The notes under the pieces are model-generated. The model worked only from the letters and a program-made list of their open reading frames with translations. It did no database searches and was not told where the DNA came from. Made by a program: the position numbers and the translations under genes. Positions 1 through 64,000 of a stretch of DNA of 64,000 nt are shown here, one piece after another; within the stretch, counting starts at the first letter, position 1, and every line of letters starts with the position of its first letter. The DNA is from Microbulbifer guangxiensis. GTDB lineage: Bacteria > Pseudomonadota > Gammaproteobacteria > Pseudomonadales > Cellvibrionaceae. The stretch lies in assembly GCF_021729075.1 (NCBI RefSeq), contig NZ_JAJSAQ010000003.1:248001-312000 (forward strand), given 5' to 3'.

Positions 1-1281
1 CGGCAAGAACATCTGGCCGAGGTCGGGTGCCTCGCTGCGGTCGGTGTTATCGGCCAGTTCCTGACATTTGCTGTCACGGTCCTCCTCGCCCGGAGCCTCT
101 CGGTTGAGGGCTTCGAAACCTACGTGGTTGCGGCCGCCATCTACCTTCTGCTGCTCGCCGTGGCGGCACAGGGGCTGGACAAATATGCCCTGAGGCTGAT
201 GCCGGGCAAGTTCGAGTGCGGCCAGTGGCAGCTCGCCGCCGATCTGTTCCGCTTTGGTGTCGTGCGTATCCTCGCCGGGGCTCTGATCGTGGGCGCCCTG
301 GCGGCACTCTGGGCGCGGGAGATCCGTGAGTTTCCCGCGGACACCCTGCTGGCCGTTTACCTTGGGTGCCTGTTCCTGCCCGTGGGTGTGCTGGTGAATT
401 TCCTCGCCGCCGTCCTCAGCGCCACCGGTGATTGTGTGCGGGCCGCCTTTGCGACCCTGCTGCTGGTGCCTCTGGTGGCTCTGGTCCTGATAGTACTGGT
501 GGCGGTAGCGCCGCTGCCGCTGACCAGCACCTCAGCCATTGCCTGCTGGGCTGGGGGGTGGCTGGTGGCGCTGGTCGTACTCGGTTGCTGGGTCCATCGC
601 GCCTGGTCCGGGTCGCGACAGGGCTGCCGCTCCACGGAGCCAAAGCCCTCATGGCGCCGGGCATCGCTGCCATTCTGGGTCTATCGCCTGGCCATGGGGG
701 TGGTGGCGCAGAGTGGCGTGGTGATGCTGGACTGGTTACAGCCTTCTGCGACGGCAACCGGCGCCTATGCTGCGGCGCTATCCATGGCCAGTGTGGCGGC
801 GATCCTCGCAGTGGCGACCAACCGCAAATATGCCCGGGAGCTGTCGGTGCTGATGGAGCGCGGTGACTACCGGGCTCTGGATCGCTACCGACGCGTACGG
901 CTGCAGTGGCTGGTGCCAACCCTGGCGCTGTTTTTGGCCGTCGTGTTCCTGTTTGCCGACCCGCTGATGGAACTGTTCCGGCCCGAGTTTGCCACGGAGG
1001 GCGGCGTCGCCTTTCGTCTGCTCTCGGTCACCATCGCTGCCACCGTGCTGTTCGGCCTGGCTCCTACCTATTTGAAATACCGCGGGCACAATCTGCTGAC
1101 CTTCAGCACCCTGGTGATTTGTGCGCTGCTGCAGCTGGTGCTGTTGTGGTGGCTGGTACCCCGCTTTGAAGCCACCGGAGCCGCCATCGCTTACATGCTG
1201 TCGATGCTGCTGATGTATGGCTTCCTGGCAGTGCTCGCACACTATGACCTGGAGGGCTTGAGGCGCGATCATCCTCGGTGA
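1..1281 (+). CDS. Polysaccharide flippase, MATE/Wzx-like (5' truncated by window edge)
   Basis: The frame is open from base 1 with no stop, so the start lies upstream; about 426 residues are visible. The protein is almost entirely hydrophobic, with ten or more predicted membrane helices separated by short Arg-rich loops, as in Wzx/MurJ-type flippases of the MOP superfamily that move undecaprenyl-linked sugars across the inner membrane. A helix pair with LARSLSVEGF and an AATGAYAAALSMA-type segment fit the polysaccharide biosynthesis protein family. The substrate cannot be read from the sequence, and the glycan genes that would normally accompany it must lie upstream of the window. The next gene, lpxL, has its own promoter. 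The class is fairly secure; a specific Wzx role is inference. Confidence 0.75.
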   Translation, partial: RQEHLAEVGCLAAVGVIGQFLTFAVTVLLARSLSVEGFETYVVAAAIYLLLLAVAAQGLDKYALRLMPGKFECGQWQLAADLFRFGVVRILAGALIVGALAALWAREIREFPADTLLAVYLGCLFLPVGVLVNFLAAVLSATGDCVRAAFATLLLVPLVALVLIVLVAVAPLPLTSTSAIACWAGGWLVALVVLGCWVHRAWSGSRQGCRSTEPKPSWRRASLPFWVYRLAMGVVAQSGVVMLDWLQPSATATGAYAAALSMASVAAILAVATNRKYARELSVLMERGDYRALDRYRRVRLQWLVPTLALFLAVVFLFADPLMELFRPEFATEGGVAFRLLSVTIAATVLFGLAPTYLKYRGHNLLTFSTLVICALLQLVLLWWLVPRFEATGAAIAYMLSMLLMYGFLAVLAHYDLEGLRRDHPR

Positions 1282-1323
1282 GGTTAGTATTCGCCGCCAC
1301 GCCAACGGCGGGCATTTATCCGC

Positions 1324-1329
1324 TATAAT
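1324..1329 (+). promoter_or_regulatory. Candidate -10 box for lpxL
   Basis: A perfect TATAAT lies 44 nt before the lpxL ATG, in the gap after the flippase stop. No good -35 box is visible 16-18 nt upstream, so this is a candidate only. Confidence 0.45.
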
Positions 1330-1372
1330 GCGCCGCTTTCTCACACTCTGGCGGCAACCGTTCCCCTGAATT

Positions 1373-2338
1373 ATGGAAAAACCGCATTTCCGCGCGGCGC
1401 TGTTGCACCCGCGCTACTGGCCGACCTGGCTCCTCTTTGGTCTCTGGTACCTAGCGGCGCAGCTGCCCTATCGCTGGCAGCTGGCGATAGGCCGTGGCCT
1501 GGGCCGGCTCATGCTGCGCCTGGCGACCAGCCGGCGGATAATCGCCGAGCGCAATCTGGCACTGTGTTTTCCGGAAAAGAGTGATGGGGAACGGGATGCC
1601 CTGTTGCGCCGCAATTTCGAGTCCAACGGTATCGCGCTGATGGAAACCGGTATGGCCTGGTTCCGCTCAGGCCGCTGGTTGCGCAAACGCTTTACCATCG
1701 AGGGGCTGGAGCACCTGCAGGGGCCGGCAGAGCGCGGCCAGGGGGTGGTGCTGCTGGCCATGCACTTCACCACCCTGGAGATCGGCGCCCAGTTCATGTC
1801 CCTGAGCCACCCGGTGGATGGCATGTACCGGCCACACAAGAACCCGGTATACGACTACATGCAGCGCAAGGGGCGCGAGCGGCACGGTGCGGATTCCGAG
1901 GTGTTTCAGCGCAAAGACGTGCGCGGCATGCTACGGGCGCTGAAGCGGGGCCGGGCGGTCTGGTATGCGCCGGACCAGGATTACGGCATCAAGCAGGGCG
2001 TGTTTGCCCCCCTGTTCGGCCAGCCGGCCGCGACGGTCACCGGCACTTCCCGCTTTGCCCGGGTTGGGCGCGCGCAGGTGGTGCCCTACATCGTCACGCG
2101 CCTTGAGGGTGGGGCCGGTTATCGGGTCAAGGTTTATCCGCCCATCGAGGAAATTCCGTCCGGGGACGAACTCAAGGACGCGGTGCTGGTCAATCAGTTT
2201 GTCGAAGCGCGCATGCGGGACAACCCCGAGCAATATATGTGGGTGCACCGGCGCTTCAAGACCCGCCCGCCCGGTGAGCCGGGTGTGTATGACGGGGTGC
2301 GCAAGCGCAAGAAAAAGCGCAGGAAAGTCGCCGACTAG
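1373..2338 (+). CDS. lpxL: Lipid A biosynthesis acyltransferase (LpxL/HtrB family)
   Basis: A 321-residue late acyltransferase that transfers a secondary acyl chain from acyl-ACP to Kdo2-lipid A precursors on the inner face of the cytoplasmic membrane. An N-terminal membrane anchor (about residues 14-32) follows HPRYWPTWLL, the usual LpxL/LpxM opening. The catalytic HX4E motif is present as HFTTLE (His131, Glu136), and a YRPHKNP substrate-binding motif follows near residue 150. The C-terminus is a Lys/Arg-rich tail. Length matches the family (about 305-325). LpxL and LpxM cannot be separated firmly by eye; HFTTLEIGA resembles LpxL more closely. It is monocistronic, between the flippase and dapA. 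Confidence 0.9.
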   Translation: MEKPHFRAALLHPRYWPTWLLFGLWYLAAQLPYRWQLAIGRGLGRLMLRLATSRRIIAERNLALCFPEKSDGERDALLRRNFESNGIALMETGMAWFRSGRWLRKRFTIEGLEHLQGPAERGQGVVLLAMHFTTLEIGAQFMSLSHPVDGMYRPHKNPVYDYMQRKGRERHGADSEVFQRKDVRGMLRALKRGRAVWYAPDQDYGIKQGVFAPLFGQPAATVTGTSRFARVGRAQVVPYIVTRLEGGAGYRVKVYPPIEEIPSGDELKDAVLVNQFVEARMRDNPEQYMWVHRRFKTRPPGEPGVYDGVRKRKKKRRKVAD

Positions 2339-2477
2339 GCGTTGAAATGAGGCGCTGAAAACAGGTGTTGGGACACTCTGGCATCTACCCCCCGCGCTCA
2401 GTAACATACCGGTCTATTTTTGGGCAGTGATGGCAGCGGCCGCGAGCCGCAGGCTGGACCAACAGTAAGGAGTTAGG

Positions 2478-3353
2478 ATGTTTTCCGGCAGTATGGTGGC
2501 CCTGGCTACCCCAATGTACGCAGATGGCGGCCTGGACTGGGACAGCCTGCACAACCTGGTGGAGTGGCATATCGAGCAGGGCACCAACGCCATCGTGGCG
2601 GTGGGCACTACCGGTGAGTCCGCCACGCTGGACGTGAACGAGCACCTGGAGGTGATCCGCCGGGTGGTGGACCAGGTGGCTGGCCGCATCCCGGTCATTG
2701 CCGGTACCGGCGCCAATTCCACTACGGAAGCCATCGAGCTGACCGAGACTGCCGCCAAATGCGGAGCTGATGCCTGCCTGCTGGTAACGCCTTACTACAA
2801 CAAGCCCACCCAGGAAGGCTTGTTCCAGCACTACAAGACTGTGGCCAAGGCGGTAGCCATTCCCCAGATTCTCTACAACGTTCCGGGCCGCACCGCAGTG
2901 GACATGCAGCCGGAAACCGTGCGCCGCCTGTCGGCAATCGGCAATATTGTCGGGATCAAGGAGGCTACGGGCGACCTGGAGCGCGCCCGCGAGCTGATCC
3001 AGACACTGCCCGAGGGCTTTGCCGTCTATTCCGGCGACGATGCCACTGCGCTGGAGCTGATGCTCGCTGGTGGACACGGCAATATCAGTGTGACGGCCAA
3101 TGTGGCACCAGCGGCGGTGGCGCAGATGTGCGCCGCAGCGCTGCGGGGTGACGCGGAAACCGCCCGGGCCATCGACCAGCGGATCCAGATACTGCACAAA
3201 GTGCTGTTTGTGGAGTCCAACCCGATACCGGTAAAGTGGGCGCTGCGGGAGATGGGGCACATCGACGGTGGCATACGCCTGCCGCTGACCAGCCTGTCTC
3301 CGGAGCATCACGCAACCGTGCGCGAGGCCCTGCGCTCCGCCGGGGTACTCTGA
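2478..3353 (+). CDS. dapA: 4-hydroxy-tetrahydrodipicolinate synthase
   Basis: DapA (EC 4.3.3.7) condenses pyruvate with aspartate semialdehyde, the first committed step to diaminopimelate and lysine. At 291 residues it is a standard TIM-barrel member. All catalytic residues sit at their E. coli positions: Schiff-base Lys161 ([10 protein letters not shown]), the Thr44/Tyr107/Tyr133 proton relay and Arg138 of YNVPGR. The ATG follows a clear AAGGAG. It lies 58 nt upstream of bamC, the usual gammaproteobacterial neighbour pair, and is likely co-transcribed with it. Confidence 0.97.
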
Positions 3354-3411
3354 CCACCGCCGCCCGCCGCCGGCGGTGTCGCCAACAAGAATTGGATTTA
3401 GGAAAGCAATA

Positions 3412-4587
3412 ATGACAAGACTGACTGCTGGAGCCGCACTCTGTATCGCCGGCCTGACCCTGAGCGGTTGCGGCGTGTTTGGCGACAATGGCTATTTCCG
3501 TGACCGCGGAGACGATTACCAGCTGGCCAACAGCCTGCCGCCGCTGCGTATGCCGGAGGGTGTGGAAGCCAAGAGCCAGGAAGAACTCTACGAGATCCCG
3601 CAGGTGGGCAGTGCCGAGCTGGAGCGCGGTGACTTCGAAGTGCCGCGCCCGCAGGCGCTGGCGGTGAACGCCGGCCTGGAGCGGGTGAAGATCCAGAAGC
3701 TGGGCAACCGCCGCTGGGTACTGGTATCCCAGCCCCCCGAGGAGGTCTGGCCGCAGCTGCACTACTTCCTGCGCACTTCCGGCCTGCAGCTGGAGCGCTC
3801 TGACGCCTCTGCCGGCGTCATGGAAACCACCTGGCTGCAGTTCAAGGACTCGCCGGAAACCAAAGACAAGTACCGCCTGCGGGTGGAATCCGGTGTGCAG
3901 CCGGACACCACCGAGATCCACGTGCGCCACCTGTCTGCGCCCGCCGAGATGCCGGCCAGTGCTGCCGTTACCTGGCCGGAGATGTCTACCAGCCCCGAGC
4001 GTGAGGGCTGGATGATCGACGAAATGTCCACCGCGCTGGCTGCCGATGTGACTGGCGCAGCAGCCTCCCTGGTAGCCCAGGCTATCGGTGGTGGCTCAGT
4101 CAAGGTACAGCTGAAAGAGCCCGCTGGTCGCGAGCCCTATATCACCATGGCACTCAGCCGCGACCGCGCCTGGGCAACGGTCGCCCACGCTGTGAATGCC
4201 GGTGCCTACCGGATGCACGAGGAAGACGCTGAAGTTGGCATCTTCTATGTCACCTACGACGAAAACCGGGAGCTGGCCGAAGACGAGGACGGCGGCTGGT
4301 TCTCCTGGGGCGGCAAAGCGCAGGACGACCTGGCCGAGAAAGCGGAGCAGGTGACCATGCAGCAGGTCATCGCCAACATCCAGGTCAAGGAGGGCGCCGA
4401 GCCGGCCCTGTTCGCGAATCTGCAGGGTGCTGGCAGTGGCCCGGGCGCAGATATTCCCGGCTACCTGGTGGTGGTGCGCAGCACCCCGGATCAGGTCGAG
4501 GTCCGCATTCGCAACACCAGGGGCCAGCCCCTGTCCCGGGCAAAAGCCTCTGAACTGCTGATGGCAATCCAACAGAACCTGATCTGA
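3412..4587 (+). CDS. bamC: Outer membrane assembly lipoprotein BamC
   Basis: A 391-residue lipoprotein of the BAM complex that inserts beta-barrels into the outer membrane. I chose ATG 3412, preceded by TTAGGAAAG, over an in-frame GTG 12 codons upstream, because it gives a normal signal peptide with lipobox LSGC (Cys20). After the Cys comes the unstructured segment that binds BamD (GDDYQLANSLPPLRMPEG), then two helix-grip domains (about residues 95-200 and 240-380). The position after dapA is diagnostic (old names nlpB/dapX). Its stop overlaps the next ATG in an ATGA. Confidence 0.92.
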   Translation: MTRLTAGAALCIAGLTLSGCGVFGDNGYFRDRGDDYQLANSLPPLRMPEGVEAKSQEELYEIPQVGSAELERGDFEVPRPQALAVNAGLERVKIQKLGNRRWVLVSQPPEEVWPQLHYFLRTSGLQLERSDASAGVMETTWLQFKDSPETKDKYRLRVESGVQPDTTEIHVRHLSAPAEMPASAAVTWPEMSTSPEREGWMIDEMSTALAADVTGAAASLVAQAIGGGSVKVQLKEPAGREPYITMALSRDRAWATVAHAVNAGAYRMHEEDAEVGIFYVTYDENRELAEDEDGGWFSWGGKAQDDLAEKAEQVTMQQVIANIQVKEGAEPALFANLQGAGSGPGADIPGYLVVVRSTPDQVEVRIRNTRGQPLSRAKASELLMAIQQNLI

Positions 4588-5360
4588 TGACGCTCAGGTT
4601 CGCGTCACTGGGCAGCGGCAGTAAAGGCAACGGCACCCTGGTCGCCAGCGGCGACCATTGCCTGCTGGTGGATTGCGGCTTCACGATCAGGGAAACCGAG
4701 CGGCGCATGGCGCGGCTCGGCCTGTCTCCTGCCGATCTCTCGGCGATCCTCGTCACCCACGAACACAGCGACCACCTGTCCGGTGTGGCGCCACTGGCGC
4801 GCAAGTACGGGCTGCCGGTTTACCTGACGCCAGGAACCCTGCGCGCCCGGGACATCGGCAAGTTGCCCAGTGTGCACCTGATCGAGGGGCACCAGCCCTT
4901 TTCCGTGGCGGATATTCAGGTCACGCCGGTGGCGGTGCCCCACGATGCGCGCGAGGCGGCCCAGTTCGTATTTCGCAGCCGCGGTACCAGTCTCGGCCTG
5001 CTGACCGACCTGGGTACGGTCACGCCCCATGTGGAGAACCACTTTGCCGGCTGTGATGGCCTGGTGCTGGAGGCGAACCACGACCCGCAGATGCTGGCGC
5101 AGGGGCCCTATCCGCCCTCACTCAAGCGCCGGGTCGGCGGTGCCTACGGCCACCTCAGCAACCAGCAGGCGGCGGGCTTCCTGCAGCGGGTCGGCTCAGA
5201 GCAGCTGCAGCACCTGGTGGTGGCCCATATCAGTGAGAAGAACAATACCATCGAGCTTGCCCGTGCTGCGCTGGCGGAAGCCGCCGAGCGGGCAGCCAAC
5301 TGCATCTTTGCCTGCCAGCAGGAAGGCTTCGACTGGCTCCAGTTGGAGAAGTCCGGCTGA
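4587..5360 (+). CDS. MBL-fold metallo-hydrolase (YycJ/WalJ-like)
   Basis: A 257-residue metallo-beta-lactamase-fold hydrolase. It opens with SLGSGSKGN, typical of the YycJ/VicX/PhnP side of the superfamily, and carries the metal motif HEHSDH (His58, His60, Asp62, His63), a further VPHDA motif and a C-terminal VAHISEKNN. Homologues are cytoplasmic phosphodiesterases or nucleases; the substrate is not fixed by sequence. The start overlaps the bamC stop (ATGA), so translation is probably coupled and the gene belongs to the dapA-bamC operon. Confidence 0.85.
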   Translation: MTLRFASLGSGSKGNGTLVASGDHCLLVDCGFTIRETERRMARLGLSPADLSAILVTHEHSDHLSGVAPLARKYGLPVYLTPGTLRARDIGKLPSVHLIEGHQPFSVADIQVTPVAVPHDAREAAQFVFRSRGTSLGLLTDLGTVTPHVENHFAGCDGLVLEANHDPQMLAQGPYPPSLKRRVGGAYGHLSNQQAAGFLQRVGSEQLQHLVVAHISEKNNTIELARAALAEAAERAANCIFACQQEGFDWLQLEKSG

Positions 5361-5429
5361 GAGACCGGTGCAGTTCCCTTTCAGGTGAGAGAGTGGCAGG
5401 CGCGGATGCCCGACAGCACGGAGCAGAAA

Positions 5430-5448
5430 AAAGGCCTGCCAGGCCTTT
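5430..5448 (+). terminator. Short stem-loop before the TauE/SafE gene
   Basis: AAAGGCCT-GCC-AGGCCTTT is a perfect 8-bp stem 12 nt upstream of the next ATG. The T-run after it on the + strand is only three bases, so termination would be weak; on the - strand the T-run is six, but no gene is read that way here. It could attenuate transcription into the exporter gene. Confidence 0.35.
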
Positions 5449-5460
5449 CCCGGGGGTGAC

Positions 5461-6282
5461 ATGGAAACGCTACTGATCTATCTGTTGCTGGGCGCGGCGG
5501 CCGGCACCATTGCCGGTCTCTTCGGGGTCGGCGGGGGCCTGATCATCGTGCCGGCGCTGGTGCTGGTCTTTACCGCCCAGGGGATTGCCCCGGAAATTCT
5601 CACTCATATGGCGGTGGCCTCCTCGCTGGCGACCATCATCGTCACCTCCATCAGCTCCATCCGTACCCACCATCTCAAAGGGGCAGTGGACTGGACAATC
5701 TTCCTTGCCATGACGCCGGGCATCCTGCTCGGCTCCTGGCTGGGCGGTGTGACTGCCCACTTACTCCCCGGGGCCTGGCTGCAGTTGCTGATCGGATTCT
5801 TTGCCCTAGCCATTGCGGCCAAGATGTGGCTGGACGGCTTCCGCCGGGCGCAGTTGCCGGAAGACGGCGGCCGCATACCGGGCCGCCCGGTGCTGACGGT
5901 CGCCGGAGGGGTGATTGGCTGGGCGTCTGCCATCTTCGGAATCGGCGGTGGCTCCCTGACAGTGCCGTTCCTGAGCCGTTGCCAGGTGCAGATGCAGCGG
6001 GCGGTGGCCACCTCTGCGGCCTGCGGTTTGCCGATCGCGGTTGCTGGTGCAGTCAGTTTCGCCGTGCAGGGCTGGAATGAACCGCAGCTGCCGGCATGGA
6101 GCAGCGGCTATATCTACTGGCCGGCCTTTCTCGGTATCGTCCTCGCCAGCGCTTTCTTTGCACGCTTCGGCGCGCTGCTGGCGCACCGCCTCTCCCCGCA
6201 GATGCTGAAAAACTGCTTTGCCGGGCTGCTGTGTGTTATCGGCCTGCGGTTTATCTGGCAGAACCTGCACCTGCTCACCTGA
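5461..6282 (+). CDS. Sulfite exporter TauE/SafE family membrane protein
   Basis: A 273-residue integral membrane protein with about eight helices in two homologous halves. The duplicated signature GLFGVGGGLIIVPAL (near residue 20) and AIFGIGGGSLTVPFL (near residue 160) is the hallmark of the TauE/SafE (DUF81) family, which exports small organosulfur or organic anions. The start follows GGGGGTG directly upstream. Substrate unknown. The gene stands alone between the bamC operon and a convergent POT transporter. Confidence 0.88.
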   Translation: METLLIYLLLGAAAGTIAGLFGVGGGLIIVPALVLVFTAQGIAPEILTHMAVASSLATIIVTSISSIRTHHLKGAVDWTIFLAMTPGILLGSWLGGVTAHLLPGAWLQLLIGFFALAIAAKMWLDGFRRAQLPEDGGRIPGRPVLTVAGGVIGWASAIFGIGGGSLTVPFLSRCQVQMQRAVATSAACGLPIAVAGAVSFAVQGWNEPQLPAWSSGYIYWPAFLGIVLASAFFARFGALLAHRLSPQMLKNCFAGLLCVIGLRFIWQNLHLLT

Positions 6283-6409
6283 AGCTGCTTGGCAGGCGTA
6301 CGGATATCCCCGGAGGTTTTCACCCGGATGGTGGTATCCGATGCTCTCTACCGCGCACTCGGCTTCTGGTATCCATTGACATCACCTGCTGGTACCTGAC
6401 AGGCACAAA

Positions 6410-6435
6410 AAAGGCCGCTGTTGCCAGCGGCCTTT
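6410..6435. terminator. Bidirectional terminator between TauE/SafE and POT genes
   Basis: A perfect 11-bp stem AAAGGCCGCTG / CAGCGGCCTTT with a TTGC loop lies between two convergent genes and has A- and T-runs at its base, so it can stop transcription from both sides. Confidence 0.85.
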
Positions 6436-6484
6436 GTAAGCGGTCCTGCAGTCAGGCGTCAGGTGACGCCCGACGGGTGGTATC

Positions 6485-8023
6485 TCAGACCGCCTTGGCT
6501 GGTGCCTCGGCCGGCTCTACCGGCTCTTTCTCTTCACCGTCACCGTGGGTCTCCCAGCCTTTGGATTTAAGGCTGATCAGGGCGATGACCGCACCGATGC
6601 CGATGCTGAAGATGGCGATCTGCACGTACAGGTTGGGCAGCGCAGAGATATTCTCCGGGTCGAAGTTGCCTGCCAGCAGGCCTGCAATCACATTACCGAT
6701 GGAATAGGTGAGTACGAATACACCCATCATCTGGCCGGCGAAGCGGCGTGGGGACAGCTTGCTTACGGCACTCAGGGCTACCGGGCTCAGGCACAGTTCA
6801 CCGACGGTGTGCAGGAAGTAAGTGGTTATCAGCCAGTAGGGCGCTACTTCAAGTCCAGCTGCCGCGGCCTGGGCGGCGAAGAACATCACGATGAAGCCGG
6901 AAGCCATGATGATCAGGCCGACGGCGCACTTCATCCCGTAAGACGGGGTGATCATGCGCTTGCCCAGGTTGATCCACAGCGCCGCAAAGAAGGGTGACAG
7001 GATGACGATGAACAGCGGATTCACGAACTGGAACCAGGACGCAGGAATCTCGAAGGCGCCGACCATACGGTCGGTGTAGTCACGGGCGAACAGGTTCAGG
7101 GAGGAGCCCGCCTGCTCGAAGCCGGACCAGAAACAGGCCGAGGCCACACAGACCAGGAACAGCGCCCACATGCGCTTCTTCTCGGTCTCCTTCAGGCCGC
7201 CACCAAAATAGATGTAACCGAAGTAGAGCAGGAAGATCGCGGTGAACGTGTAAGCCACATACTTGGCCACGGCCACCGGGTTGATGGTGATGGCTCCGGT
7301 CATGGTCAGGGCGGTGATCACCACGACCGCGGCAACGACTGCCCAGATGACGCCCCAGGCTTTCTTGGCACCTGCAGCGGTCATCGGGTGCTCCGGCTTC
7401 AGGCTTGCATCGCCCAGGTTGCCGATGGTCTTGCGGTACTGGATCAGACCGATCGCCATACCCACGGCGGCGGCGCCGAAGCCGTAGTGCCAGCCGACCT
7501 TCTCACCGAAGTAGCCACAGATAATGTAACCCGCGATAGAGCCGATATTGATGCCCATGTAATAAAGGGCATAGCCACTGTCCCGGCGCACATCGTCCGG
7601 CTGGTACAGGTGGCCCACCAGCGCACTGATATTCGGCTTCAGCAAGCCGGTACCGGTAGCCACCAGGATCAGGCCGATAAAGAAGGTGCTGTCGCTGGGG
7701 ATGGCCAGCACGATATGGCCACACATAATGATGATGCCGCCGTACCAGACGGTGCGCTGGCCGCCGAGCAGGCGGTCTGCGATCCAGCCGCCGGGCAGGC
7801 CGAGGAAGTAGACCGCGCCGGTGTAGAGACCGTAGATGGCGGTGGCCGCAGCAACGGTGAAGGCGAGGCCTTCCTGCTGCAGGCTGGCGGTCATAAACAG
7901 CACGAGCAGGGCGCGCATACCGTAGTAACTCATCCGCTCCCACATTTCGGTAAAGAAGAGGGTGGAGAGCCCTTTGGGATGGCCAAAGAAGCCATCACTG
8001 TTCTGATATGTATTCGACGACAT
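6485..8023 (-). CDS. Proton-dependent oligopeptide (POT/PTR2) transporter
   Basis: A 512-residue MFS peptide-proton symporter of the inner membrane. The N-terminus carries the POT ExxER motif (EMWER, residues 26-30) followed by SYYGMRALLVLF, and the PTR2 signature ALYYMGINIGSIAG follows near residue 140. About 14 hydrophobic segments and a short acidic tail complete it. I start at ATG 8023 (MSSNTYQN) rather than the longer frame to 8065, because homology begins at once after it. A second, divergent POT gene is at 45710-47191; they are not tandem copies. Confidence 0.9.
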   Translation of the reverse strand: MSSNTYQNSDGFFGHPKGLSTLFFTEMWERMSYYGMRALLVLFMTASLQQEGLAFTVAAATAIYGLYTGAVYFLGLPGGWIADRLLGGQRTVWYGGIIIMCGHIVLAIPSDSTFFIGLILVATGTGLLKPNISALVGHLYQPDDVRRDSGYALYYMGINIGSIAGYIICGYFGEKVGWHYGFGAAAVGMAIGLIQYRKTIGNLGDASLKPEHPMTAAGAKKAWGVIWAVVAAVVVITALTMTGAITINPVAVAKYVAYTFTAIFLLYFGYIYFGGGLKETEKKRMWALFLVCVASACFWSGFEQAGSSLNLFARDYTDRMVGAFEIPASWFQFVNPLFIVILSPFFAALWINLGKRMITPSYGMKCAVGLIIMASGFIVMFFAAQAAAAGLEVAPYWLITTYFLHTVGELCLSPVALSAVSKLSPRRFAGQMMGVFVLTYSIGNVIAGLLAGNFDPENISALPNLYVQIAIFSIGIGAVIALISLKSKGWETHGDGEEKEPVEPAEAPAKAV

Positions 8024-8299
8024 AACCTGTATTCCAGTTGTTATAGCTTTAGTCGAGCCTTTCACGCCCGGTGCAAATGACCCGTATAAGCGGATCTTTC
8101 ACGCCTGGCTTGCGGAGATGTGGGAGACGCGCGGGCCGGGCCCGGCAGCTGCCACAACAAGACCCTGGAGTGTAACAGCTGCGTTATTGGCAGGCGAATC
8201 GTTACAAATGAAACGGGGCGATTTGTCGCAGGCGGGTTCACAGCGGCGGGGATTAGTGGTAAATCCTGAATATAAATATCTTTGCAGGGGAATATAACG

Positions 8300-9541
8300 A
8301 TGAAAACCCCGGTTACCTCGGTCATACCTGCGTTCCTGGTCTCGCTGCTGGCCGCTCTCATCCTCAGCGGCTGCACCACGCTGCCGGCTCAGGAGGCCCC
8401 GGCAGATGTTCACGGGTTGTTGTCCGGAACCGCCATCCTCGGCGAGCCCGTCGATCCGGCAGCCCTGCCCGACGAACAACTGCTGTCCCTGACCCCGGAG
8501 ATGCGCGCTCTACTGGCCCGCGTGGCGCCCGGGCGCAGCCCGGACGCACGCCTCGCTGCCCTGATCCGTGCTTTCGATGAGCAGTCTTTCCATGTGAGCT
8601 ACGAAGCGGACGCGACCCTCACCGCAGCCGACACCTTTCACCAGCAGCGCGGCAACTGTCTGGCCTTTACCCTGATGATGGTGGCCATGACGCGGGAACT
8701 GGGTGCGGATGCCTATTTCAACGAGGTGGACGTTCCGCCGGTCTGGAGCAGTGAGCAGGAACAGACTTTCGTGGTCTACCGCCATATCAATATGGTTTCC
8801 CAGGGCCGGCGCGGGCGGCGGGTGGTGGACTTCAACCTGGAGGCTTACGACCCCCTCTACGACCAGCGCCGGCTCGACGACCGGGAGGCGTTTGCGCAGT
8901 TCTACAGCAATCGCGGGGTAGAGCTGATGCAGCAGGGGGATGCCGCGCAGGCATTTCTGCACCTGCGCAAGGCCATCGACCTGAAACCCGGTTCCGCCGA
9001 CCTGTGGGCCAACCTCGGTGCCCTGTATAGCCGTGCGGGTCACCGTGAGCTGGCTGAATCCAGTTACCAACAGGCCCTGGCGCTGAATGGTGGCCATCTG
9101 GTTTCCATCAGCAATCTCGAACGCCTGTATCGGGCCGAGGGTTACACCAAGCTCGCGGACATTTATGCTGCCCGCGTTCATTATCATCGTGAACGCAATC
9201 CGTATTTTCTGTATGAAGAGGCCCGTACCGCCTATGAGTCTGGGGATTATAAAACTGCACAAAAACGGCTGAGTCGCGCATTGCGGTTGTATGAGGATGA
9301 TCACCGTTTTCACTTTTTGATGGGATTGACGTCGCTGCGGCTAGGGAGAGTTAAAAGTACCCGAGAGCACCTGACCCAGGCTTTTTTGTTAGCTGAAAGC
9401 CCGAGTGTTGAGAATGTCTATGCGCGAAAACTAAAGGCTATTTCGGAAGGAGAGTTGCAGCTCGAATTTCGTGAGACCCATGACAGGAATTTACCTAGAG
9501 TGCAGGGAGTGCTCGAGCTGGACTATCCGAGAAGCTTCTAG
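8300..9541 (+). CDS. Lipoprotein with transglutaminase-like and TPR domains
   Basis: A 413-residue predicted lipoprotein: lipobox LSGC puts the acylated Cys at residue 25, and ATG 8300 has AGGGGA 9 nt upstream. Residues about 80-190 resemble a transglutaminase-like/SirB1-type papain fold with candidate triad Cys120 (QRGNCLAF), His162 (YRHINM) and Asp177 (VVDFNLEAYD). Residues about 205-370 form four or so TPR repeats. A role in envelope protein handling is plausible but unproven. The last third, from about 9160, is markedly more AT-rich in codon use than the first two thirds. It converges with the peptidase gene downstream. Confidence 0.75.
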   Translation: MKTPVTSVIPAFLVSLLAALILSGCTTLPAQEAPADVHGLLSGTAILGEPVDPAALPDEQLLSLTPEMRALLARVAPGRSPDARLAALIRAFDEQSFHVSYEADATLTAADTFHQQRGNCLAFTLMMVAMTRELGADAYFNEVDVPPVWSSEQEQTFVVYRHINMVSQGRRGRRVVDFNLEAYDPLYDQRRLDDREAFAQFYSNRGVELMQQGDAAQAFLHLRKAIDLKPGSADLWANLGALYSRAGHRELAESSYQQALALNGGHLVSISNLERLYRAEGYTKLADIYAARVHYHRERNPYFLYEEARTAYESGDYKTAQKRLSRALRLYEDDHRFHFLMGLTSLRLGRVKSTREHLTQAFLLAESPSVENVYARKLKAISEGELQLEFRETHDRNLPRVQGVLELDYPRSF

Positions 9542-9615
9542 CATTTTGCAGTTGTTTGCAAAGGCAGCAGTCGGCGCAACACAGAGACGGGTAACCCGGT
9601 TGGGCGAGCACCTTT

Positions 9616-10452
9616 TCACCAGAGTTGCTCTACCGCTGGAAAACCCCTTTTCACGTTGAGTTCCTGCAACAAGATTGTGAAAACTTCTTCACCAGAGATG
9701 CGGTCGAGCTCTGATGTCAACGCCGCGATATTGTGATCCCGCAGCCGACAGCAGTGAACGTATTCCGCCAGCACCTGCCGCAGCGACGAGCCATTTTCCC
9801 TCAGCTGCCGATCCACTTGCAGAAAATACACGGCGCCGCCCCAGTACATGGTGGGGTATTCCGAGTTCGCGCGCAGTCGCAGCGCAGCCTCGGCAAAGGG
9901 ACGGTCGTCATAGCTATACCGCCGCGCAGCGCGCTCCACGCGTACCCGATAGCGAGCTTCAGCCTGTGCTTCGGTCAGGACACCCATCTGCTGCATGATC
10001 TGAAACTGCATAAAACTGGCAAAGCCCTCCGCAAACCAGGCGTGCTGTCGGCCGAGATAGGGAATCAACAGGTGGCTGAGCTCGTGGGGCGCGGTCCAGT
10101 CATCGAGAAATGCCTGCAGCGGGTAATCCGGATCGACATGGAAATTCACTCCCTGGATGCGATCGCGGCGGGTATTGGCCCAGGGCACCGGTTCCCGCCG
10201 GCTCTCGCGTCGGTAGAAAAAGATATGCAGGTCGAAGGGGAAGGGTGCCACGTGCTCTTCCACGGCCGCTGTGGTCTCGCTGACCCAGCGAATGAGCTTT
10301 TCTCTCTCCGTCGCCGTAAAAGAATCCTCCCAGTGCCATACGATCTCCGCCCGCACCGGCAGGGCGGCCAGGGAGAGGAGCAGATACCAGATTAGTCGTA
10401 TACACGCGCCGCTGGTTCGACGGGACTGGTCCCTGGATCGGCTGGTGAACAT
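9616..10452 (-). CDS. Secreted or membrane-anchored zinc metallopeptidase (gluzincin-like)
   Basis: A 278-residue protein with an N-terminal hydrophobic segment (residues 19-35, ending VRAE) and zinc motif HELSH (123-127), followed by a candidate third ligand Glu142 in WFAEGFASF. This is the arrangement of gluzincin peptidases of the M1-like superfamily. ATG 10452 is preceded by GGAGG; an in-frame extension to 10575 lacks a ribosome site and would bury the signal peptide. Acts on an unknown periplasmic substrate. It lies downstream of TonB receptor 1, after a strong terminator. Confidence 0.7.
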   Translation of the reverse strand: MFTSRSRDQSRRTSGACIRLIWYLLLSLAALPVRAEIVWHWEDSFTATEREKLIRWVSETTAAVEEHVAPFPFDLHIFFYRRESRREPVPWANTRRDRIQGVNFHVDPDYPLQAFLDDWTAPHELSHLLIPYLGRQHAWFAEGFASFMQFQIMQQMGVLTEAQAEARYRVRVERAARRYSYDDRPFAEAALRLRANSEYPTMYWGGAVYFLQVDRQLRENGSSLRQVLAEYVHCCRLRDHNIAALTSELDRISGEEVFTILLQELNVKRGFPAVEQLW

Positions 10453-10520
10453 GGGATGCCTCCACGGTAGTGGTTGCTCACCCACACAAATTAGCGGAAT
10501 CCAACGGGCAGATACACCGG

Positions 10521-10550
10521 AAACAAAAAAGGGGCGCCAGTGGCGCCCCT
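10521..10550 (-). terminator. Rho-independent terminator after TonB receptor 1
   Basis: Read on the - strand: GGGGCGCC-ACT-GGCGCCCC followed by TTTTTT. It lies 32 nt past the receptor stop and separates the receptor from the peptidase gene. Confidence 0.9.
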
Positions 10551-10581
10551 TCCCGGTCAGCTTCGTTCGAAGCACCGTCGC

Positions 10582-13233
10582 TTAGAACTGGTAAGAGAAA
10601 CCAGCCCAGGCGTAACGGCCTTTGAAGTCGTAGCTGCTGTTCCAGTCGCCGTAACCGGAAGTGTCTTCCGGCTCTTCGTCTGTCACATTGTCGATACCAG
10701 CGGACAGGCGCATGGCATCGCTTACGTCCCAACCTGCCTTCAGGTTCAGGTAGGTCATGGCGTCGACCGGCTTGTAGGCGCTCTCGCCGTCGCTCAGGTA
10801 CTGAACTTCAGCACCGGCTTCCCAGTCGTTGCCGTACCACATGGCGCTGGCCAGGCCGCGCCAGTCTACGTACAGGCCACCGGTGGTGCCGACGTAATTG
10901 ACGTAGTCAGACTCGGTGCCGGACTGCTCGTTGTACTCCATGTACTCCAGCAGGTGGGTGGCCTGGGCACGCAGGGCCAGCTGGCCGGCGTCGAAGTAGA
11001 AGTTCTTGGTTACGTCCATATCGATACCGCGGGTGTCGATCTGGCCGATGTTCATCTTCGCACCTTCCAGCTTGACGATCTGGTTGCCGGCACCACGGTT
11101 CACGAACTGACATGCACTGGCATCACCGTCACGGAAGCAGTCATCCAGGATGCGCTGCAGATCCGGGGAGGTGATGGCGTCTTCGACCTGGATGTCGAAG
11201 TAATCGAGGGTGATGGACAGGTCTTCAACGAAGACCGGGGTCCACACCACGCCAGCGGTGAAGGTCTTGGCCTCTTCCGGCTGCAGGTCTTCGTTGCCGC
11301 CGATGTTGGTCGGAACCTGGTTGCCCGCCTGGGTGAAGCCCGGGTTTACCATGTCACAGTTAGCGCCCTGACCCTGGGTGTTGGACGCACTGGTGTCACA
11401 CGGGTCGATCAGGAATTCATAGCTCTGTGCAGAGCCGCTGAACAGTTCATAGATGCCCGGAGCACGGAAGGCAGTGGACAGGCTGGTGCGGAAACGCAGG
11501 TCTTCGATTGGTGCATAAACCAGGCCCAGCTTGCCAGTGCTCTGACCACCGAAGGTGCTGAAGTCGGAGTAACGTACAGCCACGTCTGCAGACAGCTCTT
11601 CAGCGAACCTGGCGCCTTCGAGGATCGGCAGGTTGAATTCCGCGAACACCTCGGCCACGTCGTATTCACCACCGGTAGCGTCCTGCTGGTTGCCGAAAGT
11701 CTCACCGCTCTGGGTCTCGGGGCTCGGGTTGAACTCACCGGATTCCTCGCGGTATTCGATACCGGTCGCGAAGCCCAGTGCGCCGCCCTGGAACTGGATG
11801 GACTCGATGTCGCCGGACAGGGAAGCGCCCAGGTTCACCAGCTCATATTCGTTGTCTTCCAGGTCATCGTACTTGAAGTACTCGATGATCTCCGGGCTCA
11901 TGCCACCGGCAAACTGGTAGTCCAGACCGGCTTCGCCACTGAAGATCTCGTCCAGGCGGGTCTTGTTGTAGGAGTTGGAAGTGGAGTTCTCACCTTCGTT
12001 GCGGCCGTAGCTCGCAAAGGTGTCCCAGCTCCAGCCGTTGGCCAGATCACCACGCAGGCCACCGGCAAAACGGAAGGTATCGGTAGTCTGCTCGTAGTCA
12101 CGGGTGCCGCCGTCAACCGGGGGCACACGGAAATCGTTGAAACCGGCTACCCAGCTGTCACCGGGGAACGGATTGACAGAATCTTCCGGATCACTGCCCG
12201 CGGCAACCCAGGCATCGTAGGCTTCCTGCCACCTGGCCTGCAGTTCGCTCTGGATCTCTGCCGGCAGATGCTGCTCGGGGTTCAGGGCAAAGCCATTACC
12301 GGAGTACATCGGCTGTGCAGCCAGTTGCTGATTGGTGGTCTTGTTGGTGTAGCTGAACTCACCGAATGCCTCGACCGCGTCGGTCAGGGAGTAGGTTCCG
12401 GACAGGTTGAAGCTGGTGCGTTCCATCGCGCCGGACAGCCACATGAACTGGCCAATGTCATAAGCGGCGTAGGGGTTCAGGGAAACGCCATCCTCGCCTA
12501 CGGCGAAGTTGCCATAGTTGGTGAGGATGTTGCCGTTCGGCGCCATGGAGCTGAACAGGCCAGCCCATTCGCGATCGTTGTAGGTGATCTCGTCGCGAAC
12601 GCTGTGCGTCACGTTACCGATGAAGTTGCCGCGGGCGCCTTCATTACCGAAGGTGAAAGACACCTCACCATTCTCGCCGCCACCTTCAGTGGTAGCACCG
12701 GTGCGGGCGTTGACACGCAGGCCTTCGAAAGAATCCTTCATCACCACGTTGATAACACCGGCGACAGCGTCGGAGCCGTAAACGGCGGATGCGCCGTCAG
12801 TCAGGACTTCGATACGGTCGATCATGTCTACCGGGATATTGTTCATATCCACAGCAGAGCTGACGCCAGAGGCGGAGGAAACAAAACGACGACCATTGAC
12901 CAGCACCAGGGTGCGGGCGGAGCCGAGGTTGCGCAGGTCAACGAATGACAGGCCCTGGCCACCATTGTTGTCGTTGGCGTTGATACCGGTGGTACCCATG
13001 GACGGCAGGTCGTTCAGCAGTTCGTCGATGGTGCCTACACCGGAGCGCTGGATAGCCTCGGAATCGACGACGGTGATGGGGCCAGTGGTGGACAGCGGAT
13101 CCCGGGCAATGCGGGAGCCGGTTACGATCACTTCTTCAACGGCCGGACCGGGTACAGCGTCCTGGGCCACCACGCCGGTAGCGGCGATGGTACCGAGAGC
13201 GGCAATGGCTACGCTCAGCTTGGTCTTAATCAT
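10582..13233 (-). CDS. TonB-dependent receptor 1
   Basis: An 883-residue outer membrane active transporter energised by TonB-ExbBD. The signal peptide ends near VVAQ (residue 24) and the TonB-box-like EEVIVTGS is at 33-40. The plug domain (about 45-170) contains the usual LVLVNGRR and GASAVYGSDAVAGVINVV motifs. A 22-strand barrel follows, ending with GIDNVTDEEPE and the terminal aromatic strand GFSYQF. No STN domain, so transport without sigma signalling. The ATG has AAGAAGGATG upstream. The substrate is unknown; the plug type (TIGR01782-like) is common in marine bacteria importing glycans, peptides or chelates. Confidence 0.9.
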   Translation of the reverse strand: MIKTKLSVAIAALGTIAATGVVAQDAVPGPAVEEVIVTGSRIARDPLSTTGPITVVDSEAIQRSGVGTIDELLNDLPSMGTTGINANDNNGGQGLSFVDLRNLGSARTLVLVNGRRFVSSASGVSSAVDMNNIPVDMIDRIEVLTDGASAVYGSDAVAGVINVVMKDSFEGLRVNARTGATTEGGGENGEVSFTFGNEGARGNFIGNVTHSVRDEITYNDREWAGLFSSMAPNGNILTNYGNFAVGEDGVSLNPYAAYDIGQFMWLSGAMERTSFNLSGTYSLTDAVEAFGEFSYTNKTTNQQLAAQPMYSGNGFALNPEQHLPAEIQSELQARWQEAYDAWVAAGSDPEDSVNPFPGDSWVAGFNDFRVPPVDGGTRDYEQTTDTFRFAGGLRGDLANGWSWDTFASYGRNEGENSTSNSYNKTRLDEIFSGEAGLDYQFAGGMSPEIIEYFKYDDLEDNEYELVNLGASLSGDIESIQFQGGALGFATGIEYREESGEFNPSPETQSGETFGNQQDATGGEYDVAEVFAEFNLPILEGARFAEELSADVAVRYSDFSTFGGQSTGKLGLVYAPIEDLRFRTSLSTAFRAPGIYELFSGSAQSYEFLIDPCDTSASNTQGQGANCDMVNPGFTQAGNQVPTNIGGNEDLQPEEAKTFTAGVVWTPVFVEDLSITLDYFDIQVEDAITSPDLQRILDDCFRDGDASACQFVNRGAGNQIVKLEGAKMNIGQIDTRGIDMDVTKNFYFDAGQLALRAQATHLLEYMEYNEQSGTESDYVNYVGTTGGLYVDWRGLASAMWYGNDWEAGAEVQYLSDGESAYKPVDAMTYLNLKAGWDVSDAMRLSAGIDNVTDEEPEDTSGYGDWNSSYDFKGRYAWAGFSYQF

Positions 13234-13707
13234 ATTGCATCCTTCTTATGTACTTTGGGGGTACTAAATAATGCGTTTATCGTTGTGCAGCATTTTTAGC
13301 GCAGCGTGACTTTATTGCATTGAATATGATTAGTGAACTTTCATGACATTTCTGTATCTTGTCCCTTGCTAAGGTTTTGGGTGAAAGTTGAGCATGTTGA
13401 ATAGGGCTTAGCCGGCACGACTTTTTTTCTGTCACAGGCAAGTCTGAAAAATGGTGACAGAATTGTTCTTCAAAAGAATTTTTGCGGATGGGTATTTCTT
13501 TTTTGCGAGTTTGTTTCGATTCGTCGCGAAGATCAGAAACTGAACAGTTTGTGACAGGACTGGAACTGGTCGGCCGGTTATTTATTGATCGATGGCCTCA
13601 GGGCCACACAAAAAACCTGCACCACACCAGGAAGCGGGCACTCACAGAGGTGCCGGCGCCAGTACGTTGATTGAGGAATTGTGCTGGAGAGCCGCTGACC
13701 ACGCCGC
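13234..13707. other. Intergenic region, receptor 1 / marC
   Basis: 474 nt without a credible gene, lower in GC than its surroundings. It must hold the receptor promoter on the - strand. An inverted repeat CTGTCAC (13429-13435) / GTGACAG (13454-13460) with an 18-nt spacer could be an operator. No RNA gene recognised. Confidence 0.5.
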
Positions 13708-14292
13708 TCAGGCGAGGCTCTCCTTGACCCCGTCGAGGAAAAGCTGGACAGACAGCATGACCAGCACCATGCCCATCAGGCGCTCTACGGCAATCAAACC
13801 GCGGTTGCCCAGCAGGCGTGCAAGTGGGGCAGACATCAGCAGGATCACAGCAGAGACGCCCCAGGCGCCAAGCAGGGCGAGTGTCCAGTCGAGCAGGCGC
13901 TCTCCCTCGCTGTTGGTCATCAGCATCAGGATCGCCATGGTCGAGGGCCCCGCCACCAGCGGCACCGCCAATGGCACGAAAAACGGTTCACCCTCGACCC
14001 GCTCGCCCATGATGCCACCGGGAATAGGAAAAACCATGCGGATTGCGATCAGGAACAGAATGATGGCCCCGGCTATGCGGATGGCTTCCTGAGAGAGGCC
14101 CAACCAGGCAAGCAGGAATCGCCCGCCGTAGAGGAAGACCAGCAACACGATCAGTGCGAAGACCAGCTCCCGCATGATGACGTAGAGCTGGCGGCGTTGC
14201 GGGACGTTTTTGAGAGCCGCGAGGAACACAGGGATGTTGCCCAGAGGGTCCATGACGAACAAAAGCGTTAGAAATGCGGTAAAAAAGTCCAT
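13708..14292 (-). CDS. MarC family (UPF0056) membrane protein
   Basis: A 194-residue protein with six predicted transmembrane helices and the MarC signatures FVMDPLGNIPVF near the N-terminus and PLAVPLVAGPSTMAILM near residue 110. The family resembles small-molecule transporters, but no substrate is established and the old link to multiple antibiotic resistance is not supported. The ATG follows a GGAAG ribosome site. Stands alone, transcribed toward receptor 1. Confidence 0.88.
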   Translation of the reverse strand: MDFFTAFLTLLFVMDPLGNIPVFLAALKNVPQRRQLYVIMRELVFALIVLLVFLYGGRFLLAWLGLSQEAIRIAGAIILFLIAIRMVFPIPGGIMGERVEGEPFFVPLAVPLVAGPSTMAILMLMTNSEGERLLDWTLALLGAWGVSAVILLMSAPLARLLGNRGLIAVERLMGMVLVMLSVQLFLDGVKESLA

Positions 14293-14547
14293 AGGCTTCC
14301 AGCCGGAGAGAATGCTCTGATCGTAATAGATGGTAGATCGCGTAGACTGCGAGTGGGCGCATTACAGCGCCATCATGTCAGGAGGAAGTCACTCCTCTCC
14401 ATTCCTGTCCAAGCGACAGGGCCGGAATAATAGGGGTGAAATGTGACGGGGCACTGCAAAAGGTCAATGGTACAATCAAGGGCTGGGGGCGACCTGGCCA
14501 AAACTCCTGATGCCCCTCTTATCATGCTGAAAGACAGGTGGTTTGCG

Positions 14548-15723
14548 ATGAATGTCGATGAGCTGGACAGGCTGATCAGAGAGAGTATTGCAAAAGGACG
14601 TTACACAGAGGCATTAGAACACCTCAGGAAGTTGTCCAAATACCAGCCGCAAATAGGGAAAACTCAGTTTCGGCTGGCGGTAATGGAGGAGGCCTTCGGA
14701 GAGGCCTCCGAGGCGTGGAAGGCGTATCGAAATGCAATTAAATGCTCCCCCCAAGACGCGTATTACTATCTCTATGCCGGTTATTTCCAGCAGTCCCGTG
14801 GTCAGGATCAGTCAGCCCTAGCCATCTACTCCCTGGCATCGGAGCTTGATGACAGCGTCTTTTATGCATGGAAGGATGATTCCCTCGATCGTGATTCCCG
14901 CAGGCGTTCCCTCGAAGCAGCTAAGTTTATGCGCAATAAGCTGACTGAGATGCATTTAGAATGCGTGGATAAGGTTCCTGGAGCTGCCAGGGCCCGCAAG
15001 GCTGTCTGGAGCAGAACGCATAACGAGCGATTTTCGTTTCCAGAAGGACAGCAGCCCCAGCTTTTTTATGTACCTGACCTCCCGAGTCAGCCCTTCTTTG
15101 ATTTGAAAAATATGGATTGGGTGGTTGGGCTTGAAGCCCGCTTCTCAGCAATTAAAAATGAGTATGTGGAAGTGGTGAGGCGGGGTAGCCTGGCTGGGCG
15201 CCCCTACATAGCAGGGAATTCCGATTTACATGGGCAATTCCGCGAGCTGTCAAATTCTCAGCAGTGGACCGCTTTCGACGTATTCCGGGATGGTGTCCCT
15301 GATTATCAGGCCCAGCATGCATTTCCAGAAACGATGGACGCCTTGAAAAATATCCCGCTTTATGACCTGGATGGTTCACCTTATGAGGTGTTTTTTTCCG
15401 TGTTGGGGCCAAATAGTAAAATACCGCCGCATTACGGCCTATCGAATCACTGCTTGACAGTTCACTTACCTCTGATTGTGCCGGGTGAAGGAGCTCTCAC
15501 TGTCAGCAATCAGGCGCGCCCTTGGCAAGAGGGTAAAACAATGATTTTTGACGATACATTTATGCACTCTGCTGAAAATCAGGCTGGAGCAGATCGGGTC
15601 GTCTTAATTTTTTCAGTATGGCATCCCGACCTGGCTCCTCCAGAAAGAGAGGCGATCCGCAAAACAATTCTTGCGCGCCAGAAATGGCTCGAGCTAAGAC
15701 ATGAGCGGGCTCAACTGAAATGA
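14548..15723 (+). CDS. TPR-arm aspartyl/asparaginyl beta-hydroxylase-like 2OG oxygenase
   Basis: A 391-residue protein. Residues 1-110 form two to three TPR-like helical pairs; residues about 280-365 match the AspH/LpxO-type domain (PF05118), with PPHYGLSNHCLTVHLPL (His295), FDDTFMHSAEN (His340) and DRVVLIFSVWHPDL (Arg350 for 2-oxoglutarate). Like AspH it uses two His and no Asp for iron. ATG 14548 has AGGTGG upstream; in-frame starts at 14443 and 14524 are less likely. The TPR arm suggests a protein or peptide substrate. First gene of a lower-GC accessory island; convergent with the next gene. Confidence 0.82.
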   Translation: MNVDELDRLIRESIAKGRYTEALEHLRKLSKYQPQIGKTQFRLAVMEEAFGEASEAWKAYRNAIKCSPQDAYYYLYAGYFQQSRGQDQSALAIYSLASELDDSVFYAWKDDSLDRDSRRRSLEAAKFMRNKLTEMHLECVDKVPGAARARKAVWSRTHNERFSFPEGQQPQLFYVPDLPSQPFFDLKNMDWVVGLEARFSAIKNEYVEVVRRGSLAGRPYIAGNSDLHGQFRELSNSQQWTAFDVFRDGVPDYQAQHAFPETMDALKNIPLYDLDGSPYEVFFSVLGPNSKIPPHYGLSNHCLTVHLPLIVPGEGALTVSNQARPWQEGKTMIFDDTFMHSAENQAGADRVVLIFSVWHPDLAPPEREAIRKTILARQKWLELRHERAQLK

Positions 15724-15779
15724 AGATGCTGTCTCAGGCCAATTCACTACCGATTTGCGATGTTATATGTCGAAGCTTT

Positions 15780-16478
15780 CTATGCATGGTCGTGAAACCA
15801 GCCGCTGATTGCCAGACGGGCCCGTGGCGCGAATGGCGCTACGCAAGTTACTGAATGTACGTGCTTGACATCGAAAAGGCATAAACTGTTGAAAAGTGGT
15901 GACCAGGAGTCACGCGTTTCACCACTATCGTGGAAGAATTGCAACAAGCCGCCCCAGTCCGGATGCCAGCCCTCGGTAAGGTTGAGCACAAAAGCAATTT
16001 TTCGTTTTTCGCTAGTGACATCATCCCTGTGACGCGTTAGGAAATCGCCTGGTGCAAAGGCTGTAAGTTGTGCGGAGGGTGCTCCCAGCGTCGGAATGCC
16101 GGATATTTTTCGTACTAATTTAAGGGTTTCATCGCTGGAGAGCCATTGATAAATCTCTCCCAAGGCATCTTTTGTCCCTGAATTGATGCCATGCCGACCA
16201 TACCAGAAGCCGACCCCGCGCGTGGCCAAGCTGTAGACATTACGCACCAACTGCTGCCGCTGTGCCAGTGGGAGGGAAGAGAACTCCTCCCGGGACAATT
16301 CCCGATATTCGCCGTCCGCAATGTGCGCTTGCCGAAAACGGGCGTTGCCTGTAATCGCCTGGACCATCTCAGCTGCGGAGGCGGCTGTGAGAAATTCATG
16401 TACGCGGCAACGGGAGTCCCGCCGGTATTCTTCCGCCCAGCAGGAGGGATCTAATTCTGTACTGATTTGATAAGACAT
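15780..16478 (-). CDS. 2OG-Fe(II) oxygenase, prolyl-hydroxylase-like
   Basis: A 232-residue oxygenase with a complete facial triad: His150 and Asp152 (TRHRDD), His208 (KHVHSV) and the co-substrate Arg221 in RARLAISGWF. The AFVLNLTEGWHPDWGGLLQFF core is that of the prolyl 4-hydroxylase-like group (PF13640). ATG 16478 starts 4 nt past the stop of the upstream TPR-sulfotransferase, so the two are almost certainly co-translated. It shares the same core with the oxygenase at 18542-19264. The substrate is unknown; the sulfotransferase partner suggests sequential hydroxylation and sulfation of one target. Confidence 0.85.
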   Translation of the reverse strand: MSYQISTELDPSCWAEEYRRDSRCRVHEFLTAASAAEMVQAITGNARFRQAHIADGEYRELSREEFSSLPLAQRQQLVRNVYSLATRGVGFWYGRHGINSGTKDALGEIYQWLSSDETLKLVRKISGIPTLGAPSAQLTAFAPGDFLTRHRDDVTSEKRKIAFVLNLTEGWHPDWGGLLQFFHDSGETRDSWSPLFNSLCLFDVKHVHSVTCVAPFAPRARLAISGWFHDHA

Positions 16479-16482
16479 TGCC

Positions 16483-18414
16483 TTAGCTACCCCCCCCTGT
16501 GTTTGCATTGCCGTCCGTGCATGATTTGTCGGCCCAGGTTTCCAGATCATGCAGGAGATCGGTTGCTACTTTCCTGTATTGCTCCCACTTGTCCGCTTCG
16601 CTCTTTCTGATTGGTTTTCGCACTTGAAGTTCACTGAAAGTGAAGGTCTGCGGGGAGTCTGTTCGGGCCTCGAGATATTTGTCTTCCCATGGATAGCCCA
16701 AAAATTCGAAGAGCTGTCGGGCGTAATCGGTGGGAGCATCGAGGAAGCGGTCAAAGTCCAGGTTGTAGGTCTGGTTCGGAAAGACTTCGGACCAGTAATC
16801 CATCAGTGCATTGCAGTGGTAGTAAAAGTGCGCGAGATCTCCAGGATTACATGCGTAGCTGTGCCCTTCTGGAAACGGCTTGGCATAGATTGACATGCAT
16901 ACATTAAAGGGGGCGCGTCGTAACTGTACGATTCTGGCTTGGGGGAACATCGAAAGGATCATGCCTACATATAGGAAGTTATGTGGCATCTTATCTGCGA
17001 GATCTCTTCCTTCGACTCCGGCGCCAGCGCGCCGGAGGTATTCCGCAGCCAGCTGATTCCAGTCATCCTCTTTAAGCTGATGAGCGAATTTCTCCGGCAT
17101 TTGTCCCAGGCGTTGCTGCAGTTGGGCGTAGACAAAGGGTAGCGCTTCACTTTCCCCGAGGCATTGCAACTCACCGGAAGCTTCCAACAGGCGGTGGATT
17201 ACCGTCGTTCCGGAGCGGGGCATACCGACAATGAAAACAGGCCTGTGCGAGTCAGTGGATACCTTTGGTGACAAACGTCCGGTAAATACTTGTCGGGCGG
17301 TATGCAGCAGCTCTTCCATTGTTTGTCTGTTGTAAAGGGCTCCAGAGTCCCTTAGCAATGTCGACTTGGTTTGGTTTGCAGCCCGTATATAACCATATGC
17401 TGTCGTGATATCACCGACTTTGGCGTGGAGCCCGGCCAGCGCAAACTGGGCCAGCTCAAGATCGTGTGGTGGTAAAGCCGCACCTGCGATTACCTGCGTC
17501 AGCCTGTCAATCAGGTGAGCATCGACGGACGCCGCCTCCGTTAGCTCGGCGACAATGCTCCATGCGGTGCCTGAGGCAGCGCTCAGCGCAAGGGTGGCGT
17601 GCGCCCGTTCTAGCGCCTTGGTATAGTCACCGGCCAGCCTTGCAATCTTCGCCTCCAGCAGACGAGATTCAGCGCTGTCCTCTCCGAGTGCCAGGGCTTT
17701 CTCAAGTAGTCTCTGGCTGTCCGTTACATTATGACTCATCAGTTGTAGGTCCGAAAATTTCACAAAATCGGCGGCGCTAGGATCGATCAGCTCCATATAG
17801 CGGCTGTAAGCTTCGATTGCAGTTTTGAATTCTCGGAACTTAGCGGCGACCAGGGAGAGTTCCCTGGCGATGGTGGGGTTATCCGGGATGCTGGCAAATA
17901 GTTTGCGGTATATGGGAAGAGCTTTACCAATCTGCCCCAGGCGGAAATATGATAATCCAAGATGGTAAAAACTCTGAGCATCCATTGGCTCTACCCGTAA
18001 CAGGGTCTGTACCACTTGTTCAAAAGCGCCAAGAGCAACAAGCTCGCTGGCAATAAACTTGAGCTGCTCCTGGTCGATCTCAGTGGCCTTCACTAACTGT
18101 GAGTAGAGTTCAACAGGGACTTTGGTTTGCCCCTCAAGCCGGATGATGTGGGCAGCCAGTATCCGTGCTGAGAGGAGGTCTGGGATTTCCTCCAGCAATT
18201 CGTCGATGAGATGCTTGGCCGCTGAGGCCTTACCCTGGCGAAGATAGAGTTCCGCCAGGAGTTGCCTGGTCTCAATAGCCTCAGACCGCTCGACCCCCGC
18301 TGCGGGAAAGCTGTCCTCCAGTTTGAGCCTGGATTCCAGGATCTCGCAGGCGAGAGAAACATCGCCATTACGCAAGGCCGTCTTGACTGCAGGACTAGGG
18401 GCGGGTTTATTCAT
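16483..18414 (-). CDS. TPR-containing sulfotransferase
   Basis: A 643-residue two-part protein. Residues about 10-385 are TPR-like helical repeats; about 390-625 are a sulfotransferase domain with the PAPS 5'-phosphosulfate loop GMPRSGTT (397-404) and a 3'-phosphate-binding region around IVQLRRAPFNVCMSIYAKPF. No signal peptide, so cytoplasmic. The architecture matches the 'TPR repeat-containing sulfotransferase family', for which no acceptor is known to me. Divergent from the 2OG gene at 18542 across a 127-nt promoter region, and followed after 4 nt by the oxygenase at 15780-16478. Confidence 0.88.
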   Translation of the reverse strand: MNKPAPSPAVKTALRNGDVSLACEILESRLKLEDSFPAAGVERSEAIETRQLLAELYLRQGKASAAKHLIDELLEEIPDLLSARILAAHIIRLEGQTKVPVELYSQLVKATEIDQEQLKFIASELVALGAFEQVVQTLLRVEPMDAQSFYHLGLSYFRLGQIGKALPIYRKLFASIPDNPTIARELSLVAAKFREFKTAIEAYSRYMELIDPSAADFVKFSDLQLMSHNVTDSQRLLEKALALGEDSAESRLLEAKIARLAGDYTKALERAHATLALSAASGTAWSIVAELTEAASVDAHLIDRLTQVIAGAALPPHDLELAQFALAGLHAKVGDITTAYGYIRAANQTKSTLLRDSGALYNRQTMEELLHTARQVFTGRLSPKVSTDSHRPVFIVGMPRSGTTVIHRLLEASGELQCLGESEALPFVYAQLQQRLGQMPEKFAHQLKEDDWNQLAAEYLRRAGAGVEGRDLADKMPHNFLYVGMILSMFPQARIVQLRRAPFNVCMSIYAKPFPEGHSYACNPGDLAHFYYHCNALMDYWSEVFPNQTYNLDFDRFLDAPTDYARQLFEFLGYPWEDKYLEARTDSPQTFTFSELQVRKPIRKSEADKWEQYRKVATDLLHDLETWADKSCTDGNANTGGGS

Positions 18415-18541
18415 GTTGATGGGGCTTCTCTGATAATATTGGCCGTTGGTTATGACTCTGTTATTACTGGAGAAATCCGTTCTCAGTTGTTGAGCTTATT
18501 TGGACTTTAGTTTCGAAAGGTCCCACGCTGCGGGGTTGGCA

Positions 18542-19264
18542 ATGTACCACATTTCAAAAGCTCTGGATATTGAGCGATACCGCTCTGCCTTTTCTGCTGA
18601 CGGTTTTGTTCAAGTGCCTGATTTCTTGCAGGGACAATCTGCCGATGCGCTGCATGCTTTACTAATGTCGCAGGCTGAATGGAACCTGGCATTCAATCAC
18701 GGTGGCAAGCATGTGGATCTTAGTTACCGGGATTACTCAGGCTGGACGGAACAGCAGAAAGCTACTCTTGCGGAAGTGGTGTGGTCGCAGGCCAGGGCAG
18801 GTTTTCAGTATTTCTACAAGACAATCCCTATTTACGATATCTACACGCAGAACCTGTTGCCTGGAAATGAGCTCAACATGGTTTACGAGCTGGTGAACAG
18901 TGAAGCTTTCCTTGGTGCGATGAGAGAGCTTGTAGGAGATGACAGTATTGCTTTCGCTGACGTCCAGGCTACGAGCTTTGAGAGCGGCCACTTTCTCAAG
19001 GAGCATGACGATAACGTCCCGGGGAAAAACCGTGTAGCAGCCTATGTGCTAAACCTGACCAGGGACTGGCAACCTGACTGGGGAGGCTTTTTTCACATCT
19101 TTAATGGCGAATGGCAGGTCGACAAGAGTCTGGTGCCAACGTTCAACGCTATTAATGTCTTCAAGGTCCCGAGAAAGCACTCGGTTGCCTATGTAAGTCC
19201 CTTTGCCGGCAGTAGCCGTCTCTCTATAACCGGGTGGTTACGAAAGGGGGCCCCGGGGTCCTGA
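18542..19264 (+). CDS. 2OG-Fe(II) oxygenase, prolyl-hydroxylase-like
   Basis: A 240-residue oxygenase with triad His155/Asp157 (KEHDDN) and His213 (RKHSV), and 2-oxoglutarate-binding Arg226 in SSRLSITGWL. The core AYVLNLTRDWQPDWGGFFHIF parallels that of the oxygenase at 15780-16478, so the two are paralogues flanking the sulfotransferase. ATG 18542 is preferred to an in-frame TTG at 18500; the ribosome site is weak for both. Substrate unknown. Convergent with the TPR-2OG gene downstream. Confidence 0.82.
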   Translation: MYHISKALDIERYRSAFSADGFVQVPDFLQGQSADALHALLMSQAEWNLAFNHGGKHVDLSYRDYSGWTEQQKATLAEVVWSQARAGFQYFYKTIPIYDIYTQNLLPGNELNMVYELVNSEAFLGAMRELVGDDSIAFADVQATSFESGHFLKEHDDNVPGKNRVAAYVLNLTRDWQPDWGGFFHIFNGEWQVDKSLVPTFNAINVFKVPRKHSVAYVSPFAGSSRLSITGWLRKGAPGS

Positions 19265-19309
19265 GTTGGTTGCAGAATCAGGGATCTGCGAGCCAGCTCA
19301 GTTCGTTGG

Positions 19310-21142
19310 TCAGTCTTGCCTCGGCACCACATCGAATGGAGCTGTAATACGTTCTTGCATCTCAGTTTCCGCTAGAGGAACTGTGCCATGCCAAGTGAAT
19401 GAGGGGAAAAGTACCAACATTCCAGGCTTGGGCGTCACAGACTTTTCGATAGCATCGCTGTCACCAAGCTCATAGGGTGACTGGCCAAAATAAATATCTC
19501 CACCTTGGGGCGAATCACTTTCAATGCTACCAGGCACTGCAGCATAGAAAGCAGAGCTGATCCAGCCCTGTGGATGTACATGGCTTACGTGATGGCCTCC
19601 ACTCTTCAGTAGTACCGACCAAGAGCCGGAAAAACGGAAATTGTCGGACCTCCGGCCAAGTAGTGGATGGTTGGTTTCCTCAGGCATTTCAGCAATGTAT
19701 TCGCTAATCACCTCTTTAAGGCTTACGCCAAGTGCCTGAATCACTGGGTCACGCTTGTAAAGCAGTCTCCCCGGCGTCTGAATGCCGGCACGGACAGACT
19801 GGTTGAGCGGTTGTGACTTCAGATTGTGCAGTCTCAGCAGCGTCGACCTTAGTTCCGCCAGGAATTCAGATTGGGAGCCGAAACCCGGGGGCGTGGGGAT
19901 CTGGTACGGGCGGATAAATGCATTGTCTTTTGTTAGCCATCGATACCGCTCGTCTGCCAGCATTTTCCAGCAGGTACCGAGAAGGGCCCATAATAACTGG
20001 TCCTCAGGAGCTTGTTGAAGGTATTCGGCAATCTCCGTCTCACAACGGTCAAATTGTCCTGTGCGAATCAGTGAAATGAAGAACTGTTTTGCAACACTCA
20101 GCTCTGGATAGCTTGTGTAAGCTCGTTCATACAGCGGCTGCGCTTTCTTCGTGCCATCGAGTGCTTCGGTCACCCGGGCACGGAGAAAGATGATGCGTGG
20201 GTCGGAGGAGTCTTTCCAGTTGGCTTCCAGTTGGTTAGCGGCTTCCTCGGGGCGGTCAGCGGACAAAAGATCCTCTACCTGTGCAATAGCCACTTTAACG
20301 TCAGACCGTTGCGGTGAAGGAATATTCAGGTAGCTCTGACCGAAGTCTGCTGCCTTTCCCTGCTGCCAGTAGATTTCGTTCAGCGTGCGATGTCCCTCGA
20401 GATACAGGGGATGACTGGCCAGCAGTTTCGACAGGCACTTTTCTGCACGCTGGTAGTGGCCCAGATTGAGTAGCGTCAGGGCCAGGGAATACTGAATTTC
20501 GGCGGAGTCTGGGCGTAGAGCCAGTGCCTGCTCAAGTAGCGGTAAGGCCTCGTCATTCCGCTCCAGTTCAGAAAGGGCCTGTGCTTTACCATAGATCGCG
20601 GTAACATGCCCTGGCTTAACCGACAAAGCCTTTTCGAAACACTCTAGAGCTTCTTCGGGGCGATCAGTCTTTCGGTAAATGTTACCGATCAGTGTCAACG
20701 TCGAGGGATTGCCAGGTGAGAGGCGCTGGGCTCTCGTGGCATGCTTTAGAGCAGCTTTATACTCTGTCAGGCTATATTCGAGGATAGCCAAATTGCGCCA
20801 GCCATCCTGAAAGCTGGGCGCAACTTCAATAGAGCTCTGGTAGTGCGTCCGAGCCTGTTCAATTTCACCGATGCTTTTCAGAAAGTTGGCATAACTGTTG
20901 TGGATTTCCGGTTGCTGAAAGTTGATTTCCAGAGCCCGGGTGAAACTGCTTTTGGCCTGTTGCTGATTTCCCTGTGAGGCATAAGCAAGGCCGAGCAGGT
21001 GCAGCACATTGACGTCAGCCTGGTTGTGGGTCGCAAGCTGCTGCAGGTAAGGGAGGGCGCGGACAGACTGTCCGCTGGTAATCAGGCGATAAAGCTGATT
21101 TAGCGTCTGCGGGGTCGGTTGAAGCTTTTTCATCTCTTGCAA
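19310..21142 (-). CDS. TPR protein with C-terminal 2OG-Fe(II) oxygenase domain
   Basis: 610 residues: about ten TPR repeats (residues 10-400, with clear A-x-x-x-Y/F-x-x-A-L periodicity), then a C-terminal oxygenase of the PF13759 type with SHVHPQGWISSAFYAAVP (His521, His523), FPSFTWHGTVP (His585) and QERITAPFD (Arg598). The likely start is TTG 21142, placed 7 nt after AGGGA; ATG 21133 is nearly too close to any ribosome site. It begins 76 nt past the stop of TonB receptor 2 on the same strand with no terminator between, so it is probably in that operon. PiuC/YbiX oxygenases beside TonB receptors are a loose precedent. Confidence 0.82.
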   Translation of the reverse strand: MQEMKKLQPTPQTLNQLYRLITSGQSVRALPYLQQLATHNQADVNVLHLLGLAYASQGNQQQAKSSFTRALEINFQQPEIHNSYANFLKSIGEIEQARTHYQSSIEVAPSFQDGWRNLAILEYSLTEYKAALKHATRAQRLSPGNPSTLTLIGNIYRKTDRPEEALECFEKALSVKPGHVTAIYGKAQALSELERNDEALPLLEQALALRPDSAEIQYSLALTLLNLGHYQRAEKCLSKLLASHPLYLEGHRTLNEIYWQQGKAADFGQSYLNIPSPQRSDVKVAIAQVEDLLSADRPEEAANQLEANWKDSSDPRIIFLRARVTEALDGTKKAQPLYERAYTSYPELSVAKQFFISLIRTGQFDRCETEIAEYLQQAPEDQLLWALLGTCWKMLADERYRWLTKDNAFIRPYQIPTPPGFGSQSEFLAELRSTLLRLHNLKSQPLNQSVRAGIQTPGRLLYKRDPVIQALGVSLKEVISEYIAEMPEETNHPLLGRRSDNFRFSGSWSVLLKSGGHHVSHVHPQGWISSAFYAAVPGSIESDSPQGGDIYFGQSPYELGDSDAIEKSVTPKPGMLVLFPSFTWHGTVPLAETEMQERITAPFDVVPRQD

Positions 21143-21218
21143 CTATTTATCCCTGCGGGAAAAAGAAACGGCGAGCAGAGCTCGCCGTTTCCATACCTCA
21201 GCTAGTTACAGGTTCAAC

Positions 21219-24044
21219 TTAGTCGAACTTGTAGCTCGCGCTCAGGAAGTAGCGAGGACCCAGCAAGTCGTAAGTCGACGGGAAGGTATTCGCCTGCTCT
21301 TGGGCATCGCCGAGCGGAGTCGGTTCGGTGTCCAGAGCATTCTTGATGCCGACGTTCAGGTCCAGGTTCTCGGTCATGGCATAACCAACGCTCAGATCCA
21401 GATAGGTTTCTGCATCCAGGGTCGGTACGACCAGGTCAGAAGAAGCTACACCGTTGTTGGCGATGACGTCGTCGTCAGTCTCACCCAGGTAGCGCACCAG
21501 CGCAGACAGGGTCAGATCACCGCTGCTCCAGGTGATACGGCTGTTCCAGTTGAACTCCTGACGGGGAGAACCACAGGTATTACCGAAGCTGCCTGCGCAC
21601 TCGTTGTAGCGGTCAGCCAGTTCAGCAATCGGCGTGACGTCGTAATCCAGCAGGTATGTGCTGTTGAACGCCAGGCTCAGGTAGGAGCCGCCATCGATAC
21701 CGAAGTTCAGGTCAGTGCCGTAGTTGGCGTTGATGTCAACACCGCGGGTTTCGATCAGGCCGATGTTTTCGTTCAGTACTTGCACCAGGCCTACGTTACC
21801 GTCGGCGCGGCGAGAAATCGCCTGACAGAACGGAGAGTTGATGTCCTGAACTACGTTGTAGCACAGGTCCAGTACGTTGTTTACACCGCCGCCCAGTACG
21901 TCAATGGCGTCTTCGATTTCGATGTCATAGTAGTCGACAGAGATATCGAGTCCGTCCATCGGCTGGACAACCACACCAAAGGTAAAGGTGTTGGAAGTCT
22001 CTTCTTGCAGGTCAGGGTTGCCACCAAACAGGCCTTCGATCTGGCTGTTAGCCTGGGTGAAGCTGCCGGCAGTTGCGCCAGTAGCGGCACACAGAGCGGT
22101 GTCGGTATTGGAGCCAACATTGCCAGCTGCACAGGGGTCGTCAGCAGACGGGAAGCCGTTGGACTGGCCCAGGAACAGCTCGGAAACGTTCGGTGCGCGA
22201 ACAGCCTGCTGGAAGCCGGCACGGATCTTCACGATATCGATCGGTGCGTAGTTCAGTGCAGTCGCATAGGAGCTAACACCACCGATGTTGGAGTAGTCGG
22301 AGTAACGGGCTGCAGCCCAGAAGTCCAAGCTTTCCACGCCAGGCTTGCCGGAAACCAGCGGTACGTTCACCTCAGAGAAAACTTCCTGAGCGTCGTAACC
22401 ACCAACGGTTGCTTTACCAGCGTTGAAGCCCAGTACGTCACCTGCGGACAGGAATGAGTCCGGACGGTAAGTGGACTCGTCGTTGCGGTATTCCAGGCCA
22501 AAGACCACAGCTACGGCTTCATCAGCTGTCGGCAGGGTGGCCAGTGAACCGGATACGCTCGCGGAGAGCACTTCCTGAGTGATGCTGGTCACGTTAGTCG
22601 CGCCGACGTTTACGAAATCGACAGCTTCCTGGGAAATGTTACCCGCACCAAAGATGTTCAGGGGTACACAGCCGTTGGAGGTGTCCTGACACGCGGTGCC
22701 GGCATCGTTCACCAGGAGGGCCTGGCGGAAACGGGAAGCGGCAACGTCGTTGTTCAGCAGGTTGGTGTTTTCCAGGTTGCTGTAGCTGTAGTAGCTGTCG
22801 AAGGACCAGTCATCATTGATGTCACCGCGGAAGCCACCGAGGATACGGAAGCCGTCACGGGTATCCAGAGACTGGCGCGAGCCGTTCTCGACCATGCGGC
22901 GGCCAACGAACATCTCGTAGATGCCGTCGCCGTTGTCGGCAGCGTCGGCAGCAGCCATGGCAGCCTGGGTCGCGGCGTCAAAGAACGGGCTGTTGACGTT
23001 TACGGCAACAGTGGTGAAGGCCGGAGTCGGAGCCAGCTCCTGCGGTACTTCGTTGTGAGCGAAGGCCATCTCACCGTAGGCAGTTACCTTGTCGCTGATG
23101 TCGTAGTGCGCGAAGGAGGAAACAAGGTAGCGCTCCTGCGGCAGCTGCAGGTAGTTGTCCGGAGCGTAGTTGAAGCGGTCGTCCGGATCAACGAAGGCGC
23201 GGCCAGTGCCGTCTTGCTCGAAGGTTCCCAGGACGAATTCATCACCACTATCAGGGATGCCATCAGGATCGACGGTCGGGCCGCCGAATACGCGGGTGCC
23301 CGGGATGCCGGAGGAACCGCCCGGTACCAGCTGGCCACCGCTCTCGGTCAGAGCAACATTGGAGAAGTCGCGATCGCCTTGGTAAACGGCTTCACGGTCA
23401 GACCAGGAAGCGTAAACAGTTGCGTTACCGCGGCCGTCGGCGAAGTTGCCACCCATGGTCAGGTCGATGTTGTTCTTGGCGCCGTCACCTTCAGCGGTGA
23501 CGTCGTGCAGGCTGGTGATTTGAACGCCTTCAAAGTCGTCGACCATCTGGAAGTTAACAACACCGGCCAGGGCATCGGAACCGTATACGGCAGATGCACC
23601 GCCGGTTACCACGTCAACGCTCTTGATCAGAGTGCCGGGAATGGTGTTCAGGTCGACAACGCCGGTCTGGGTAGCCGGGATGTAGCGACGACCATTGACC
23701 AGTACCACGGTGCGGTAGGAGCCCAGGCCGCGCAGGTCAACGCGCGCAGTACCGTCACCCGGGTTGTTGGAGCTCGGGCCAAAGCTGGGCAGGGTCTGCG
23801 GGAGTTCCGCCAGCTTCTGCTCAACGTTCAGGTTGCCCGAAATTTTGAATTCTTCTGCGCCGATAGAGGTTAGCGGGGTTACTGATTCCAGGTCCTTACG
23901 CTTGATACGGGAACCGGTTACGACAACCTCTTCCACCAATTGTGCGTCTTGCTGCGCAAAGGCGGGCATGGCAGGAACCATTACTGCGGCTGCGCTCAGG
24001 CTGATGACGCCCTTGACAGCTACGGACAGGAGGTTCTTTTTCAT
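21219..24044 (-). CDS. TonB-dependent receptor 2
   Basis: A 941-residue outer membrane receptor. ATG 24044, with GAGAGGA upstream, gives signal peptide MKKNLLSVAVKG...MPAFA cleaved after residue 30; an open extension to 24197 is the leader region and is not coding. TonB-box-like EEVVVTGS at 38-45, plug with VVLVNGRR and GASAVYGSDALAGVVNF, then the barrel. The last strand reads LSASYKFD, so a charged residue follows the usual terminal aromatic. Signal peptide and leader are almost identical to those of receptor 3, while the barrels differ. Followed by the TPR-2OG oxygenase in an apparent operon. Confidence 0.9.
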   Translation of the reverse strand: MKKNLLSVAVKGVISLSAAAVMVPAMPAFAQQDAQLVEEVVVTGSRIKRKDLESVTPLTSIGAEEFKISGNLNVEQKLAELPQTLPSFGPSSNNPGDGTARVDLRGLGSYRTVVLVNGRRYIPATQTGVVDLNTIPGTLIKSVDVVTGGASAVYGSDALAGVVNFQMVDDFEGVQITSLHDVTAEGDGAKNNIDLTMGGNFADGRGNATVYASWSDREAVYQGDRDFSNVALTESGGQLVPGGSSGIPGTRVFGGPTVDPDGIPDSGDEFVLGTFEQDGTGRAFVDPDDRFNYAPDNYLQLPQERYLVSSFAHYDISDKVTAYGEMAFAHNEVPQELAPTPAFTTVAVNVNSPFFDAATQAAMAAADAADNGDGIYEMFVGRRMVENGSRQSLDTRDGFRILGGFRGDINDDWSFDSYYSYSNLENTNLLNNDVAASRFRQALLVNDAGTACQDTSNGCVPLNIFGAGNISQEAVDFVNVGATNVTSITQEVLSASVSGSLATLPTADEAVAVVFGLEYRNDESTYRPDSFLSAGDVLGFNAGKATVGGYDAQEVFSEVNVPLVSGKPGVESLDFWAAARYSDYSNIGGVSSYATALNYAPIDIVKIRAGFQQAVRAPNVSELFLGQSNGFPSADDPCAAGNVGSNTDTALCAATGATAGSFTQANSQIEGLFGGNPDLQEETSNTFTFGVVVQPMDGLDISVDYYDIEIEDAIDVLGGGVNNVLDLCYNVVQDINSPFCQAISRRADGNVGLVQVLNENIGLIETRGVDINANYGTDLNFGIDGGSYLSLAFNSTYLLDYDVTPIAELADRYNECAGSFGNTCGSPRQEFNWNSRITWSSGDLTLSALVRYLGETDDDVIANNGVASSDLVVPTLDAETYLDLSVGYAMTENLDLNVGIKNALDTEPTPLGDAQEQANTFPSTYDLLGPRYFLSASYKFD

Positions 24045-24141
24045 TGTAAATCCTCTCTTGATCGTTGGATTTATAGTGTGTTGCCCTTGCGGGCGATGTG
24101 TGGAAGTGGCCACCCCCAAGCGGCCGCTTCCCTCCCAACAA
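24045..24141 (-). promoter_or_regulatory. Conserved 97-nt leader, copy 1 (before TonB receptor 2)
   Basis: This segment directly upstream of the receptor ATG is repeated at 28223-28319 with about a dozen differences. It contains two inverted repeats: a GCCC/GGGC hairpin at 24083-24094 and a 10-bp stem at 24102-24111 / 24122-24131 (one mismatch) around a C-rich conserved loop. It also carries the GAGAGGA ribosome site. It could be a structured 5' UTR or a regulator-binding region. Confidence 0.65.
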
Positions 24142-24587
24142 ACGTATAACGAGCACCACAAAGGTCGCCTCAAGAAAAAAATCAAGTAAATATTCACGAA
24201 AATTTCAATATGTATTAGATGTCGGATTGTCAGCTTGTGACTTTTGCTGGAGGGGAATCGCTGATTGAGAGGAAAGCATGGCTTTAAGGGTAAGACAGGT
24301 TGGGTGTCGTTGTGATTGGGAGTGGGTGGTTAAGTGTGTGATGGCATAGGGTGGGAAAAACCATCCCGCCCGGCTCGGCCTGCGATTACAGGGGCGTGAG
24401 TAGGGAAAGTGGTCGGGTTCAGATCGTCTGTCCCGGATGTGGTAGTCGGGGCTATTGAATATCCAGGATCACAAATGCCTGGGTCGTGCAGACTGGTGTG
24501 CTGCGACCGCGCGTGATGGCGATCACTTGGCAGGCCTGCTTTTAACCCCTGCAGGCAAAAATTCATTTTACATCTGGCAGAAGCAAT
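24142..24587. other. Intergenic region, receptor 2 / methyltransferase
   Basis: 446 nt with no credible gene. The part near 24180-24240 is AT-rich and should contain the receptor 2 promoter. A GCCTGC/GCAGGC inverted repeat (24534-24539, 24551-24556) lies just past the methyltransferase stop but has no T-run after it on the - strand, so its role as terminator is doubtful. Confidence 0.4.
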
Positions 24588-25517
24588 TCATTTTTCGAGG
24601 TGAATGTGAATGCCGACCAGGTCGCCCTGGTGGTAAAAGTCCTGGGTTGTCACTGCCTTGAAGCCAGTACTCGTCGCAAGGTTAATGACAGCCTTGACGT
24701 CGTCATCTGACAGGGCCGCATTCACCATGTCGTCCAGCCGCGCCAGGGCGGCGGAATATTCCGACTCCCGCTCTTTCAGCCTCTCAAAAACTTCACCGGG
24801 GGCGAGCGTTCGCAGTTTTTTTAACTGACTGGCGATATCAGCCACCATCATGCTTGCCAATTGCTGGCCGGGGTGATCACTTCTGAATGCATTGATCGTC
24901 TGGTTCAGGAGCCGTGAATCATCCTGACTGGCTTTACCCTGGTCTGCGAGGGCTTTTGCAAAATTCCTGGCGGCATTGAAAATTTTGAACTCTTCTAACG
25001 CTGACCTGTAAACAGCGATTTCAGACTTCGAGTTTTTCAGGATTTTGGCTTGCTCCCGATGGCAAAAGAAATCCGCGTTTCCGGAATCGTTGAGTACGCG
25101 AAATACCTCAGGGACCGAGCGTTTCCAGTCGCCATATTCAATGCCGAACTGCGAGGTTATCAGGTCAAAGTGCCTGTCGGGAAAGCCCAGGTTTTCACAG
25201 GGCATGTGGCTGAAAAAAGTTATCCTTTTCCTGAGGCTGGCGATTTCGTCTGATGCCTTGATGTTTTCAGGGATTATTGCGAAATCCGAAGCCAGCACTT
25301 CCAGATCCAAGACGAGTTGATCGGAAGTCTGCAAGGCGATGCAGGCGAGGGCACCACTGCCGGTTGCAATGTCGAGAATTCTCCCATGACTTTTGACGCG
25401 GGAAAATATGTCCTGCCAGAGTTCTCTCAGCGGGCCCTGGTAATTATCGCGCATCGCATCACCAAAGGTGGTGATGAAACCCTGTTCCCAGAACTTGTTC
25501 CAGTGCGTCTGGCTCAT
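24588..25517 (-). CDS. Class I SAM-dependent methyltransferase
   Basis: 309 residues with the Rossmann motif I ILDIATGSGALA (near residue 50), an acidic motif II around VLASDF and the motif IV-like HFDLITSQFGIEYG. The last 120 residues are helical with no recognised domain. ATG 25517 has AGAGG 6 nt upstream. The substrate is not evident. It begins 87 nt after the receptor 3 stop, just past that gene's terminator, so expression by read-through or from a weak own promoter is likely. Confidence 0.8.
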   Translation of the reverse strand: MSQTHWNKFWEQGFITTFGDAMRDNYQGPLRELWQDIFSRVKSHGRILDIATGSGALACIALQTSDQLVLDLEVLASDFAIIPENIKASDEIASLRKRITFFSHMPCENLGFPDRHFDLITSQFGIEYGDWKRSVPEVFRVLNDSGNADFFCHREQAKILKNSKSEIAVYRSALEEFKIFNAARNFAKALADQGKASQDDSRLLNQTINAFRSDHPGQQLASMMVADIASQLKKLRTLAPGEVFERLKERESEYSAALARLDDMVNAALSDDDVKAVINLATSTGFKAVTTQDFYHQGDLVGIHIHLEK

Positions 25518-25536
25518 GTTCAACCTCTTTACAAAC

Positions 25537-25563
25537 AAAAAAGGGCCAACAGAGTTGGCCCTT
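25537..25563 (-). terminator. Terminator after TonB receptor 3
   Basis: On the - strand GGGCCAAC-TCT-GTTGGCCC is followed by TTTTTT. It lies between receptor 3 and the methyltransferase start 20 nt beyond. Confidence 0.88.
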
Positions 25564-25603
25564 TCCCTTCTTAAGTCAACAACCTAAGAATAGCGTCGCT
25601 TCC

Positions 25604-28222
25604 TTAGAAGCTCATGGTGTACTCAGCGTAAACCATGCGACCTGTTGCGTCGTACAGGTTGTAGTGGTCACGAGCGTACTTGCCGTCTTTGTCCATAACC
25701 GGATCTTCGTTGGTCAGGTTGCGAGCCCCGACCTTGATGGAACCGAAGGAGTCTGTGCTCAGGCGGTAAGCCAGGTTCAGAGTGGTCCAGTCGTCCAGGT
25801 CTTCGCCGGTTTTGGACAGGGAGCCGCTGCCGGATACTTTGGTGAACTCATCGTGCGCTGCGATGTAGTCGACAGTCAGGTCAACCGCGTGCATGCCCAG
25901 GCTCCAGCCGAAGACTGCTTGAGCGCGCATGTCCGGGTACAGGTTGAACGTGGATACGTCCTGAACCGGGCCCAGGTAGTAGGCGTCTTTCTCGTAAGAA
26001 AGCTGCTGGCTGATCAGGCCGCCGGCACTGAACTGACCGAACTCAGTATCAATAACGCCGTCGAGTTTAATGTCGACACCGGATACATCCAGGATACCGG
26101 CGTTGGTGGTCTGGGAGAAGACCTCGGTCTGAGCACCGGTTCCGGAGATCCAGATGCCGCTGGCAGGATCAAGTTCCACGCCACCTGCACGGGCCCAGAA
26201 AATTTCCTGTGTGCTCGGCTGAAGGATTACGTCTTCAACTTCTACGTTCCAGAAACCAACGTCCAGGTTCCAGCCGTCTGCGAACGCCCAGTTACCGCCA
26301 AAGGACAGGGAGGTGGAGGTTTCCGCATCCAGGTCTTCGTTGGTGGAGTAGTAGGTATCCCACTGACGGGACAGGCCGCTGGTCGGGTCAGTTGCATCTT
26401 CCGCGGAGAAGGCAGACGGACCGTACAGCTCGTCCAGGGCCGGAGCGCGGAAGCCTTTACCAGCGCGTGCACGCAGGGTCAGGGTGTCAGTCACGTTGTA
26501 AGTGGCGGACAGGGACGGTGCAACGTTGGAGCCAAAGTCGCTGTAGCTATCGTAACGAACGGCAGCGTTCACTTCGATCTGGTCGGTAACCGGGATGATG
26601 GCTTCCGCGAACGCGGCAGCGACATCACGCTCACCAGCGGCGGAGTTACCGGAACTACCACCTACCAGGCCGGCTTCAGAAGCGGCGTCGTACTGGTTGG
26701 CGTACTCGATGGAGTAGGCTTCAGCACCGGTCAGGACGATAGTTTCGCCCGCGCCCAGCCAGTTGCCAGCGTCAAACTGCAGGTGGCCGTAGACCTTGGA
26801 CATGGCAGTGAAGTTGTCCTGGGAAGTGCTGGCACGCATGGCGGCAGCGCCTTCCGGGGAGAACGGATCAATGCCGGAAGCCATCACGTAATCCAGACCC
26901 GGGTAGGACAGGTAGTACTTACCGAATTCCTTGGACTCGTAACGGCCGCGCTGAGCGTAAGTCTCGTAGCTCATGCCGTTGGCCAGGTCACCGCGGAAGC
27001 CCAGGGTGAGGTCGTACTGGGTATCGGTCACGTAGTTGTCACGCGGGCCGATGTTGGTCCAGCGGTAGTAACCGTTGACTTCGTAGTTACCCTCGGTGAT
27101 GGAACCGTCAGCCAGCAGGCCGTCGATATCGAAAGGCACGTCGGCGTAGTCGGCCGGCATGTCGTTCCACGGAGCGGCGGGCGGTGCATAGCGGCCGAAG
27201 GAATCAACCTTGGAGAACAGCGCGTTGGCGAAGAACTCTACTTCGTCGCTGATCTGATAGTTACCGCTCAGGAAGGTGTTGGCACGGTTCAGCTCGGCCT
27301 TGTTGGCAGAGATGTTGGCGTACGGGTAGGCGCACAGGGTGCCATCAGGCTCGCCAAAGGCGGCTGCGCCGGTCTCCATGAAGGTGGAGTCGTCGCCACA
27401 GCTGTTAGCTGCCTGAATGTCGTAGTAGCCAGTGCTCGGATCGTAGATCTCGATGGTCTTGCCGTAGTAAGACCAGCCATCGGTATCCAGGTAGGCGTCC
27501 AGACGGCCGTCGCCATTGTCGCGGATCCAGGCGGCAGTGTAATCGCGGTCGCCGTCGAAGATCGGGTCGCGACGGTTGTACTCGGCGGCAAAAGTGATGT
27601 TGCCACGTTCACCGGTGATGCCGGTTACGAAGCCGAAAGACTCTTCGATGCCGTCGTCATTGGAGCGCTCACCGCGGCGGGTGGTGAACTCGAGGCCTTC
27701 GAAGTTTTCACGCATTACCAGGTTTACAACACCGGCAACAGCGTCAGAACCGTAAACGGCGGAGGCGCCGTCGGCCAGGATGTCGATGCGCTCAACAGCG
27801 GTCATCGGGATCATGTTCAGGTTGATGGAAGCGGCGCCCAGGTTCGGGGAACCCGGCATGCGGCGGCCATTGATCATTACCAGGCTGCGCTGGGAGCCCA
27901 GACCACGCAGGTCCACGGTGGAGTTGGACTGTGCGGAGCTACCGGAACGCTCGTTGAAAGAACCGAGGGAGTTCAGCGGGGTGGAACGCAGGGTGTCAGA
28001 GATCATCAGGTTGCCCAGGGCTTCGATGTCCTGACGGTCCATGCTCACTACCTGAGCGGCTTCGTCGAAGTTGGTGCGCTTGATGCGGGAACCGGTTACG
28101 ACAACTTCTTCGACCATCTGCGCGCCATCTTGCGCGAATGCCGGCATGGCGGGAACCATAACTGCGGCTGCGGTCAGGCTGATAGCGCCCTTCACAGCTA
28201 CGGACAGGAGGTTCTTTTTCAT
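25604..28222 (-). CDS. TonB-dependent receptor 3
   Basis: An 872-residue outer membrane receptor with signal peptide MKKNLLSVAVKG...MPAFA (cleaved after residue 30), TonB-box-like EEVVVTGS at 38-45, plug with LVMINGRR and GASAVYGSDAVAGVVNLV, and a barrel ending GARNLTNEDP ... AEYTMSF. The first 40 residues are nearly identical to receptor 2, then similarity drops sharply. No STN domain. The gene has its own leader (97-nt conserved block) and terminator, so it is probably monocistronic. Substrate unknown. Confidence 0.9.
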   Translation of the reverse strand: MKKNLLSVAVKGAISLTAAAVMVPAMPAFAQDGAQMVEEVVVTGSRIKRTNFDEAAQVVSMDRQDIEALGNLMISDTLRSTPLNSLGSFNERSGSSAQSNSTVDLRGLGSQRSLVMINGRRMPGSPNLGAASINLNMIPMTAVERIDILADGASAVYGSDAVAGVVNLVMRENFEGLEFTTRRGERSNDDGIEESFGFVTGITGERGNITFAAEYNRRDPIFDGDRDYTAAWIRDNGDGRLDAYLDTDGWSYYGKTIEIYDPSTGYYDIQAANSCGDDSTFMETGAAAFGEPDGTLCAYPYANISANKAELNRANTFLSGNYQISDEVEFFANALFSKVDSFGRYAPPAAPWNDMPADYADVPFDIDGLLADGSITEGNYEVNGYYRWTNIGPRDNYVTDTQYDLTLGFRGDLANGMSYETYAQRGRYESKEFGKYYLSYPGLDYVMASGIDPFSPEGAAAMRASTSQDNFTAMSKVYGHLQFDAGNWLGAGETIVLTGAEAYSIEYANQYDAASEAGLVGGSSGNSAAGERDVAAAFAEAIIPVTDQIEVNAAVRYDSYSDFGSNVAPSLSATYNVTDTLTLRARAGKGFRAPALDELYGPSAFSAEDATDPTSGLSRQWDTYYSTNEDLDAETSTSLSFGGNWAFADGWNLDVGFWNVEVEDVILQPSTQEIFWARAGGVELDPASGIWISGTGAQTEVFSQTTNAGILDVSGVDIKLDGVIDTEFGQFSAGGLISQQLSYEKDAYYLGPVQDVSTFNLYPDMRAQAVFGWSLGMHAVDLTVDYIAAHDEFTKVSGSGSLSKTGEDLDDWTTLNLAYRLSTDSFGSIKVGARNLTNEDPVMDKDGKYARDHYNLYDATGRMVYAEYTMSF

Positions 28223-28319
28223 TGTAAATCCTCTCTAAATCGTTGGATTTATAGTGTGTTGCCCCTTGGGGCTGTGATTGGAAGTGGCTACCCCCAAGCG
28301 GCCACTTCGCTCCCAACAA
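28223..28319 (-). promoter_or_regulatory. Conserved 97-nt leader, copy 2 (before TonB receptor 3)
   Basis: Second copy of the leader at 24045-24141. The hairpins are kept: GCCC/GGGC at 28261-28272 and a perfect 8-bp stem 28281-28288 / 28301-28308 around the same C-rich loop. Similarity stops just beyond 28319, giving a sharp edge. Confidence 0.65.
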
Positions 28320-28461
28320 GACAAGAGACGGACGAAAGTCAGGATCCCTCAAAGGAATCTTCAATATTTCGCAAAATTTGTTTTGGCAGTTTAGGCAGGA
28401 TGCGATTCGATCAAAAAATGATCAAAGCGATGGGGTTTGAGCGTCGGTAGGAGGGGGGAGA

Positions 28462-28486
28462 GCCGCTCCCCAGAGTGGGGAGCGGC
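28462..28486 (-). terminator. Strong stem-loop after TonB receptor 4
   Basis: A perfect 10-bp stem GCCGCTCCCC / GGGGAGCGGC with a 5-nt loop, 8 nt past the receptor 4 stop. No T-run follows on the - strand, so it is a 3'-end stem-loop rather than a textbook terminator. Confidence 0.5.
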
Positions 28487-28493
28487 GGGTTGG

Positions 28494-31274
28494 TTAAAAT
28501 TTGAACTGCACGCGGCCGTAGAAGTAGCGACCGGTGGTGTCGTAGTTGAGCGGCAGCGTATTCATGTCATCGTAGTTGGTGACATAGGGCGGCTGCTGGT
28601 TGAACAGGTTGCGGATACCACCCGAGAGGGTGATGTCATCCCAGTAGAAGTAGCGGAAGTTCAGGTCCGTGTACCACTTGCTGTCGACATGGGTGGAGAG
28701 GTCGACGTCCCGGGGATCGATATCATCTACTTCGCCTTCCATCCGCACCACGACGGTGGTGGACCAGCAGTCCTTGTACTCGTAGCCCCAGCTGGTATAG
28801 AGCTTCCACTCCGGGAAGGCCGCGATTCGGGTAGTTACCGGGTCTACACCATAGAAGCCAGCGAGATCGGTCTCAGGCTCAAATTCACTGGCCTGGAAGT
28901 TCCACTCGTTGAGGTAGGTAGCGGTACCACTGAAGGTAAAGATGCCGTCCCCGAACTCCATGCTGTAATCCGCCCCCAGGTCCACACCGTTGGTTTCGAA
29001 CGTGGAGATGTTCTGGCCGTTCAGCAGCTGGCCGGCAATGGTACCGCTCTGGTCCCGCCGCGGGCTGGTGGGTAGCGGGGTGAGGCCGACCGCAGCAGCA
29101 CCGGTGATCAGGTCACAGGAGGGTGAGCTGAAGCCTTCACTGGTGTAACAGTTGCTGACGATGGTGTTGGTGTTGAAGGTACCGATGGCGTCATCGACGG
29201 TGATGTCGAAGTAGTCGATGGTAAAGCTCATGTCCTCGACAAAGGTCGGCGTCCAGACGATGCCCAGGGTCCAGCTTTCCGAGGTCTCATTTTTCAAGTC
29301 CTCGTTGCCGCCGAACAGGCCGGTGGCCTGGGAGTTGCCCAGCTCGAAATCGGGCGGCAGTCCGTCCGCCGCACAGTTGGCCCGCAGGACCGGGTTGCTG
29401 CTGCTGCCCCAGTTCACACAGGGGTCGGTATACGTCTCGGCAGATTGGGTCGGCGGCAGGAACAGATCATCGAGGCCCGGCGCGCGGAAGCCCTCAGCAT
29501 AGGTGGCCCGGAAGCGGAGCTGCTCAATCGGGGCATAGTCGAGGACACCTGCCCAGGTCGTGTCACTGCCCGTCCGGTCATAGTCGGAGTAACGGAATGA
29601 GATTTCTGCAGCCAGGACATCCGCCCAGTCGCGTCCATCCATGAACGGCATGCGCACCTCGCCGTAGAATTCGTCCACATCGTAAGCGCCGCCCCAGTTC
29701 TCACCACTCACGAAGTAGATCTGGCCCAGCAGTGCGGCACCATCCACTACGGTGGAAGTGCGCTCCCGGCGCTTCTCATAGCCTGCAGCCCAGGCGAAAG
29801 GCTCGCTCGCGGTAGACAGGGTAAAGTCGCCGAAGTCGCCCACGATGTTGGCCTGCAGGCTGTTGAGCGTGGCTTTCTCTACCGGAGAGTTGGGCACCAA
29901 CGCGTAATCCTGCCAGGGCTGGGTAAAGGTGCCGGGGGCAAAGGCGTTCCATGCAGTTGTGCCGTCCTCCAGAGCGGCTGCCGCACAGGCGGGATCAGCG
30001 GCACAGAGGTCCGGATCGAGCATCGTGGTAAAGCGGCTCGGATTGGAACGGCCAAAATCGATCTGGGAGTCTACCCAGCGCGCATAGTTATAGGAGATGT
30101 CCCAGGTCCACTCGTTACACCATTCCCCATCGACGCCAACAACGGCCCGCCAGGTGTTGAGGTCCTGGTTAAATGAGCGGCCGCCGGTTTCGACCAGGCG
30201 CCGGAGAATGACCGCATCCTCCCCTGTCGGGTTACCAGGGTTGGTCGCAGGCGCGGTTGGCTGGAAGAATGTGCCTTCCGGGGCCAGTAGCTGGTCGGAT
30301 TGTCGGTTGGCAAACAGGATCTCACCAAAAGCACCGAAGGTGGTTAGGTTTTCCCAGTCCCAGAGCTCCTTCTCCCCGAAACCATAAAAAGTAACCACTT
30401 CCTGGGGCGTTACGAGGTAGCTGACTTCTGCATAGTTGAATGCGTCACCTGCGGGATTGAATGCCCGGATCTCGTCGGTGGTCGGGTCCAGGATCGGTCC
30501 GGTGGGAAAGCTCTCGCTGAAGAAACGCGGCGGTACGGTGTAGCTACTGCCGCCACAGAATACAGCGCCGCCCGTTTCAAACAGGGGGCAATCGGACCAC
30601 TTGCGGTCGCCCTGGAAGATGTCTTCGCGCTTGGTGTACTGCACGTTGAACATCACATGACCATCGTCATCATCGGTGGCGGCACCGAAGGTCCACGCGG
30701 CGAGGTACTCCTGGCCGTCGTTCTCCTGCGAGGTTCCGGCGTCGAGGAATACTTCCGAACCCTCGAAGCTCTTCTTGGTGATGATGTTCACAACACCGGC
30801 GATGGCATCGGAGCCGTAGATGGTTGATGCACCGTCGCGCAGAATCTCCACCCGCTCGATGGCAGTGGTGGGAATGGTGTTCAGGTCAACCACGCCTGTG
30901 CTGGGGCCGGATGAACTGAGGCGGCGCCCATTCAGCAGAACGAGTGTTCGGGAGGAACCCAGACCGCGGAGGGAAACCGTCGCCAGACCAGGGTTGCCGT
31001 TGTTGACGGTGGAGCCAAGCTGGCCACCTGTCATGGATGGCACGGCCTGCAGGAAGTCCTCCAGTGTGGTTTGGCCGGAAGCTTCCAGTGCTGCGGCGTC
31101 AAACACACTGATGGGGGTGGCACTATTGGCGTCCGTTACGCGCTGGATACGCGAACCAGTGACAACGACTTCTTCCACCTGCTGAGCAAAGGACGGTGAA
31201 GTGGCAAAGCTTGTGGAAACGGCTGCGGCTGCAATAGCGCCCTTGATTGCCCGGGCTAGACGGGATCTGTCCAT
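28494..31274 (-). CDS. TonB-dependent receptor 4
   Basis: A 926-residue outer membrane receptor: signal peptide ending SPSFA (residue 30), TonB-box-like EEVVVTGS at 34-41, plug with LVLLNGRR and GASTIYGSDAIAGVVNII, barrel ending GIRNLFNQQPP ... GRVQFKF. The signal peptide and leader differ from those of receptors 2 and 3. The ATG has a GAGAGG ribosome site. The barrel is rich in Cys pairs in extracellular-loop positions. Substrate unknown; no STN domain, so no sigma signalling of its own. Confidence 0.9.
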   Translation of the reverse strand: MDRSRLARAIKGAIAAAAVSTSFATSPSFAQQVEEVVVTGSRIQRVTDANSATPISVFDAAALEASGQTTLEDFLQAVPSMTGGQLGSTVNNGNPGLATVSLRGLGSSRTLVLLNGRRLSSSGPSTGVVDLNTIPTTAIERVEILRDGASTIYGSDAIAGVVNIITKKSFEGSEVFLDAGTSQENDGQEYLAAWTFGAATDDDDGHVMFNVQYTKREDIFQGDRKWSDCPLFETGGAVFCGGSSYTVPPRFFSESFPTGPILDPTTDEIRAFNPAGDAFNYAEVSYLVTPQEVVTFYGFGEKELWDWENLTTFGAFGEILFANRQSDQLLAPEGTFFQPTAPATNPGNPTGEDAVILRRLVETGGRSFNQDLNTWRAVVGVDGEWCNEWTWDISYNYARWVDSQIDFGRSNPSRFTTMLDPDLCAADPACAAAALEDGTTAWNAFAPGTFTQPWQDYALVPNSPVEKATLNSLQANIVGDFGDFTLSTASEPFAWAAGYEKRRERTSTVVDGAALLGQIYFVSGENWGGAYDVDEFYGEVRMPFMDGRDWADVLAAEISFRYSDYDRTGSDTTWAGVLDYAPIEQLRFRATYAEGFRAPGLDDLFLPPTQSAETYTDPCVNWGSSSNPVLRANCAADGLPPDFELGNSQATGLFGGNEDLKNETSESWTLGIVWTPTFVEDMSFTIDYFDITVDDAIGTFNTNTIVSNCYTSEGFSSPSCDLITGAAAVGLTPLPTSPRRDQSGTIAGQLLNGQNISTFETNGVDLGADYSMEFGDGIFTFSGTATYLNEWNFQASEFEPETDLAGFYGVDPVTTRIAAFPEWKLYTSWGYEYKDCWSTTVVVRMEGEVDDIDPRDVDLSTHVDSKWYTDLNFRYFYWDDITLSGGIRNLFNQQPPYVTNYDDMNTLPLNYDTTGRYFYGRVQFKF

Positions 31275-31481
31275 GGTATACCTCTCCTGATACCGGTTCT
31301 AAACGCCGAATACGGCAGTGCCCTCCATGACAACTGCTAACTACTATCAACAGAGGCTTGCTAAAACACTAGAACATTTTTTCGACAAGCAAAGGATTCA
31401 TCGAACATTAGCGCGCCGTTGGCGGAGGAGTTCGACTCTTTGTGTGTCAGGAGGGAAACTGGGCGAAATGCAGCCGCTCAG

Positions 31482-34379
31482 TTAAAGGTTGAAGGTCAGC
31501 GTCGTGTACCAGTAACGACCACTCAATTCATAGGTGCGGCCGTCATAGTTGTCGTTGAATGCCGTGGCGGCAAAAGGCGGTTCCTGATCGAGTAGGTTGT
31601 CCACGCCCAATGCCAGGCGCACACCCAGGGGCGAGCGATAGGCCAGCTGCATATCGTGGCTGAACCAGCTGTCGATTTCCCGTTCAACCAGCGTAGCGTT
31701 GCGGTTGAAGGACTCCTGCAGTGGCCCGACGTAGTGGATAGTGTAGGCGCCCTCCCAGTGGCCCCGGTCCCAATAGGCGCCGGTATTGGCCTTCCATTCC
31801 GGGAGTGAGCCGGCGCCACCGCTGGCTGGGTCGATGAAAATTCCCGCGAGGTCTTCAAACGGTGACCCCGGTGCAGCCTGGTTGAGATACCGATCCATAT
31901 GACTGCCGTTGAATGCCCAGCGGAAGCGGCCATTTTCTTCCGAGTTGCGTTCGTAGCGGAGCGACAGGTCGAGTCCGCGCACTTCGCGCGCACCGATATT
32001 GAGTCGGGTAGCGCGTATTCTGGTGATATCGCCGCGCTCGTCCCGCAGGACCCGTTCTGTATAGAGTCCCTCAAGGGCATTCTGGTTGATCAGGTACTGC
32101 GGGCTCGTATCGATTACATCGTTCTGGCGGATATCGTAAATATCCACTGTGGCGCTGAAGCCCTTGGCAAACCGTGGTGTCCATACCGCGCCAACGGAGC
32201 GGTTGTCGGAGGTCTCGGGATTCAGCTCGGGGTTGCCGCCGAACTCGGTCAGATACTGAATGCGGGCCGGATCTGACTGGCCGCTACAGCCCGGCAGGCT
32301 GGCTGCATCGACCCGGGTACAGGGATCGAACAGGAACTCCTGGCTCTGGTAACCGGTCTGGTTCATGTCGACCAGGGTCGGTGCCTTGAAACCGGTGGCA
32401 TAGCTCGTGCGCAACAGCAGAGAGGGCACGGGCCGCCAGCGAAAAGCCAGCTTCGGGTTTGCGGTAGAGCCGAAATCGCTGTAGTCGGAATAGCGGATGG
32501 CGCCATCCAGCCACAGCCGGTCCTCCGACAGCGGCACCGAGATTTCCGCAAAGGCCTCACTAATCATGCGTTGTCCCTCCGCGGAACCGGAGGCGCTGCC
32601 GCCGATAAACGACAGGCCCTGCGCATCGTTGGAGGTGAAATCAATGCGCTCGCGGCGAACCTCCACCCCCGCAGCGGCCAGGATATCCCCCGCGCTGTAG
32701 GTGCCGAGGATGCCGTCTGCCACGTAGGTCATGGAAGCCATTCGAGAGCTGCCTGTCACCCGGCTCTCACTGCGAATGTAATCCAGTTGTGCTGCGTCGA
32801 TGCTGCCTGTGGGTCCCAGCAGGTTGATCGCCACGCAGCCCGACTCGGTGTTGCACTGTTCCGGGCCCTTCAGCCCTGCGGACAGCCGGTTGGGATCAAT
32901 CAGGTTGATCAGGCTTTCATTGGCACGGGTGTGGTGAAGGCCGATGGTGAGAGCCCATTGCCAGGTGTCCCAGCGGCCCTTGAGACCCGTGTTGAGGCGC
33001 CAGGTCTCCGTGTCGTTGAACTGGCGGCGAGGGCCCAGTTCCAGTACCCGCTTGCGCACATCCTCGATGGGGGTGCCGAAGGGGTTGTAAACATTGTCGG
33101 CGGCAATGGTGAGGTCACCATTGTCGAAACGGGAGAAAAGTGGTGTTGGCGCCAGCTGGGTCTCGGCAGTGGTGCGCACGCCCATGGCCTCGAAGAATGC
33201 CACCGACCTGTCATCGAAATCGTAATTACCGGAGACGTAGAGGGAATCACGGGAAGATGGGACCACGGCGGTGGTAAAGACGCTGTAGTCGTACCTGTCT
33301 TCCCGCGTCCATGTGCGATAGTCGCCATCCTCGGCATTGGTGACCACCATGCCGTCACCGAGGTCAATGTAGCCGCCAGGGGTGGCGGATGATCGCAGGT
33401 CCGTACCTCCGCGCACCCGGTTATCTGCGGTCGCGGACAGTGGCCGGTCGCGACTCAGGAGCACGCCCTGGCTGTAATGGGCGAGGCTCGCCATCAGGTG
33501 GCCGCGATCTCCGGCTTTGCCCCAGGTGAGGTTGTGGGACTCGGTCTGCAGGTCCCCGCGCTCCGCCTGGCCAAAGTAGCTGTTGAACGCAACTCCCTCG
33601 AAGTCCTGGCGGAGAATAATGTTGACCACGCCCGCGATGGCATCCGATCCGTAGACGGCGGATGCCCCATCTTTCAGGATCTCGATCCGCTCGACAGATG
33701 ACAGCGGGATGGTATTGAGATCCGCGGCCTCGCCACCGAAGCCGTTATTGACGATACGGCGTCCGTTGATCAGGACCAGGGTATTGCTCGCCGGCAATCC
33801 GCGCAGGGTAACGGTGGCTGTACCGTCACCGCCATTGCTGACCGCGGTACTGGTGGAGTTGCCGGAAACGGCGGGCAGGAACTTCAGTAGTTGTGCAACC
33901 GTCTGGGCCCCGGTGATCTCGAGCTCTGGCTGGGCGAGTACATCGATGGGGGCATAGCTATCCAGCTGCAGGTGCCGCAGGTGGCTACCGGTGAGATTGC
34001 GCCCGGTAACCGTAATTTCCTCAGGTCGTCCGGATGGTCGCAGTACCTCCCCTTGCTGTTCGACCTCTCCCGGTCGTTTTACCACCGCGACGGCAGCCGG
34101 TCCGAGCTGCTCAAAGGTAAATGGTGAGTCCTGTAGCAGTTGATCGAGGAGCGGGTCGATCTGGCCGGTCTCGGGATTCAGTACCTGCGCCGGCATCAGA
34201 TAGCTGTTGGCAGAGGGGGCGTCCACCAGAATGGAAACCTTGCACTCGCGGCCCAGGGCAATCAGGGCCCGGGACAGGCTGCCCGCAGGGAGGCGCACCT
34301 CTTCTTCCGGGCAGGCGGCATCGGCTCCGGAGGAGAGTGCCAGAAGAACTGCCAGGGAAAGAGTGGCCCGAGAAATCAA
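31482..34379 (-). CDS. TonB-dependent transducer with STN domain (receptor 5)
   Basis: 965 residues. After a signal peptide (to about Ala22) comes a secretin/TonB short N-terminal (STN) domain (about 25-100: VRLPAGSLSRALIALGRECKV), which contacts FecR-type anti-sigma factors in the periplasm. TonB-box-like EEITVTG at 120-126, plug with LVLINGRR and GASAVYGSDAIAGVVNII, barrel ending in TLTFNL, not in a terminal Phe. No ATG exists near the signal peptide; TTG 34379 after GGCGGATC is the best start. Downstream of fecR and an ECF sigma gene, so it should control its own synthesis on ligand binding. Confidence 0.88.
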   Translation of the reverse strand: MISRATLSLAVLLALSSGADAACPEEEVRLPAGSLSRALIALGRECKVSILVDAPSANSYLMPAQVLNPETGQIDPLLDQLLQDSPFTFEQLGPAAVAVVKRPGEVEQQGEVLRPSGRPEEITVTGRNLTGSHLRHLQLDSYAPIDVLAQPELEITGAQTVAQLLKFLPAVSGNSTSTAVSNGGDGTATVTLRGLPASNTLVLINGRRIVNNGFGGEAADLNTIPLSSVERIEILKDGASAVYGSDAIAGVVNIILRQDFEGVAFNSYFGQAERGDLQTESHNLTWGKAGDRGHLMASLAHYSQGVLLSRDRPLSATADNRVRGGTDLRSSATPGGYIDLGDGMVVTNAEDGDYRTWTREDRYDYSVFTTAVVPSSRDSLYVSGNYDFDDRSVAFFEAMGVRTTAETQLAPTPLFSRFDNGDLTIAADNVYNPFGTPIEDVRKRVLELGPRRQFNDTETWRLNTGLKGRWDTWQWALTIGLHHTRANESLINLIDPNRLSAGLKGPEQCNTESGCVAINLLGPTGSIDAAQLDYIRSESRVTGSSRMASMTYVADGILGTYSAGDILAAAGVEVRRERIDFTSNDAQGLSFIGGSASGSAEGQRMISEAFAEISVPLSEDRLWLDGAIRYSDYSDFGSTANPKLAFRWRPVPSLLLRTSYATGFKAPTLVDMNQTGYQSQEFLFDPCTRVDAASLPGCSGQSDPARIQYLTEFGGNPELNPETSDNRSVGAVWTPRFAKGFSATVDIYDIRQNDVIDTSPQYLINQNALEGLYTERVLRDERGDITRIRATRLNIGAREVRGLDLSLRYERNSEENGRFRWAFNGSHMDRYLNQAAPGSPFEDLAGIFIDPASGGAGSLPEWKANTGAYWDRGHWEGAYTIHYVGPLQESFNRNATLVEREIDSWFSHDMQLAYRSPLGVRLALGVDNLLDQEPPFAATAFNDNYDGRTYELSGRYWYTTLTFNL

Positions 34380-34507
34380 AGATCCGCCCGCTTAGCGTCG
34401 ATCGCCCTGCACAACAGCGGTGCGGGCGAGTATTCATTGTCGTTTTAGGTGGGCGTTACTCCAGCGTGTGGCTGGTTAAATAACGATCGCCCGAGCGGGT
34501 TTATATC

Positions 34508-35578
34508 TTAGTTACTCTCGGCTGACAAGAGAGTCAGGTTAGGATCGCTGCTATCTGCAGTGAGGTCCAGGGCGGCAGCGATGGCCTTGAGGGTGTTGTC
34601 AGGGTCTGACAATTCGAAGGTTCCGGACAGTCGGCGGTCGGAAACGGAGGGCGCTGCCCGCGCCGGGACCGGCAGGTAGCGGTTGAGTTCTTCCAGGGCT
34701 TCCGCAAGCGGTGTGTCTTCGAAAACCAGTACGCCACGGGTCCAGTCCAGAGCCTCCTCGGGGGAGGTTCTGCCCACGTCGCCCATGCCGCTGCCGGAAA
34801 CACTGACTTTCTGGTTTTTAACCAGTTTGACGCTTTCCGGGGTCAGGCCGGGAGCGCTGGCAGCCTCACTGACTGCGACGGTACCGCCGGTGACGGATAC
34901 CCGGGTGTTGTCGGGATTGCGCTCGACATTGAATTCGGTTCCGAGAACACGGATGTTCGCCTTGCCCGCGGCAACGGTGAAGGGGCGGGCGGTCTGGCGT
35001 GCCACATCAAAGAAGGCCTCGCCCCGGCGCAGCTCGGTGTGGCGCTCATCGCGGGTGAAAGAGACTGCCAGTTCGGAATTGGTGTTCAGTTGCACCGTTG
35101 AACCATCGGCCAGGGTCACGGTCCGGGTCTCGCCAACGGCAGTGGCGTAAAGCTGCTGCTGAGGCGCTTCTCCGCCCAGCCACTGATTGCCGATCCACAG
35201 CGTCACTACCAGGCAGGCGGCCACCACGCCGCTGCCAAGCAGCCAGCGGGTCCAGTCTCTTTCGCTGGGCTCTTTATGCCCCCTATGCCCCTTATGCGGC
35301 TCTGCAGCGGCATGTTTACTGCGGCGGCGGGCGGCCGGGCTTGGCCGGCTCTCCGGGAAGAGGGTGTCGATCGGCATATGGCGCAGGGCACCCAGGTCGC
35401 CCCAGAGTTCGGCCATGGAGTCGAACGCCTCGCGATTCTCGCTGGAAGCCTGCATCCACTGGGCGAAGTTCCGGCGATCCGCTGCGGTGACATCGTCCGA
35501 GCGCAGGCGGGCGATCCAGGCGCAAGCCTGGTCCAGCCGATCTTCATTTTGTACTTCTTGTACGCCCGATGTGTTCAC
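34508..35578 (-). CDS. FecR-family anti-sigma / sigma regulator
   Basis: 356 residues: cytoplasmic N-terminal DUF4880 domain (about 12-65, with the family-type RRNFAQWMQASSENREAFD), a His/Lys linker (HKGHRGHKE), one transmembrane helix (about 112-130), the periplasmic FecR domain (about 143-240, GETRTVTLADGSTVQLNTNS) and a C-terminal STN/DUF4974-like part (about 285-350). It relays ligand binding at receptor 5 to the ECF sigma factor. The start is GTG 35578. It sits 128 nt upstream of the receptor but 397 nt from the sigma gene. Confidence 0.92.
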   Translation of the reverse strand: MNTSGVQEVQNEDRLDQACAWIARLRSDDVTAADRRNFAQWMQASSENREAFDSMAELWGDLGALRHMPIDTLFPESRPSPAARRRSKHAAAEPHKGHRGHKEPSERDWTRWLLGSGVVAACLVVTLWIGNQWLGGEAPQQQLYATAVGETRTVTLADGSTVQLNTNSELAVSFTRDERHTELRRGEAFFDVARQTARPFTVAAGKANIRVLGTEFNVERNPDNTRVSVTGGTVAVSEAASAPGLTPESVKLVKNQKVSVSGSGMGDVGRTSPEEALDWTRGVLVFEDTPLAEALEELNRYLPVPARAAPSVSDRRLSGTFELSDPDNTLKAIAAALDLTADSSDPNLTLLSAESN

Positions 35579-35975
35579 CGCTGCTGATCCTGTTCTATCT
35601 CGCCTGAGTACCCGGCCGGTGCACTGGCCGGGTCTCGATTTCCTGGTTTATCGGGCGAGATCCTGTGATCTGCCGACGACCCGAAATGGTGCATTTTACT
35701 AAACTGGTGCCTTTTGGCGCGTTTTTTCACGTTTGGTGGGCTTTTAGCGCAATTTTTTTCATTCTGCGCGGCAAAGTTTAGCGTTTAATTTTCAATGTGC
35801 CTCGGTTTTTGCTTTCAGATGACCGGGCTTTGAGATGAGACGACTGAGCAGGGCCGTCCCTCAAAGGTTTTTGTGAATAATTCGGTACTGGTGTGCACAA
35901 GCGCTGTGCATTGCTGCCCAGATTGGCGACCCGATGGCGCAGGCGCGCCCGAATCGCCGTGCTCTGTCCCTCTGC
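35579..35975 (-). promoter_or_regulatory. Unusually long gap between ECF sigma and fecR
   Basis: 397 nt without a gene, AT-rich between about 35690 and 35830 with several T-runs. A stem CCCGGCC (35611-35617) / GGCCGGG (35626-35632) with an 8-nt loop lies 33 nt before the fecR GTG. It may hold a separate fecR promoter or an attenuator. sigma and fecR genes usually touch or overlap. Confidence 0.45.
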
Positions 35976-36500
35976 TCAGTCATTGTCAACCCGTCGCCGG
36001 CAGGCCTTGAGGGCCTGCAGAATGTATTTCTCGACGCTGCTGACGGAGGTATCCATTTCCTGGGCGATTTCCGTATAGGAAAGGCCGCGGGTCCGGTGCA
36101 GGAGGAACGCCTGGCGGCACTTCAATGGCAGGCTGTCCATGGCCTCATAAATAGACTGCAGCTGCTGGCGCGCCGCCAGCACCCGCTCGGGCGACTGATG
36201 GTCGGCGTGGTCATCGGTCACCGTTTCGCCCTCAGCCGGCATCTGCTGGCTGACGTATTCCGAGTGCAGCTTGCCGCGGCGCAGCTGGTCGACGGCCAGG
36301 TTGTTGGCAATCTGGTAGAGGTAGGCGCGGGGGTTCTCGAGTTCTTTCTCGTCGCTGAGCTTCTGCAGGCGGAGGTAGGCGTGCTGGGCGATGTCCTCAG
36401 CATCCTCGGTGTTGCGCACGATGCGCGCAACAAAGCGCACCAGCGCCTGCCCGTGTTCGGCAAACAGCTTTTCCAGAAGCGTCTTCCGAGCTCTGTTCAT
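35976..36500 (-). CDS. ECF RNA polymerase sigma factor, FecI-type
   Basis: 174 residues with sigma region 2 (about 10-80: DAEDIAQHAYLRL, NPRAYLYQIANNLAVDQLRR) and region 4 (about 115-170: LPLKCRQAFLLHRTRGLSYTEIAQEMDTSVSSVEKYI). This is the iron-starvation/FecI group. With the FecR and STN receptor genes downstream it forms a cell-surface signalling set: ligand on receptor 5 frees the sigma factor, which transcribes the receptor. Divergent from dnaX. Confidence 0.92.
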   Translation of the reverse strand: MNRARKTLLEKLFAEHGQALVRFVARIVRNTEDAEDIAQHAYLRLQKLSDEKELENPRAYLYQIANNLAVDQLRRGKLHSEYVSQQMPAEGETVTDDHADHQSPERVLAARQQLQSIYEAMDSLPLKCRQAFLLHRTRGLSYTEIAQEMDTSVSSVEKYILQALKACRRRVDND

Positions 36501-36652
36501 CAGTCCGTGGGATTCCTTGTACTGCGTACGCCGGGTTCTTGGGCTTATTGTTTTGAGGCGTAGCGCACAGTTATATCACAGCGTATGCGGGGGGGACGAG
36601 GGCGATTGCCGGGGTTATTTGCCGGCAGCCTGTGCTGGGGCGCCGATGCCGG

Positions 36653-36658
36653 TATAAT
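36653..36658 (+). promoter_or_regulatory. Candidate -10 box for dnaX
   Basis: A perfect TATAAT 51 nt before the dnaX ATG. No convincing -35 element at the right spacing. Confidence 0.45.
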
Positions 36659-36709
36659 GGCCGCCGCTTAGCAAATGTTACCAATGGCGCCAGGGGCGCT
36701 GGAGAGCGG

Positions 36710-39007
36710 ATGAGTTATCAAGTACTGGCACGCAAGTGGCGGCCGCGGTTATTTCGGGAGATGGTGGGCCAGGAGCATGTGCTCCAGGCGCTGATCAACG
36801 CCCTCGACAATGGCCGCCTGCACCATGCCTACCTCTTTGCCGGTACCCGCGGGGTGGGCAAGACGACCATTGCCCGCATCCTGGCCAAGTGCCTCAACTG
36901 TGAGACCGGTGTCAGCTCTGAGCCCTGCGGTCAGTGCGCTGCCTGTACGGAGATTGCCGACGGGCGCTTTGTCGACCTGATCGAAGTGGATGCGGCCTCC
37001 CGCACCAAGGTAGAGGACACCCGCGAGCTGCTGGAGAATGTCCAGTACGCGCCGACCCGGGGCCGTTACAAGGTGTACCTGATCGACGAGGTGCACATGC
37101 TCTCCAACAGTTCCTTCAACGCCCTGTTGAAGACCCTGGAGGAGCCCCCACCCCATGTGAAGTTCCTGCTCGCCACCACGGATCCGCAGAAGCTGCCGGT
37201 GACCGTGCTGTCCCGCTGCCTGCAGTTCAACCTGAAGAATATGAGCCCGGAGCGGGTGGTCGAACACCTGCGCTTCGTGCTGGGCCAGGAGATGGTCCCC
37301 TTCGAAGAGGGCGCGCTCTGGCATCTGGGGCGCGCCGCTGATGGCAGTATGCGTGACGCCATGAGTCTGACGGACCAGGCGATTGCCTTCGGCGGTGGCA
37401 AGATCGCCGAGGCCGAGGTCCGGGCCATGCTCGGCAGTATCGATACCGGCCTGGTCTGGAAACTGCTCGAGGCCCTCACCGCGGAGAGCGCGACGGCCCT
37501 GTTTGCGGCGGTAGCGGAGCTCGCCGAGCAGGCACCGGATTACAGCGGTGCGCTGGCGGAGCTGGCCAACAACCTGCATCGCATTGCTGTTGCCCAGGTG
37601 TTACCCCAGTCGGTGGACAACGCCCTTGGCGACGGTGAGCGGTTGAGTCAGTTTGCCGCCCGCCTGGCCCCGGAAAACGTACAACTCTATTACCAGATGG
37701 CGCTGCACGCGCGCCGCGACCTGTCCCTGGCCCCGGATCCCCGCAGCGGCTTCGAGATGGCGCTGCTGCGGATGCTGGCGTTCCGCCCCCAGGGTGTGGC
37801 CGATGTACCGACGGCACCACTGCCCGCCACCGGACAGGCCGAGCCGGCGAATGTGCCACAGCAGACCTCCGCGGAGGACGCCGTAAAAAAGCCCCAGGCG
37901 GAGGTCCAGCCGGCTGAAGTCGGCCCCGACACCCGTGGTGCGGCGCCCGCTGCAGAACCGCTTCCACAGGCTGTGCCGACCCACGTTGAGGTCGCACGGC
38001 CTGAACAGGGCACGCCAGTGCCCCCGGCAGCTGAGAATCCCGCGGTTCATGGCCAACCGCAGGCGGGAATGGGGGCCATGGCACCTTCAGTGGGTGCAGA
38101 GGGTACAGTGGGTGGGCCAGCAGCAGGTGAACCATCGGTGGGGCAGAATGCTGCTGTTGCCACTGGCGCAATGCCGCCGATGAGTGCGCCGGCTGCCAGC
38201 GAGGAAGCACCGGGCGCACCGACCGAGGCTGCCCGAGACACCTCGCCTCAGGCGCCGCCTTCAAGCCAGAATCCGCAACGCCCGGCCGACGATGCACCGC
38301 CCTGGGACGTGGAAGTCTCCGGCAATGCCCCCCAGGCGCCGATGCAGGCACGCGAGCAATCTGCGCCCGGCGCTGATACCCGCTCGACTGCAGAGAATGC
38401 CCGGGAAGTGCAGGCACCGGCCCCGGCGGAATTAGCGGCGTCGGCCGGCGCGGCGCCTGCAGGCGAACCGGCCGCCGATGAACGCGCGGCGCTGCGGGCG
38501 CTGCTGCGCGAACAGGTGGCGGCGGTGCAGTCCGCCCCTGCCGCCCCGGTACCCGCACCGCAACCGGTGGCGAAACCGCAACCGCAGAGCGCCCCCGGGG
38601 CCCGGCTGGAATCCCTGACGCCGGGCACCTGGCCGGCACTGTATGGCCAGCTGGGAGTGACGGGCATCCTGCATTCCATTGCCTTCCACCTGGAATTGGT
38701 GGGCAGGCAGGACAATATACTGTCCTTTACCCTGGACGAGTCCTACAGCAGCCTCTACGACGAGGTGCACCAGCGCCGCCTGGCGGATGTGTTGGGTGAC
38801 TTTTTCCAGCAGCCGGTCACCGTGCATATCCAGGTGGGGCAGGTGCAGGGCGGCACGCCGGCGCGCCTGGCTGCGGCAACCCGCGAGGCCCGCGCCGTGG
38901 CGGCCCGGGACGCCCTTTCCCGAGATCCGCTGGTGCAGGAGCTCGAGCAGGAGCTGGGCGCCGAACTGGTGTCCGAGTCCCTGGAGTACCTGGCCGAGAG
39001 CGACTGA
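36710..39007 (+). CDS. dnaX: DNA polymerase III tau/gamma subunit
   Basis: 765-residue clamp-loader ATPase. Walker A GTRGVGKT (45-52), four zinc cysteines (64, 73, 76, 79), Walker B LIDEVHM and the SRC arginine-finger motif (LSRCLQF) are all present. Domain III ends near residue 365; a long Pro/Ala/Glu-rich linker (about 370-620) leads to the tau-specific C-terminal domain (about 630-765) that binds polymerase alpha and DnaB. ATG 36710 follows GGAGAG. Codons 392-394 are GTA AAA AAG, containing the A AAA AAG heptamer that makes gamma in E. coli (see the separate entry). First gene of the ybaB-recR block. Confidence 0.96.
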   Translation: MSYQVLARKWRPRLFREMVGQEHVLQALINALDNGRLHHAYLFAGTRGVGKTTIARILAKCLNCETGVSSEPCGQCAACTEIADGRFVDLIEVDAASRTKVEDTRELLENVQYAPTRGRYKVYLIDEVHMLSNSSFNALLKTLEEPPPHVKFLLATTDPQKLPVTVLSRCLQFNLKNMSPERVVEHLRFVLGQEMVPFEEGALWHLGRAADGSMRDAMSLTDQAIAFGGGKIAEAEVRAMLGSIDTGLVWKLLEALTAESATALFAAVAELAEQAPDYSGALAELANNLHRIAVAQVLPQSVDNALGDGERLSQFAARLAPENVQLYYQMALHARRDLSLAPDPRSGFEMALLRMLAFRPQGVADVPTAPLPATGQAEPANVPQQTSAEDAVKKPQAEVQPAEVGPDTRGAAPAAEPLPQAVPTHVEVARPEQGTPVPPAAENPAVHGQPQAGMGAMAPSVGAEGTVGGPAAGEPSVGQNAAVATGAMPPMSAPAASEEAPGAPTEAARDTSPQAPPSSQNPQRPADDAPPWDVEVSGNAPQAPMQAREQSAPGADTRSTAENAREVQAPAPAELAASAGAAPAGEPAADERAALRALLREQVAAVQSAPAAPVPAPQPVAKPQPQSAPGARLESLTPGTWPALYGQLGVTGILHSIAFHLELVGRQDNILSFTLDESYSSLYDEVHQRRLADVLGDFFQQPVTVHIQVGQVQGGTPARLAAATREARAVAARDALSRDPLVQELEQELGAELVSESLEYLAESD
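37873..37917 (+). promoter_or_regulatory. Probable programmed -1 frameshift site in dnaX
   Basis: Slippery heptamer A AAA AAG at 37885-37891, in the correct phase (GTA AAA AAG). A Shine-Dalgarno-like GGAGGA lies 6 nt upstream (37873-37878). After a -1 slip eight codons are read before TGA at 37915-37917, giving a 402-residue gamma against the 765-residue tau. These elements match the E. coli dnaX site. The region after the heptamer is GC-rich, but I could not define one clear stimulatory stem. Confidence 0.75.
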
Positions 39008-39057
39008 CTCCGGCCTGTATCCAGCAGCCGGAATAAGCATTCAGAGAGAGGTTTATC

Positions 39058-39402
39058 ATGAAAGGTTTGGGCGATTTGATGCAGCAGGCCCAGAAAATGC
39101 AGGCCGAGATGCAGGAAAAAATGCAGAAGATGCAGCAACAGCTGGCAGATCTGCGGGTGGACGGCGAGGCTGGTGCCGGCATGGTCAAGGTAACCATGAA
39201 CGGCAGTCATGATGTGACTGCGGTGAATATCGATCCCAGCCTGTTGTCCGAGGACAAGGAAATGCTGGAAGACCTGCTGGCCGCCGCTGTGAACGATGCC
39301 GTGCGTCGGGTGGAGGAAAAGACCCGGGAACTGCAGAAGGAGCAGATGGGCGGCCTCACTGCTGGCATGAACTTGCCGGAAGGGTTCAAGTTCCCCTTCT
39401 AG
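39058..39402 (+). CDS. ybaB: YbaB/EbfC nucleoid-associated protein
   Basis: 114 residues. A Met/Gln-rich N-terminal helix ([20 protein letters not shown]) forms the dimer tweezer, followed by a small beta domain with [16 protein letters not shown] and a C-terminal helix. The family binds DNA as a dimer and is nearly always encoded between dnaX and recR, as here. ATG preceded by AGAGAGG. Confidence 0.95.
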
Positions 39403-39435
39403 AACCCCCGCTTCCCTAACCAGACAAGAGTTTGC

Positions 39436-40050
39436 ATGTTCAGTCCCCTGATTGAAGAATTGATAGGCGCGCTGCGCTGCCTGCCTGGCGTCGGGCCCAA
39501 GTCTGCCCAGCGCATGGCGATGTACCTGCTGGAAAAAGACCGCGATGCGGCCGGCCAGTTGGCCCGTGCCCTGGAGCAATCCATCGAACGGGTGGGGCGT
39601 TGCAGCCAGTGCCGCACGCTGACCGAGCAGGAAATCTGTGCCCTGTGCGCGAATCCCCGTCGCGACGAAAAATCCCTCTGCGTGGTCGAGACACCTGCCG
39701 ACGTACTGGCCATCGAACAGGCCGGTAACTACCACGGGCGTTACTTCGTGCTGCACGGACACCTGTCGCCGATCGACGGCGTCGGCCCCGGTGACCTCGG
39801 CATCGACCTGCTGGAGCGTCGCCTGGCCAGTGAGCCGCTGCAGGAACTGATCATCGCCACCAACCCGACCGTGGAAGGCGAGGCGACGGCTCAATTCATC
39901 GCCGAGCGGGCCCGCGCCCACGGGGTCGCAGTCAGTCGCATTGCTCACGGTGTACCTATTGGAGGCGAGCTGGAATACATCGATGGCGGCACCCTGGCGC
40001 ACGCTTTCAACAGCCGTACGGCCTTTTTCTCCGGCGGTCGGGAGTCGTGA
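39436..40050 (+). CDS. recR: Recombination protein RecR
   Basis: 204 residues, standard size. Helix-hairpin-helix [13 protein letters not shown], then a Cys4 zinc finger (Cys56, 59, 68, 71), a Toprim domain ([14 protein letters not shown] ... [21 protein letters not shown]) and the C-terminal Walker-B-like region with [16 protein letters not shown]. Works with RecO to load RecA in gap repair. Stop overlaps the next ATG (TGATG). Confidence 0.97.
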
Positions 40051-41183
40051 TGCTGAATGTGGATACCACGCCGCACTGGGTGGACAGCAGTGAAGAGCTG
40101 GCCCGCCTGTGTGAAAAGTGGCGCGGGCAGAAAGCCGTCGCCCTCGATACCGAATTTATGCGCAGCCGCACTTTCTACCCACAGCCGGCACTGGTACAGG
40201 TGGGGGATGGTGAGCACTGTTACCTGATCGACAACCTGGCGATCGAGAACCTGGAACCGCTGCGCGAACTGATCCTGGACACCAGCGTGACCAAGATCAT
40301 GCACAGCTGCAGTGAAGACCTGGAAACTCTGGATCGCCTGCTCGGCGCCATTCCCGAGCCCATTTTTGATACCCAGATCGCCGCGGCCATGACCGGGCTC
40401 GGTGCCGGCCTAGGCTATGCCGCCACCGTCAAAACCCTGATCAACGTCGAGCTGCCGAAAAGCGAGACCCGGTCGGACTGGCTGCAGCGGCCGTTGAGCG
40501 AGGCCCAGAAGACCTACGCCGCGCTCGATGTGGCCTGGCTGCCGCACGTCTATGCAGTGCTGTTGAAGCGACTGAAGGAAAGTGACCGGCTGGCGTGGCT
40601 GCAGGAGGACTGCGAGCAGCTGGTAGCCGCAGCCCGCAATCCCCAGCCGCCGGAGCTCTATTACCAGAAAGTGAAAGGTGCCTGGCGCCTGCGTGGCAAA
40701 CAACTGGCGGCGCTGCAGGATCTCTGTGCCTGGCGGGAGCGGGAGGCGCGCCTGCGCGATGTGCCGCGCAACCACCTGCTCAAGGAGGCCGTTTGCCTGA
40801 AGCTGGCACAGCAGCTGCCGGAGCATCCCGCGGCCATGGCGCAGCCGGGGCTCGAGGGCCGGTCCCTGCGGGAGCATGGTGATACGCTACAGACAATCAT
40901 CAGCCGGGCCCGTGAGCGTCAGGATGCCCCGCCGTCGTTGCCGCAACCGCTGACCCGGCGACAGGGGGAATGCCTGAAAGCGCTGCGCCAGCGGGTGAAC
41001 GAAATCGCCGAGCGCGAGGGCCTGCCGGCGGAAATCCTGGTGCGTAAGAAGGAACTGGAAGAATTACTACAGGCCAGTCGGCCGTCCCTGGAGGGGCGCT
41101 TGCGCGGCTGGCGCGGCGACCTCGTCGGCGCTGTCCTGCTGGAAGGCGTTGAAGCCGCCCGTGAAGAATCGGAGAGCAAGTAG
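40050..41183 (+). CDS. rnd: Ribonuclease D
   Basis: 377 residues. DEDD 3'-5' exoribonuclease domain (about 10-180) with Exo I ALDTEF (Asp33, Glu35), Exo II IMHSCSEDLETL and Exo III with the DEDDy tyrosine (KTYAALDVAWL), followed by an HRDC domain (about 205-290) and a second HRDC-like helical region. Trims tRNA and other stable RNA 3' ends. The ATG overlaps the recR stop. Confidence 0.95.
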   Translation: MLNVDTTPHWVDSSEELARLCEKWRGQKAVALDTEFMRSRTFYPQPALVQVGDGEHCYLIDNLAIENLEPLRELILDTSVTKIMHSCSEDLETLDRLLGAIPEPIFDTQIAAAMTGLGAGLGYAATVKTLINVELPKSETRSDWLQRPLSEAQKTYAALDVAWLPHVYAVLLKRLKESDRLAWLQEDCEQLVAAARNPQPPELYYQKVKGAWRLRGKQLAALQDLCAWREREARLRDVPRNHLLKEAVCLKLAQQLPEHPAAMAQPGLEGRSLREHGDTLQTIISRARERQDAPPSLPQPLTRRQGECLKALRQRVNEIAEREGLPAEILVRKKELEELLQASRPSLEGRLRGWRGDLVGAVLLEGVEAAREESESK

Positions 41184-41184
41184 T

Positions 41185-41472
41185 TTGAAAACGGTTTGTG
41201 ATGTCTATCGCAGTCCCCTTGAAGACGAGATGTATCTTTACGTCGACAAGCGCGAGGGCCTGGAGAGGGTGCCGGAAAAACTTCTGGAGCTATTTGGCCA
41301 GCCGAAGCATGTCATGACCATGTTGCTGACAGCGGAGAAAAAACTGGCCCGTGCCGATGTGGCGAAAGTCCTGGCAGATATCGGTGAGCGCGGCTTTTAC
41401 CTGCAGATGCCCCCGGTTGTGGACAGTGAGATGAGCGCAATCGCAGCCCTGAACAGCAAGCTGCAGCGCTGA
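41185..41472 (+). CDS. ycgL: YcgL domain-containing protein
   Basis: 95 residues, starting at TTG 41185 one base after the rnd stop, with GGAGAG 8 nt upstream. The sequence (CDVYRSPLEDEMYLYVDKRE, then FGQP and GFYLQMPP) is characteristic of the YcgL family, found almost always beside rnd. Molecular function unknown. The TTG start suggests deliberately low, coupled expression. Confidence 0.93.
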   Translation: MKTVCDVYRSPLEDEMYLYVDKREGLERVPEKLLELFGQPKHVMTMLLTAEKKLARADVAKVLADIGERGFYLQMPPVVDSEMSAIAALNSKLQR

Positions 41473-41484
41473 GGGGGGGCAGGT

Positions 41485-41931
41485 TTGAGCGAACGGCCCT
41501 TCTGGGAGAGCAAGCCGCTGGAGGCAATGAGCGATTCCGAGTGGGAGTCACTCTGTGACGGCTGCGGCCGCTGCTGCCTGCATCGCCTCGAGGAAGAGGA
41601 GAGCGGCGAGGTGTATACCACCAATGTGGCCTGCCGGTTACTCGATACCCATTCCTGTCAGTGCAGCCGCTACCCCGAACGCAAACAGCTGGTCCCGGAC
41701 TGTATCCAGTTGCGCGCCGGGGACGTACAGGCTTATGACTGGCTCCCGTCGACCTGTGCCTATCGCACCCTCGCCGAGGGCCGGCCACTGGCTGACTGGC
41801 ACCCGCTGGTGTCCGGCCGCGCCGAGTCAGTGCACGAGGCGGGTATCTCGGTGCGCGGTGCCGTGATCAGTGAAGAGTTCGTGCACCCGGACGATTTTGA
41901 AGAGCATATTGTCAACTGGGTGGGCGACTGA
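41485..41931 (+). CDS. ycgN: YcgN family cysteine-cluster protein (UPF0260)
   Basis: 148 residues, TTG start 12 nt after ycgL. Cys cluster CDGCGRCCLH near residue 30 and further Cys at CRLLD, CQCSRYP and CIQL are those of the YkgJ/YcgN zinc/iron-chelating family (PF03692). A metal-binding role is likely; no reaction is assigned. Last gene of the dnaX-ycgN block. Confidence 0.92.
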   Translation: MSERPFWESKPLEAMSDSEWESLCDGCGRCCLHRLEEEESGEVYTTNVACRLLDTHSCQCSRYPERKQLVPDCIQLRAGDVQAYDWLPSTCAYRTLAEGRPLADWHPLVSGRAESVHEAGISVRGAVISEEFVHPDDFEEHIVNWVGD

Positions 41932-42021
41932 GCCACCCCTGGCCGGGCATCCAGGCCCGCCAAGATCCCTGTGGCTACGGCCATAGACCGGAAGTGAAAA
42001 AAGGAAGCAGAGCATAAACCT

Positions 42022-42402
42022 ATGGCAGAAGAATATCGTTTGGCCTGGTTGATTTACGCCGGCGGCACCCTGGTGTTGCTGGCGGCAGGCTGGTGGTTTA
42101 TGCGCAACTGGGGTTGGAGCTGGCTGCGCCGGGCAATTCTGCTGGTGGTCGCCGCGGCATTGCTGGTGCCGGTCCGCAGCGGCATGACCGATGCGCCCCC
42201 CATGCCGGTGCTGCCGCTGTTCGTCTACCAGACCGTGTTCGAGGAGGAGGGCGCAGCTCCGGAGGTCACTGCAAACCTGGTGTTCTCCACAGTCGGTGCC
42301 CTGGCGCTGGTTTCGGTGTGGGGGCTGGTGGTGCTTCTCGTTGGTCGCCGGCGCCAGAAGCAACGCGAGCTCGACCAGGACCCCTATTTCAACGAACCCT
42401 GA
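42022..42402 (+). CDS. Small membrane protein of unknown function
   Basis: 126 residues with three hydrophobic segments (about 8-27, 35-50 and 88-108); a positive loop after the second is consistent with inner-membrane insertion. The C-terminus is Arg/Gln-rich and cytoplasmic. I do not recognise the family. Its position 5' of the 3-TM/winged-helix protein and the MoxR/VWA pair hints at a shared envelope module, but nothing more can be said. Confidence 0.65.
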   Translation: MAEEYRLAWLIYAGGTLVLLAAGWWFMRNWGWSWLRRAILLVVAAALLVPVRSGMTDAPPMPVLPLFVYQTVFEEEGAAPEVTANLVFSTVGALALVSVWGLVVLLVGRRRQKQRELDQDPYFNEP

Positions 42403-42594
42403 ATCGACGCCTCTCGGGCAGCTGTTCACGAACTGACCCGATTGGAGAACTAGGCGCCGGATCCCACTTTCGCCGCCACGGCCGGGGTTGGCAGCTGCTA
42501 TATCTATAGGGCTGATCTGCGCCTCTGGCGCAGCATCGATCCGCCAGATAATAGAGTCGGCAGGCGCGGGACAGCGCCTGACAGAGGGCTACGG

Positions 42595-43275
42595 ATGCTC
42601 GACCATCTCCTAATACTTGCCGCCGTGATGCTGGTTTCCGGGATTCTCGGTGGCCTCGTGAACTACTACCAGATGCTGTTCACAGAAGAGGACCCGGCAG
42701 GCCTGGCCCGGTGCCTGATCATGGGCCTGTGCGGCGCCCTCATGGTGCCCATCTTCCTCAAATTCACCCAGAGCGACCTGCTGATCGAGATCCAGGGCGA
42801 TCCCTCGCGACTATTGATTTTCACCGGCTATTGCCTGCTCGCGGCCATTGCCTCGCGCATGTTCGTGTTTAACGCGGCGCGCCGGCAGCTGCGCGACGCA
42901 AGCATCGCCCGGGCACGGGTGGAAAGCCTGGAGCAGGAGCTGCGCGCCATGCAGCTGGAGATGATGCCGCTGCTGGAGCACGAGATCGAGGGGGATCCGG
43001 AGCAGGGCCCGAGCCTGGACTTCAACCAGATCCGCAAGCTCGATGAGAACGCGCTGCACGTGCTCAAGCTGCTGAATAGCGGTGACTGCGTGTTCCGCTC
43101 CCTGCACGGCATGGTCCATGAGGGCGGTATGGAGACCAATTCGGTGGCGCGCGCCTTGAACGGCCTGCTGGTGCTGGAGATGGTCGGCAAGATACACAGC
43201 CACCTCGGTATCCGCTGGTACATCACTGACAAGGGGCGCCAGGTGGTGCACCGCCGCAGTGCCGAAGTGGCCTGA
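42595..43275 (+). CDS. Three-TM protein with coiled coil and winged-helix-like C-terminus
   Basis: 226 residues. Three transmembrane helices (about 4-24, 40-58, 72-92), then a charged coiled coil (about 98-130: RARVESLEQELRAMQLEM), then a domain (about 145-220) whose pattern HVLKLLNSGDCVFRSLHGM...NGLLVLEMVGKI...RWYITDKGRQV looks like a winged helix. The architecture resembles the 'YEATS-associated helix-containing' group; that assignment is tentative. Could be a membrane-tethered regulator. ATG preceded by GAGGG. Confidence 0.65.
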   Translation: MLDHLLILAAVMLVSGILGGLVNYYQMLFTEEDPAGLARCLIMGLCGALMVPIFLKFTQSDLLIEIQGDPSRLLIFTGYCLLAAIASRMFVFNAARRQLRDASIARARVESLEQELRAMQLEMMPLLEHEIEGDPEQGPSLDFNQIRKLDENALHVLKLLNSGDCVFRSLHGMVHEGGMETNSVARALNGLLVLEMVGKIHSHLGIRWYITDKGRQVVHRRSAEVA

Positions 43276-43454
43276 GCAAACTCCGGAGTCAGCCGCCTGA
43301 GTCACGACTTCAGATAGTTCCCCCCCGAGCTTCCCCCCTGGTCAGTGGCGCTGCGCCCGGACCTGTCACTCCCTTTGACCGATTCCGTCTTTGGCAGCCG
43401 CCGGGCAATCTTTTACCATCGGCGCACCTGCCTGTATTTGAGACTGGAGTGACG

Positions 43455-44300
<846 letters not shown>

Positions 44301-44319
44301 CTGTCCCGGGGTATTGGCG

Positions 44320-44423
44320 GTGTCGCTGGCGGGTGGGCATCCGTGCGACACGCCGTGAATACATCCCTGTAGGCTCTTTCGCGGGATCCCTCCCGCGAAA
44401 GGTCACAGGGATGCCCACCCGCC
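44320..44423. repeat. Nested extragenic palindrome between moxR and VWA genes
   Basis: Outer arms of 13 bp (44328-44340 / 44411-44423), a middle pair CATCCCTGT / ACAGGGATG (44362-44370 / 44405-44413) and an inner 11-bp stem CTTTCGCGGGA / TCCCGCGAAAG (44376-44386 / 44391-44401) with a TCCC loop. A side repeat GTGTCGC / GCGACAC (44320-44326 / 44345-44351) allows an alternative fold. Resembles REP/MITE-type extragenic repeats; only this copy is seen in the window. Confidence 0.75.
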
Positions 44424-44456
44424 ATCGTCACCTTCGCCCGAAATTTAAAGGTCAAT

Positions 44457-45638
44457 ATGCTGATCGGTTTTTTCCTCAACCTCCGCCGCTACAAGCTGCC
44501 GGTTTCCACCACAGAACTGTTGTCACTGCTGGAGGCCCTGGAGCAGCGGCTGGTGTTTGCCGACCTGGAGGAATTCTATTTCCTCGCCCGCACCTGCCTG
44601 GTCAAGGACGAAAAGCATTTCGACAAATTCGACCGCGCCTTCAGTGCCTACTTCAAGGACCTGGAAACCCTCGACGACGTGCTGGAGCAGATGATTCCGG
44701 AGGACTGGCTGCGGGCGGAGTTTCTCAAGCAGCTGAGCGAGGAAGAGAAGGCGAAGATCGAAAGCCTGGGCGGGCTGGAAAAATTGCTGGAGGAGTTCCA
44801 GAAGCGGCTTGAGGAACAGAAAAAGCGGCACAGCGGCGGCAACCGCTGGGTCGGCACCGGCGGCACCAGCCCCTTCGGTAACAGCGGCTACAACCCCGAG
44901 GGCATCCGTGTCGGCGGCAGCAGCCGCAACCGCTCCGCGGTCAAGGTGTGGGAGAAGCGGCAGTTCAGGAACCTGGACGACAGCATCACCCTGGGCACCC
45001 GCAATATTCAGGTGGCACTGCGCAAGTTGCGGAAATTTGCCCGTACCGGCGCGACGGAAGAGCTGGACCTGAATGACACCATCTCTTCAACAGCCCGCAA
45101 TGCCGGTCTGCTGGATATCAAGATGGTGCCGGAGCGGCATAACGCCATCAAAGTGCTGATTTTTTTTGATGTGGGCGGGTCCATGGACCCCTATGTGAAG
45201 GTGTGTAAAGAGCTGTTCTCGGCCTGCCGTTCAGAGTTCAAGCATCTGGAGTATTACTATTTCCACAATTTCATTTACGAGCATCTGTGGCGGGATAACA
45301 CGCGCCGTTACAGTGAGACCACGCCCCTGCTCGAGGTCTTGCGCACCTACGGCAAGGACTACAAGGTAATCTTCGTCGGTGATGCCTCCATGGCACCCTA
45401 TGAAATCACCCACCGCTACGGCAGTGTCGAGCACATGAATGAGGAGCCGGGGGCGGCCTGGATGGAGCGTGTGACGGAGACCTACCCGGACGTGGTGTGG
45501 CTCAATCCGGTGGCGGAGGAATACTGGCAGTACACACCCAGTATCGGCATCACCCGCCAGCTTGTCGGTGGGCAGATGTACCCCATGACGTTGGAGGGAC
45601 TCGACCGGGCCATTGCGCGGCTGGTGAAGGGCCGCTGA
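44457..45638 (+). CDS. VWA-domain protein, CoxE-like
   Basis: 393 residues. N-terminal helical part (1-130), a Gly/Ser/Asn-rich linker (about 122-160), then a von Willebrand A domain with MIDAS motif DVGGSM (DxGxS), a later Thr region and Asp near VGDASM. Belongs to the CoxE-like (PF05762) group that partners MoxR ATPases. Cytoplasmic. Probably one operon with moxR despite the palindrome between them. Confidence 0.9.
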   Translation: MLIGFFLNLRRYKLPVSTTELLSLLEALEQRLVFADLEEFYFLARTCLVKDEKHFDKFDRAFSAYFKDLETLDDVLEQMIPEDWLRAEFLKQLSEEEKAKIESLGGLEKLLEEFQKRLEEQKKRHSGGNRWVGTGGTSPFGNSGYNPEGIRVGGSSRNRSAVKVWEKRQFRNLDDSITLGTRNIQVALRKLRKFARTGATEELDLNDTISSTARNAGLLDIKMVPERHNAIKVLIFFDVGGSMDPYVKVCKELFSACRSEFKHLEYYYFHNFIYEHLWRDNTRRYSETTPLLEVLRTYGKDYKVIFVGDASMAPYEITHRYGSVEHMNEEPGAAWMERVTETYPDVVWLNPVAEEYWQYTPSIGITRQLVGGQMYPMTLEGLDRAIARLVKGR

Positions 45639-45660
45639 TTTATCCGCGGTTTTGCAATAA

Positions 45661-45697
45661 AAAGGGCCGGCTGTGTTTTAGCAGCCGGCCCTTTTTT
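45661..45697. terminator. Bidirectional terminator, VWA / POT
   Basis: GGGCCGGCTG / CAGCCGGCCC with an 8-nt loop, AAAAA on the left and TTTTTT on the right, between convergent genes. Confidence 0.92.
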
Positions 45698-45709
45698 GTC
45701 ATGCGACGG

Positions 45710-47191
45710 TCAGTTGTTGCCGCTGAAATGTTTCCGCGGTGCGCCCTCGTGGTCGGCGGTAATACCGATTTCTTCCTTGGTGGTCGGGCCCACTTCGGTG
45801 TGCCATTCCTCGGCGCCATGCATCCAGTCCACCAGTTTCTCGCGGATGAAGAACAGGATGATGCCGGCTCCGATGGCCGCAATGGCCACGCCACCGAAGG
45901 TGGCCAGCGGGCCGGATTCGCCCACCAGTTTACCGATCTCAGCCGCCCCTTTATTGGCGATGCCGATAAAGGCAAACCACAGCCCCATCATCAGTGACAG
46001 GTAGCGTAGCGGCGAGAGCTTGGTGACCATGGAGAGGCCGATGGGCGACAGGCACAGCTCGCCAATGGTGTGGAAAATATAGGCCAGCACCAGCCACCAG
46101 AGGCTGGCCTTGGCAGTCTCGGAATCGCCGATCTGCAGGGCGGCACCTACCATGGAAACGAAGCCGAGGCCGAGGAATATCAGGCCCATGCTGAACTTCC
46201 CGGGCGAGTTCGGTTCCCGGTCACCGAGTCCGACCCAGATACTGGCGATCACCGGCGCCAGGATGATGATGAACAGCGGGTTCACCATCTGCAGCCAGCT
46301 GGCCGGGATTTCGAAGCCGCCAACGTTCAGGTCGGTGTTGTATTTTGCAAACAGGTTCATCGAGCCCGCCGCCTGTTCAAAGCCGGCCCAGAAGATCACC
46401 GTGAACACACCGAGAATCAGAATCACCTTGATGCGGTCCCGTTCTTCGGTGGTGAGGGGCTTGTGCTTGTCGGCCACGTCCTGTTTGAGCCCAAGCTGGG
46501 CCGAGGGCTGGGTGCCGAGTACGCCGAGGTAGCGGTTGGCCTGGGTGAGCTGCAGCAGCAGGCCCAGGGCCATGCCGAGGCCGGCGACAAAGAACGCGAG
46601 CTGGTAGTCCACCTTTTCGCCGATCCAACCGATCACCAGGTAGCCGAGGATCGAGCCCAGGTTGATGCCCATGTAGAAGATGGTGAAAGCGGTATCGCGA
46701 CGCTTGTCCCCCTCCTCATAGAGGTCGCCCACCATGGTGGAGATGTTGGGTTTGAAGAAGCCGTTGCCGAGAATGAGCAGCGCCAGGCCCAGCCACAGCA
46801 TGTAGATTTCGGTACCGTCCGGTAGCCAGCTGTGGGGGAAGCCGAGGGCAAACTGGCCCAGCATCATCAGGGTGCCGCCAAACATGATGCAGCGTCGCTG
46901 GCCCCATTTGTTGTCTGCGACCCAGCCGCCGATGATGGGGGTGAGGTACACCAGCATGGCGTACCAGCCCAGGTAGCTGAGTGCCTTTGACTGGCGCTCC
47001 ACGTCCGATAACTGTTCCCAGCCAAAAGCGACTGCTGCCGCGGCCGAGGTGAGATAGAAGACGAAGATCCCGCGCATGCCGTAGTAACTGAGCCGCTCCC
47101 ACATCTCGGTGCCGAACAGCAGGAACAGTCCCTTGGGATGCCCCATCAGTTCGCCGGCATCTGCAGGGGGTCTTGGCTTGAAGTCTTGCAT
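45710..47191 (-). CDS. Proton-dependent oligopeptide (POT/PTR2) transporter
   Basis: 493 residues, second POT family member in the window. ExxER motif EMWER (29-33), SYYGMRGIFVFYL and the PTR2 signature FTIFYMGINLGSILGYL are present. About 14 hydrophobic segments. ATG 47191 has AGAGG upstream and starts at the point where similarity to the first transporter begins. The short C-terminus ends in a basic/acidic mixture. Divergent from hrpA; the intervening 178 nt hold both promoters. Confidence 0.9.
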   Translation of the reverse strand: MQDFKPRPPADAGELMGHPKGLFLLFGTEMWERLSYYGMRGIFVFYLTSAAAAVAFGWEQLSDVERQSKALSYLGWYAMLVYLTPIIGGWVADNKWGQRRCIMFGGTLMMLGQFALGFPHSWLPDGTEIYMLWLGLALLILGNGFFKPNISTMVGDLYEEGDKRRDTAFTIFYMGINLGSILGYLVIGWIGEKVDYQLAFFVAGLGMALGLLLQLTQANRYLGVLGTQPSAQLGLKQDVADKHKPLTTEERDRIKVILILGVFTVIFWAGFEQAAGSMNLFAKYNTDLNVGGFEIPASWLQMVNPLFIIILAPVIASIWVGLGDREPNSPGKFSMGLIFLGLGFVSMVGAALQIGDSETAKASLWWLVLAYIFHTIGELCLSPIGLSMVTKLSPLRYLSLMMGLWFAFIGIANKGAAEIGKLVGESGPLATFGGVAIAAIGAGIILFFIREKLVDWMHGAEEWHTEVGPTTKEEIGITADHEGAPRKHFSGNN

Positions 47192-47336
47192 GTCGGTACC
47201 TCTGACAGGCAATGGGCTTGGGAAAAAAGTTTTCCCTCGCGGGCTGGCGGGGGATGCAATTGCCTTGAGTATAGAACAGCGCCAAATGGGCTCCGGCAAC
47301 TCCCGGCGAGGATTTAGCCGCCAGTGGCGCAGCAGG

Positions 47337-47342
47337 TATAAT
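47337..47342 (+). promoter_or_regulatory. Candidate -10 box for hrpA
   Basis: TATAAT 27 nt before the hrpA ATG; TTTAGC 18 nt upstream of it is a weak -35 candidate. Confidence 0.45.
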
Positions 47343-47369
47343 GGCTGGTTTGCGGTCAGTTTGTGGATT

Positions 47370-50300
47370 ATGAGTCACTCCGAAGCCAACCCAGTCAACC
47401 AGGCCCGCCGGGCCCTGGACAGTCTCAGCGCCGAGTTTGATCAGCGCCTGGACCACTGCATGGGCCGCGACCGGTACCGCCTGCGCAAGGCGCTCGCCAA
47501 TGCACGGCGGCGGGTGAAATCCGGCAAGCCGGCAGACCGGATGCTCGAGCAGCTGCAACGTGACTTGCAGGCCTCTGCGGCGCTGGCCTCTGCGCGCCGC
47601 GAAAAGTTGCCGACAGTGACCTGGCCGGAGGAACTGCCGGTGGTTGCGCGCCGGGAGGAAATCGCCGCGCTGATCGCCGACCACCAGGTGGTGGTGGTCG
47701 CGGGTGAAACCGGCTCCGGCAAAACCACCCAGCTGCCCAAGATCTGCCTGGAGCTCGGTCGTGGGGTCTACGGTCAGATTGGTCACACGCAGCCGCGGCG
47801 AATCGCCGCGCGCACGGTGGCGAACCGCATCGCCGAGGAACTCAACCAGCCCCTGGGTCACTCGGTGGGTTACCAGGTGCGCTTCACTGACCACAGTGAC
47901 GAGCATACCCACGTCAAGCTGATGACCGACGGTATCCTGCTGGCGGAAATCCAGCGCGACCCGCTGCTGAACAAATACGACACCCTCATCATCGATGAGG
48001 CCCACGAACGCAGCCTCAATATCGACTTCCTCCTCGGTTATCTGAAGACCATCCTGCCCAAGCGCCCGGACCTGAAGCTGATCATCACCTCGGCGACCAT
48101 CGACCTGGAGAAGTTTTCCCGGCATTTCGACGATGCGCCGATCATCGAGGTTTCCGGTCGCACCTATCCGGTGGAAATCCATTACCGTCCACCCGCGGAC
48201 AGCGAGGCCGATCTCAACGAGCAGGTGATTGCCGCGGTCGACGAGCTGCTGCACGAGGAAAAGAGCAGCGGCCGCCGCGGGGGCGATATTCTCGTCTTCA
48301 TGAGTGGCGAGCGGGAAATCCGCGAGTGTGCCAAGGCCCTGCGGGACGCACAGATTCCACAACTGGAAGTGCTGCCACTTTATGCTCGGCTGAGCCTTGC
48401 CGAGCAGAACAGGGTTTTCCACGGGCACAAGGGCCGGCGCATCGTGCTGGCCACCAACGTGGCGGAAACCTCCATTACCGTACCCGGCATCCGTTACGTG
48501 ATCGATCCCGGCACCGCGCGCGTGAGCCGCTACAGCTACCGCAGCAAGATCCAGCGGCTCCCGGTCGAAGCGATCTCCCAGGCCAGCGCCAACCAGCGCG
48601 CCGGTCGCTGTGGGCGGGTCAGCGCCGGTGTCTGTGTGCGACTCTATGAAGAGCGCGATTTCGAGCAGCGGCCCGAATTTACCGATGCGGAAATATTGCG
48701 CACAAACCTGGCGGCGGTGATCCTGCAGATGCTGCAATTGCGCATTGGTGATATCCGCGATTTTCCCTTTGTGGATCCACCCGATGAGCGCCTGATCAAC
48801 GACGGTTACAAACTGCTGCAGGAACTGCAGGCCGTGGATGCCGGCGGCAAGGTCACCCAATTTGGCCGGGCACTGTCCCGTCTGCCGCTGGATCCGCGCC
48901 TTGGCCGCATGTTGATGGCAGCGGGGGACAACGACAGTTTGCGTGAGGTGTTGATCATCGTCAGCGCCCTGGCCGTGCAGGATCCGCGCGAACGCCCGGC
49001 AGAGAAACGCCAGGCGGCGGATGAAAAGCACCGCCAGTGGCAGCACGAGCAGTCGGACTTCGTCTCCTTCGTGCAGCTCTGGGATGCGTTTGAAGAGCAG
49101 CGCCAGGAGCTGAGCCAGAACCAGCTGCGCAAGTGGTGCCAGAAGAATTACCTGTCCTGGCTGCGCATGCGTGAGTGGCGGGACATACACCACCAGCTAC
49201 GGGTGGCTACCCGTGAACTGAAGCTGAAGGAAAACCGCGAGCCGGCTTCCTATGAGGCCATTCACCGGGCAATCCTGCCGGGGCTGCTTGGCAATATCGG
49301 TGTGCGTGACGAGAACAAGGAGTTCCTCGGCTGCCGTAACCGCCGCTTCCACATTTTTCCCGGCAGTGGCCAATTCAAGAAGCCGCCCCGCTGGGTCGTG
49401 GCTGCACAGCTGCTGGAGACCAGCCGCCTGTTTGCCCATACCGTCGCCCGCATCGAGCCGGACTGGGTGCTGGCAGTGTCAGAGCACCTGGTCAAGCGCG
49501 GCTACTCCGAACCGCATTACGATGCCCGTGGCGGCCGGGTGATGGCGTTCGAAAAGGTAACTCTGTACGGCCTGGTGCTGGTTGAAAAGAAACGCATTCA
49601 CTACGGCAAGCTGAATCCGCAAGTGGCGCGCGAGGTCTTTATCCGCCAGGCACTGGTTGAGCAGCGCTATCGCGGCAAGGGTCGGTTCTTCAAACACTAC
49701 CGGTCGCTGCTCGAGGAGCTGGAGGACCTGGAGGCCAAGTCACGCCGGCGGGATATCGTTGTCGACGACGAGGTGATCTTCCGCTTCTTCGATGAGCGGC
49801 TGCCGGAGGATATTGTCAACCTGGCGGGCTTCGAGCACTGGCGCAAGCAGGCGGAATCCCGCGATCCCGAATTGCTGATGATTCCACGGGACCTGCTGAT
49901 GCAGCAGAGCGCCGATCATATCGGCGAGGCGCAGTTCCCGGACACCCTGCAGACCGGCGGGATAGAGTTTCCGCTCAGCTATCACTTCGAGCCGGGTAGC
50001 CCGGAGGACGGGGTAAGCATCCGCGTACCGGTTGCGGCCCTGCATCAGGTGCCTGAAGCCCGGTTGTCGTGGCTGGTGCCAGGACTTCTGCGCGATAAAT
50101 GCATCGCCCTGGTGAAGGGGTTGCCCAAACAGTGGCGCAAATATTTTGTACCGGTGCCGGCCGCGGTGGACCGGGCATTGCCGAGGATGAAGCCGGACAA
50201 CACGCCCCTGTGGCAGGCGCTGGCGCTGGAGTTAAAGCGCCAGACGGCCCAAGAGCTGCCCGAGGAAGCCTGGGCCCGGGCTGAAAGCAGCCTGGAGGAT

Positions 50301-51320
50301 TTCTACCGTTTCAATATCCAGGTGCTGGATGAGTCCGGCAAGCGCCTCGACCAGGGGCGTGACCTGTCGCAATTACAGGAGCGCTACCGGGACCGAGTGC
50401 AGCGTGAGATCGCCACCGCCGGGGACGACTTCGAGCGGGAGGGCATCACCCTGTGGGATTTCGGTGACCTGCCGGAAACCCACACCATGGACCAGGGTGG
50501 CCTCAAGATGCGGGCTTATCCCGCGCTGGAAGACCGCGGGGACAGCGTGGCCCTGCGGCTGCTGGATAACCCGGCCGAAGCACGACGCACCAGCCGCGCC
50601 GGCATCTCCCGGCTGGCACTGCTGCACCTGCCCGAAAAAGTGAAATACCTGCGCAAGGAATTGCTACGCGGCAAGGAGCTGGGCCTGTCCGCCGCCGACC
50701 TGGGCCGCCGCGAGGAGGTGGCCGACGATATCATGCTGGCAGCAGCGAGAGAGCTGTTCTGGCCCGATGGGCAGTGGCCCCGAGCCGAGCGTGACTTCCT
50801 TGCGGCACTGGAGCGCCAGGAAAAATTCATCGAGGTCGCACAGGAAATTGCCGCGTTACTGGTCAGGGCGCTCGGTGATCTGGTGCCGCTGCGTAAGACA
50901 ATCAAGCAGCAGAAAAACCTTGCCGTTGCCATGGCGGTGGGAGATATCCAGCAGCAGCTGGCAGGTCTTTTCTATCGCGGTTTCCTGTTCGATACGCCTA
51001 TGGAGTGGCTGCGCCAGTATGGCCGTTACCTCAAGGGCATTTCCATGCGCCTCGAGAAGGCCGCACTGGATCCCAACCGTGACCGGCGCTTGCAAGCGGA
51101 GTATCAGGACGCCGCACAGCCGTTTATGGATTTGCTCGCGCAATACTCGCATCCGGCGCTGATGGCCGAGCCGGTACTGGTCGATTACCGCTGGATGCTG
51201 GAGGAATTCCGTATTTCGCTGTTTGCCCAGTCATTGAAGACCCTGATGCCGGTGTCGGTAAAACGACTGCGCAAGCAGTGGCAGGAAATCGAGCAGGCCG
51301 GTCTGCGCTTCTCCCAGTGA
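47370..51320 (+). CDS. hrpA: ATP-dependent RNA helicase HrpA
   Basis: 1316 residues, close to E. coli HrpA (1300). N-terminal helical region, then RecA domains with Walker A GETGSGKT (112-119), DEAH box (IIDEAHERSLN), SAT motif (ITSATI) and QRAGRCGR (motif VI), followed by winged-helix, ratchet and OB domains and the long C-terminal DUF3418 region typical of HrpA. Rescues collided or stalled ribosomes on mRNA in E. coli. ATG 47370 chosen; the upstream open frame runs through the divergent promoter. Confidence 0.95.
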   Translation: MSHSEANPVNQARRALDSLSAEFDQRLDHCMGRDRYRLRKALANARRRVKSGKPADRMLEQLQRDLQASAALASARREKLPTVTWPEELPVVARREEIAALIADHQVVVVAGETGSGKTTQLPKICLELGRGVYGQIGHTQPRRIAARTVANRIAEELNQPLGHSVGYQVRFTDHSDEHTHVKLMTDGILLAEIQRDPLLNKYDTLIIDEAHERSLNIDFLLGYLKTILPKRPDLKLIITSATIDLEKFSRHFDDAPIIEVSGRTYPVEIHYRPPADSEADLNEQVIAAVDELLHEEKSSGRRGGDILVFMSGEREIRECAKALRDAQIPQLEVLPLYARLSLAEQNRVFHGHKGRRIVLATNVAETSITVPGIRYVIDPGTARVSRYSYRSKIQRLPVEAISQASANQRAGRCGRVSAGVCVRLYEERDFEQRPEFTDAEILRTNLAAVILQMLQLRIGDIRDFPFVDPPDERLINDGYKLLQELQAVDAGGKVTQFGRALSRLPLDPRLGRMLMAAGDNDSLREVLIIVSALAVQDPRERPAEKRQAADEKHRQWQHEQSDFVSFVQLWDAFEEQRQELSQNQLRKWCQKNYLSWLRMREWRDIHHQLRVATRELKLKENREPASYEAIHRAILPGLLGNIGVRDENKEFLGCRNRRFHIFPGSGQFKKPPRWVVAAQLLETSRLFAHTVARIEPDWVLAVSEHLVKRGYSEPHYDARGGRVMAFEKVTLYGLVLVEKKRIHYGKLNPQVAREVFIRQALVEQRYRGKGRFFKHYRSLLEELEDLEAKSRRRDIVVDDEVIFRFFDERLPEDIVNLAGFEHWRKQAESRDPELLMIPRDLLMQQSADHIGEAQFPDTLQTGGIEFPLSYHFEPGSPEDGVSIRVPVAALHQVPEARLSWLVPGLLRDKCIALVKGLPKQWRKYFVPVPAAVDRALPRMKPDNTPLWQALALELKRQTAQELPEEAWARAESSLEDFYRFNIQVLDESGKRLDQGRDLSQLQERYRDRVQREIATAGDDFEREGITLWDFGDLPETHTMDQGGLKMRAYPALEDRGDSVALRLLDNPAEARRTSRAGISRLALLHLPEKVKYLRKELLRGKELGLSAADLGRREEVADDIMLAAARELFWPDGQWPRAERDFLAALERQEKFIEVAQEIAALLVRALGDLVPLRKTIKQQKNLAVAMAVGDIQQQLAGLFYRGFLFDTPMEWLRQYGRYLKGISMRLEKAALDPNRDRRLQAEYQDAAQPFMDLLAQYSHPALMAEPVLVDYRWMLEEFRISLFAQSLKTLMPVSVKRLRKQWQEIEQAGLRFSQ

Positions 51321-51669
51321 GCAGTGAGTCGCTGCTAGCCGGCCTTCAGTCGTACGGTGCAACTCGCACTCCACCCATGCAGGATGCCCGCCGCTGGCAG
51401 GGCTGGGCGGTACCGGGCTGGATGAAAAATGATCGCCTGCGACCAGAAATCGAATCAAAAACACGGTTGCTGTAACAACTACCGCTCAATAACGACTATT
51501 CAACCGGAGTCCGCTTAACGAATTGCCGGATTTGAGGCAACTTTACTGATACGTTGCGGGTCTCAGAACGTAACTGCCTGTGAGCAGGGCGCATTATACT
51601 GCCGGGAAGGCGGTGGAAAGCTCCGCCACGTGGCTATAAGACTTTAGGGTATTAAACAGGAGAATCGTT
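51321..51669 (+). promoter_or_regulatory. Upstream region of the copper-peptide operon
   Basis: 349 nt without a gene. GCATTATACT (TATACT 51595-51600) is a plausible -10, about 70 nt before the precursor start, with a poor -35. A GGCGG/CCGCC repeat follows near 51610. Copper-responsive ECF sigma control is known for related operons, but I cannot identify such a promoter with confidence. Confidence 0.4.
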
Positions 51670-51993
51670 ATGAACAAGAAGAATGTACCGCTTGCCGCTG
51701 CCGTTGGCGCCGCTTTCCTTGCGTCCGCGTCCCTGAACGTATCCGCCGGTATTGCCAGTGATGCCAATCCGTTCGCCGCCGAGAAGCTGTCCTCAGGTTA
51801 CAACCTGGCCGTCATGAGTGAGCACGGCTCTGACGACAAGAAGAAAGAGGGCAAGTGCGGCGAAGGTAAGTGTGGCGAGGAAGGCAAGAAAAAAGAAGGT
51901 AAGTGCGGCGAAGGCAAGTGCGGCGAAGAAGGCAAGAAGAAAGAAGGTAAGTGTGGTGAGGGTAAGTGCGGTGAGGGTAAGTGCGGCGGATAA
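51670..51993 (+). CDS. Bufferin/HvfA-type precursor peptide with seven EGKCG motifs
   Basis: 107 residues: signal peptide (about 1-26), a linker, then a Lys/Gly/Glu/Cys tail with EGKCG at 60-64, 65-69, 76-80, 81-85, 92-96, 97-101 and 102-106. At DNA level the tail is a 48-nt tandem repeat. In Haemophilus HvfA the Cys of EGKCG motifs is converted to an oxazolone-thioamide that binds copper, and related bufferins protect against copper. Genes for the DUF692 enzyme and DUF2063 partner follow. Strong ribosome site (AGGAGA). Exported to the periplasm by inference. Confidence 0.92.
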   Translation: MNKKNVPLAAAVGAAFLASASLNVSAGIASDANPFAAEKLSSGYNLAVMSEHGSDDKKKEGKCGEGKCGEEGKKKEGKCGEGKCGEEGKKKEGKCGEGKCGEGKCGG

Positions 51994-52012
51994 ACCGTTT
52001 GCTTTCACTTGT

Positions 52013-52033
52013 CCGGGGGCGTCATGCCCCCGG
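52013..52033 (+). promoter_or_regulatory. Stem-loop between precursor and maturase genes
   Basis: Perfect 8-bp stem CCGGGGGC / GCCCCCGG with a GTCAT loop, 20 nt after the precursor stop, no T-run. Could protect the precursor mRNA or lower read-through into the enzyme genes. Confidence 0.55.
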
Positions 52034-52100
52034 TACCTGCCACCCTCTTTCCGGTGCCATCTAGCCCGCGGCCAGTCGATGACATTCCAGAGCGTCAACC

Positions 52101-52967
52101 ATGAGTAGTGCTGACCAAAGAGCATTCCCCGTCGAGGGCGCAGGCCTCGGTTTGCGTCGCTCCATGATGGGCGAGGAAGTATCACCGGAGCACATCGATT
52201 TTCTCGAAGTGGCCCCGGAGAACTGGATCGGCGTGGGGGGGCGCTTCGGACGCTGGCTGCGGGAGCAGACCGAACGTTTCCCGTTTGTGACCCACGGCCT
52301 GTCTCTGTCCATCGGCTCCCCCGCGCCTCTCGATATGGATTTGGTACGCTCGATCAAGGCATTTATCCGTGAGCACGACATCCGCTGTTACAGCGAGCAC
52401 CTGAGCTACTGTTCGGACCACGGCCATCTGTATGACCTGTTGCCGATCCCCTTCACGGAAGAGGCGGTGCGTTACGTGGCGGAGCGTATCCGCCGGGTGC
52501 AGGATACCCTCGGTCAGCGCATCGCCATGGAGAACGTTTCCTATTACGCAGCCCCTGGCCAGGAGATGACCGAGCTCGACTTCATTACCGCGGTTCTGGA
52601 GGCGGCGGATTGTGACCTGCTGCTGGATGTGAACAACATTTACGTCAACAGTATCAATCATCGTTACGATCCCGTGGACTTTCTGCGCGGGTTGCCGGGG
52701 GAACGTATCGCTTACGTTCACGTGGCCGGACATTATGACGAGGCGGAAGATCTCAAGGTCGATACGCACGGTGCGCCGGTCATCGGTCCGGTGTGGGCGT
52801 TGCTGGAGGAGGCCTACCGGCTGCACGGCGCCCTGCCCACGCTACTGGAGCGCGACTTCAATATCCCGCCGCTGCCAAAGCTGTTCGAGGAGGTGGCGCA
52901 GATCCGCGAGATCCAGTCCCACGTCCAGCCCCAAATACAACGCAAGGCACAATATGCGCACCGCTGA
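52101..52967 (+). CDS. DUF692 multinuclear iron-dependent oxidase (HvfB/BufB-type)
   Basis: 288-residue TIM-barrel enzyme of the DUF692/MNIO family (MbnB, TglH, HvfB). Candidate iron ligands are all visible: His65 (VTHGLSLS), His100 (CYSEHLSY), Glu144 (IAMENVSYY), Asp176 and Asn179 ([10 protein letters not shown]), His207 and His211 (VHVAGH), Asp221 and His223, Glu250 (LLERDFN). Expected to oxidise Cys residues of the upstream precursor, yielding copper-binding groups, with O2 and its partner. Overlaps the next gene by 14 nt. Confidence 0.92.
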
Positions 52968-53730
52968 CGGAAAAGCAGCGAAAGGCGCGCAGTTCCAGCA
53001 GATGCAGCGGGAGTTTGCCGCCCACCTGCGCAATCCCCGCGAGCACGCGCCGCCCGCCGAGATCGAGGATCGTCGCCTCGCCATCTACCGCGACCTGATT
53101 TACAACAATATCGAGTCTTTTATTGCCAGCGGCTTCCCGGTTTTGCGCAAGCTCTACAGTGATAGTGACTGGCATGCGATGGTGCGTGACTTCGTTCACC
53201 GCCATGCCTCCCAGAGCCCTTATTTCCTGCAGATCAGTGAGGAGTTCCTGCACTACCTGCAGAGCGAGCGCGAGCCGCACCCCTGCGATCCGCCGTTCCT
53301 GCTGGAGCTGGCCCATTACGAGTGGGTGGAGCTGGCACTGGATGTCAGTGATGCCGAAATGCCGCAGGGCCTGAAGCGGGAGGGAGATGTGCTGGCCGGG
53401 GTGCCGGTGGTATCCCCGCTGGTTTGGAGCCTGAATTACCGCTTTCCGGTCCACCAGATCGGTCCCGCCTTCCAGCCCGAAGAGGCGCCGGATGCGCCCA
53501 CCTTCCTGCTGGTCTACCGCGACCGGAGCGATGCCATCAGCTTTATGGAGACCAATGCGGTCACGGCGCGGCTGTTGCAGCTGGCGCAGGGCGAGGAGAC
53601 AACCGGTCGCGAACTGCTGCTGGCGCTTGCCGGTGAGATGAACCACCCGGATCCGGAAGTTTTACTGCAATTCGGGCGGGATCTGCTGGAAAAACTGCTG
53701 AGCGCCGGTATCATCGCCGGGCTGCGCTGA
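52954..53730 (+). CDS. DUF2063 partner protein (HvfC/BufC-type)
   Basis: 258 residues. The N-terminal DUF2063 domain (about 12-105: FAAHLRNP ... [24 protein letters not shown]) is followed by a second alpha/beta part. Members bind the precursor leader and dock it to the DUF692 enzyme. ATG 52954 lies inside the end of the DUF692 gene; the open frame further upstream is the shadow of that gene. Translational coupling keeps the two in a fixed ratio. Confidence 0.9.
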
Positions 53731-53864
53731 GAGAGCGCAGCATCGAAAAAACGGGTGCTTTTGGCCGAAAAAACAGGCCGACTGCTATGCTGCCAAGGGT
53801 GGCTCCCGCTTGCCCCGGGCGGTAAAATCTTTCCACTTCCATGATTTGTCACAGGAGCAGGGTT

Positions 53865-54872
53865 TTGCTGGGACGCACAAATGGTTTGCCCTCACTGACA
53901 CTGTCGGTACTGCTGGCACTGCCACTGACTGCCTTTGGTCAGGATGACCCGTTCGCCGAGGTGCCGCCAGAAAATCTGCCGGCTACGGAGCAGTCGACTC
54001 CGGCAGGTACGGATGAAGACAGCGCCGAAGCCGATGCTGCCGCAACGGTAGATGGCCCGGATGACGGTGACGAGAGCTCGGACAGCAGCCCGGCGACGGA
54101 TACCGGCGGTTCCCTCGAGGATGAGTACGGTTTCGATCCCGCAGCGGAGTTTGGCGGCCAGGAGGATTCTGCCACCCAGGATCCCTGGGAAGACGTCAAT
54201 CGCGCCATCTTTCGCTTCAATGACACCGCCGATCGCTGGGTCCTGAAGCCTCTCGCGGTGACCTACCGCGAAGTCACCCCGATTTTCATGCAGCACGGGG
54301 TCAGCAACTTCTACGGCAACCTGCTCGAAGTCACCAATTCCCTCAACAGTGCCCTGCAGTGGAAATGGGGGCAGGCCGGCAATGATGCCGGTCGTTTCCT
54401 GATCAACAGCACCGTGGGTGTGGTGGGCCTGTTCGATGTGGCCCAGCACTGGGGGCTCGAGCCCAATGATGGAGAGGATTTCGGCCAGACCCTGGCAGTC
54501 TGGGGAGTACCGGCGGGGCCCTATGTGGTGCTGCCGTTCCTGGGCCCGTATACGCTGAGGGATGTCCCCGGCGGTTGGGTGGATGTCTATACCAACCCCA
54601 TTTACTACATCGATCACAACCCCACCGAGTATGCTTTCCGCTTCGGTGACCTGGTGCAGACGCGTGCCAGCTATCTGAAGACCGAGTCCCTGCTGCAGGG
54701 GGACCGCTATGTACTACTGCGGGATGCCTACCTGCAGCGGCGCGAGTTCCTGATCAATGACGGTGCTTCCTCCACCGACACCGACGACGATGCCGACACC
54801 GCTGAAGGTGATGGCGATGAGACCGGTGAGGCTGAAACAGAAAGCGAAGTCGACGACCCCTTTGCCTTCTGA
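53865..54872 (+). CDS. mlaA: MlaA/VacJ-family phospholipid transport protein
   Basis: 335 residues. The MlaA domain (about 105-290) has DPWEDVNRAIFRFND, FYGNLLEVTNSLNS, GRFLINSTVGVVGLFDVA, EDFGQTLAVWGVPAGPYVVLPFLGPYTLRD and the DNYxDP-like region. It removes phospholipids from the outer leaflet of the outer membrane. The likely start is TTG 53865, 7 nt after AGGAG. The signal peptide ends LTAFGQDD with no lipobox Cys, and the mature protein has no Cys at all; family members are usually lipoproteins. Long acidic segments lie before (about 30-95) and after the domain. Confidence 0.9.
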   Translation: MLGRTNGLPSLTLSVLLALPLTAFGQDDPFAEVPPENLPATEQSTPAGTDEDSAEADAAATVDGPDDGDESSDSSPATDTGGSLEDEYGFDPAAEFGGQEDSATQDPWEDVNRAIFRFNDTADRWVLKPLAVTYREVTPIFMQHGVSNFYGNLLEVTNSLNSALQWKWGQAGNDAGRFLINSTVGVVGLFDVAQHWGLEPNDGEDFGQTLAVWGVPAGPYVVLPFLGPYTLRDVPGGWVDVYTNPIYYIDHNPTEYAFRFGDLVQTRASYLKTESLLQGDRYVLLRDAYLQRREFLINDGASSTDTDDDADTAEGDGDETGEAETESEVDDPFAF

Positions 54873-54904
54873 AGAAACAATAACGACCAGGTTGGGTTGA
54901 CCCT

Positions 54905-56086
54905 ATGGGCGAGCGCCAGTCACTGCTGTTGATCGAGGCCGACCAGCCCTCCCGCGATTTTGTCAGGCAGGCCCTGGTGCGCCAGGGCTTCGCGGTGACT
55001 ACCGCGCAGAGCGGCCTCGAGGGAATCGGCCAGTTTGCGCCGGGCCTGTTCCAGCTGGTGGTCACTGACCTGCATCTGCCGGACATGGGCGGCCTCGAAG
55101 TGCTGCGCAAGATCAAGCAGGCCTGTCGGGAGACGCCCGTGGTGGTCCTCGCCTCCAACAGCCAGGTCAACGATGTGGTCCAGGCGCTGCGTCTGGGGGC
55201 CAGCGATTACCTGCTCAAGCCGATCGAAGACGAAACCGTCATCGAACATGCGGTGTCCCGCATCACCGAAGCCCAGAAACTGGCGCGGGAAAACCGCGAG
55301 TATCGCGAGGCGCTGGAGCGGCGCAACCGGGAACTGCGGGATCATGTGGAAGTGCTGCAACGGGACCAGGAGGCCGGCCGGCTGTTGCAGCAGCACCTGT
55401 TGCCCCGTACCCCCTATCAGTATCCGGCCGGGATCGAGGCCGCCTATCGGCTGGTCCCCTCTCTCTTTCTCAGCGGCGATTTCATCGATTACGGCCTGTT
55501 CGGGGAGCGCTTTGTCGCCTTCTACCTTGTCGATGTTTCCGGGCATGGGGTGTCATCGGCACTGGTCACCGCATTGATCAAGCACAGCATCATGCACCTG
55601 TTGCGTGAGCGCCCCCTGTTTACCCACCTGGATACCCTTCACGACGACCTGCTGGAAATCCTGCAGACCATCAACCGGGAGTTGCTCGCCACACGGCTCG
55701 ACAAGCACGCCACTATGTTTGTCGGCGCCATCGACAGTCGCGCCCGCAAGTTGCACTACGCGGTGGCCGGACAGGTGCCGACGCCGGCGCTGGTGACCGG
55801 ACACGGGGCGGAATGGCTGCCGGGCAAAGGGCGTCCGCTGGGGTTGTTCGAGCAGGGCAACTGGCAGGTACTCGAGGCTGCATTGCCGAGTACCTGGAGC
55901 CTGGTGGCCTGTTCCGATGGTGTGCTGGAGCTGTTCAGTGGCGACCTGCTGGAACGGGAGCAGCAGCTGCTGACTGCCATCGACAAGAGCCGCGGGGACC
56001 TGGACAGCCTCTGTTCGGCGCTGCGGGTGGATACATCGGACGCGCTGCCGGACGATGTGACCATTCTCACCCTGCGCCAGAGTTGA
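54905..56086 (+). CDS. Response regulator with PP2C/SpoIIE phosphatase domain (RssB-like)
   Basis: 393 residues: receiver domain (1-125; acidic Glu11/Asp13, phospho-Asp55 in VVTDLHLPD, Lys in YLLKPIE), coiled coil (about 130-170), then a PP2C_SIG phosphatase (about 185-390) with SGDFID, VDVSGHG and DDVTILTL metal motifs. It should dephosphorylate a STAS partner, encoded next. Length and neighbours (mlaA, STAS, tal) match the P. aeruginosa RssB/RssC region linked to RpoS. No HATPase kinase domain, unlike HsbR. Confidence 0.9.
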   Translation: MGERQSLLLIEADQPSRDFVRQALVRQGFAVTTAQSGLEGIGQFAPGLFQLVVTDLHLPDMGGLEVLRKIKQACRETPVVVLASNSQVNDVVQALRLGASDYLLKPIEDETVIEHAVSRITEAQKLARENREYREALERRNRELRDHVEVLQRDQEAGRLLQQHLLPRTPYQYPAGIEAAYRLVPSLFLSGDFIDYGLFGERFVAFYLVDVSGHGVSSALVTALIKHSIMHLLRERPLFTHLDTLHDDLLEILQTINRELLATRLDKHATMFVGAIDSRARKLHYAVAGQVPTPALVTGHGAEWLPGKGRPLGLFEQGNWQVLEAALPSTWSLVACSDGVLELFSGDLLEREQQLLTAIDKSRGDLDSLCSALRVDTSDALPDDVTILTLRQS

Positions 56087-56290
56087 ATAAGAGGCTGACT
56101 AAGCGGTCCACAACGGGTGGGGCAAATGCTTGTCACTCCCGGGTCGCAGGAGTAAGCTCCGCCCGATTTACAGTCAAAAGTGTGGGATTCGGCGGTAGTA
56201 ACGGCTGATATCGCACACAGGCAATGTGAACTTTCGCCACTTCTGTAGTGATCGCCAGAGTGCGGCACGGCGGAGGTGCCAGAGGTTGTT

Positions 56291-56809
56291 ATGCAGTCCG
56301 GGCAAATAATGGTCGGTGCCCACGAGGGTATCTACGTCATCAAGCTGGTTGGCGATGTGCGGCTTAACCTCTGTACCTCGTTCGATAACTTTATCGACAG
56401 CATGTTTCAGCACGATGACTTCGATGATGTCGTGTTTGATCTTCATGGCGCCAAAGGCGTCGACAGCACAACGCTCGGCCTGATGGCCAAGATCGCCATC
56501 CGTGCCCTCGAGCGCGGTTGCGAAAAGCCGTTGGTGCTGACCACCGACCAGGGCATTCACCACCTGCTCGATGCCATGGGTTTCGATGCCCTGATCGAGA
56601 TCAGTGAAGAGCACCGGGATTACGCCGCTGACCCGAAACCCCTGAAGTGCAAGACCCCGGATGAGTGCGCCGCGCGTGAGAAAGTGCTGGAAGCGCACCG
56701 GGTGCTGATGAGCATGAACGAGCACAATGCGGAGACTTTCCGCGATCTGGTCCACACCCTCGAGCGCGAGTGCGATCCCCTCGACAGTCCCTCCACCCGC
56801 ATGCATTGA
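56291..56809 (+). CDS. STAS-domain anti-sigma factor antagonist (RssC-like)
   Basis: 172 residues. STAS fold in the first 110, with GVDSTTLGLMAKIA holding the expected phosphorylatable Ser59. A charged C-terminal helical tail (about 115-172) is specific to this subgroup. ATG 56291 has AGAGG 5 nt upstream; GTG 56276 is less likely. 204 nt after the phosphatase gene. It would switch partners according to its phosphorylation state. Confidence 0.88.
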   Translation: MQSGQIMVGAHEGIYVIKLVGDVRLNLCTSFDNFIDSMFQHDDFDDVVFDLHGAKGVDSTTLGLMAKIAIRALERGCEKPLVLTTDQGIHHLLDAMGFDALIEISEEHRDYAADPKPLKCKTPDECAAREKVLEAHRVLMSMNEHNAETFRDLVHTLERECDPLDSPSTRMH

Positions 56810-56847
56810 TGTGGCAGGCGGCCCCGGCTGCCTGACTCTGTCCCGTT

Positions 56848-57309
56848 TTATTTGAGCTTGGCCATTTCCCTGGCCTCCGCGCGCGCGCGGGTGAAGAGTC
56901 CGTGGGGCAGGTAAACAAGATCCGCCACCCGGCGGATCAGGTGTTCCTCAAAGGGCTCGATGGTGCCGTCGGCCAGCGCCACCTGCCACATTTGCCGCAC
57001 CAGCAGGTATTTGTCCCGGTCGTCGAATTCCCGGTTTACCGTCTGGGTGAACTCGTACAGGGAAGTGGCATCCTCACGGTGCCCGAGCGCCTCCTCCACC
57101 AGTGCGCCGGCTTCATCGGCCTCGAGCCGGTAATGCTGCTGCAGTACAGAAACCAGTGTCTCCCGCTCACGCACGTCCAGCTCGTGATCCACCGTAGCCA
57201 CCTCTGCCAGCAGGGCGGCGCTGATCATGCGCAGGTCCGACGCATCGCGCTTTTCGATGTCCTCGCTGTCGCCGATCTGATCGAACAGTTTACGGATTTG
57301 TCGCAGCAT
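56848..57309 (-). CDS. TerB-family protein
   Basis: 153 residues with the acidic TerB-like helical pattern: [28 protein letters not shown] and a second copy [25 protein letters not shown]. The DHE.D and DGTIEPFEE acidic clusters suggest metal binding. No known reaction. ATG 57309 lies 20 nt inside the end of tal, so translation is coupled. Confidence 0.85.
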
Positions 57310-58267
57310 CGCGGGTCGTATGCTCCTTCGCCTGTTGCAGGAGCAGCTGCTCCAGCTGGTCCTGATCGTGGACAAAGTTGCGGATGCCCTCGGCCAGTTT
57401 TTCAGTGGCCATGGCGTCCGCGTTCAGCTGGTAGCGGAACTCCGCTTCTGTCAGCGCGTGGGTGGGGCGTTCTTCCGGGGCCACCTGCTCCGGCAGGCCG
57501 CTGGCCAGGGTGCCGGTATCCTCCTCCAGGGCCTGCAGCAACTGCGGGCTGATGGTGAGGCGGTCGCAGCCGGCCAGGGCCTCGATCTCGCCGGTATTGC
57601 GGAAGCTTGCTCCCATCACCACCGTCTCGTAGCCGCGGGCTTTGTAATACTGGTAGATGCCCCGCACCGAGGCCACACCGGGATCCTCTTCCGCGGTGAA
57701 ATCCCTGCCGCTGTTGGCCTTGTGCCAGTCCAGGATACGGCCCACGAACGGCGAAATCAGCGTGACCCCGGCCTCGGCGCAGGCGACCGCCTGGCAGAAA
57801 CTGAAGAGCAATGTCAGGTTGCAGCGAATACCCTCGCGCTCGAGGATGCCGGCAGCGGTGATGCCCTCCCAGGTGGACGCGACCTTGATCAGTACGCGCT
57901 CGCGCCCGATACCGGCCTGCTGGTAGAGGTGGATCAGCTGCCGTGCATATTCCACCGTGGCGCGGGTATCGAACGAGAGACGTGCGTCCACCTCGGTGGA
58001 GACCACCCCCGGCACTATCTCCAGGATCTCGGCACCGATGGCCACGGCGAGCTTCATCGCCGCCAGCCGGCCGCGCTCACCGCTGTGCCGGTCTGCCCAT
58101 GCCAGGGCGTCGATGAGATAGGGCTGGTACTGGGGCAACTGGGCCGCCTTGTAGAGGAGTGAGGGGTTGGTGGTGGCGTCGTGGGGGCGATAGCGCCGGA
58201 TTGCCTCGATATCGCCGGTATCGGCCACCACCAGGCTGCGCTGCCGCAATTGCTCCAGTTTGTTCAT
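57290..58267 (-). CDS. tal: Transaldolase
   Basis: 325 residues. Pentose phosphate enzyme (EC 2.2.1.2), class I. Schiff-base Lys128 in [19 protein letters not shown] near residue 30 and [29 protein letters not shown] are diagnostic of the TalB group. Good ribosome site AAGGAAG. Followed by overlapping terB. Confidence 0.96.
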
Positions 58268-58336
58268 CTCACTTCCTTTCGTTTACTTATCTTACTTATC
58301 GGCGCTACCAGCAAAATGCCGCGCGCTGTAGCGGGA

Positions 58337-59350
58337 TCAGGCTGCCTGGGTCACGAGGGACAGGGCCTCCCGCATCACCTCGGGACCTGCGCCGGGCTTG
58401 TGGGCGTTCTCGCTCAGGTGGCGCCGGAAGCGCCTCGCGCCGGGTACCCCCTGGAAAAGTCCCAGCATATGGCGGCTGATGTAGTTCAGTCGCGCGCCGC
58501 CGCTCATTTGCTGCTCGATGTAGGGCAACATCTGCTCGACCACCTCGACCGGGGACGGGCCGGGATTGTCGCCAAACAGGTGGCTGTCCACCTGCGCCAG
58601 GATCACGGGGTTCTGGTAGGCGGCGCGCCCCAGCATAACACCATCGAGCTGCTGCAAATGTTGCTCGCATTCCTCCAGCGAATTGATGCCGCCGTTGAGC
58701 ACGATTTCCAGCTGGGGAAAATCCCGCTTCAGCTGGTAGACCATGTCGTATTTCAGTGGCGGTATCTCCCGGTTTTCTTTCGGGCTGAGGCCGTTCAGCC
58801 ACGCCTTGCGCGCGTGCACGATGAAGGTGTTAATCCCGACCGCCGCCTGGGCCTCGACGAATGTGGTGAGACCGGCGTAGTCCTCCATGTCATCGATGCC
58901 GATACGGTGCTTGACGGTCACCGGGATGGAGACGGCCTCGCGCATGGCCGCCAGGCAGTCTGCCACCAGTGCGGGCTCGGCCATGAGGCAGGCGCCGAAG
59001 CGGCCGGATTGCACCCGGTCACTGGGGCAGCCGCAGTTCAGGTTCACTTCGCTATAGCCCCACTGCTCGGCCAGCTGGGCGCACTGCGCCAGGTCTTTCG
59101 GGTCGCTGCCGCCGAGCTGCAGTGCCACCGGCTGCTCCTCGGGACTGAAGTCCAGGTGCCGCGCCCGGTCCCCGAACAGCAGGGCGCCGGTGGTGACCAT
59201 TTCCGTATACAGGGTGGCGCGCTTGCTCAGCAGGCGCCAGAAATAGCGGCAGTGACGGTCACTCCAATCCATCAGCGGCGCGGTGCAGAACCGGTGGGAA
59301 ACGGCCCTCGAAGTATCACTCGGGGATTGTGGGGAGGGAGACTCGGGCAT
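58337..59350 (-). CDS. dusA: tRNA-dihydrouridine(20/20a) synthase DusA
   Basis: 337 residues. FMN TIM barrel with [46 protein letters not shown] (catalytic Cys in NCGCPS), [16 protein letters not shown] and NGGINS; these are DusA-specific. The start at 59350 is set by a TATAAT at 59388-59393 that overlaps the next upstream ATG (59389); no clear ribosome site precedes it. Co-directional with tal downstream. Confidence 0.94.
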
Positions 59351-59387
59351 ACAGACAGTGTGTTCGGACAGCAGAGTGTGTCCGCGC

Positions 59388-59393
59388 ATTATA
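59388..59393 (-). promoter_or_regulatory. Promoter of dusA
   Basis: TATAAT on the - strand, with TTACGG 18 nt upstream as -35. It places the transcript start about 30 nt before ATG 59350. Confidence 0.55.
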
Positions 59394-59508
59394 GGGGAAG
59401 GGACTCATCGGCCGTAACCGGCGGAGAAGGCGCTGAGAGCTTTTAGGGCTTTGCCGGGCGCTTCAGCGGGCAGTATCCCTCTGCCCTTCATCCTGGCCCG
59501 GCAATTCC

Positions 59509-60714
59509 CTAGTGATTTTCCTTCTCGGAGCGGTTCGGACTGCTCGCCGTGGTGCACTCGCCCGGCTGGTCCGGCTCGGCGGAGTCCAGTGTCGGACGCA
59601 GCGTCTTGACGATTTTCCGCGCCGTGGCCCGATAGCTGGTCAGCTTGCCGCCGGCAACGGCCAGAACCCGTGGTCGCCGCGAGTTGTCGCAGCAGATCAG
59701 CGTGTCGCGGGGCCGCGAGAAGGGGGTGTCTTTTGATTGTGGCAGCACCCGCAGCCCTGCCCAGCTGTCGCAGATATCTTTGCCGCGCAGTTGCCGGGTC
59801 TGGGGGAAATAACGCTGCACCGTCTGCAGCAGGTATTGCTCTTCTTCCAGTGTCGGGGCTACGTCGCGGGGATCGCCCCGGTAGCTGCGTTCGGTGGTGC
59901 CCACCAGGGTCCTGCCCTGCCAGGGCATCACGAAGATGGCTCGGCCATCCTCTGCCTCGACATAGAAAATCTTGTCGCCCAGGGAAATGGGCAGTTCGAT
60001 ATGGGTGCCGGCCACCAGCTCCAGCGGCGGCAGCGGCACCTGGGGTGCACAGCGGTCATTGGTATTGCTGACCCAGGGACCGCTGCAATTCACCAGCACC
60101 CGGGCGCGCAGGGTGTTCAGCTGGCCATCGGCCACATAGTCCACGCGCATCCCCTGGCTGGTGAGCTCGGCACCGACGAGGCTGCCGGGGCAGATCAGCT
60201 GCGCCCCCCTGGCAACGGCGGACTCCACGACGTTGCGTGTCAGTGCGGCGTCATCCGTCTGCGCATCGTAATAGCGATAGACTGCAATCAGGTCCTCGTG
60301 GACCAGGCCGGAGAGCTGTTCCCATTCGCGGCGGGGTACCGAGCGGAATCGGGACTGGCCGCTGATCACTCCGGCCAGCAGGGCGTAGAGGGTCAGCCCC
60401 AGGCGCACGGTCCAGGGCGAGCGACGGCTGTGGCGGTAGACCGGGATGTAGAACGGCACCATGCGCACCAGCTGCGGCTTGTTCATCAGCAGCCAGCGCC
60501 GCTCACGCAGGCATTCATACACCAGGTGGAACTGGCCGCTCTCCAGGTAGCGAAGCCCACCGTGAATCAGCTTCGACGAGCGGGACGAGGTGGCTGCGGC
60601 AATGCCAATCTGTTCGAGGATGGCTACCCGGTAGCCGGCCTCGGCCAGCGCCTCTGCCGCCCCGGCACCCTGGATGCCGGCACCGACCACCAGGACATCA
60701 AAATCCGTAGACAT
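59509..60714 (-). CDS. FAD-dependent glycerol-3-phosphate dehydrogenase-like oxidoreductase
   Basis: 401 residues. FAD Rossmann GxGxxG at VVGAGIQGAG (9-18), then ATSSRSSKLIHGGLRYLESGQFHLVYECLRERRWLL, the GlpD signature. LVNCSGPWV, GTHIELP and GGKLTSYR follow. About 100 residues shorter than GlpD; the C-terminal helical domain is missing and replaced by a short polar tail. Membrane-peripheral. Its start overlaps the end of the GDPD-like gene by 17 nt, so the pair is one operon for glycerol-phosphate metabolism by inference. Confidence 0.8.
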   Translation of the reverse strand: MSTDFDVLVVGAGIQGAGAAEALAEAGYRVAILEQIGIAAATSSRSSKLIHGGLRYLESGQFHLVYECLRERRWLLMNKPQLVRMVPFYIPVYRHSRRSPWTVRLGLTLYALLAGVISGQSRFRSVPRREWEQLSGLVHEDLIAVYRYYDAQTDDAALTRNVVESAVARGAQLICPGSLVGAELTSQGMRVDYVADGQLNTLRARVLVNCSGPWVSNTNDRCAPQVPLPPLELVAGTHIELPISLGDKIFYVEAEDGRAIFVMPWQGRTLVGTTERSYRGDPRDVAPTLEEEQYLLQTVQRYFPQTRQLRGKDICDSWAGLRVLPQSKDTPFSRPRDTLICCDNSRRPRVLAVAGGKLTSYRATARKIVKTLRPTLDSAEPDQPGECTTASSPNRSEKENH

Positions 60715-61390
60715 CGCTGGCTTCCCGGGAGCGCATCAGCAGGGGCAGGTTGCCGGTGAGGATGTGGTGTGCGCCACGCCGGCGCCATTCGACGGCCTCC
60801 TCGGCGGAATTCACTTCATAGACCACCCACTGCCAGGGGCCCGGGGGCAGTTCCGCGCAGTCGATGCGGTTGTCGCGGATCAACAGGTAGTCGGGAGCCA
60901 GGGTCAACACCTCGATCGAAAGGCACTGGACCACGCTGTCCAGCTTCAGGGCCACCTGGTCGCAGCCGATGCTGCGGGCCAGGCGCAGGGTGCGACAGTC
61001 CCGGGTGAGCAAGGCGAACGCATCGCTCTGGTGCCGCAGTCGCCGGGCCACAGCCTCGACCGCCTGCTCGGCGCCCACGCTCTTCAGGGTCTTGTCCTGC
61101 AGCTCGATAAACCAGTCCAGGTGCCTGTGACGGCCGGCCCAGTCCAGAAGCTGGGCAAAGGTATTCATGGGCAGCTGGCGCAGGTCCCGGTCGCTGATCC
61201 GGTGCAGGGGTTTGGCCCGGCGCGCACCGGGTAATTTGAGGTTGGGGTGGGCGCAGCACCAGGGAGTGCCCTCGGTGCTGAACTGGACCTGGGCCTGGAT
61301 GGCGCAGGCGCCGAGGCTGTGGGCGCCCTCGAAGGCGGCGATGGTGTTTTCCGGTTGGCGGCTGGTGTCGCCACGGTGCGCTATCAGCAT
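60698..61390 (-). CDS. Glycerophosphodiester phosphodiesterase-like protein, degenerate active site
   Basis: 230 residues from ATG 61390 (MLIAHRGDTSRQPENT), the normal start point of the family; an open extension to 61564 looks non-coding. HRG and PENT are kept, but the metal motif ExD is QAQ (CAIQAQVQF) and the second His-Asp is His-Pro (CCAHPNLKL). The inner FIELQ is retained. The glycerophosphodiester hydrolysis reaction may be lost. Upstream 293 nt to the next gene are divergent promoter space. Confidence 0.75.
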   Translation of the reverse strand: MLIAHRGDTSRQPENTIAAFEGAHSLGACAIQAQVQFSTEGTPWCCAHPNLKLPGARRAKPLHRISDRDLRQLPMNTFAQLLDWAGRHRHLDWFIELQDKTLKSVGAEQAVEAVARRLRHQSDAFALLTRDCRTLRLARSIGCDQVALKLDSVVQCLSIEVLTLAPDYLLIRDNRIDCAELPPGPWQWVVYEVNSAEEAVEWRRRGAHHILTGNLPLLMRSREASDVYGF

Positions 61391-61683
61391 GGAGTCGATC
61401 CGTTCGGCGGGCGTTATTGTGCTTTCGGAGCGCGCGCTGTGCCCGCGCAGGCGCTCATCGCAACAACCTGAATTCTTGTCGATGCCCCGCGTTGTGCCCA
61501 TAAGCGGGCCCGTGCGTTGGCCGCGGCCATACAGGAAAAATAGTCGCTGCATGCGTGCTTGCAAGGCACCAGCGCAGTAAAAGCCGGGGCTGTCTGACCG
61601 CCCTCAGTCGCTCATTCCCTTGAGGCTACACTCAATCCGGGGGCAGCCATAACGCGGTGGTCATCAGCGGTCAGAGGTTTGTT

Positions 61684-62043
61684 GTGAGCGGTACAAGACA
61701 GGATGTTCGCCCGGCGCTGGTTCTTCTCGCAGTTCTGGGTTGTTGGCCCTGGCAACTCGCCCTCGGTGAGGGAGCGACAGCCTCCGCATCGGCACGCATC
61801 ACCCTGCATATTGCCCCCCGCACCGAGCTCCATTGGCCGCAGGACCCGTCAGCGGCAACGCTCTGCCTGCACCGGCAACCGGCAGAGCGCTTTCAGGTCG
61901 AGGTACGCAATAGCCAGGGGGAACTGGTGCAGAGCGTTGCCGGTAGCCCGGGCAGTCTGTGTCTGCCAATCGGCCCTGGCGGGACGTCAGGTCAGGGGGA
62001 TGCAGTCACACCAGGGGCGGAGGTATTGATTGTGGCGCAGTAG
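61684..62043 (+). CDS. Small secreted protein of unknown function
   Basis: 119 residues from GTG 61684, 6 nt after AGAGG. Hydrophobic signal segment (about 8-26, ending LALGEG) and a beta-rich mature part with two Cys (TLCLH, SLCLP) that may form a disulfide. No family recognised. It lies 58 nt before the pilus chaperone, so a minor role in that system is possible. Confidence 0.6.
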   Translation: MSGTRQDVRPALVLLAVLGCWPWQLALGEGATASASARITLHIAPRTELHWPQDPSAATLCLHRQPAERFQVEVRNSQGELVQSVAGSPGSLCLPIGPGGTSGQGDAVTPGAEVLIVAQ

Positions 62044-62101
62044 TTGTTTCCATTGCCGTGCCATTTAGAATGGGGGCCTGTGTCACCAGCGGCCCTGACC
62101 G

Positions 62102-62812
62102 ATGAAAAAAACAGCTGCCAGAAACCTGTCCCTGTTCCTTGCCCTGATCCTAACCGCGGCCGCGGGTCCGCTGTCGGCTGCCATGGCGCTGGACAAGATC
62201 ATCGTCTACCTGGATGACACGCCGAATGCCCGCGATGATATCGTGGTGACCAACCCCGATGCAGAGAACCTCTACCTGCAGACCGAAATCTATCGGGTGG
62301 ACAACCCGGGTACCCCGGAAGAGAAGCGCGTGCGCGTCGTGGACCCGCGGGAATTCAAGCTGCTGGTCAGTCCCTCCAAGGCGGTGATCGGCCCGGGCGA
62401 GCAGAAGCGCTTTCGCCTCATGTCGCTGGAGCGCAATCTCGACACCGAGAAAGTCTACCGGGTGACGTTCAAACCGGTGGTGGGGGATATCAAGACCGAC
62501 CGCACGGCCCTGAAGATCCTGGTCGCCTACCAGGCGCTGGTATTCGTACAGCCGCAGGACGGACAATTCCAGTTGCAGCTGGTCCGTGAGGGCGATCGCT
62601 GGCAGCTGCGCAACAGCGGCAACGTCAATGTGGAAATTGCCAGTGCGCAGCATTGCGAAGGGGAAGGCCGCTGCAGCGACATTTCACTGACCGGACGTGT
62701 CTACGCCGGAACCAGTCTGCCGCTTGAAGCTGACCTGCAGGGCGGCTACCTGTCCCTGCTGGCCCGATCCGCAGGCAACACGGAAAAGCTCCGCATCCCG
62801 GTGGCAGAATAA
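62102..62812 (+). CDS. Periplasmic pilus-assembly chaperone, PapD-like
   Basis: 236 residues. Signal peptide (about 1-27), then two Ig-like domains: first with RDDIVVTNPDAENLYLQTEIYRVD, KLLVSPSKAVIGPGEQKRFRLMSL and the conserved YRVTFKPV; second with QLVREGDRWQLRNSGNVNVEI. This is the fimbrial chaperone fold that hands subunits to an usher. Convergent with the subunit gene downstream (6 nt apart). Confidence 0.85.
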   Translation: MKKTAARNLSLFLALILTAAAGPLSAAMALDKIIVYLDDTPNARDDIVVTNPDAENLYLQTEIYRVDNPGTPEEKRVRVVDPREFKLLVSPSKAVIGPGEQKRFRLMSLERNLDTEKVYRVTFKPVVGDIKTDRTALKILVAYQALVFVQPQDGQFQLQLVREGDRWQLRNSGNVNVEIASAQHCEGEGRCSDISLTGRVYAGTSLPLEADLQGGYLSLLARSAGNTEKLRIPVAE

Positions 62813-62818
62813 GCCCGT

Positions 62819-63871
62819 TTACTCCACTTCGACCGTCAGCGTCAGCGTATCGGAGTAACTGGTTTCTGTCGCCGCGCCGATCCGGGCTGGCGGCACGCGG
62901 ATATCGATACGCATGTTTTCCTCGCTGTAGCTGTTGCAGTCCACCTGGGGGTGTCCACGCCAGGTGTTGGAGGAAATCACGGCTTCCCGCAGTGATTCTG
63001 TCCTGCCTCCCGAAGAAACCACCGTTTCGTACTGAAGGTTTTCTGCAGCCCCCTGTAACAGGAAAGCACCGCTACCGGCCTGGCTGTCGGCAGTGATGCG
63101 GTAGAGGGTGCGGGCAGTGGTGTAAACACAGAAGCTCTGGCTGTCCACATAAGCCCCGTTACCGTCTGGGGCCAGAACCATGTCTTCCAGGCCGGAGATG
63201 CGAATTTCCGTGTCCACCACCAGGCTGATGGTGAAAACCACTTCCTCGCCGGTGGCAAGTCGGGTAACCGGTTTGCTGCCATCGCAGGGTAGCGCACCGC
63301 CGACATCATTATTGCCGCACTGGTCGATGCCCAGTGAGAAGGTACCACTGTAGAAGTTACCTTTCAGTTTGCCGAGATTTTGCAGCGAAACGTTGATCGT
63401 TGCCGGCACCTGTCGCCCATTGGCGCCGCCGGGAAAGAGCCCGGTGAGTTGCCCCGGAGCGAGTTCCTCAGAGACACCGCTGCTGGAGAAAGTAAGCGTC
63501 ACCTCCGCGTTGTCCTGCACCCCGGCGAGAATAAATTTCCTGCCGTTGCCCGTGGTAGGGCCGTTCAGGGCTACCGCGTAAGGCGTGGCGAACTCACAGG
63601 TTTCACTGAACCCATCCGGCGAGCAGCTGCGCAGGGTAAAGGTCACCGTGCCCTGATCGCGAATAGAAGGCTTGAAGGCGAAAGTATTGTCGGTGTTTTC
63701 CAGTTGGCAAACACCGATCAGGCGTTCGTCGTATTCTGCTGCGGTCGGGTCATTGGGCGGGCCGGCACCATTGTCACACGGGCGCGCGTTGGTGGACTCG
63801 GACCAGGCCGGCGGGGTGAGGAATAGAGCACAGAGCATTCCTAAAGAGCGCAGGGCGCTAGCGACTCGCAT
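62819..63871 (-). CDS. Spore-coat-U-like pilus subunit or adhesin
   Basis: 350 residues with signal peptide (1-24, ending PAWSES) and two beta-rich halves. The C-terminal half (about 225-350: DMVLAPDGNGAYVDSQSFCVYTTARTLYRITADS) has the SCPU pattern with paired Cys and a final donor-like strand DTLTLTVEVE. Size suits a two-domain tip subunit (CsuE-like). ATG 63871 has GGGAG 5 nt upstream and overlaps the preceding gene by 14 nt. Confidence 0.78.
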   Translation of the reverse strand: MRVASALRSLGMLCALFLTPPAWSESTNARPCDNGAGPPNDPTAAEYDERLIGVCQLENTDNTFAFKPSIRDQGTVTFTLRSCSPDGFSETCEFATPYAVALNGPTTGNGRKFILAGVQDNAEVTLTFSSSGVSEELAPGQLTGLFPGGANGRQVPATINVSLQNLGKLKGNFYSGTFSLGIDQCGNNDVGGALPCDGSKPVTRLATGEEVVFTISLVVDTEIRISGLEDMVLAPDGNGAYVDSQSFCVYTTARTLYRITADSQAGSGAFLLQGAAENLQYETVVSSGGRTESLREAVISSNTWRGHPQVDCNSYSEENMRIDIRVPPARIGAATETSYSDTLTLTVEVE

Positions 63872-64000
63872 GTTCACTCCCGCTCTCGTGGCACTCTGCT
63901 GTGGCCAGGTCGATCACGCCCAGGTTGACCCAGTGATCGCCGGAGCTTTGCTCCGGCAGGGAGACCAGACAGTTGCCCCAGCGGACCGGAGGCACCTTCA
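63858..64000 (-). CDS. C-terminus of upstream pilus gene, probably usher (truncated by window edge)
   Basis: The - strand frame is open from the window end to TAG at 63858-63860 and encodes about 46 residues including RWGNCLVSLPEQSS and DLATAECHES, two Cys 20-odd residues apart. It overlaps the subunit start by 14 nt. Gene order (usher then tip subunit) suggests an outer membrane usher, but the fragment alone does not prove it. Confidence 0.5.
   Translation of the reverse strand, partial: KVPPVRWGNCLVSLPEQSSGDHWVNLGVIDLATAECHESGSEHASR

Follow-up and report, generated by a model that had tools for sequence, protein, structure and literature searches.

A predicted ECF-sigma promoter ties the mmrABC copper-peptide operon of Microbulbifer to an unlinked HvfX-type DoxX gene

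The operon at 51670–53730 of the window (the whole 64-kb stretch of DNA that was analysed) is an EGKCG captophorin (HvfABC) operon, the published mmrABC of Microbulbifer, and its core finding is already in print. Judged from promoter sites and gene content, mmrABC, an HvfX-type DoxX gene and a methionine sulfoxide reductase gene (MsrA) most probably belong to one envelope oxidative-stress regulon, governed by an ECF sigma factor and a ZAS-type anti-sigma, that would be silent until stress, rather than to a sponge driven by a copper sensor. New here are the ECF link, the scattered parts of the regulon and the unlinked DoxX partner; similar regulons have been described in Haemophilus and Neisseria.

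The cluster was characterized by Tang et al. (2025, PMC12538549), who, in the parts of their paper covered here, report mmrABC (the bulbicupramide BGC) in all Microbulbifer strains studied, with 5 to 8 Cys in EGKCG units, and describe for the Microbulbifer sp. VAAF005 system a loss of 4 H per Cys, Cu(I) binding and a tentatively assigned thiooxazole. Bulbicupramide was placed in the captophorin class by Gadgil et al. (2026, PMC13097082), and a 5-thiooxazole has been assigned to related peptides (PMC13097082; PMC13419390), which makes the oxazolone-thioamide chelator proposed in a sequence-only reading of this DNA outdated. In the same parts of PMC12538549, mmrABC slightly aided E. coli at 2 mM copper, no MmrA–C protein was detected at 0, 0.1 or 0.2 mM added copper, contrary to the copper induction expected from the sequence, and the authors are hesitant about a copper-protection role. 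The published puzzle is a cluster conserved through the genus, yet not seen to be expressed and not copper-responsive. The words sigma, ECF, DoxX, promoter and hypochlor are absent from the main text of that paper, and no report of an ECF link in Microbulbifer was found in the openly accessible literature, which leaves out most subscription papers.

The mmrABC operon and its setting

The three genes lie on the plus strand in the order precursor, MNIO (DUF692) enzyme and DUF2063/HvfC partner (Table 1). The assignment to the HvfABC-type copper-peptide operons, already made from the sequence, is confirmed by the HvfB model NF003818, the HvfC model NF050145 and Pfam matches. MmrB scores 441.2 against NF003818 (cut-off 360) and 348.9 bits against PF05114 (cut-off 25), and falls under the cut-off of the BufB model NF050167 (261.6 versus 310). 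Its relative in the PDB is 3bww (E 4e-73), with which the DVNN and VDTHG stretches align. MmrC scores 333.5 against NF050145 (cut-off 142) and has a PDB relative in 3dee (E 2.3e-10). The two enzyme genes overlap by 14 nt (52954–52967), as first described.

Table 1. Features of the mmrABC locus (positions in the window)
Feature	Coordinates	Strand	Description
Predicted ECF-sigma promoter	51471..51496	+	TGTAACAA...CGAC, i.e. TGTAA-N17-CGAC; 199 nt ahead of mmrA start
Second, sigma70-like -10 (TATACT)	51595..51600	+	75 nt ahead of mmrA start; putative function
mmrA/hvfA precursor	51670..51993	+	107 aa; signal-peptide-like N-terminus, ANPF...SSGYNLA leader, seven EGKCG
EGKCG core	51847..51987	+	Three KKKEGKCGEGKCG cassettes, the last with one additional 15-nt motif
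mmrA–mmrB hairpin	52013..52033	+	8-bp stem, 5-nt loop, no T-run
mmrB/hvfB MNIO (DUF692) enzyme	52101..52967	+	PF05114, NF003818
mmrC/hvfC DUF2063 partner	52954..53730	+	Read from ATG at 52954; PF09836 and PF22106

The precursor MmrA matches the NCBIfam motif domain NF050137 at 63.4 bits (cut-off 19.5). Its score against the HvfA equivalog NF050188 is 44.5, below the cut-off of 95, and it is therefore classed as an EGKCG-type precursor and not as HvfA proper. MmrA has no Pfam match up to E 0.01, and hence no DUF2282. The count of seven EGKCG motifs behind a signal peptide agrees with the original description, the signal peptide being called by eye.

The operon is flanked on one side by the 3' end of a helicase gene (Pfam DUF3418 and helicase domains), which we take to be of HrpA type, and on the other by mlaA. 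Downstream of mlaA, at 54905–56809, a response regulator with a SpoIIE phosphatase domain is followed by a STAS-domain gene, a possible partner-switching pair. The nearest named relatives of the window's genome are Microbulbifer species, with MmrB 85% identical to that of M. flavimaris (among the best 80 of 200 named loci). MmrB has a relative of at least 76% identity in 47 of 48 genus genomes (counting that of the window), so the operon is not a chance arrangement. An Rfam scan of 46000–60000 gave no match at gathering scores, and a tRNA scan of the 64-kb window found none.

The hairpin between mmrA and mmrB recurs across species despite widely differing sequence: 44 of 45 genus mmrA–mmrB intergenic regions contain a stem at least as strong as -15 kcal/mol, whereas single-base shuffles do so in 13% of cases and coding controls in 4 of 45. 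It may set the output of the precursor above that of the enzymes.

Comparison with published systems places the operon among the captophorins. It shares with the mmrABC of Tang et al. (PMC12538549), as far as that paper was covered, the genus, the three gene families and the three-cassette EGKCG precursor design, and differs in species and in having seven motifs. Obligate conservation of the cluster among its strains is stated there; the 48 species genomes compared here include one with an HvfC remnant alone and one with a two-Cys precursor. The minimal three-gene EGKCG operon also resembles those of fontiphorin and other captophorins (PMC13097082), fontiphorin likewise having seven modified Cys; no promoter or regulon is described in the part of that account covered. 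In Haemophilus influenzae (PMC13419390, in part), HvfX is the DoxX-like protein of the hvf operon; the system here passes the HvfB, HvfC and HvfX cut-offs and has EGKCG pairs as there, but its HvfX gene is unlinked instead of lying within the operon, and its precursor stays under the HvfA equivalog cut-off. Bufferins Buf1 and Buf2 also combine an MNIO with a DUF2063 protein, and sigma genes are reported in Buf1 clusters (PMC12452194, in part), but here the BufB model is not reached and the precursor has no DUF2282.

The EGKCG repeat array

The seven motifs, first taken as one contiguous row, are grouped in cassettes as 2+2+3. Tandem Repeats Finder reports a period of 48 with 2.9 copies, 85% matches and a score of 210 at 51837–51976. 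Seven is an ordinary number for the genus: across 45 genomes the EGKCG count is 3 (one genome), 4 (three), 5 (four), 6 (eighteen), 7 (five), 8 (thirteen) or 10 (one).

The window's three cassettes differ pairwise at 5, 7 and 6 of 39 nt, and are 1–5 nt away from their positional counterparts in the two nearest species. These two species have six motifs each; the extra one in the window is a 15-nt copy that closes the array, so that the seventh motif looks like the product of a 15-nt duplication. That the array is a contingency locus, in which slippage changes copy number and tunes capacity, is consistent with the range of 3 to 10 motifs, the single 15-nt gain in the window's lineage and the published 5 to 8 Cys (Tang et al. 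2025, PMC12538549, in part); it is nevertheless improbable, given that cassettes within a genome are nearly as divergent as those between genomes (4.30 versus 5.12 of 39 nt) and that identical neighbouring cassettes occur in just 2 of 45 genomes, in a comparison made between species. The repeat count in relatives, proposed as a check of copy number change by 48-nt slippage, upholds the variation in number between species and lends little to the slippage, of which the window's array bears no fresh 48-nt trace; from the alignments, fast 48-nt slippage is not supported here.

One precursor departs from this design. In genome G036 (L125:2507–2920) it has two Cys motifs only (EGKCG and EGNCG) together with Met/His-rich repeats (EGMQHG), in an operon otherwise complete with three genes; this genome has no gene for the ECF sigma described below, no promoter site and no HvfX. 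By its sequence, this precursor may be a natural case of Met/His metal binding taking the place of the thiooxazole.

A predicted ECF-sigma promoter upstream of mmrA

When the regions upstream of mmrA are aligned across the genus, conservation is largely limited to the ribosome site, a TATA-type -10 and one more distal element. This last, TGTAA-N17-CGAC, is found in 36 of 45 scored genus genomes and with an N18 spacer in one further, whereas single-base shuffles give an expectation of 0.445 genomes. A fixed spacing block between GGTCT and TATA, also suggested by the alignment, did not hold as a pattern.

In the whole genome of the window the element occurs at 12 sites (42 for the reversed control pattern). 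Four of the 12 lie just upstream of a same-strand gene, namely mmrA, a DoxX gene, a periplasmic-looking MsrA and a TVP38-type gene, and the remaining eight are inside genes or have no same-strand gene just downstream, the assignments being our own reading of the surrounding frames. The background is one site per 401,536 strand-bases, counted in the operon flanks of 16 named loci among the best 80 of 200. An earlier background from random windows of fetched loci (1115/20000) was dropped, many of these loci being centred on sites, and the operon-flank count is used instead.

The layout of the element matches the published Neisseria sigma-E consensus, in which a -35 GTMAGBWTT, a 12–13 nt spacer and a -10 CGTCTAAH amount to GTMA-N17/18-CGTC (PMC7907618, PMC2893595 and PMC3240639, each in part), with one -10 base changed (CGAC here, CGTC there).

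The sigma factor, HvfX and other predicted regulon members

The candidate regulator is an unlinked ECF sigma gene at C1:855100–855792 of the window's genome, whose product scores 250.4 against TIGR02943 (cut-off 162.2). It is preceded by the N18 version of the site and overlapped by a neighbour encoding a zinc-finger anti-sigma, which matches the ZAS-type model NF052368 at 80.9 (cut-off 50) and zf-HC2 at 37.9 (cut-off 22.2). A different ECF sigma gene lies in the window itself (35976–36500, minus strand), followed by a gene read by eye as FecR-like (34508–35578, minus strand) and a large ORF (31482–34379); the 12 exact N17 sites of the genome all lie away from this locus (35976–36500, 34508–35578).

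The sequence-only reading had remarked that no DoxX gene was attached to the operon. This stands for the neighbourhood, since the 64-kb window has no DoxX gene beside mmrABC, but is misleading for the genome: three DoxX-family genes are found on other contigs, one of which (P0004) exceeds the HvfX cut-off (NF050144, 209.7 versus 80) and carries the same promoter site. The ‘missing’ DoxX partner is therefore unlinked rather than absent, and it is predicted to be co-regulated with mmrABC. Among the best 80 of 200 named loci, with flanks of up to 6 kb (shorter at contig ends), HvfX adjoins the operon in 0 of 16 from the Microbulbifer group and in 27 of 64 others. In the window's genome the shared ECF promoter stands at all four of the sigma, hvf, DoxX (HvfX) and msr genes.

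A TVP38-type membrane gene and a flavin disulfide-reductase-like gene lie under the site at L134 (C2:182574–183441), in the window's genome and its two nearest relatives among others. TVP38 was demoted as a core member of the regulon, the site being present at 6 of 24 ECF+ copies; the pair is perhaps a recent recruit.

Joint presence and absence within the genus

The particular ECF sigma gene is present in 38 of 48 genus genomes (ECF+). In all 37 scorable ECF+ genomes the site precedes mmrA (with N18 in one), compared with none of nine ECF- genomes. The upstream region was first scored in 45 of the 48, leaving out G013 (no mmrA), G036 (fewer than three KCG) and G018 (contig end inside mmrA); G036, examined separately, has no site and joins the eight ECF- genomes first scored, and G018 is the unscorable ECF+ genome.

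With spacers of N16–18 allowed, the site is upstream of the ECF gene itself in 38 of 39 genus copies, of HvfX in 35 of 38 ECF+ versus 1 of 7 ECF- genomes, of MsrA in 15 of 23 versus 0 of 3, and of TVP38 in 6 of 24 ECF+ copies versus 0 of 5. The absence of the site from 8 of the 23 MsrA and 18 of the 24 TVP38 genes of ECF+ genomes counts against a full regulon. The exceptions at HvfX are G039, which has no ECF gene yet keeps the site, and three ECF+ genomes without it. HvfX is absent from three genomes, all of them ECF- (G013, G014 and G036). G013, the tenth ECF- genome, has lost the operon and has no close HvfX; between its helicase gene and mlaA (L130:3035–3657) all that remains is an HvfC remnant containing an in-frame stop. 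Eight of the ten ECF- genomes retain the three operon genes without the site, which implies that the operon can run by other means. The genome-wide N17 count averages 14.5 in the 38 ECF+ and 9.1 in the 10 ECF- genomes, kinship being ignored.

On a tree of MmrB and MmrC, built without G013 and representing a gene rather than a species history, the ECF state changes six times, with at least three changes forced by well-supported branches and gain not distinguished from loss. Three independent pairs on well-supported branches are all concordant (p 0.25, the lowest that three pairs can give); the promoter-site labels were taken from the earlier scoring, so that this concordance replays the same observation and is no fresh test. 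The ECF absence in G033 may reflect missing data, its assembly being 80% complete, and the in-frame stops reported in three ECF copies leave the conserved part of the protein unbroken.

The sigma factor and its site outside Microbulbifer

Beyond the genus, the ECF gene is found (E 1e-30) in 15 of 96 genomes of the wider family, and all 15 loci were inspected. In five (L301, L302, L303, L307 and L308) the ECF and anti-sigma genes are near an EGKCG-type precursor and HvfX, and in all five the site is directly upstream of the precursor/HvfX transcription unit; L308 has a second site facing the ECF gene. The fetched stretches of L301 and L308 contain the full set of ECF, anti-sigma, HvfX, precursor, MNIO and HvfC, and those of L302, L303 and L307 neither MNIO nor HvfC. 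In the other ten loci the ECF gene has no EGKCG operon next to it: one has an HvfX ~3.8 kb off, one a distant MNIO, one a TVP38 with the site, and in seven the fetched stretch contains none of these genes. Only 3 of the 15 loci have the strict site ahead of the ECF gene itself, so autoregulation through the exact site is a trait of the genus.

Among the non-Microbulbifer named operons (L018–L081, 64 loci from the best 80 of 200), the strict site was found at 0 of the 49 with a findable precursor, one of which had just 80 nt upstream; the other 15 were excluded by the rule of at least three KCG. The wiring is therefore lineage-specific.

Discussion

The proposed mechanism is as follows. The ECF sigma factor at C1:855100–855792 would read TGTAA-N17/18-CGAC and be kept inactive by the overlapping ZAS-type anti-sigma until envelope stress frees it. 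The freed factor would raise together its own gene, mmrABC, the unlinked HvfX-type DoxX gene and the periplasmic-looking MsrA, with transcription of mmrABC starting from the predicted ECF-sigma promoter. At every Lys-Cys of MmrA, MmrB and MmrC would then build a copper(I)-binding thiooxazole, as published for a relative; export of the product would probably depend on its signal peptide. An ECF regulon that is off without stress would account for the failure of added copper to bring out mmr products.

Published regulons give this scheme its closest precedents (PMC7907618, PMC2893595 and PMC3240639, each in part). Haemophilus RpoE2/HrsE and Neisseria sigma-E/MseR likewise pair an ECF sigma with a ZAS-type anti-sigma and include a methionine sulfoxide reductase, and the Haemophilus RpoE2 regulon also has DoxX and MNIO/DUF2063 genes; unlike in either, the target genes are scattered in Microbulbifer. 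RpoE2 of H. influenzae is required for hypochlorite induction of doxX and three neighbours, including a DUF2063 gene, and from their domains we infer that this cluster is the hvf genes. Meningococcal sigma-E operon transcripts were found only with rpoE overexpression or loss of the anti-sigma.

A further step is to place the mmr cluster primarily outside copper tolerance, as an ECF/ZAS stress effector triggered by reactive halogens or other oxidants, candidate triggers being hypohalous acids (hypobromous or hypochlorous) of host origin, with sponges, corals or algae as the hosts. Together, HvfX, MsrA and the thiooxazole peptide would then curb copper-catalysed oxidative damage in the periplasm or act as an oxidant sink. 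We put this forward tentatively and hold it to be more doubtful than the regulon itself. A point against the oxidative-stress regulon as a whole is the report that oxidative stimuli did not alter Neisseria sigma-E expression (PMC7907618, PMC2893595 and PMC3240639, in the parts covered).

The conserved TATA-type -10 would suit a housekeeping, low-level copper store run from a sigma70-like promoter, to which the ECF site adds little. All 37 ECF+ regions have TATA[AC]T within 260 nt of mmrA, 33 of them between -68 and -83, and so do 7 of 8 ECF- regions, though at scattered distances. Such a store is unlikely all the same: MmrA–C was undetected in growing cells (PMC12538549, in part), every scorable ECF+ genome has a spacing-exact ECF site, and the ECF- genome G036 has no TATA[AC]T -10.

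The site might instead be read by a different factor whose presence or absence tracks the ECF gene. Co-occurrence by itself cannot name the reader, the genome has 11 other sigma-region-4 matches (some of them response regulators by sequence), and the scarcity of the strict site before the ECF gene in other genera leaves some room. We give this little credence in view of the site before nearly every genus ECF copy, as with an autoregulated ECF factor, the five other-genus loci that join ECF, site and hvf genes, and the fit to the Neisseria sigma-E promoter.

A plain copper-detoxification sponge driven by a sensor of CueR, CopR or CsoR type, with an incidental ECF-like site, would fit the Cu(I) binding of the modified MmrA-derived peptide and the slight help to E. 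coli (PMC12538549, in part), but is very unlikely beside the silence of MmrA–C at each copper level in those parts of the paper, the co-occurrence of ECF site and ECF gene, and the absence from all 45 upstream regions of four simple and crude copper-sensor dyad patterns.

The regulon under the ECF/ZAS pair, by naming the sigma and anti-sigma genes, an exact promoter and an unlinked HvfX, makes the published puzzle testable: deletion of one small gene should turn the pathway on. The unlinked HvfX is also a warning that genome mining by neighbourhood only overlooks partner genes. If true, the regulon would carry the association of captophorins with envelope oxidative stress beyond human pathogens and into marine commensals.
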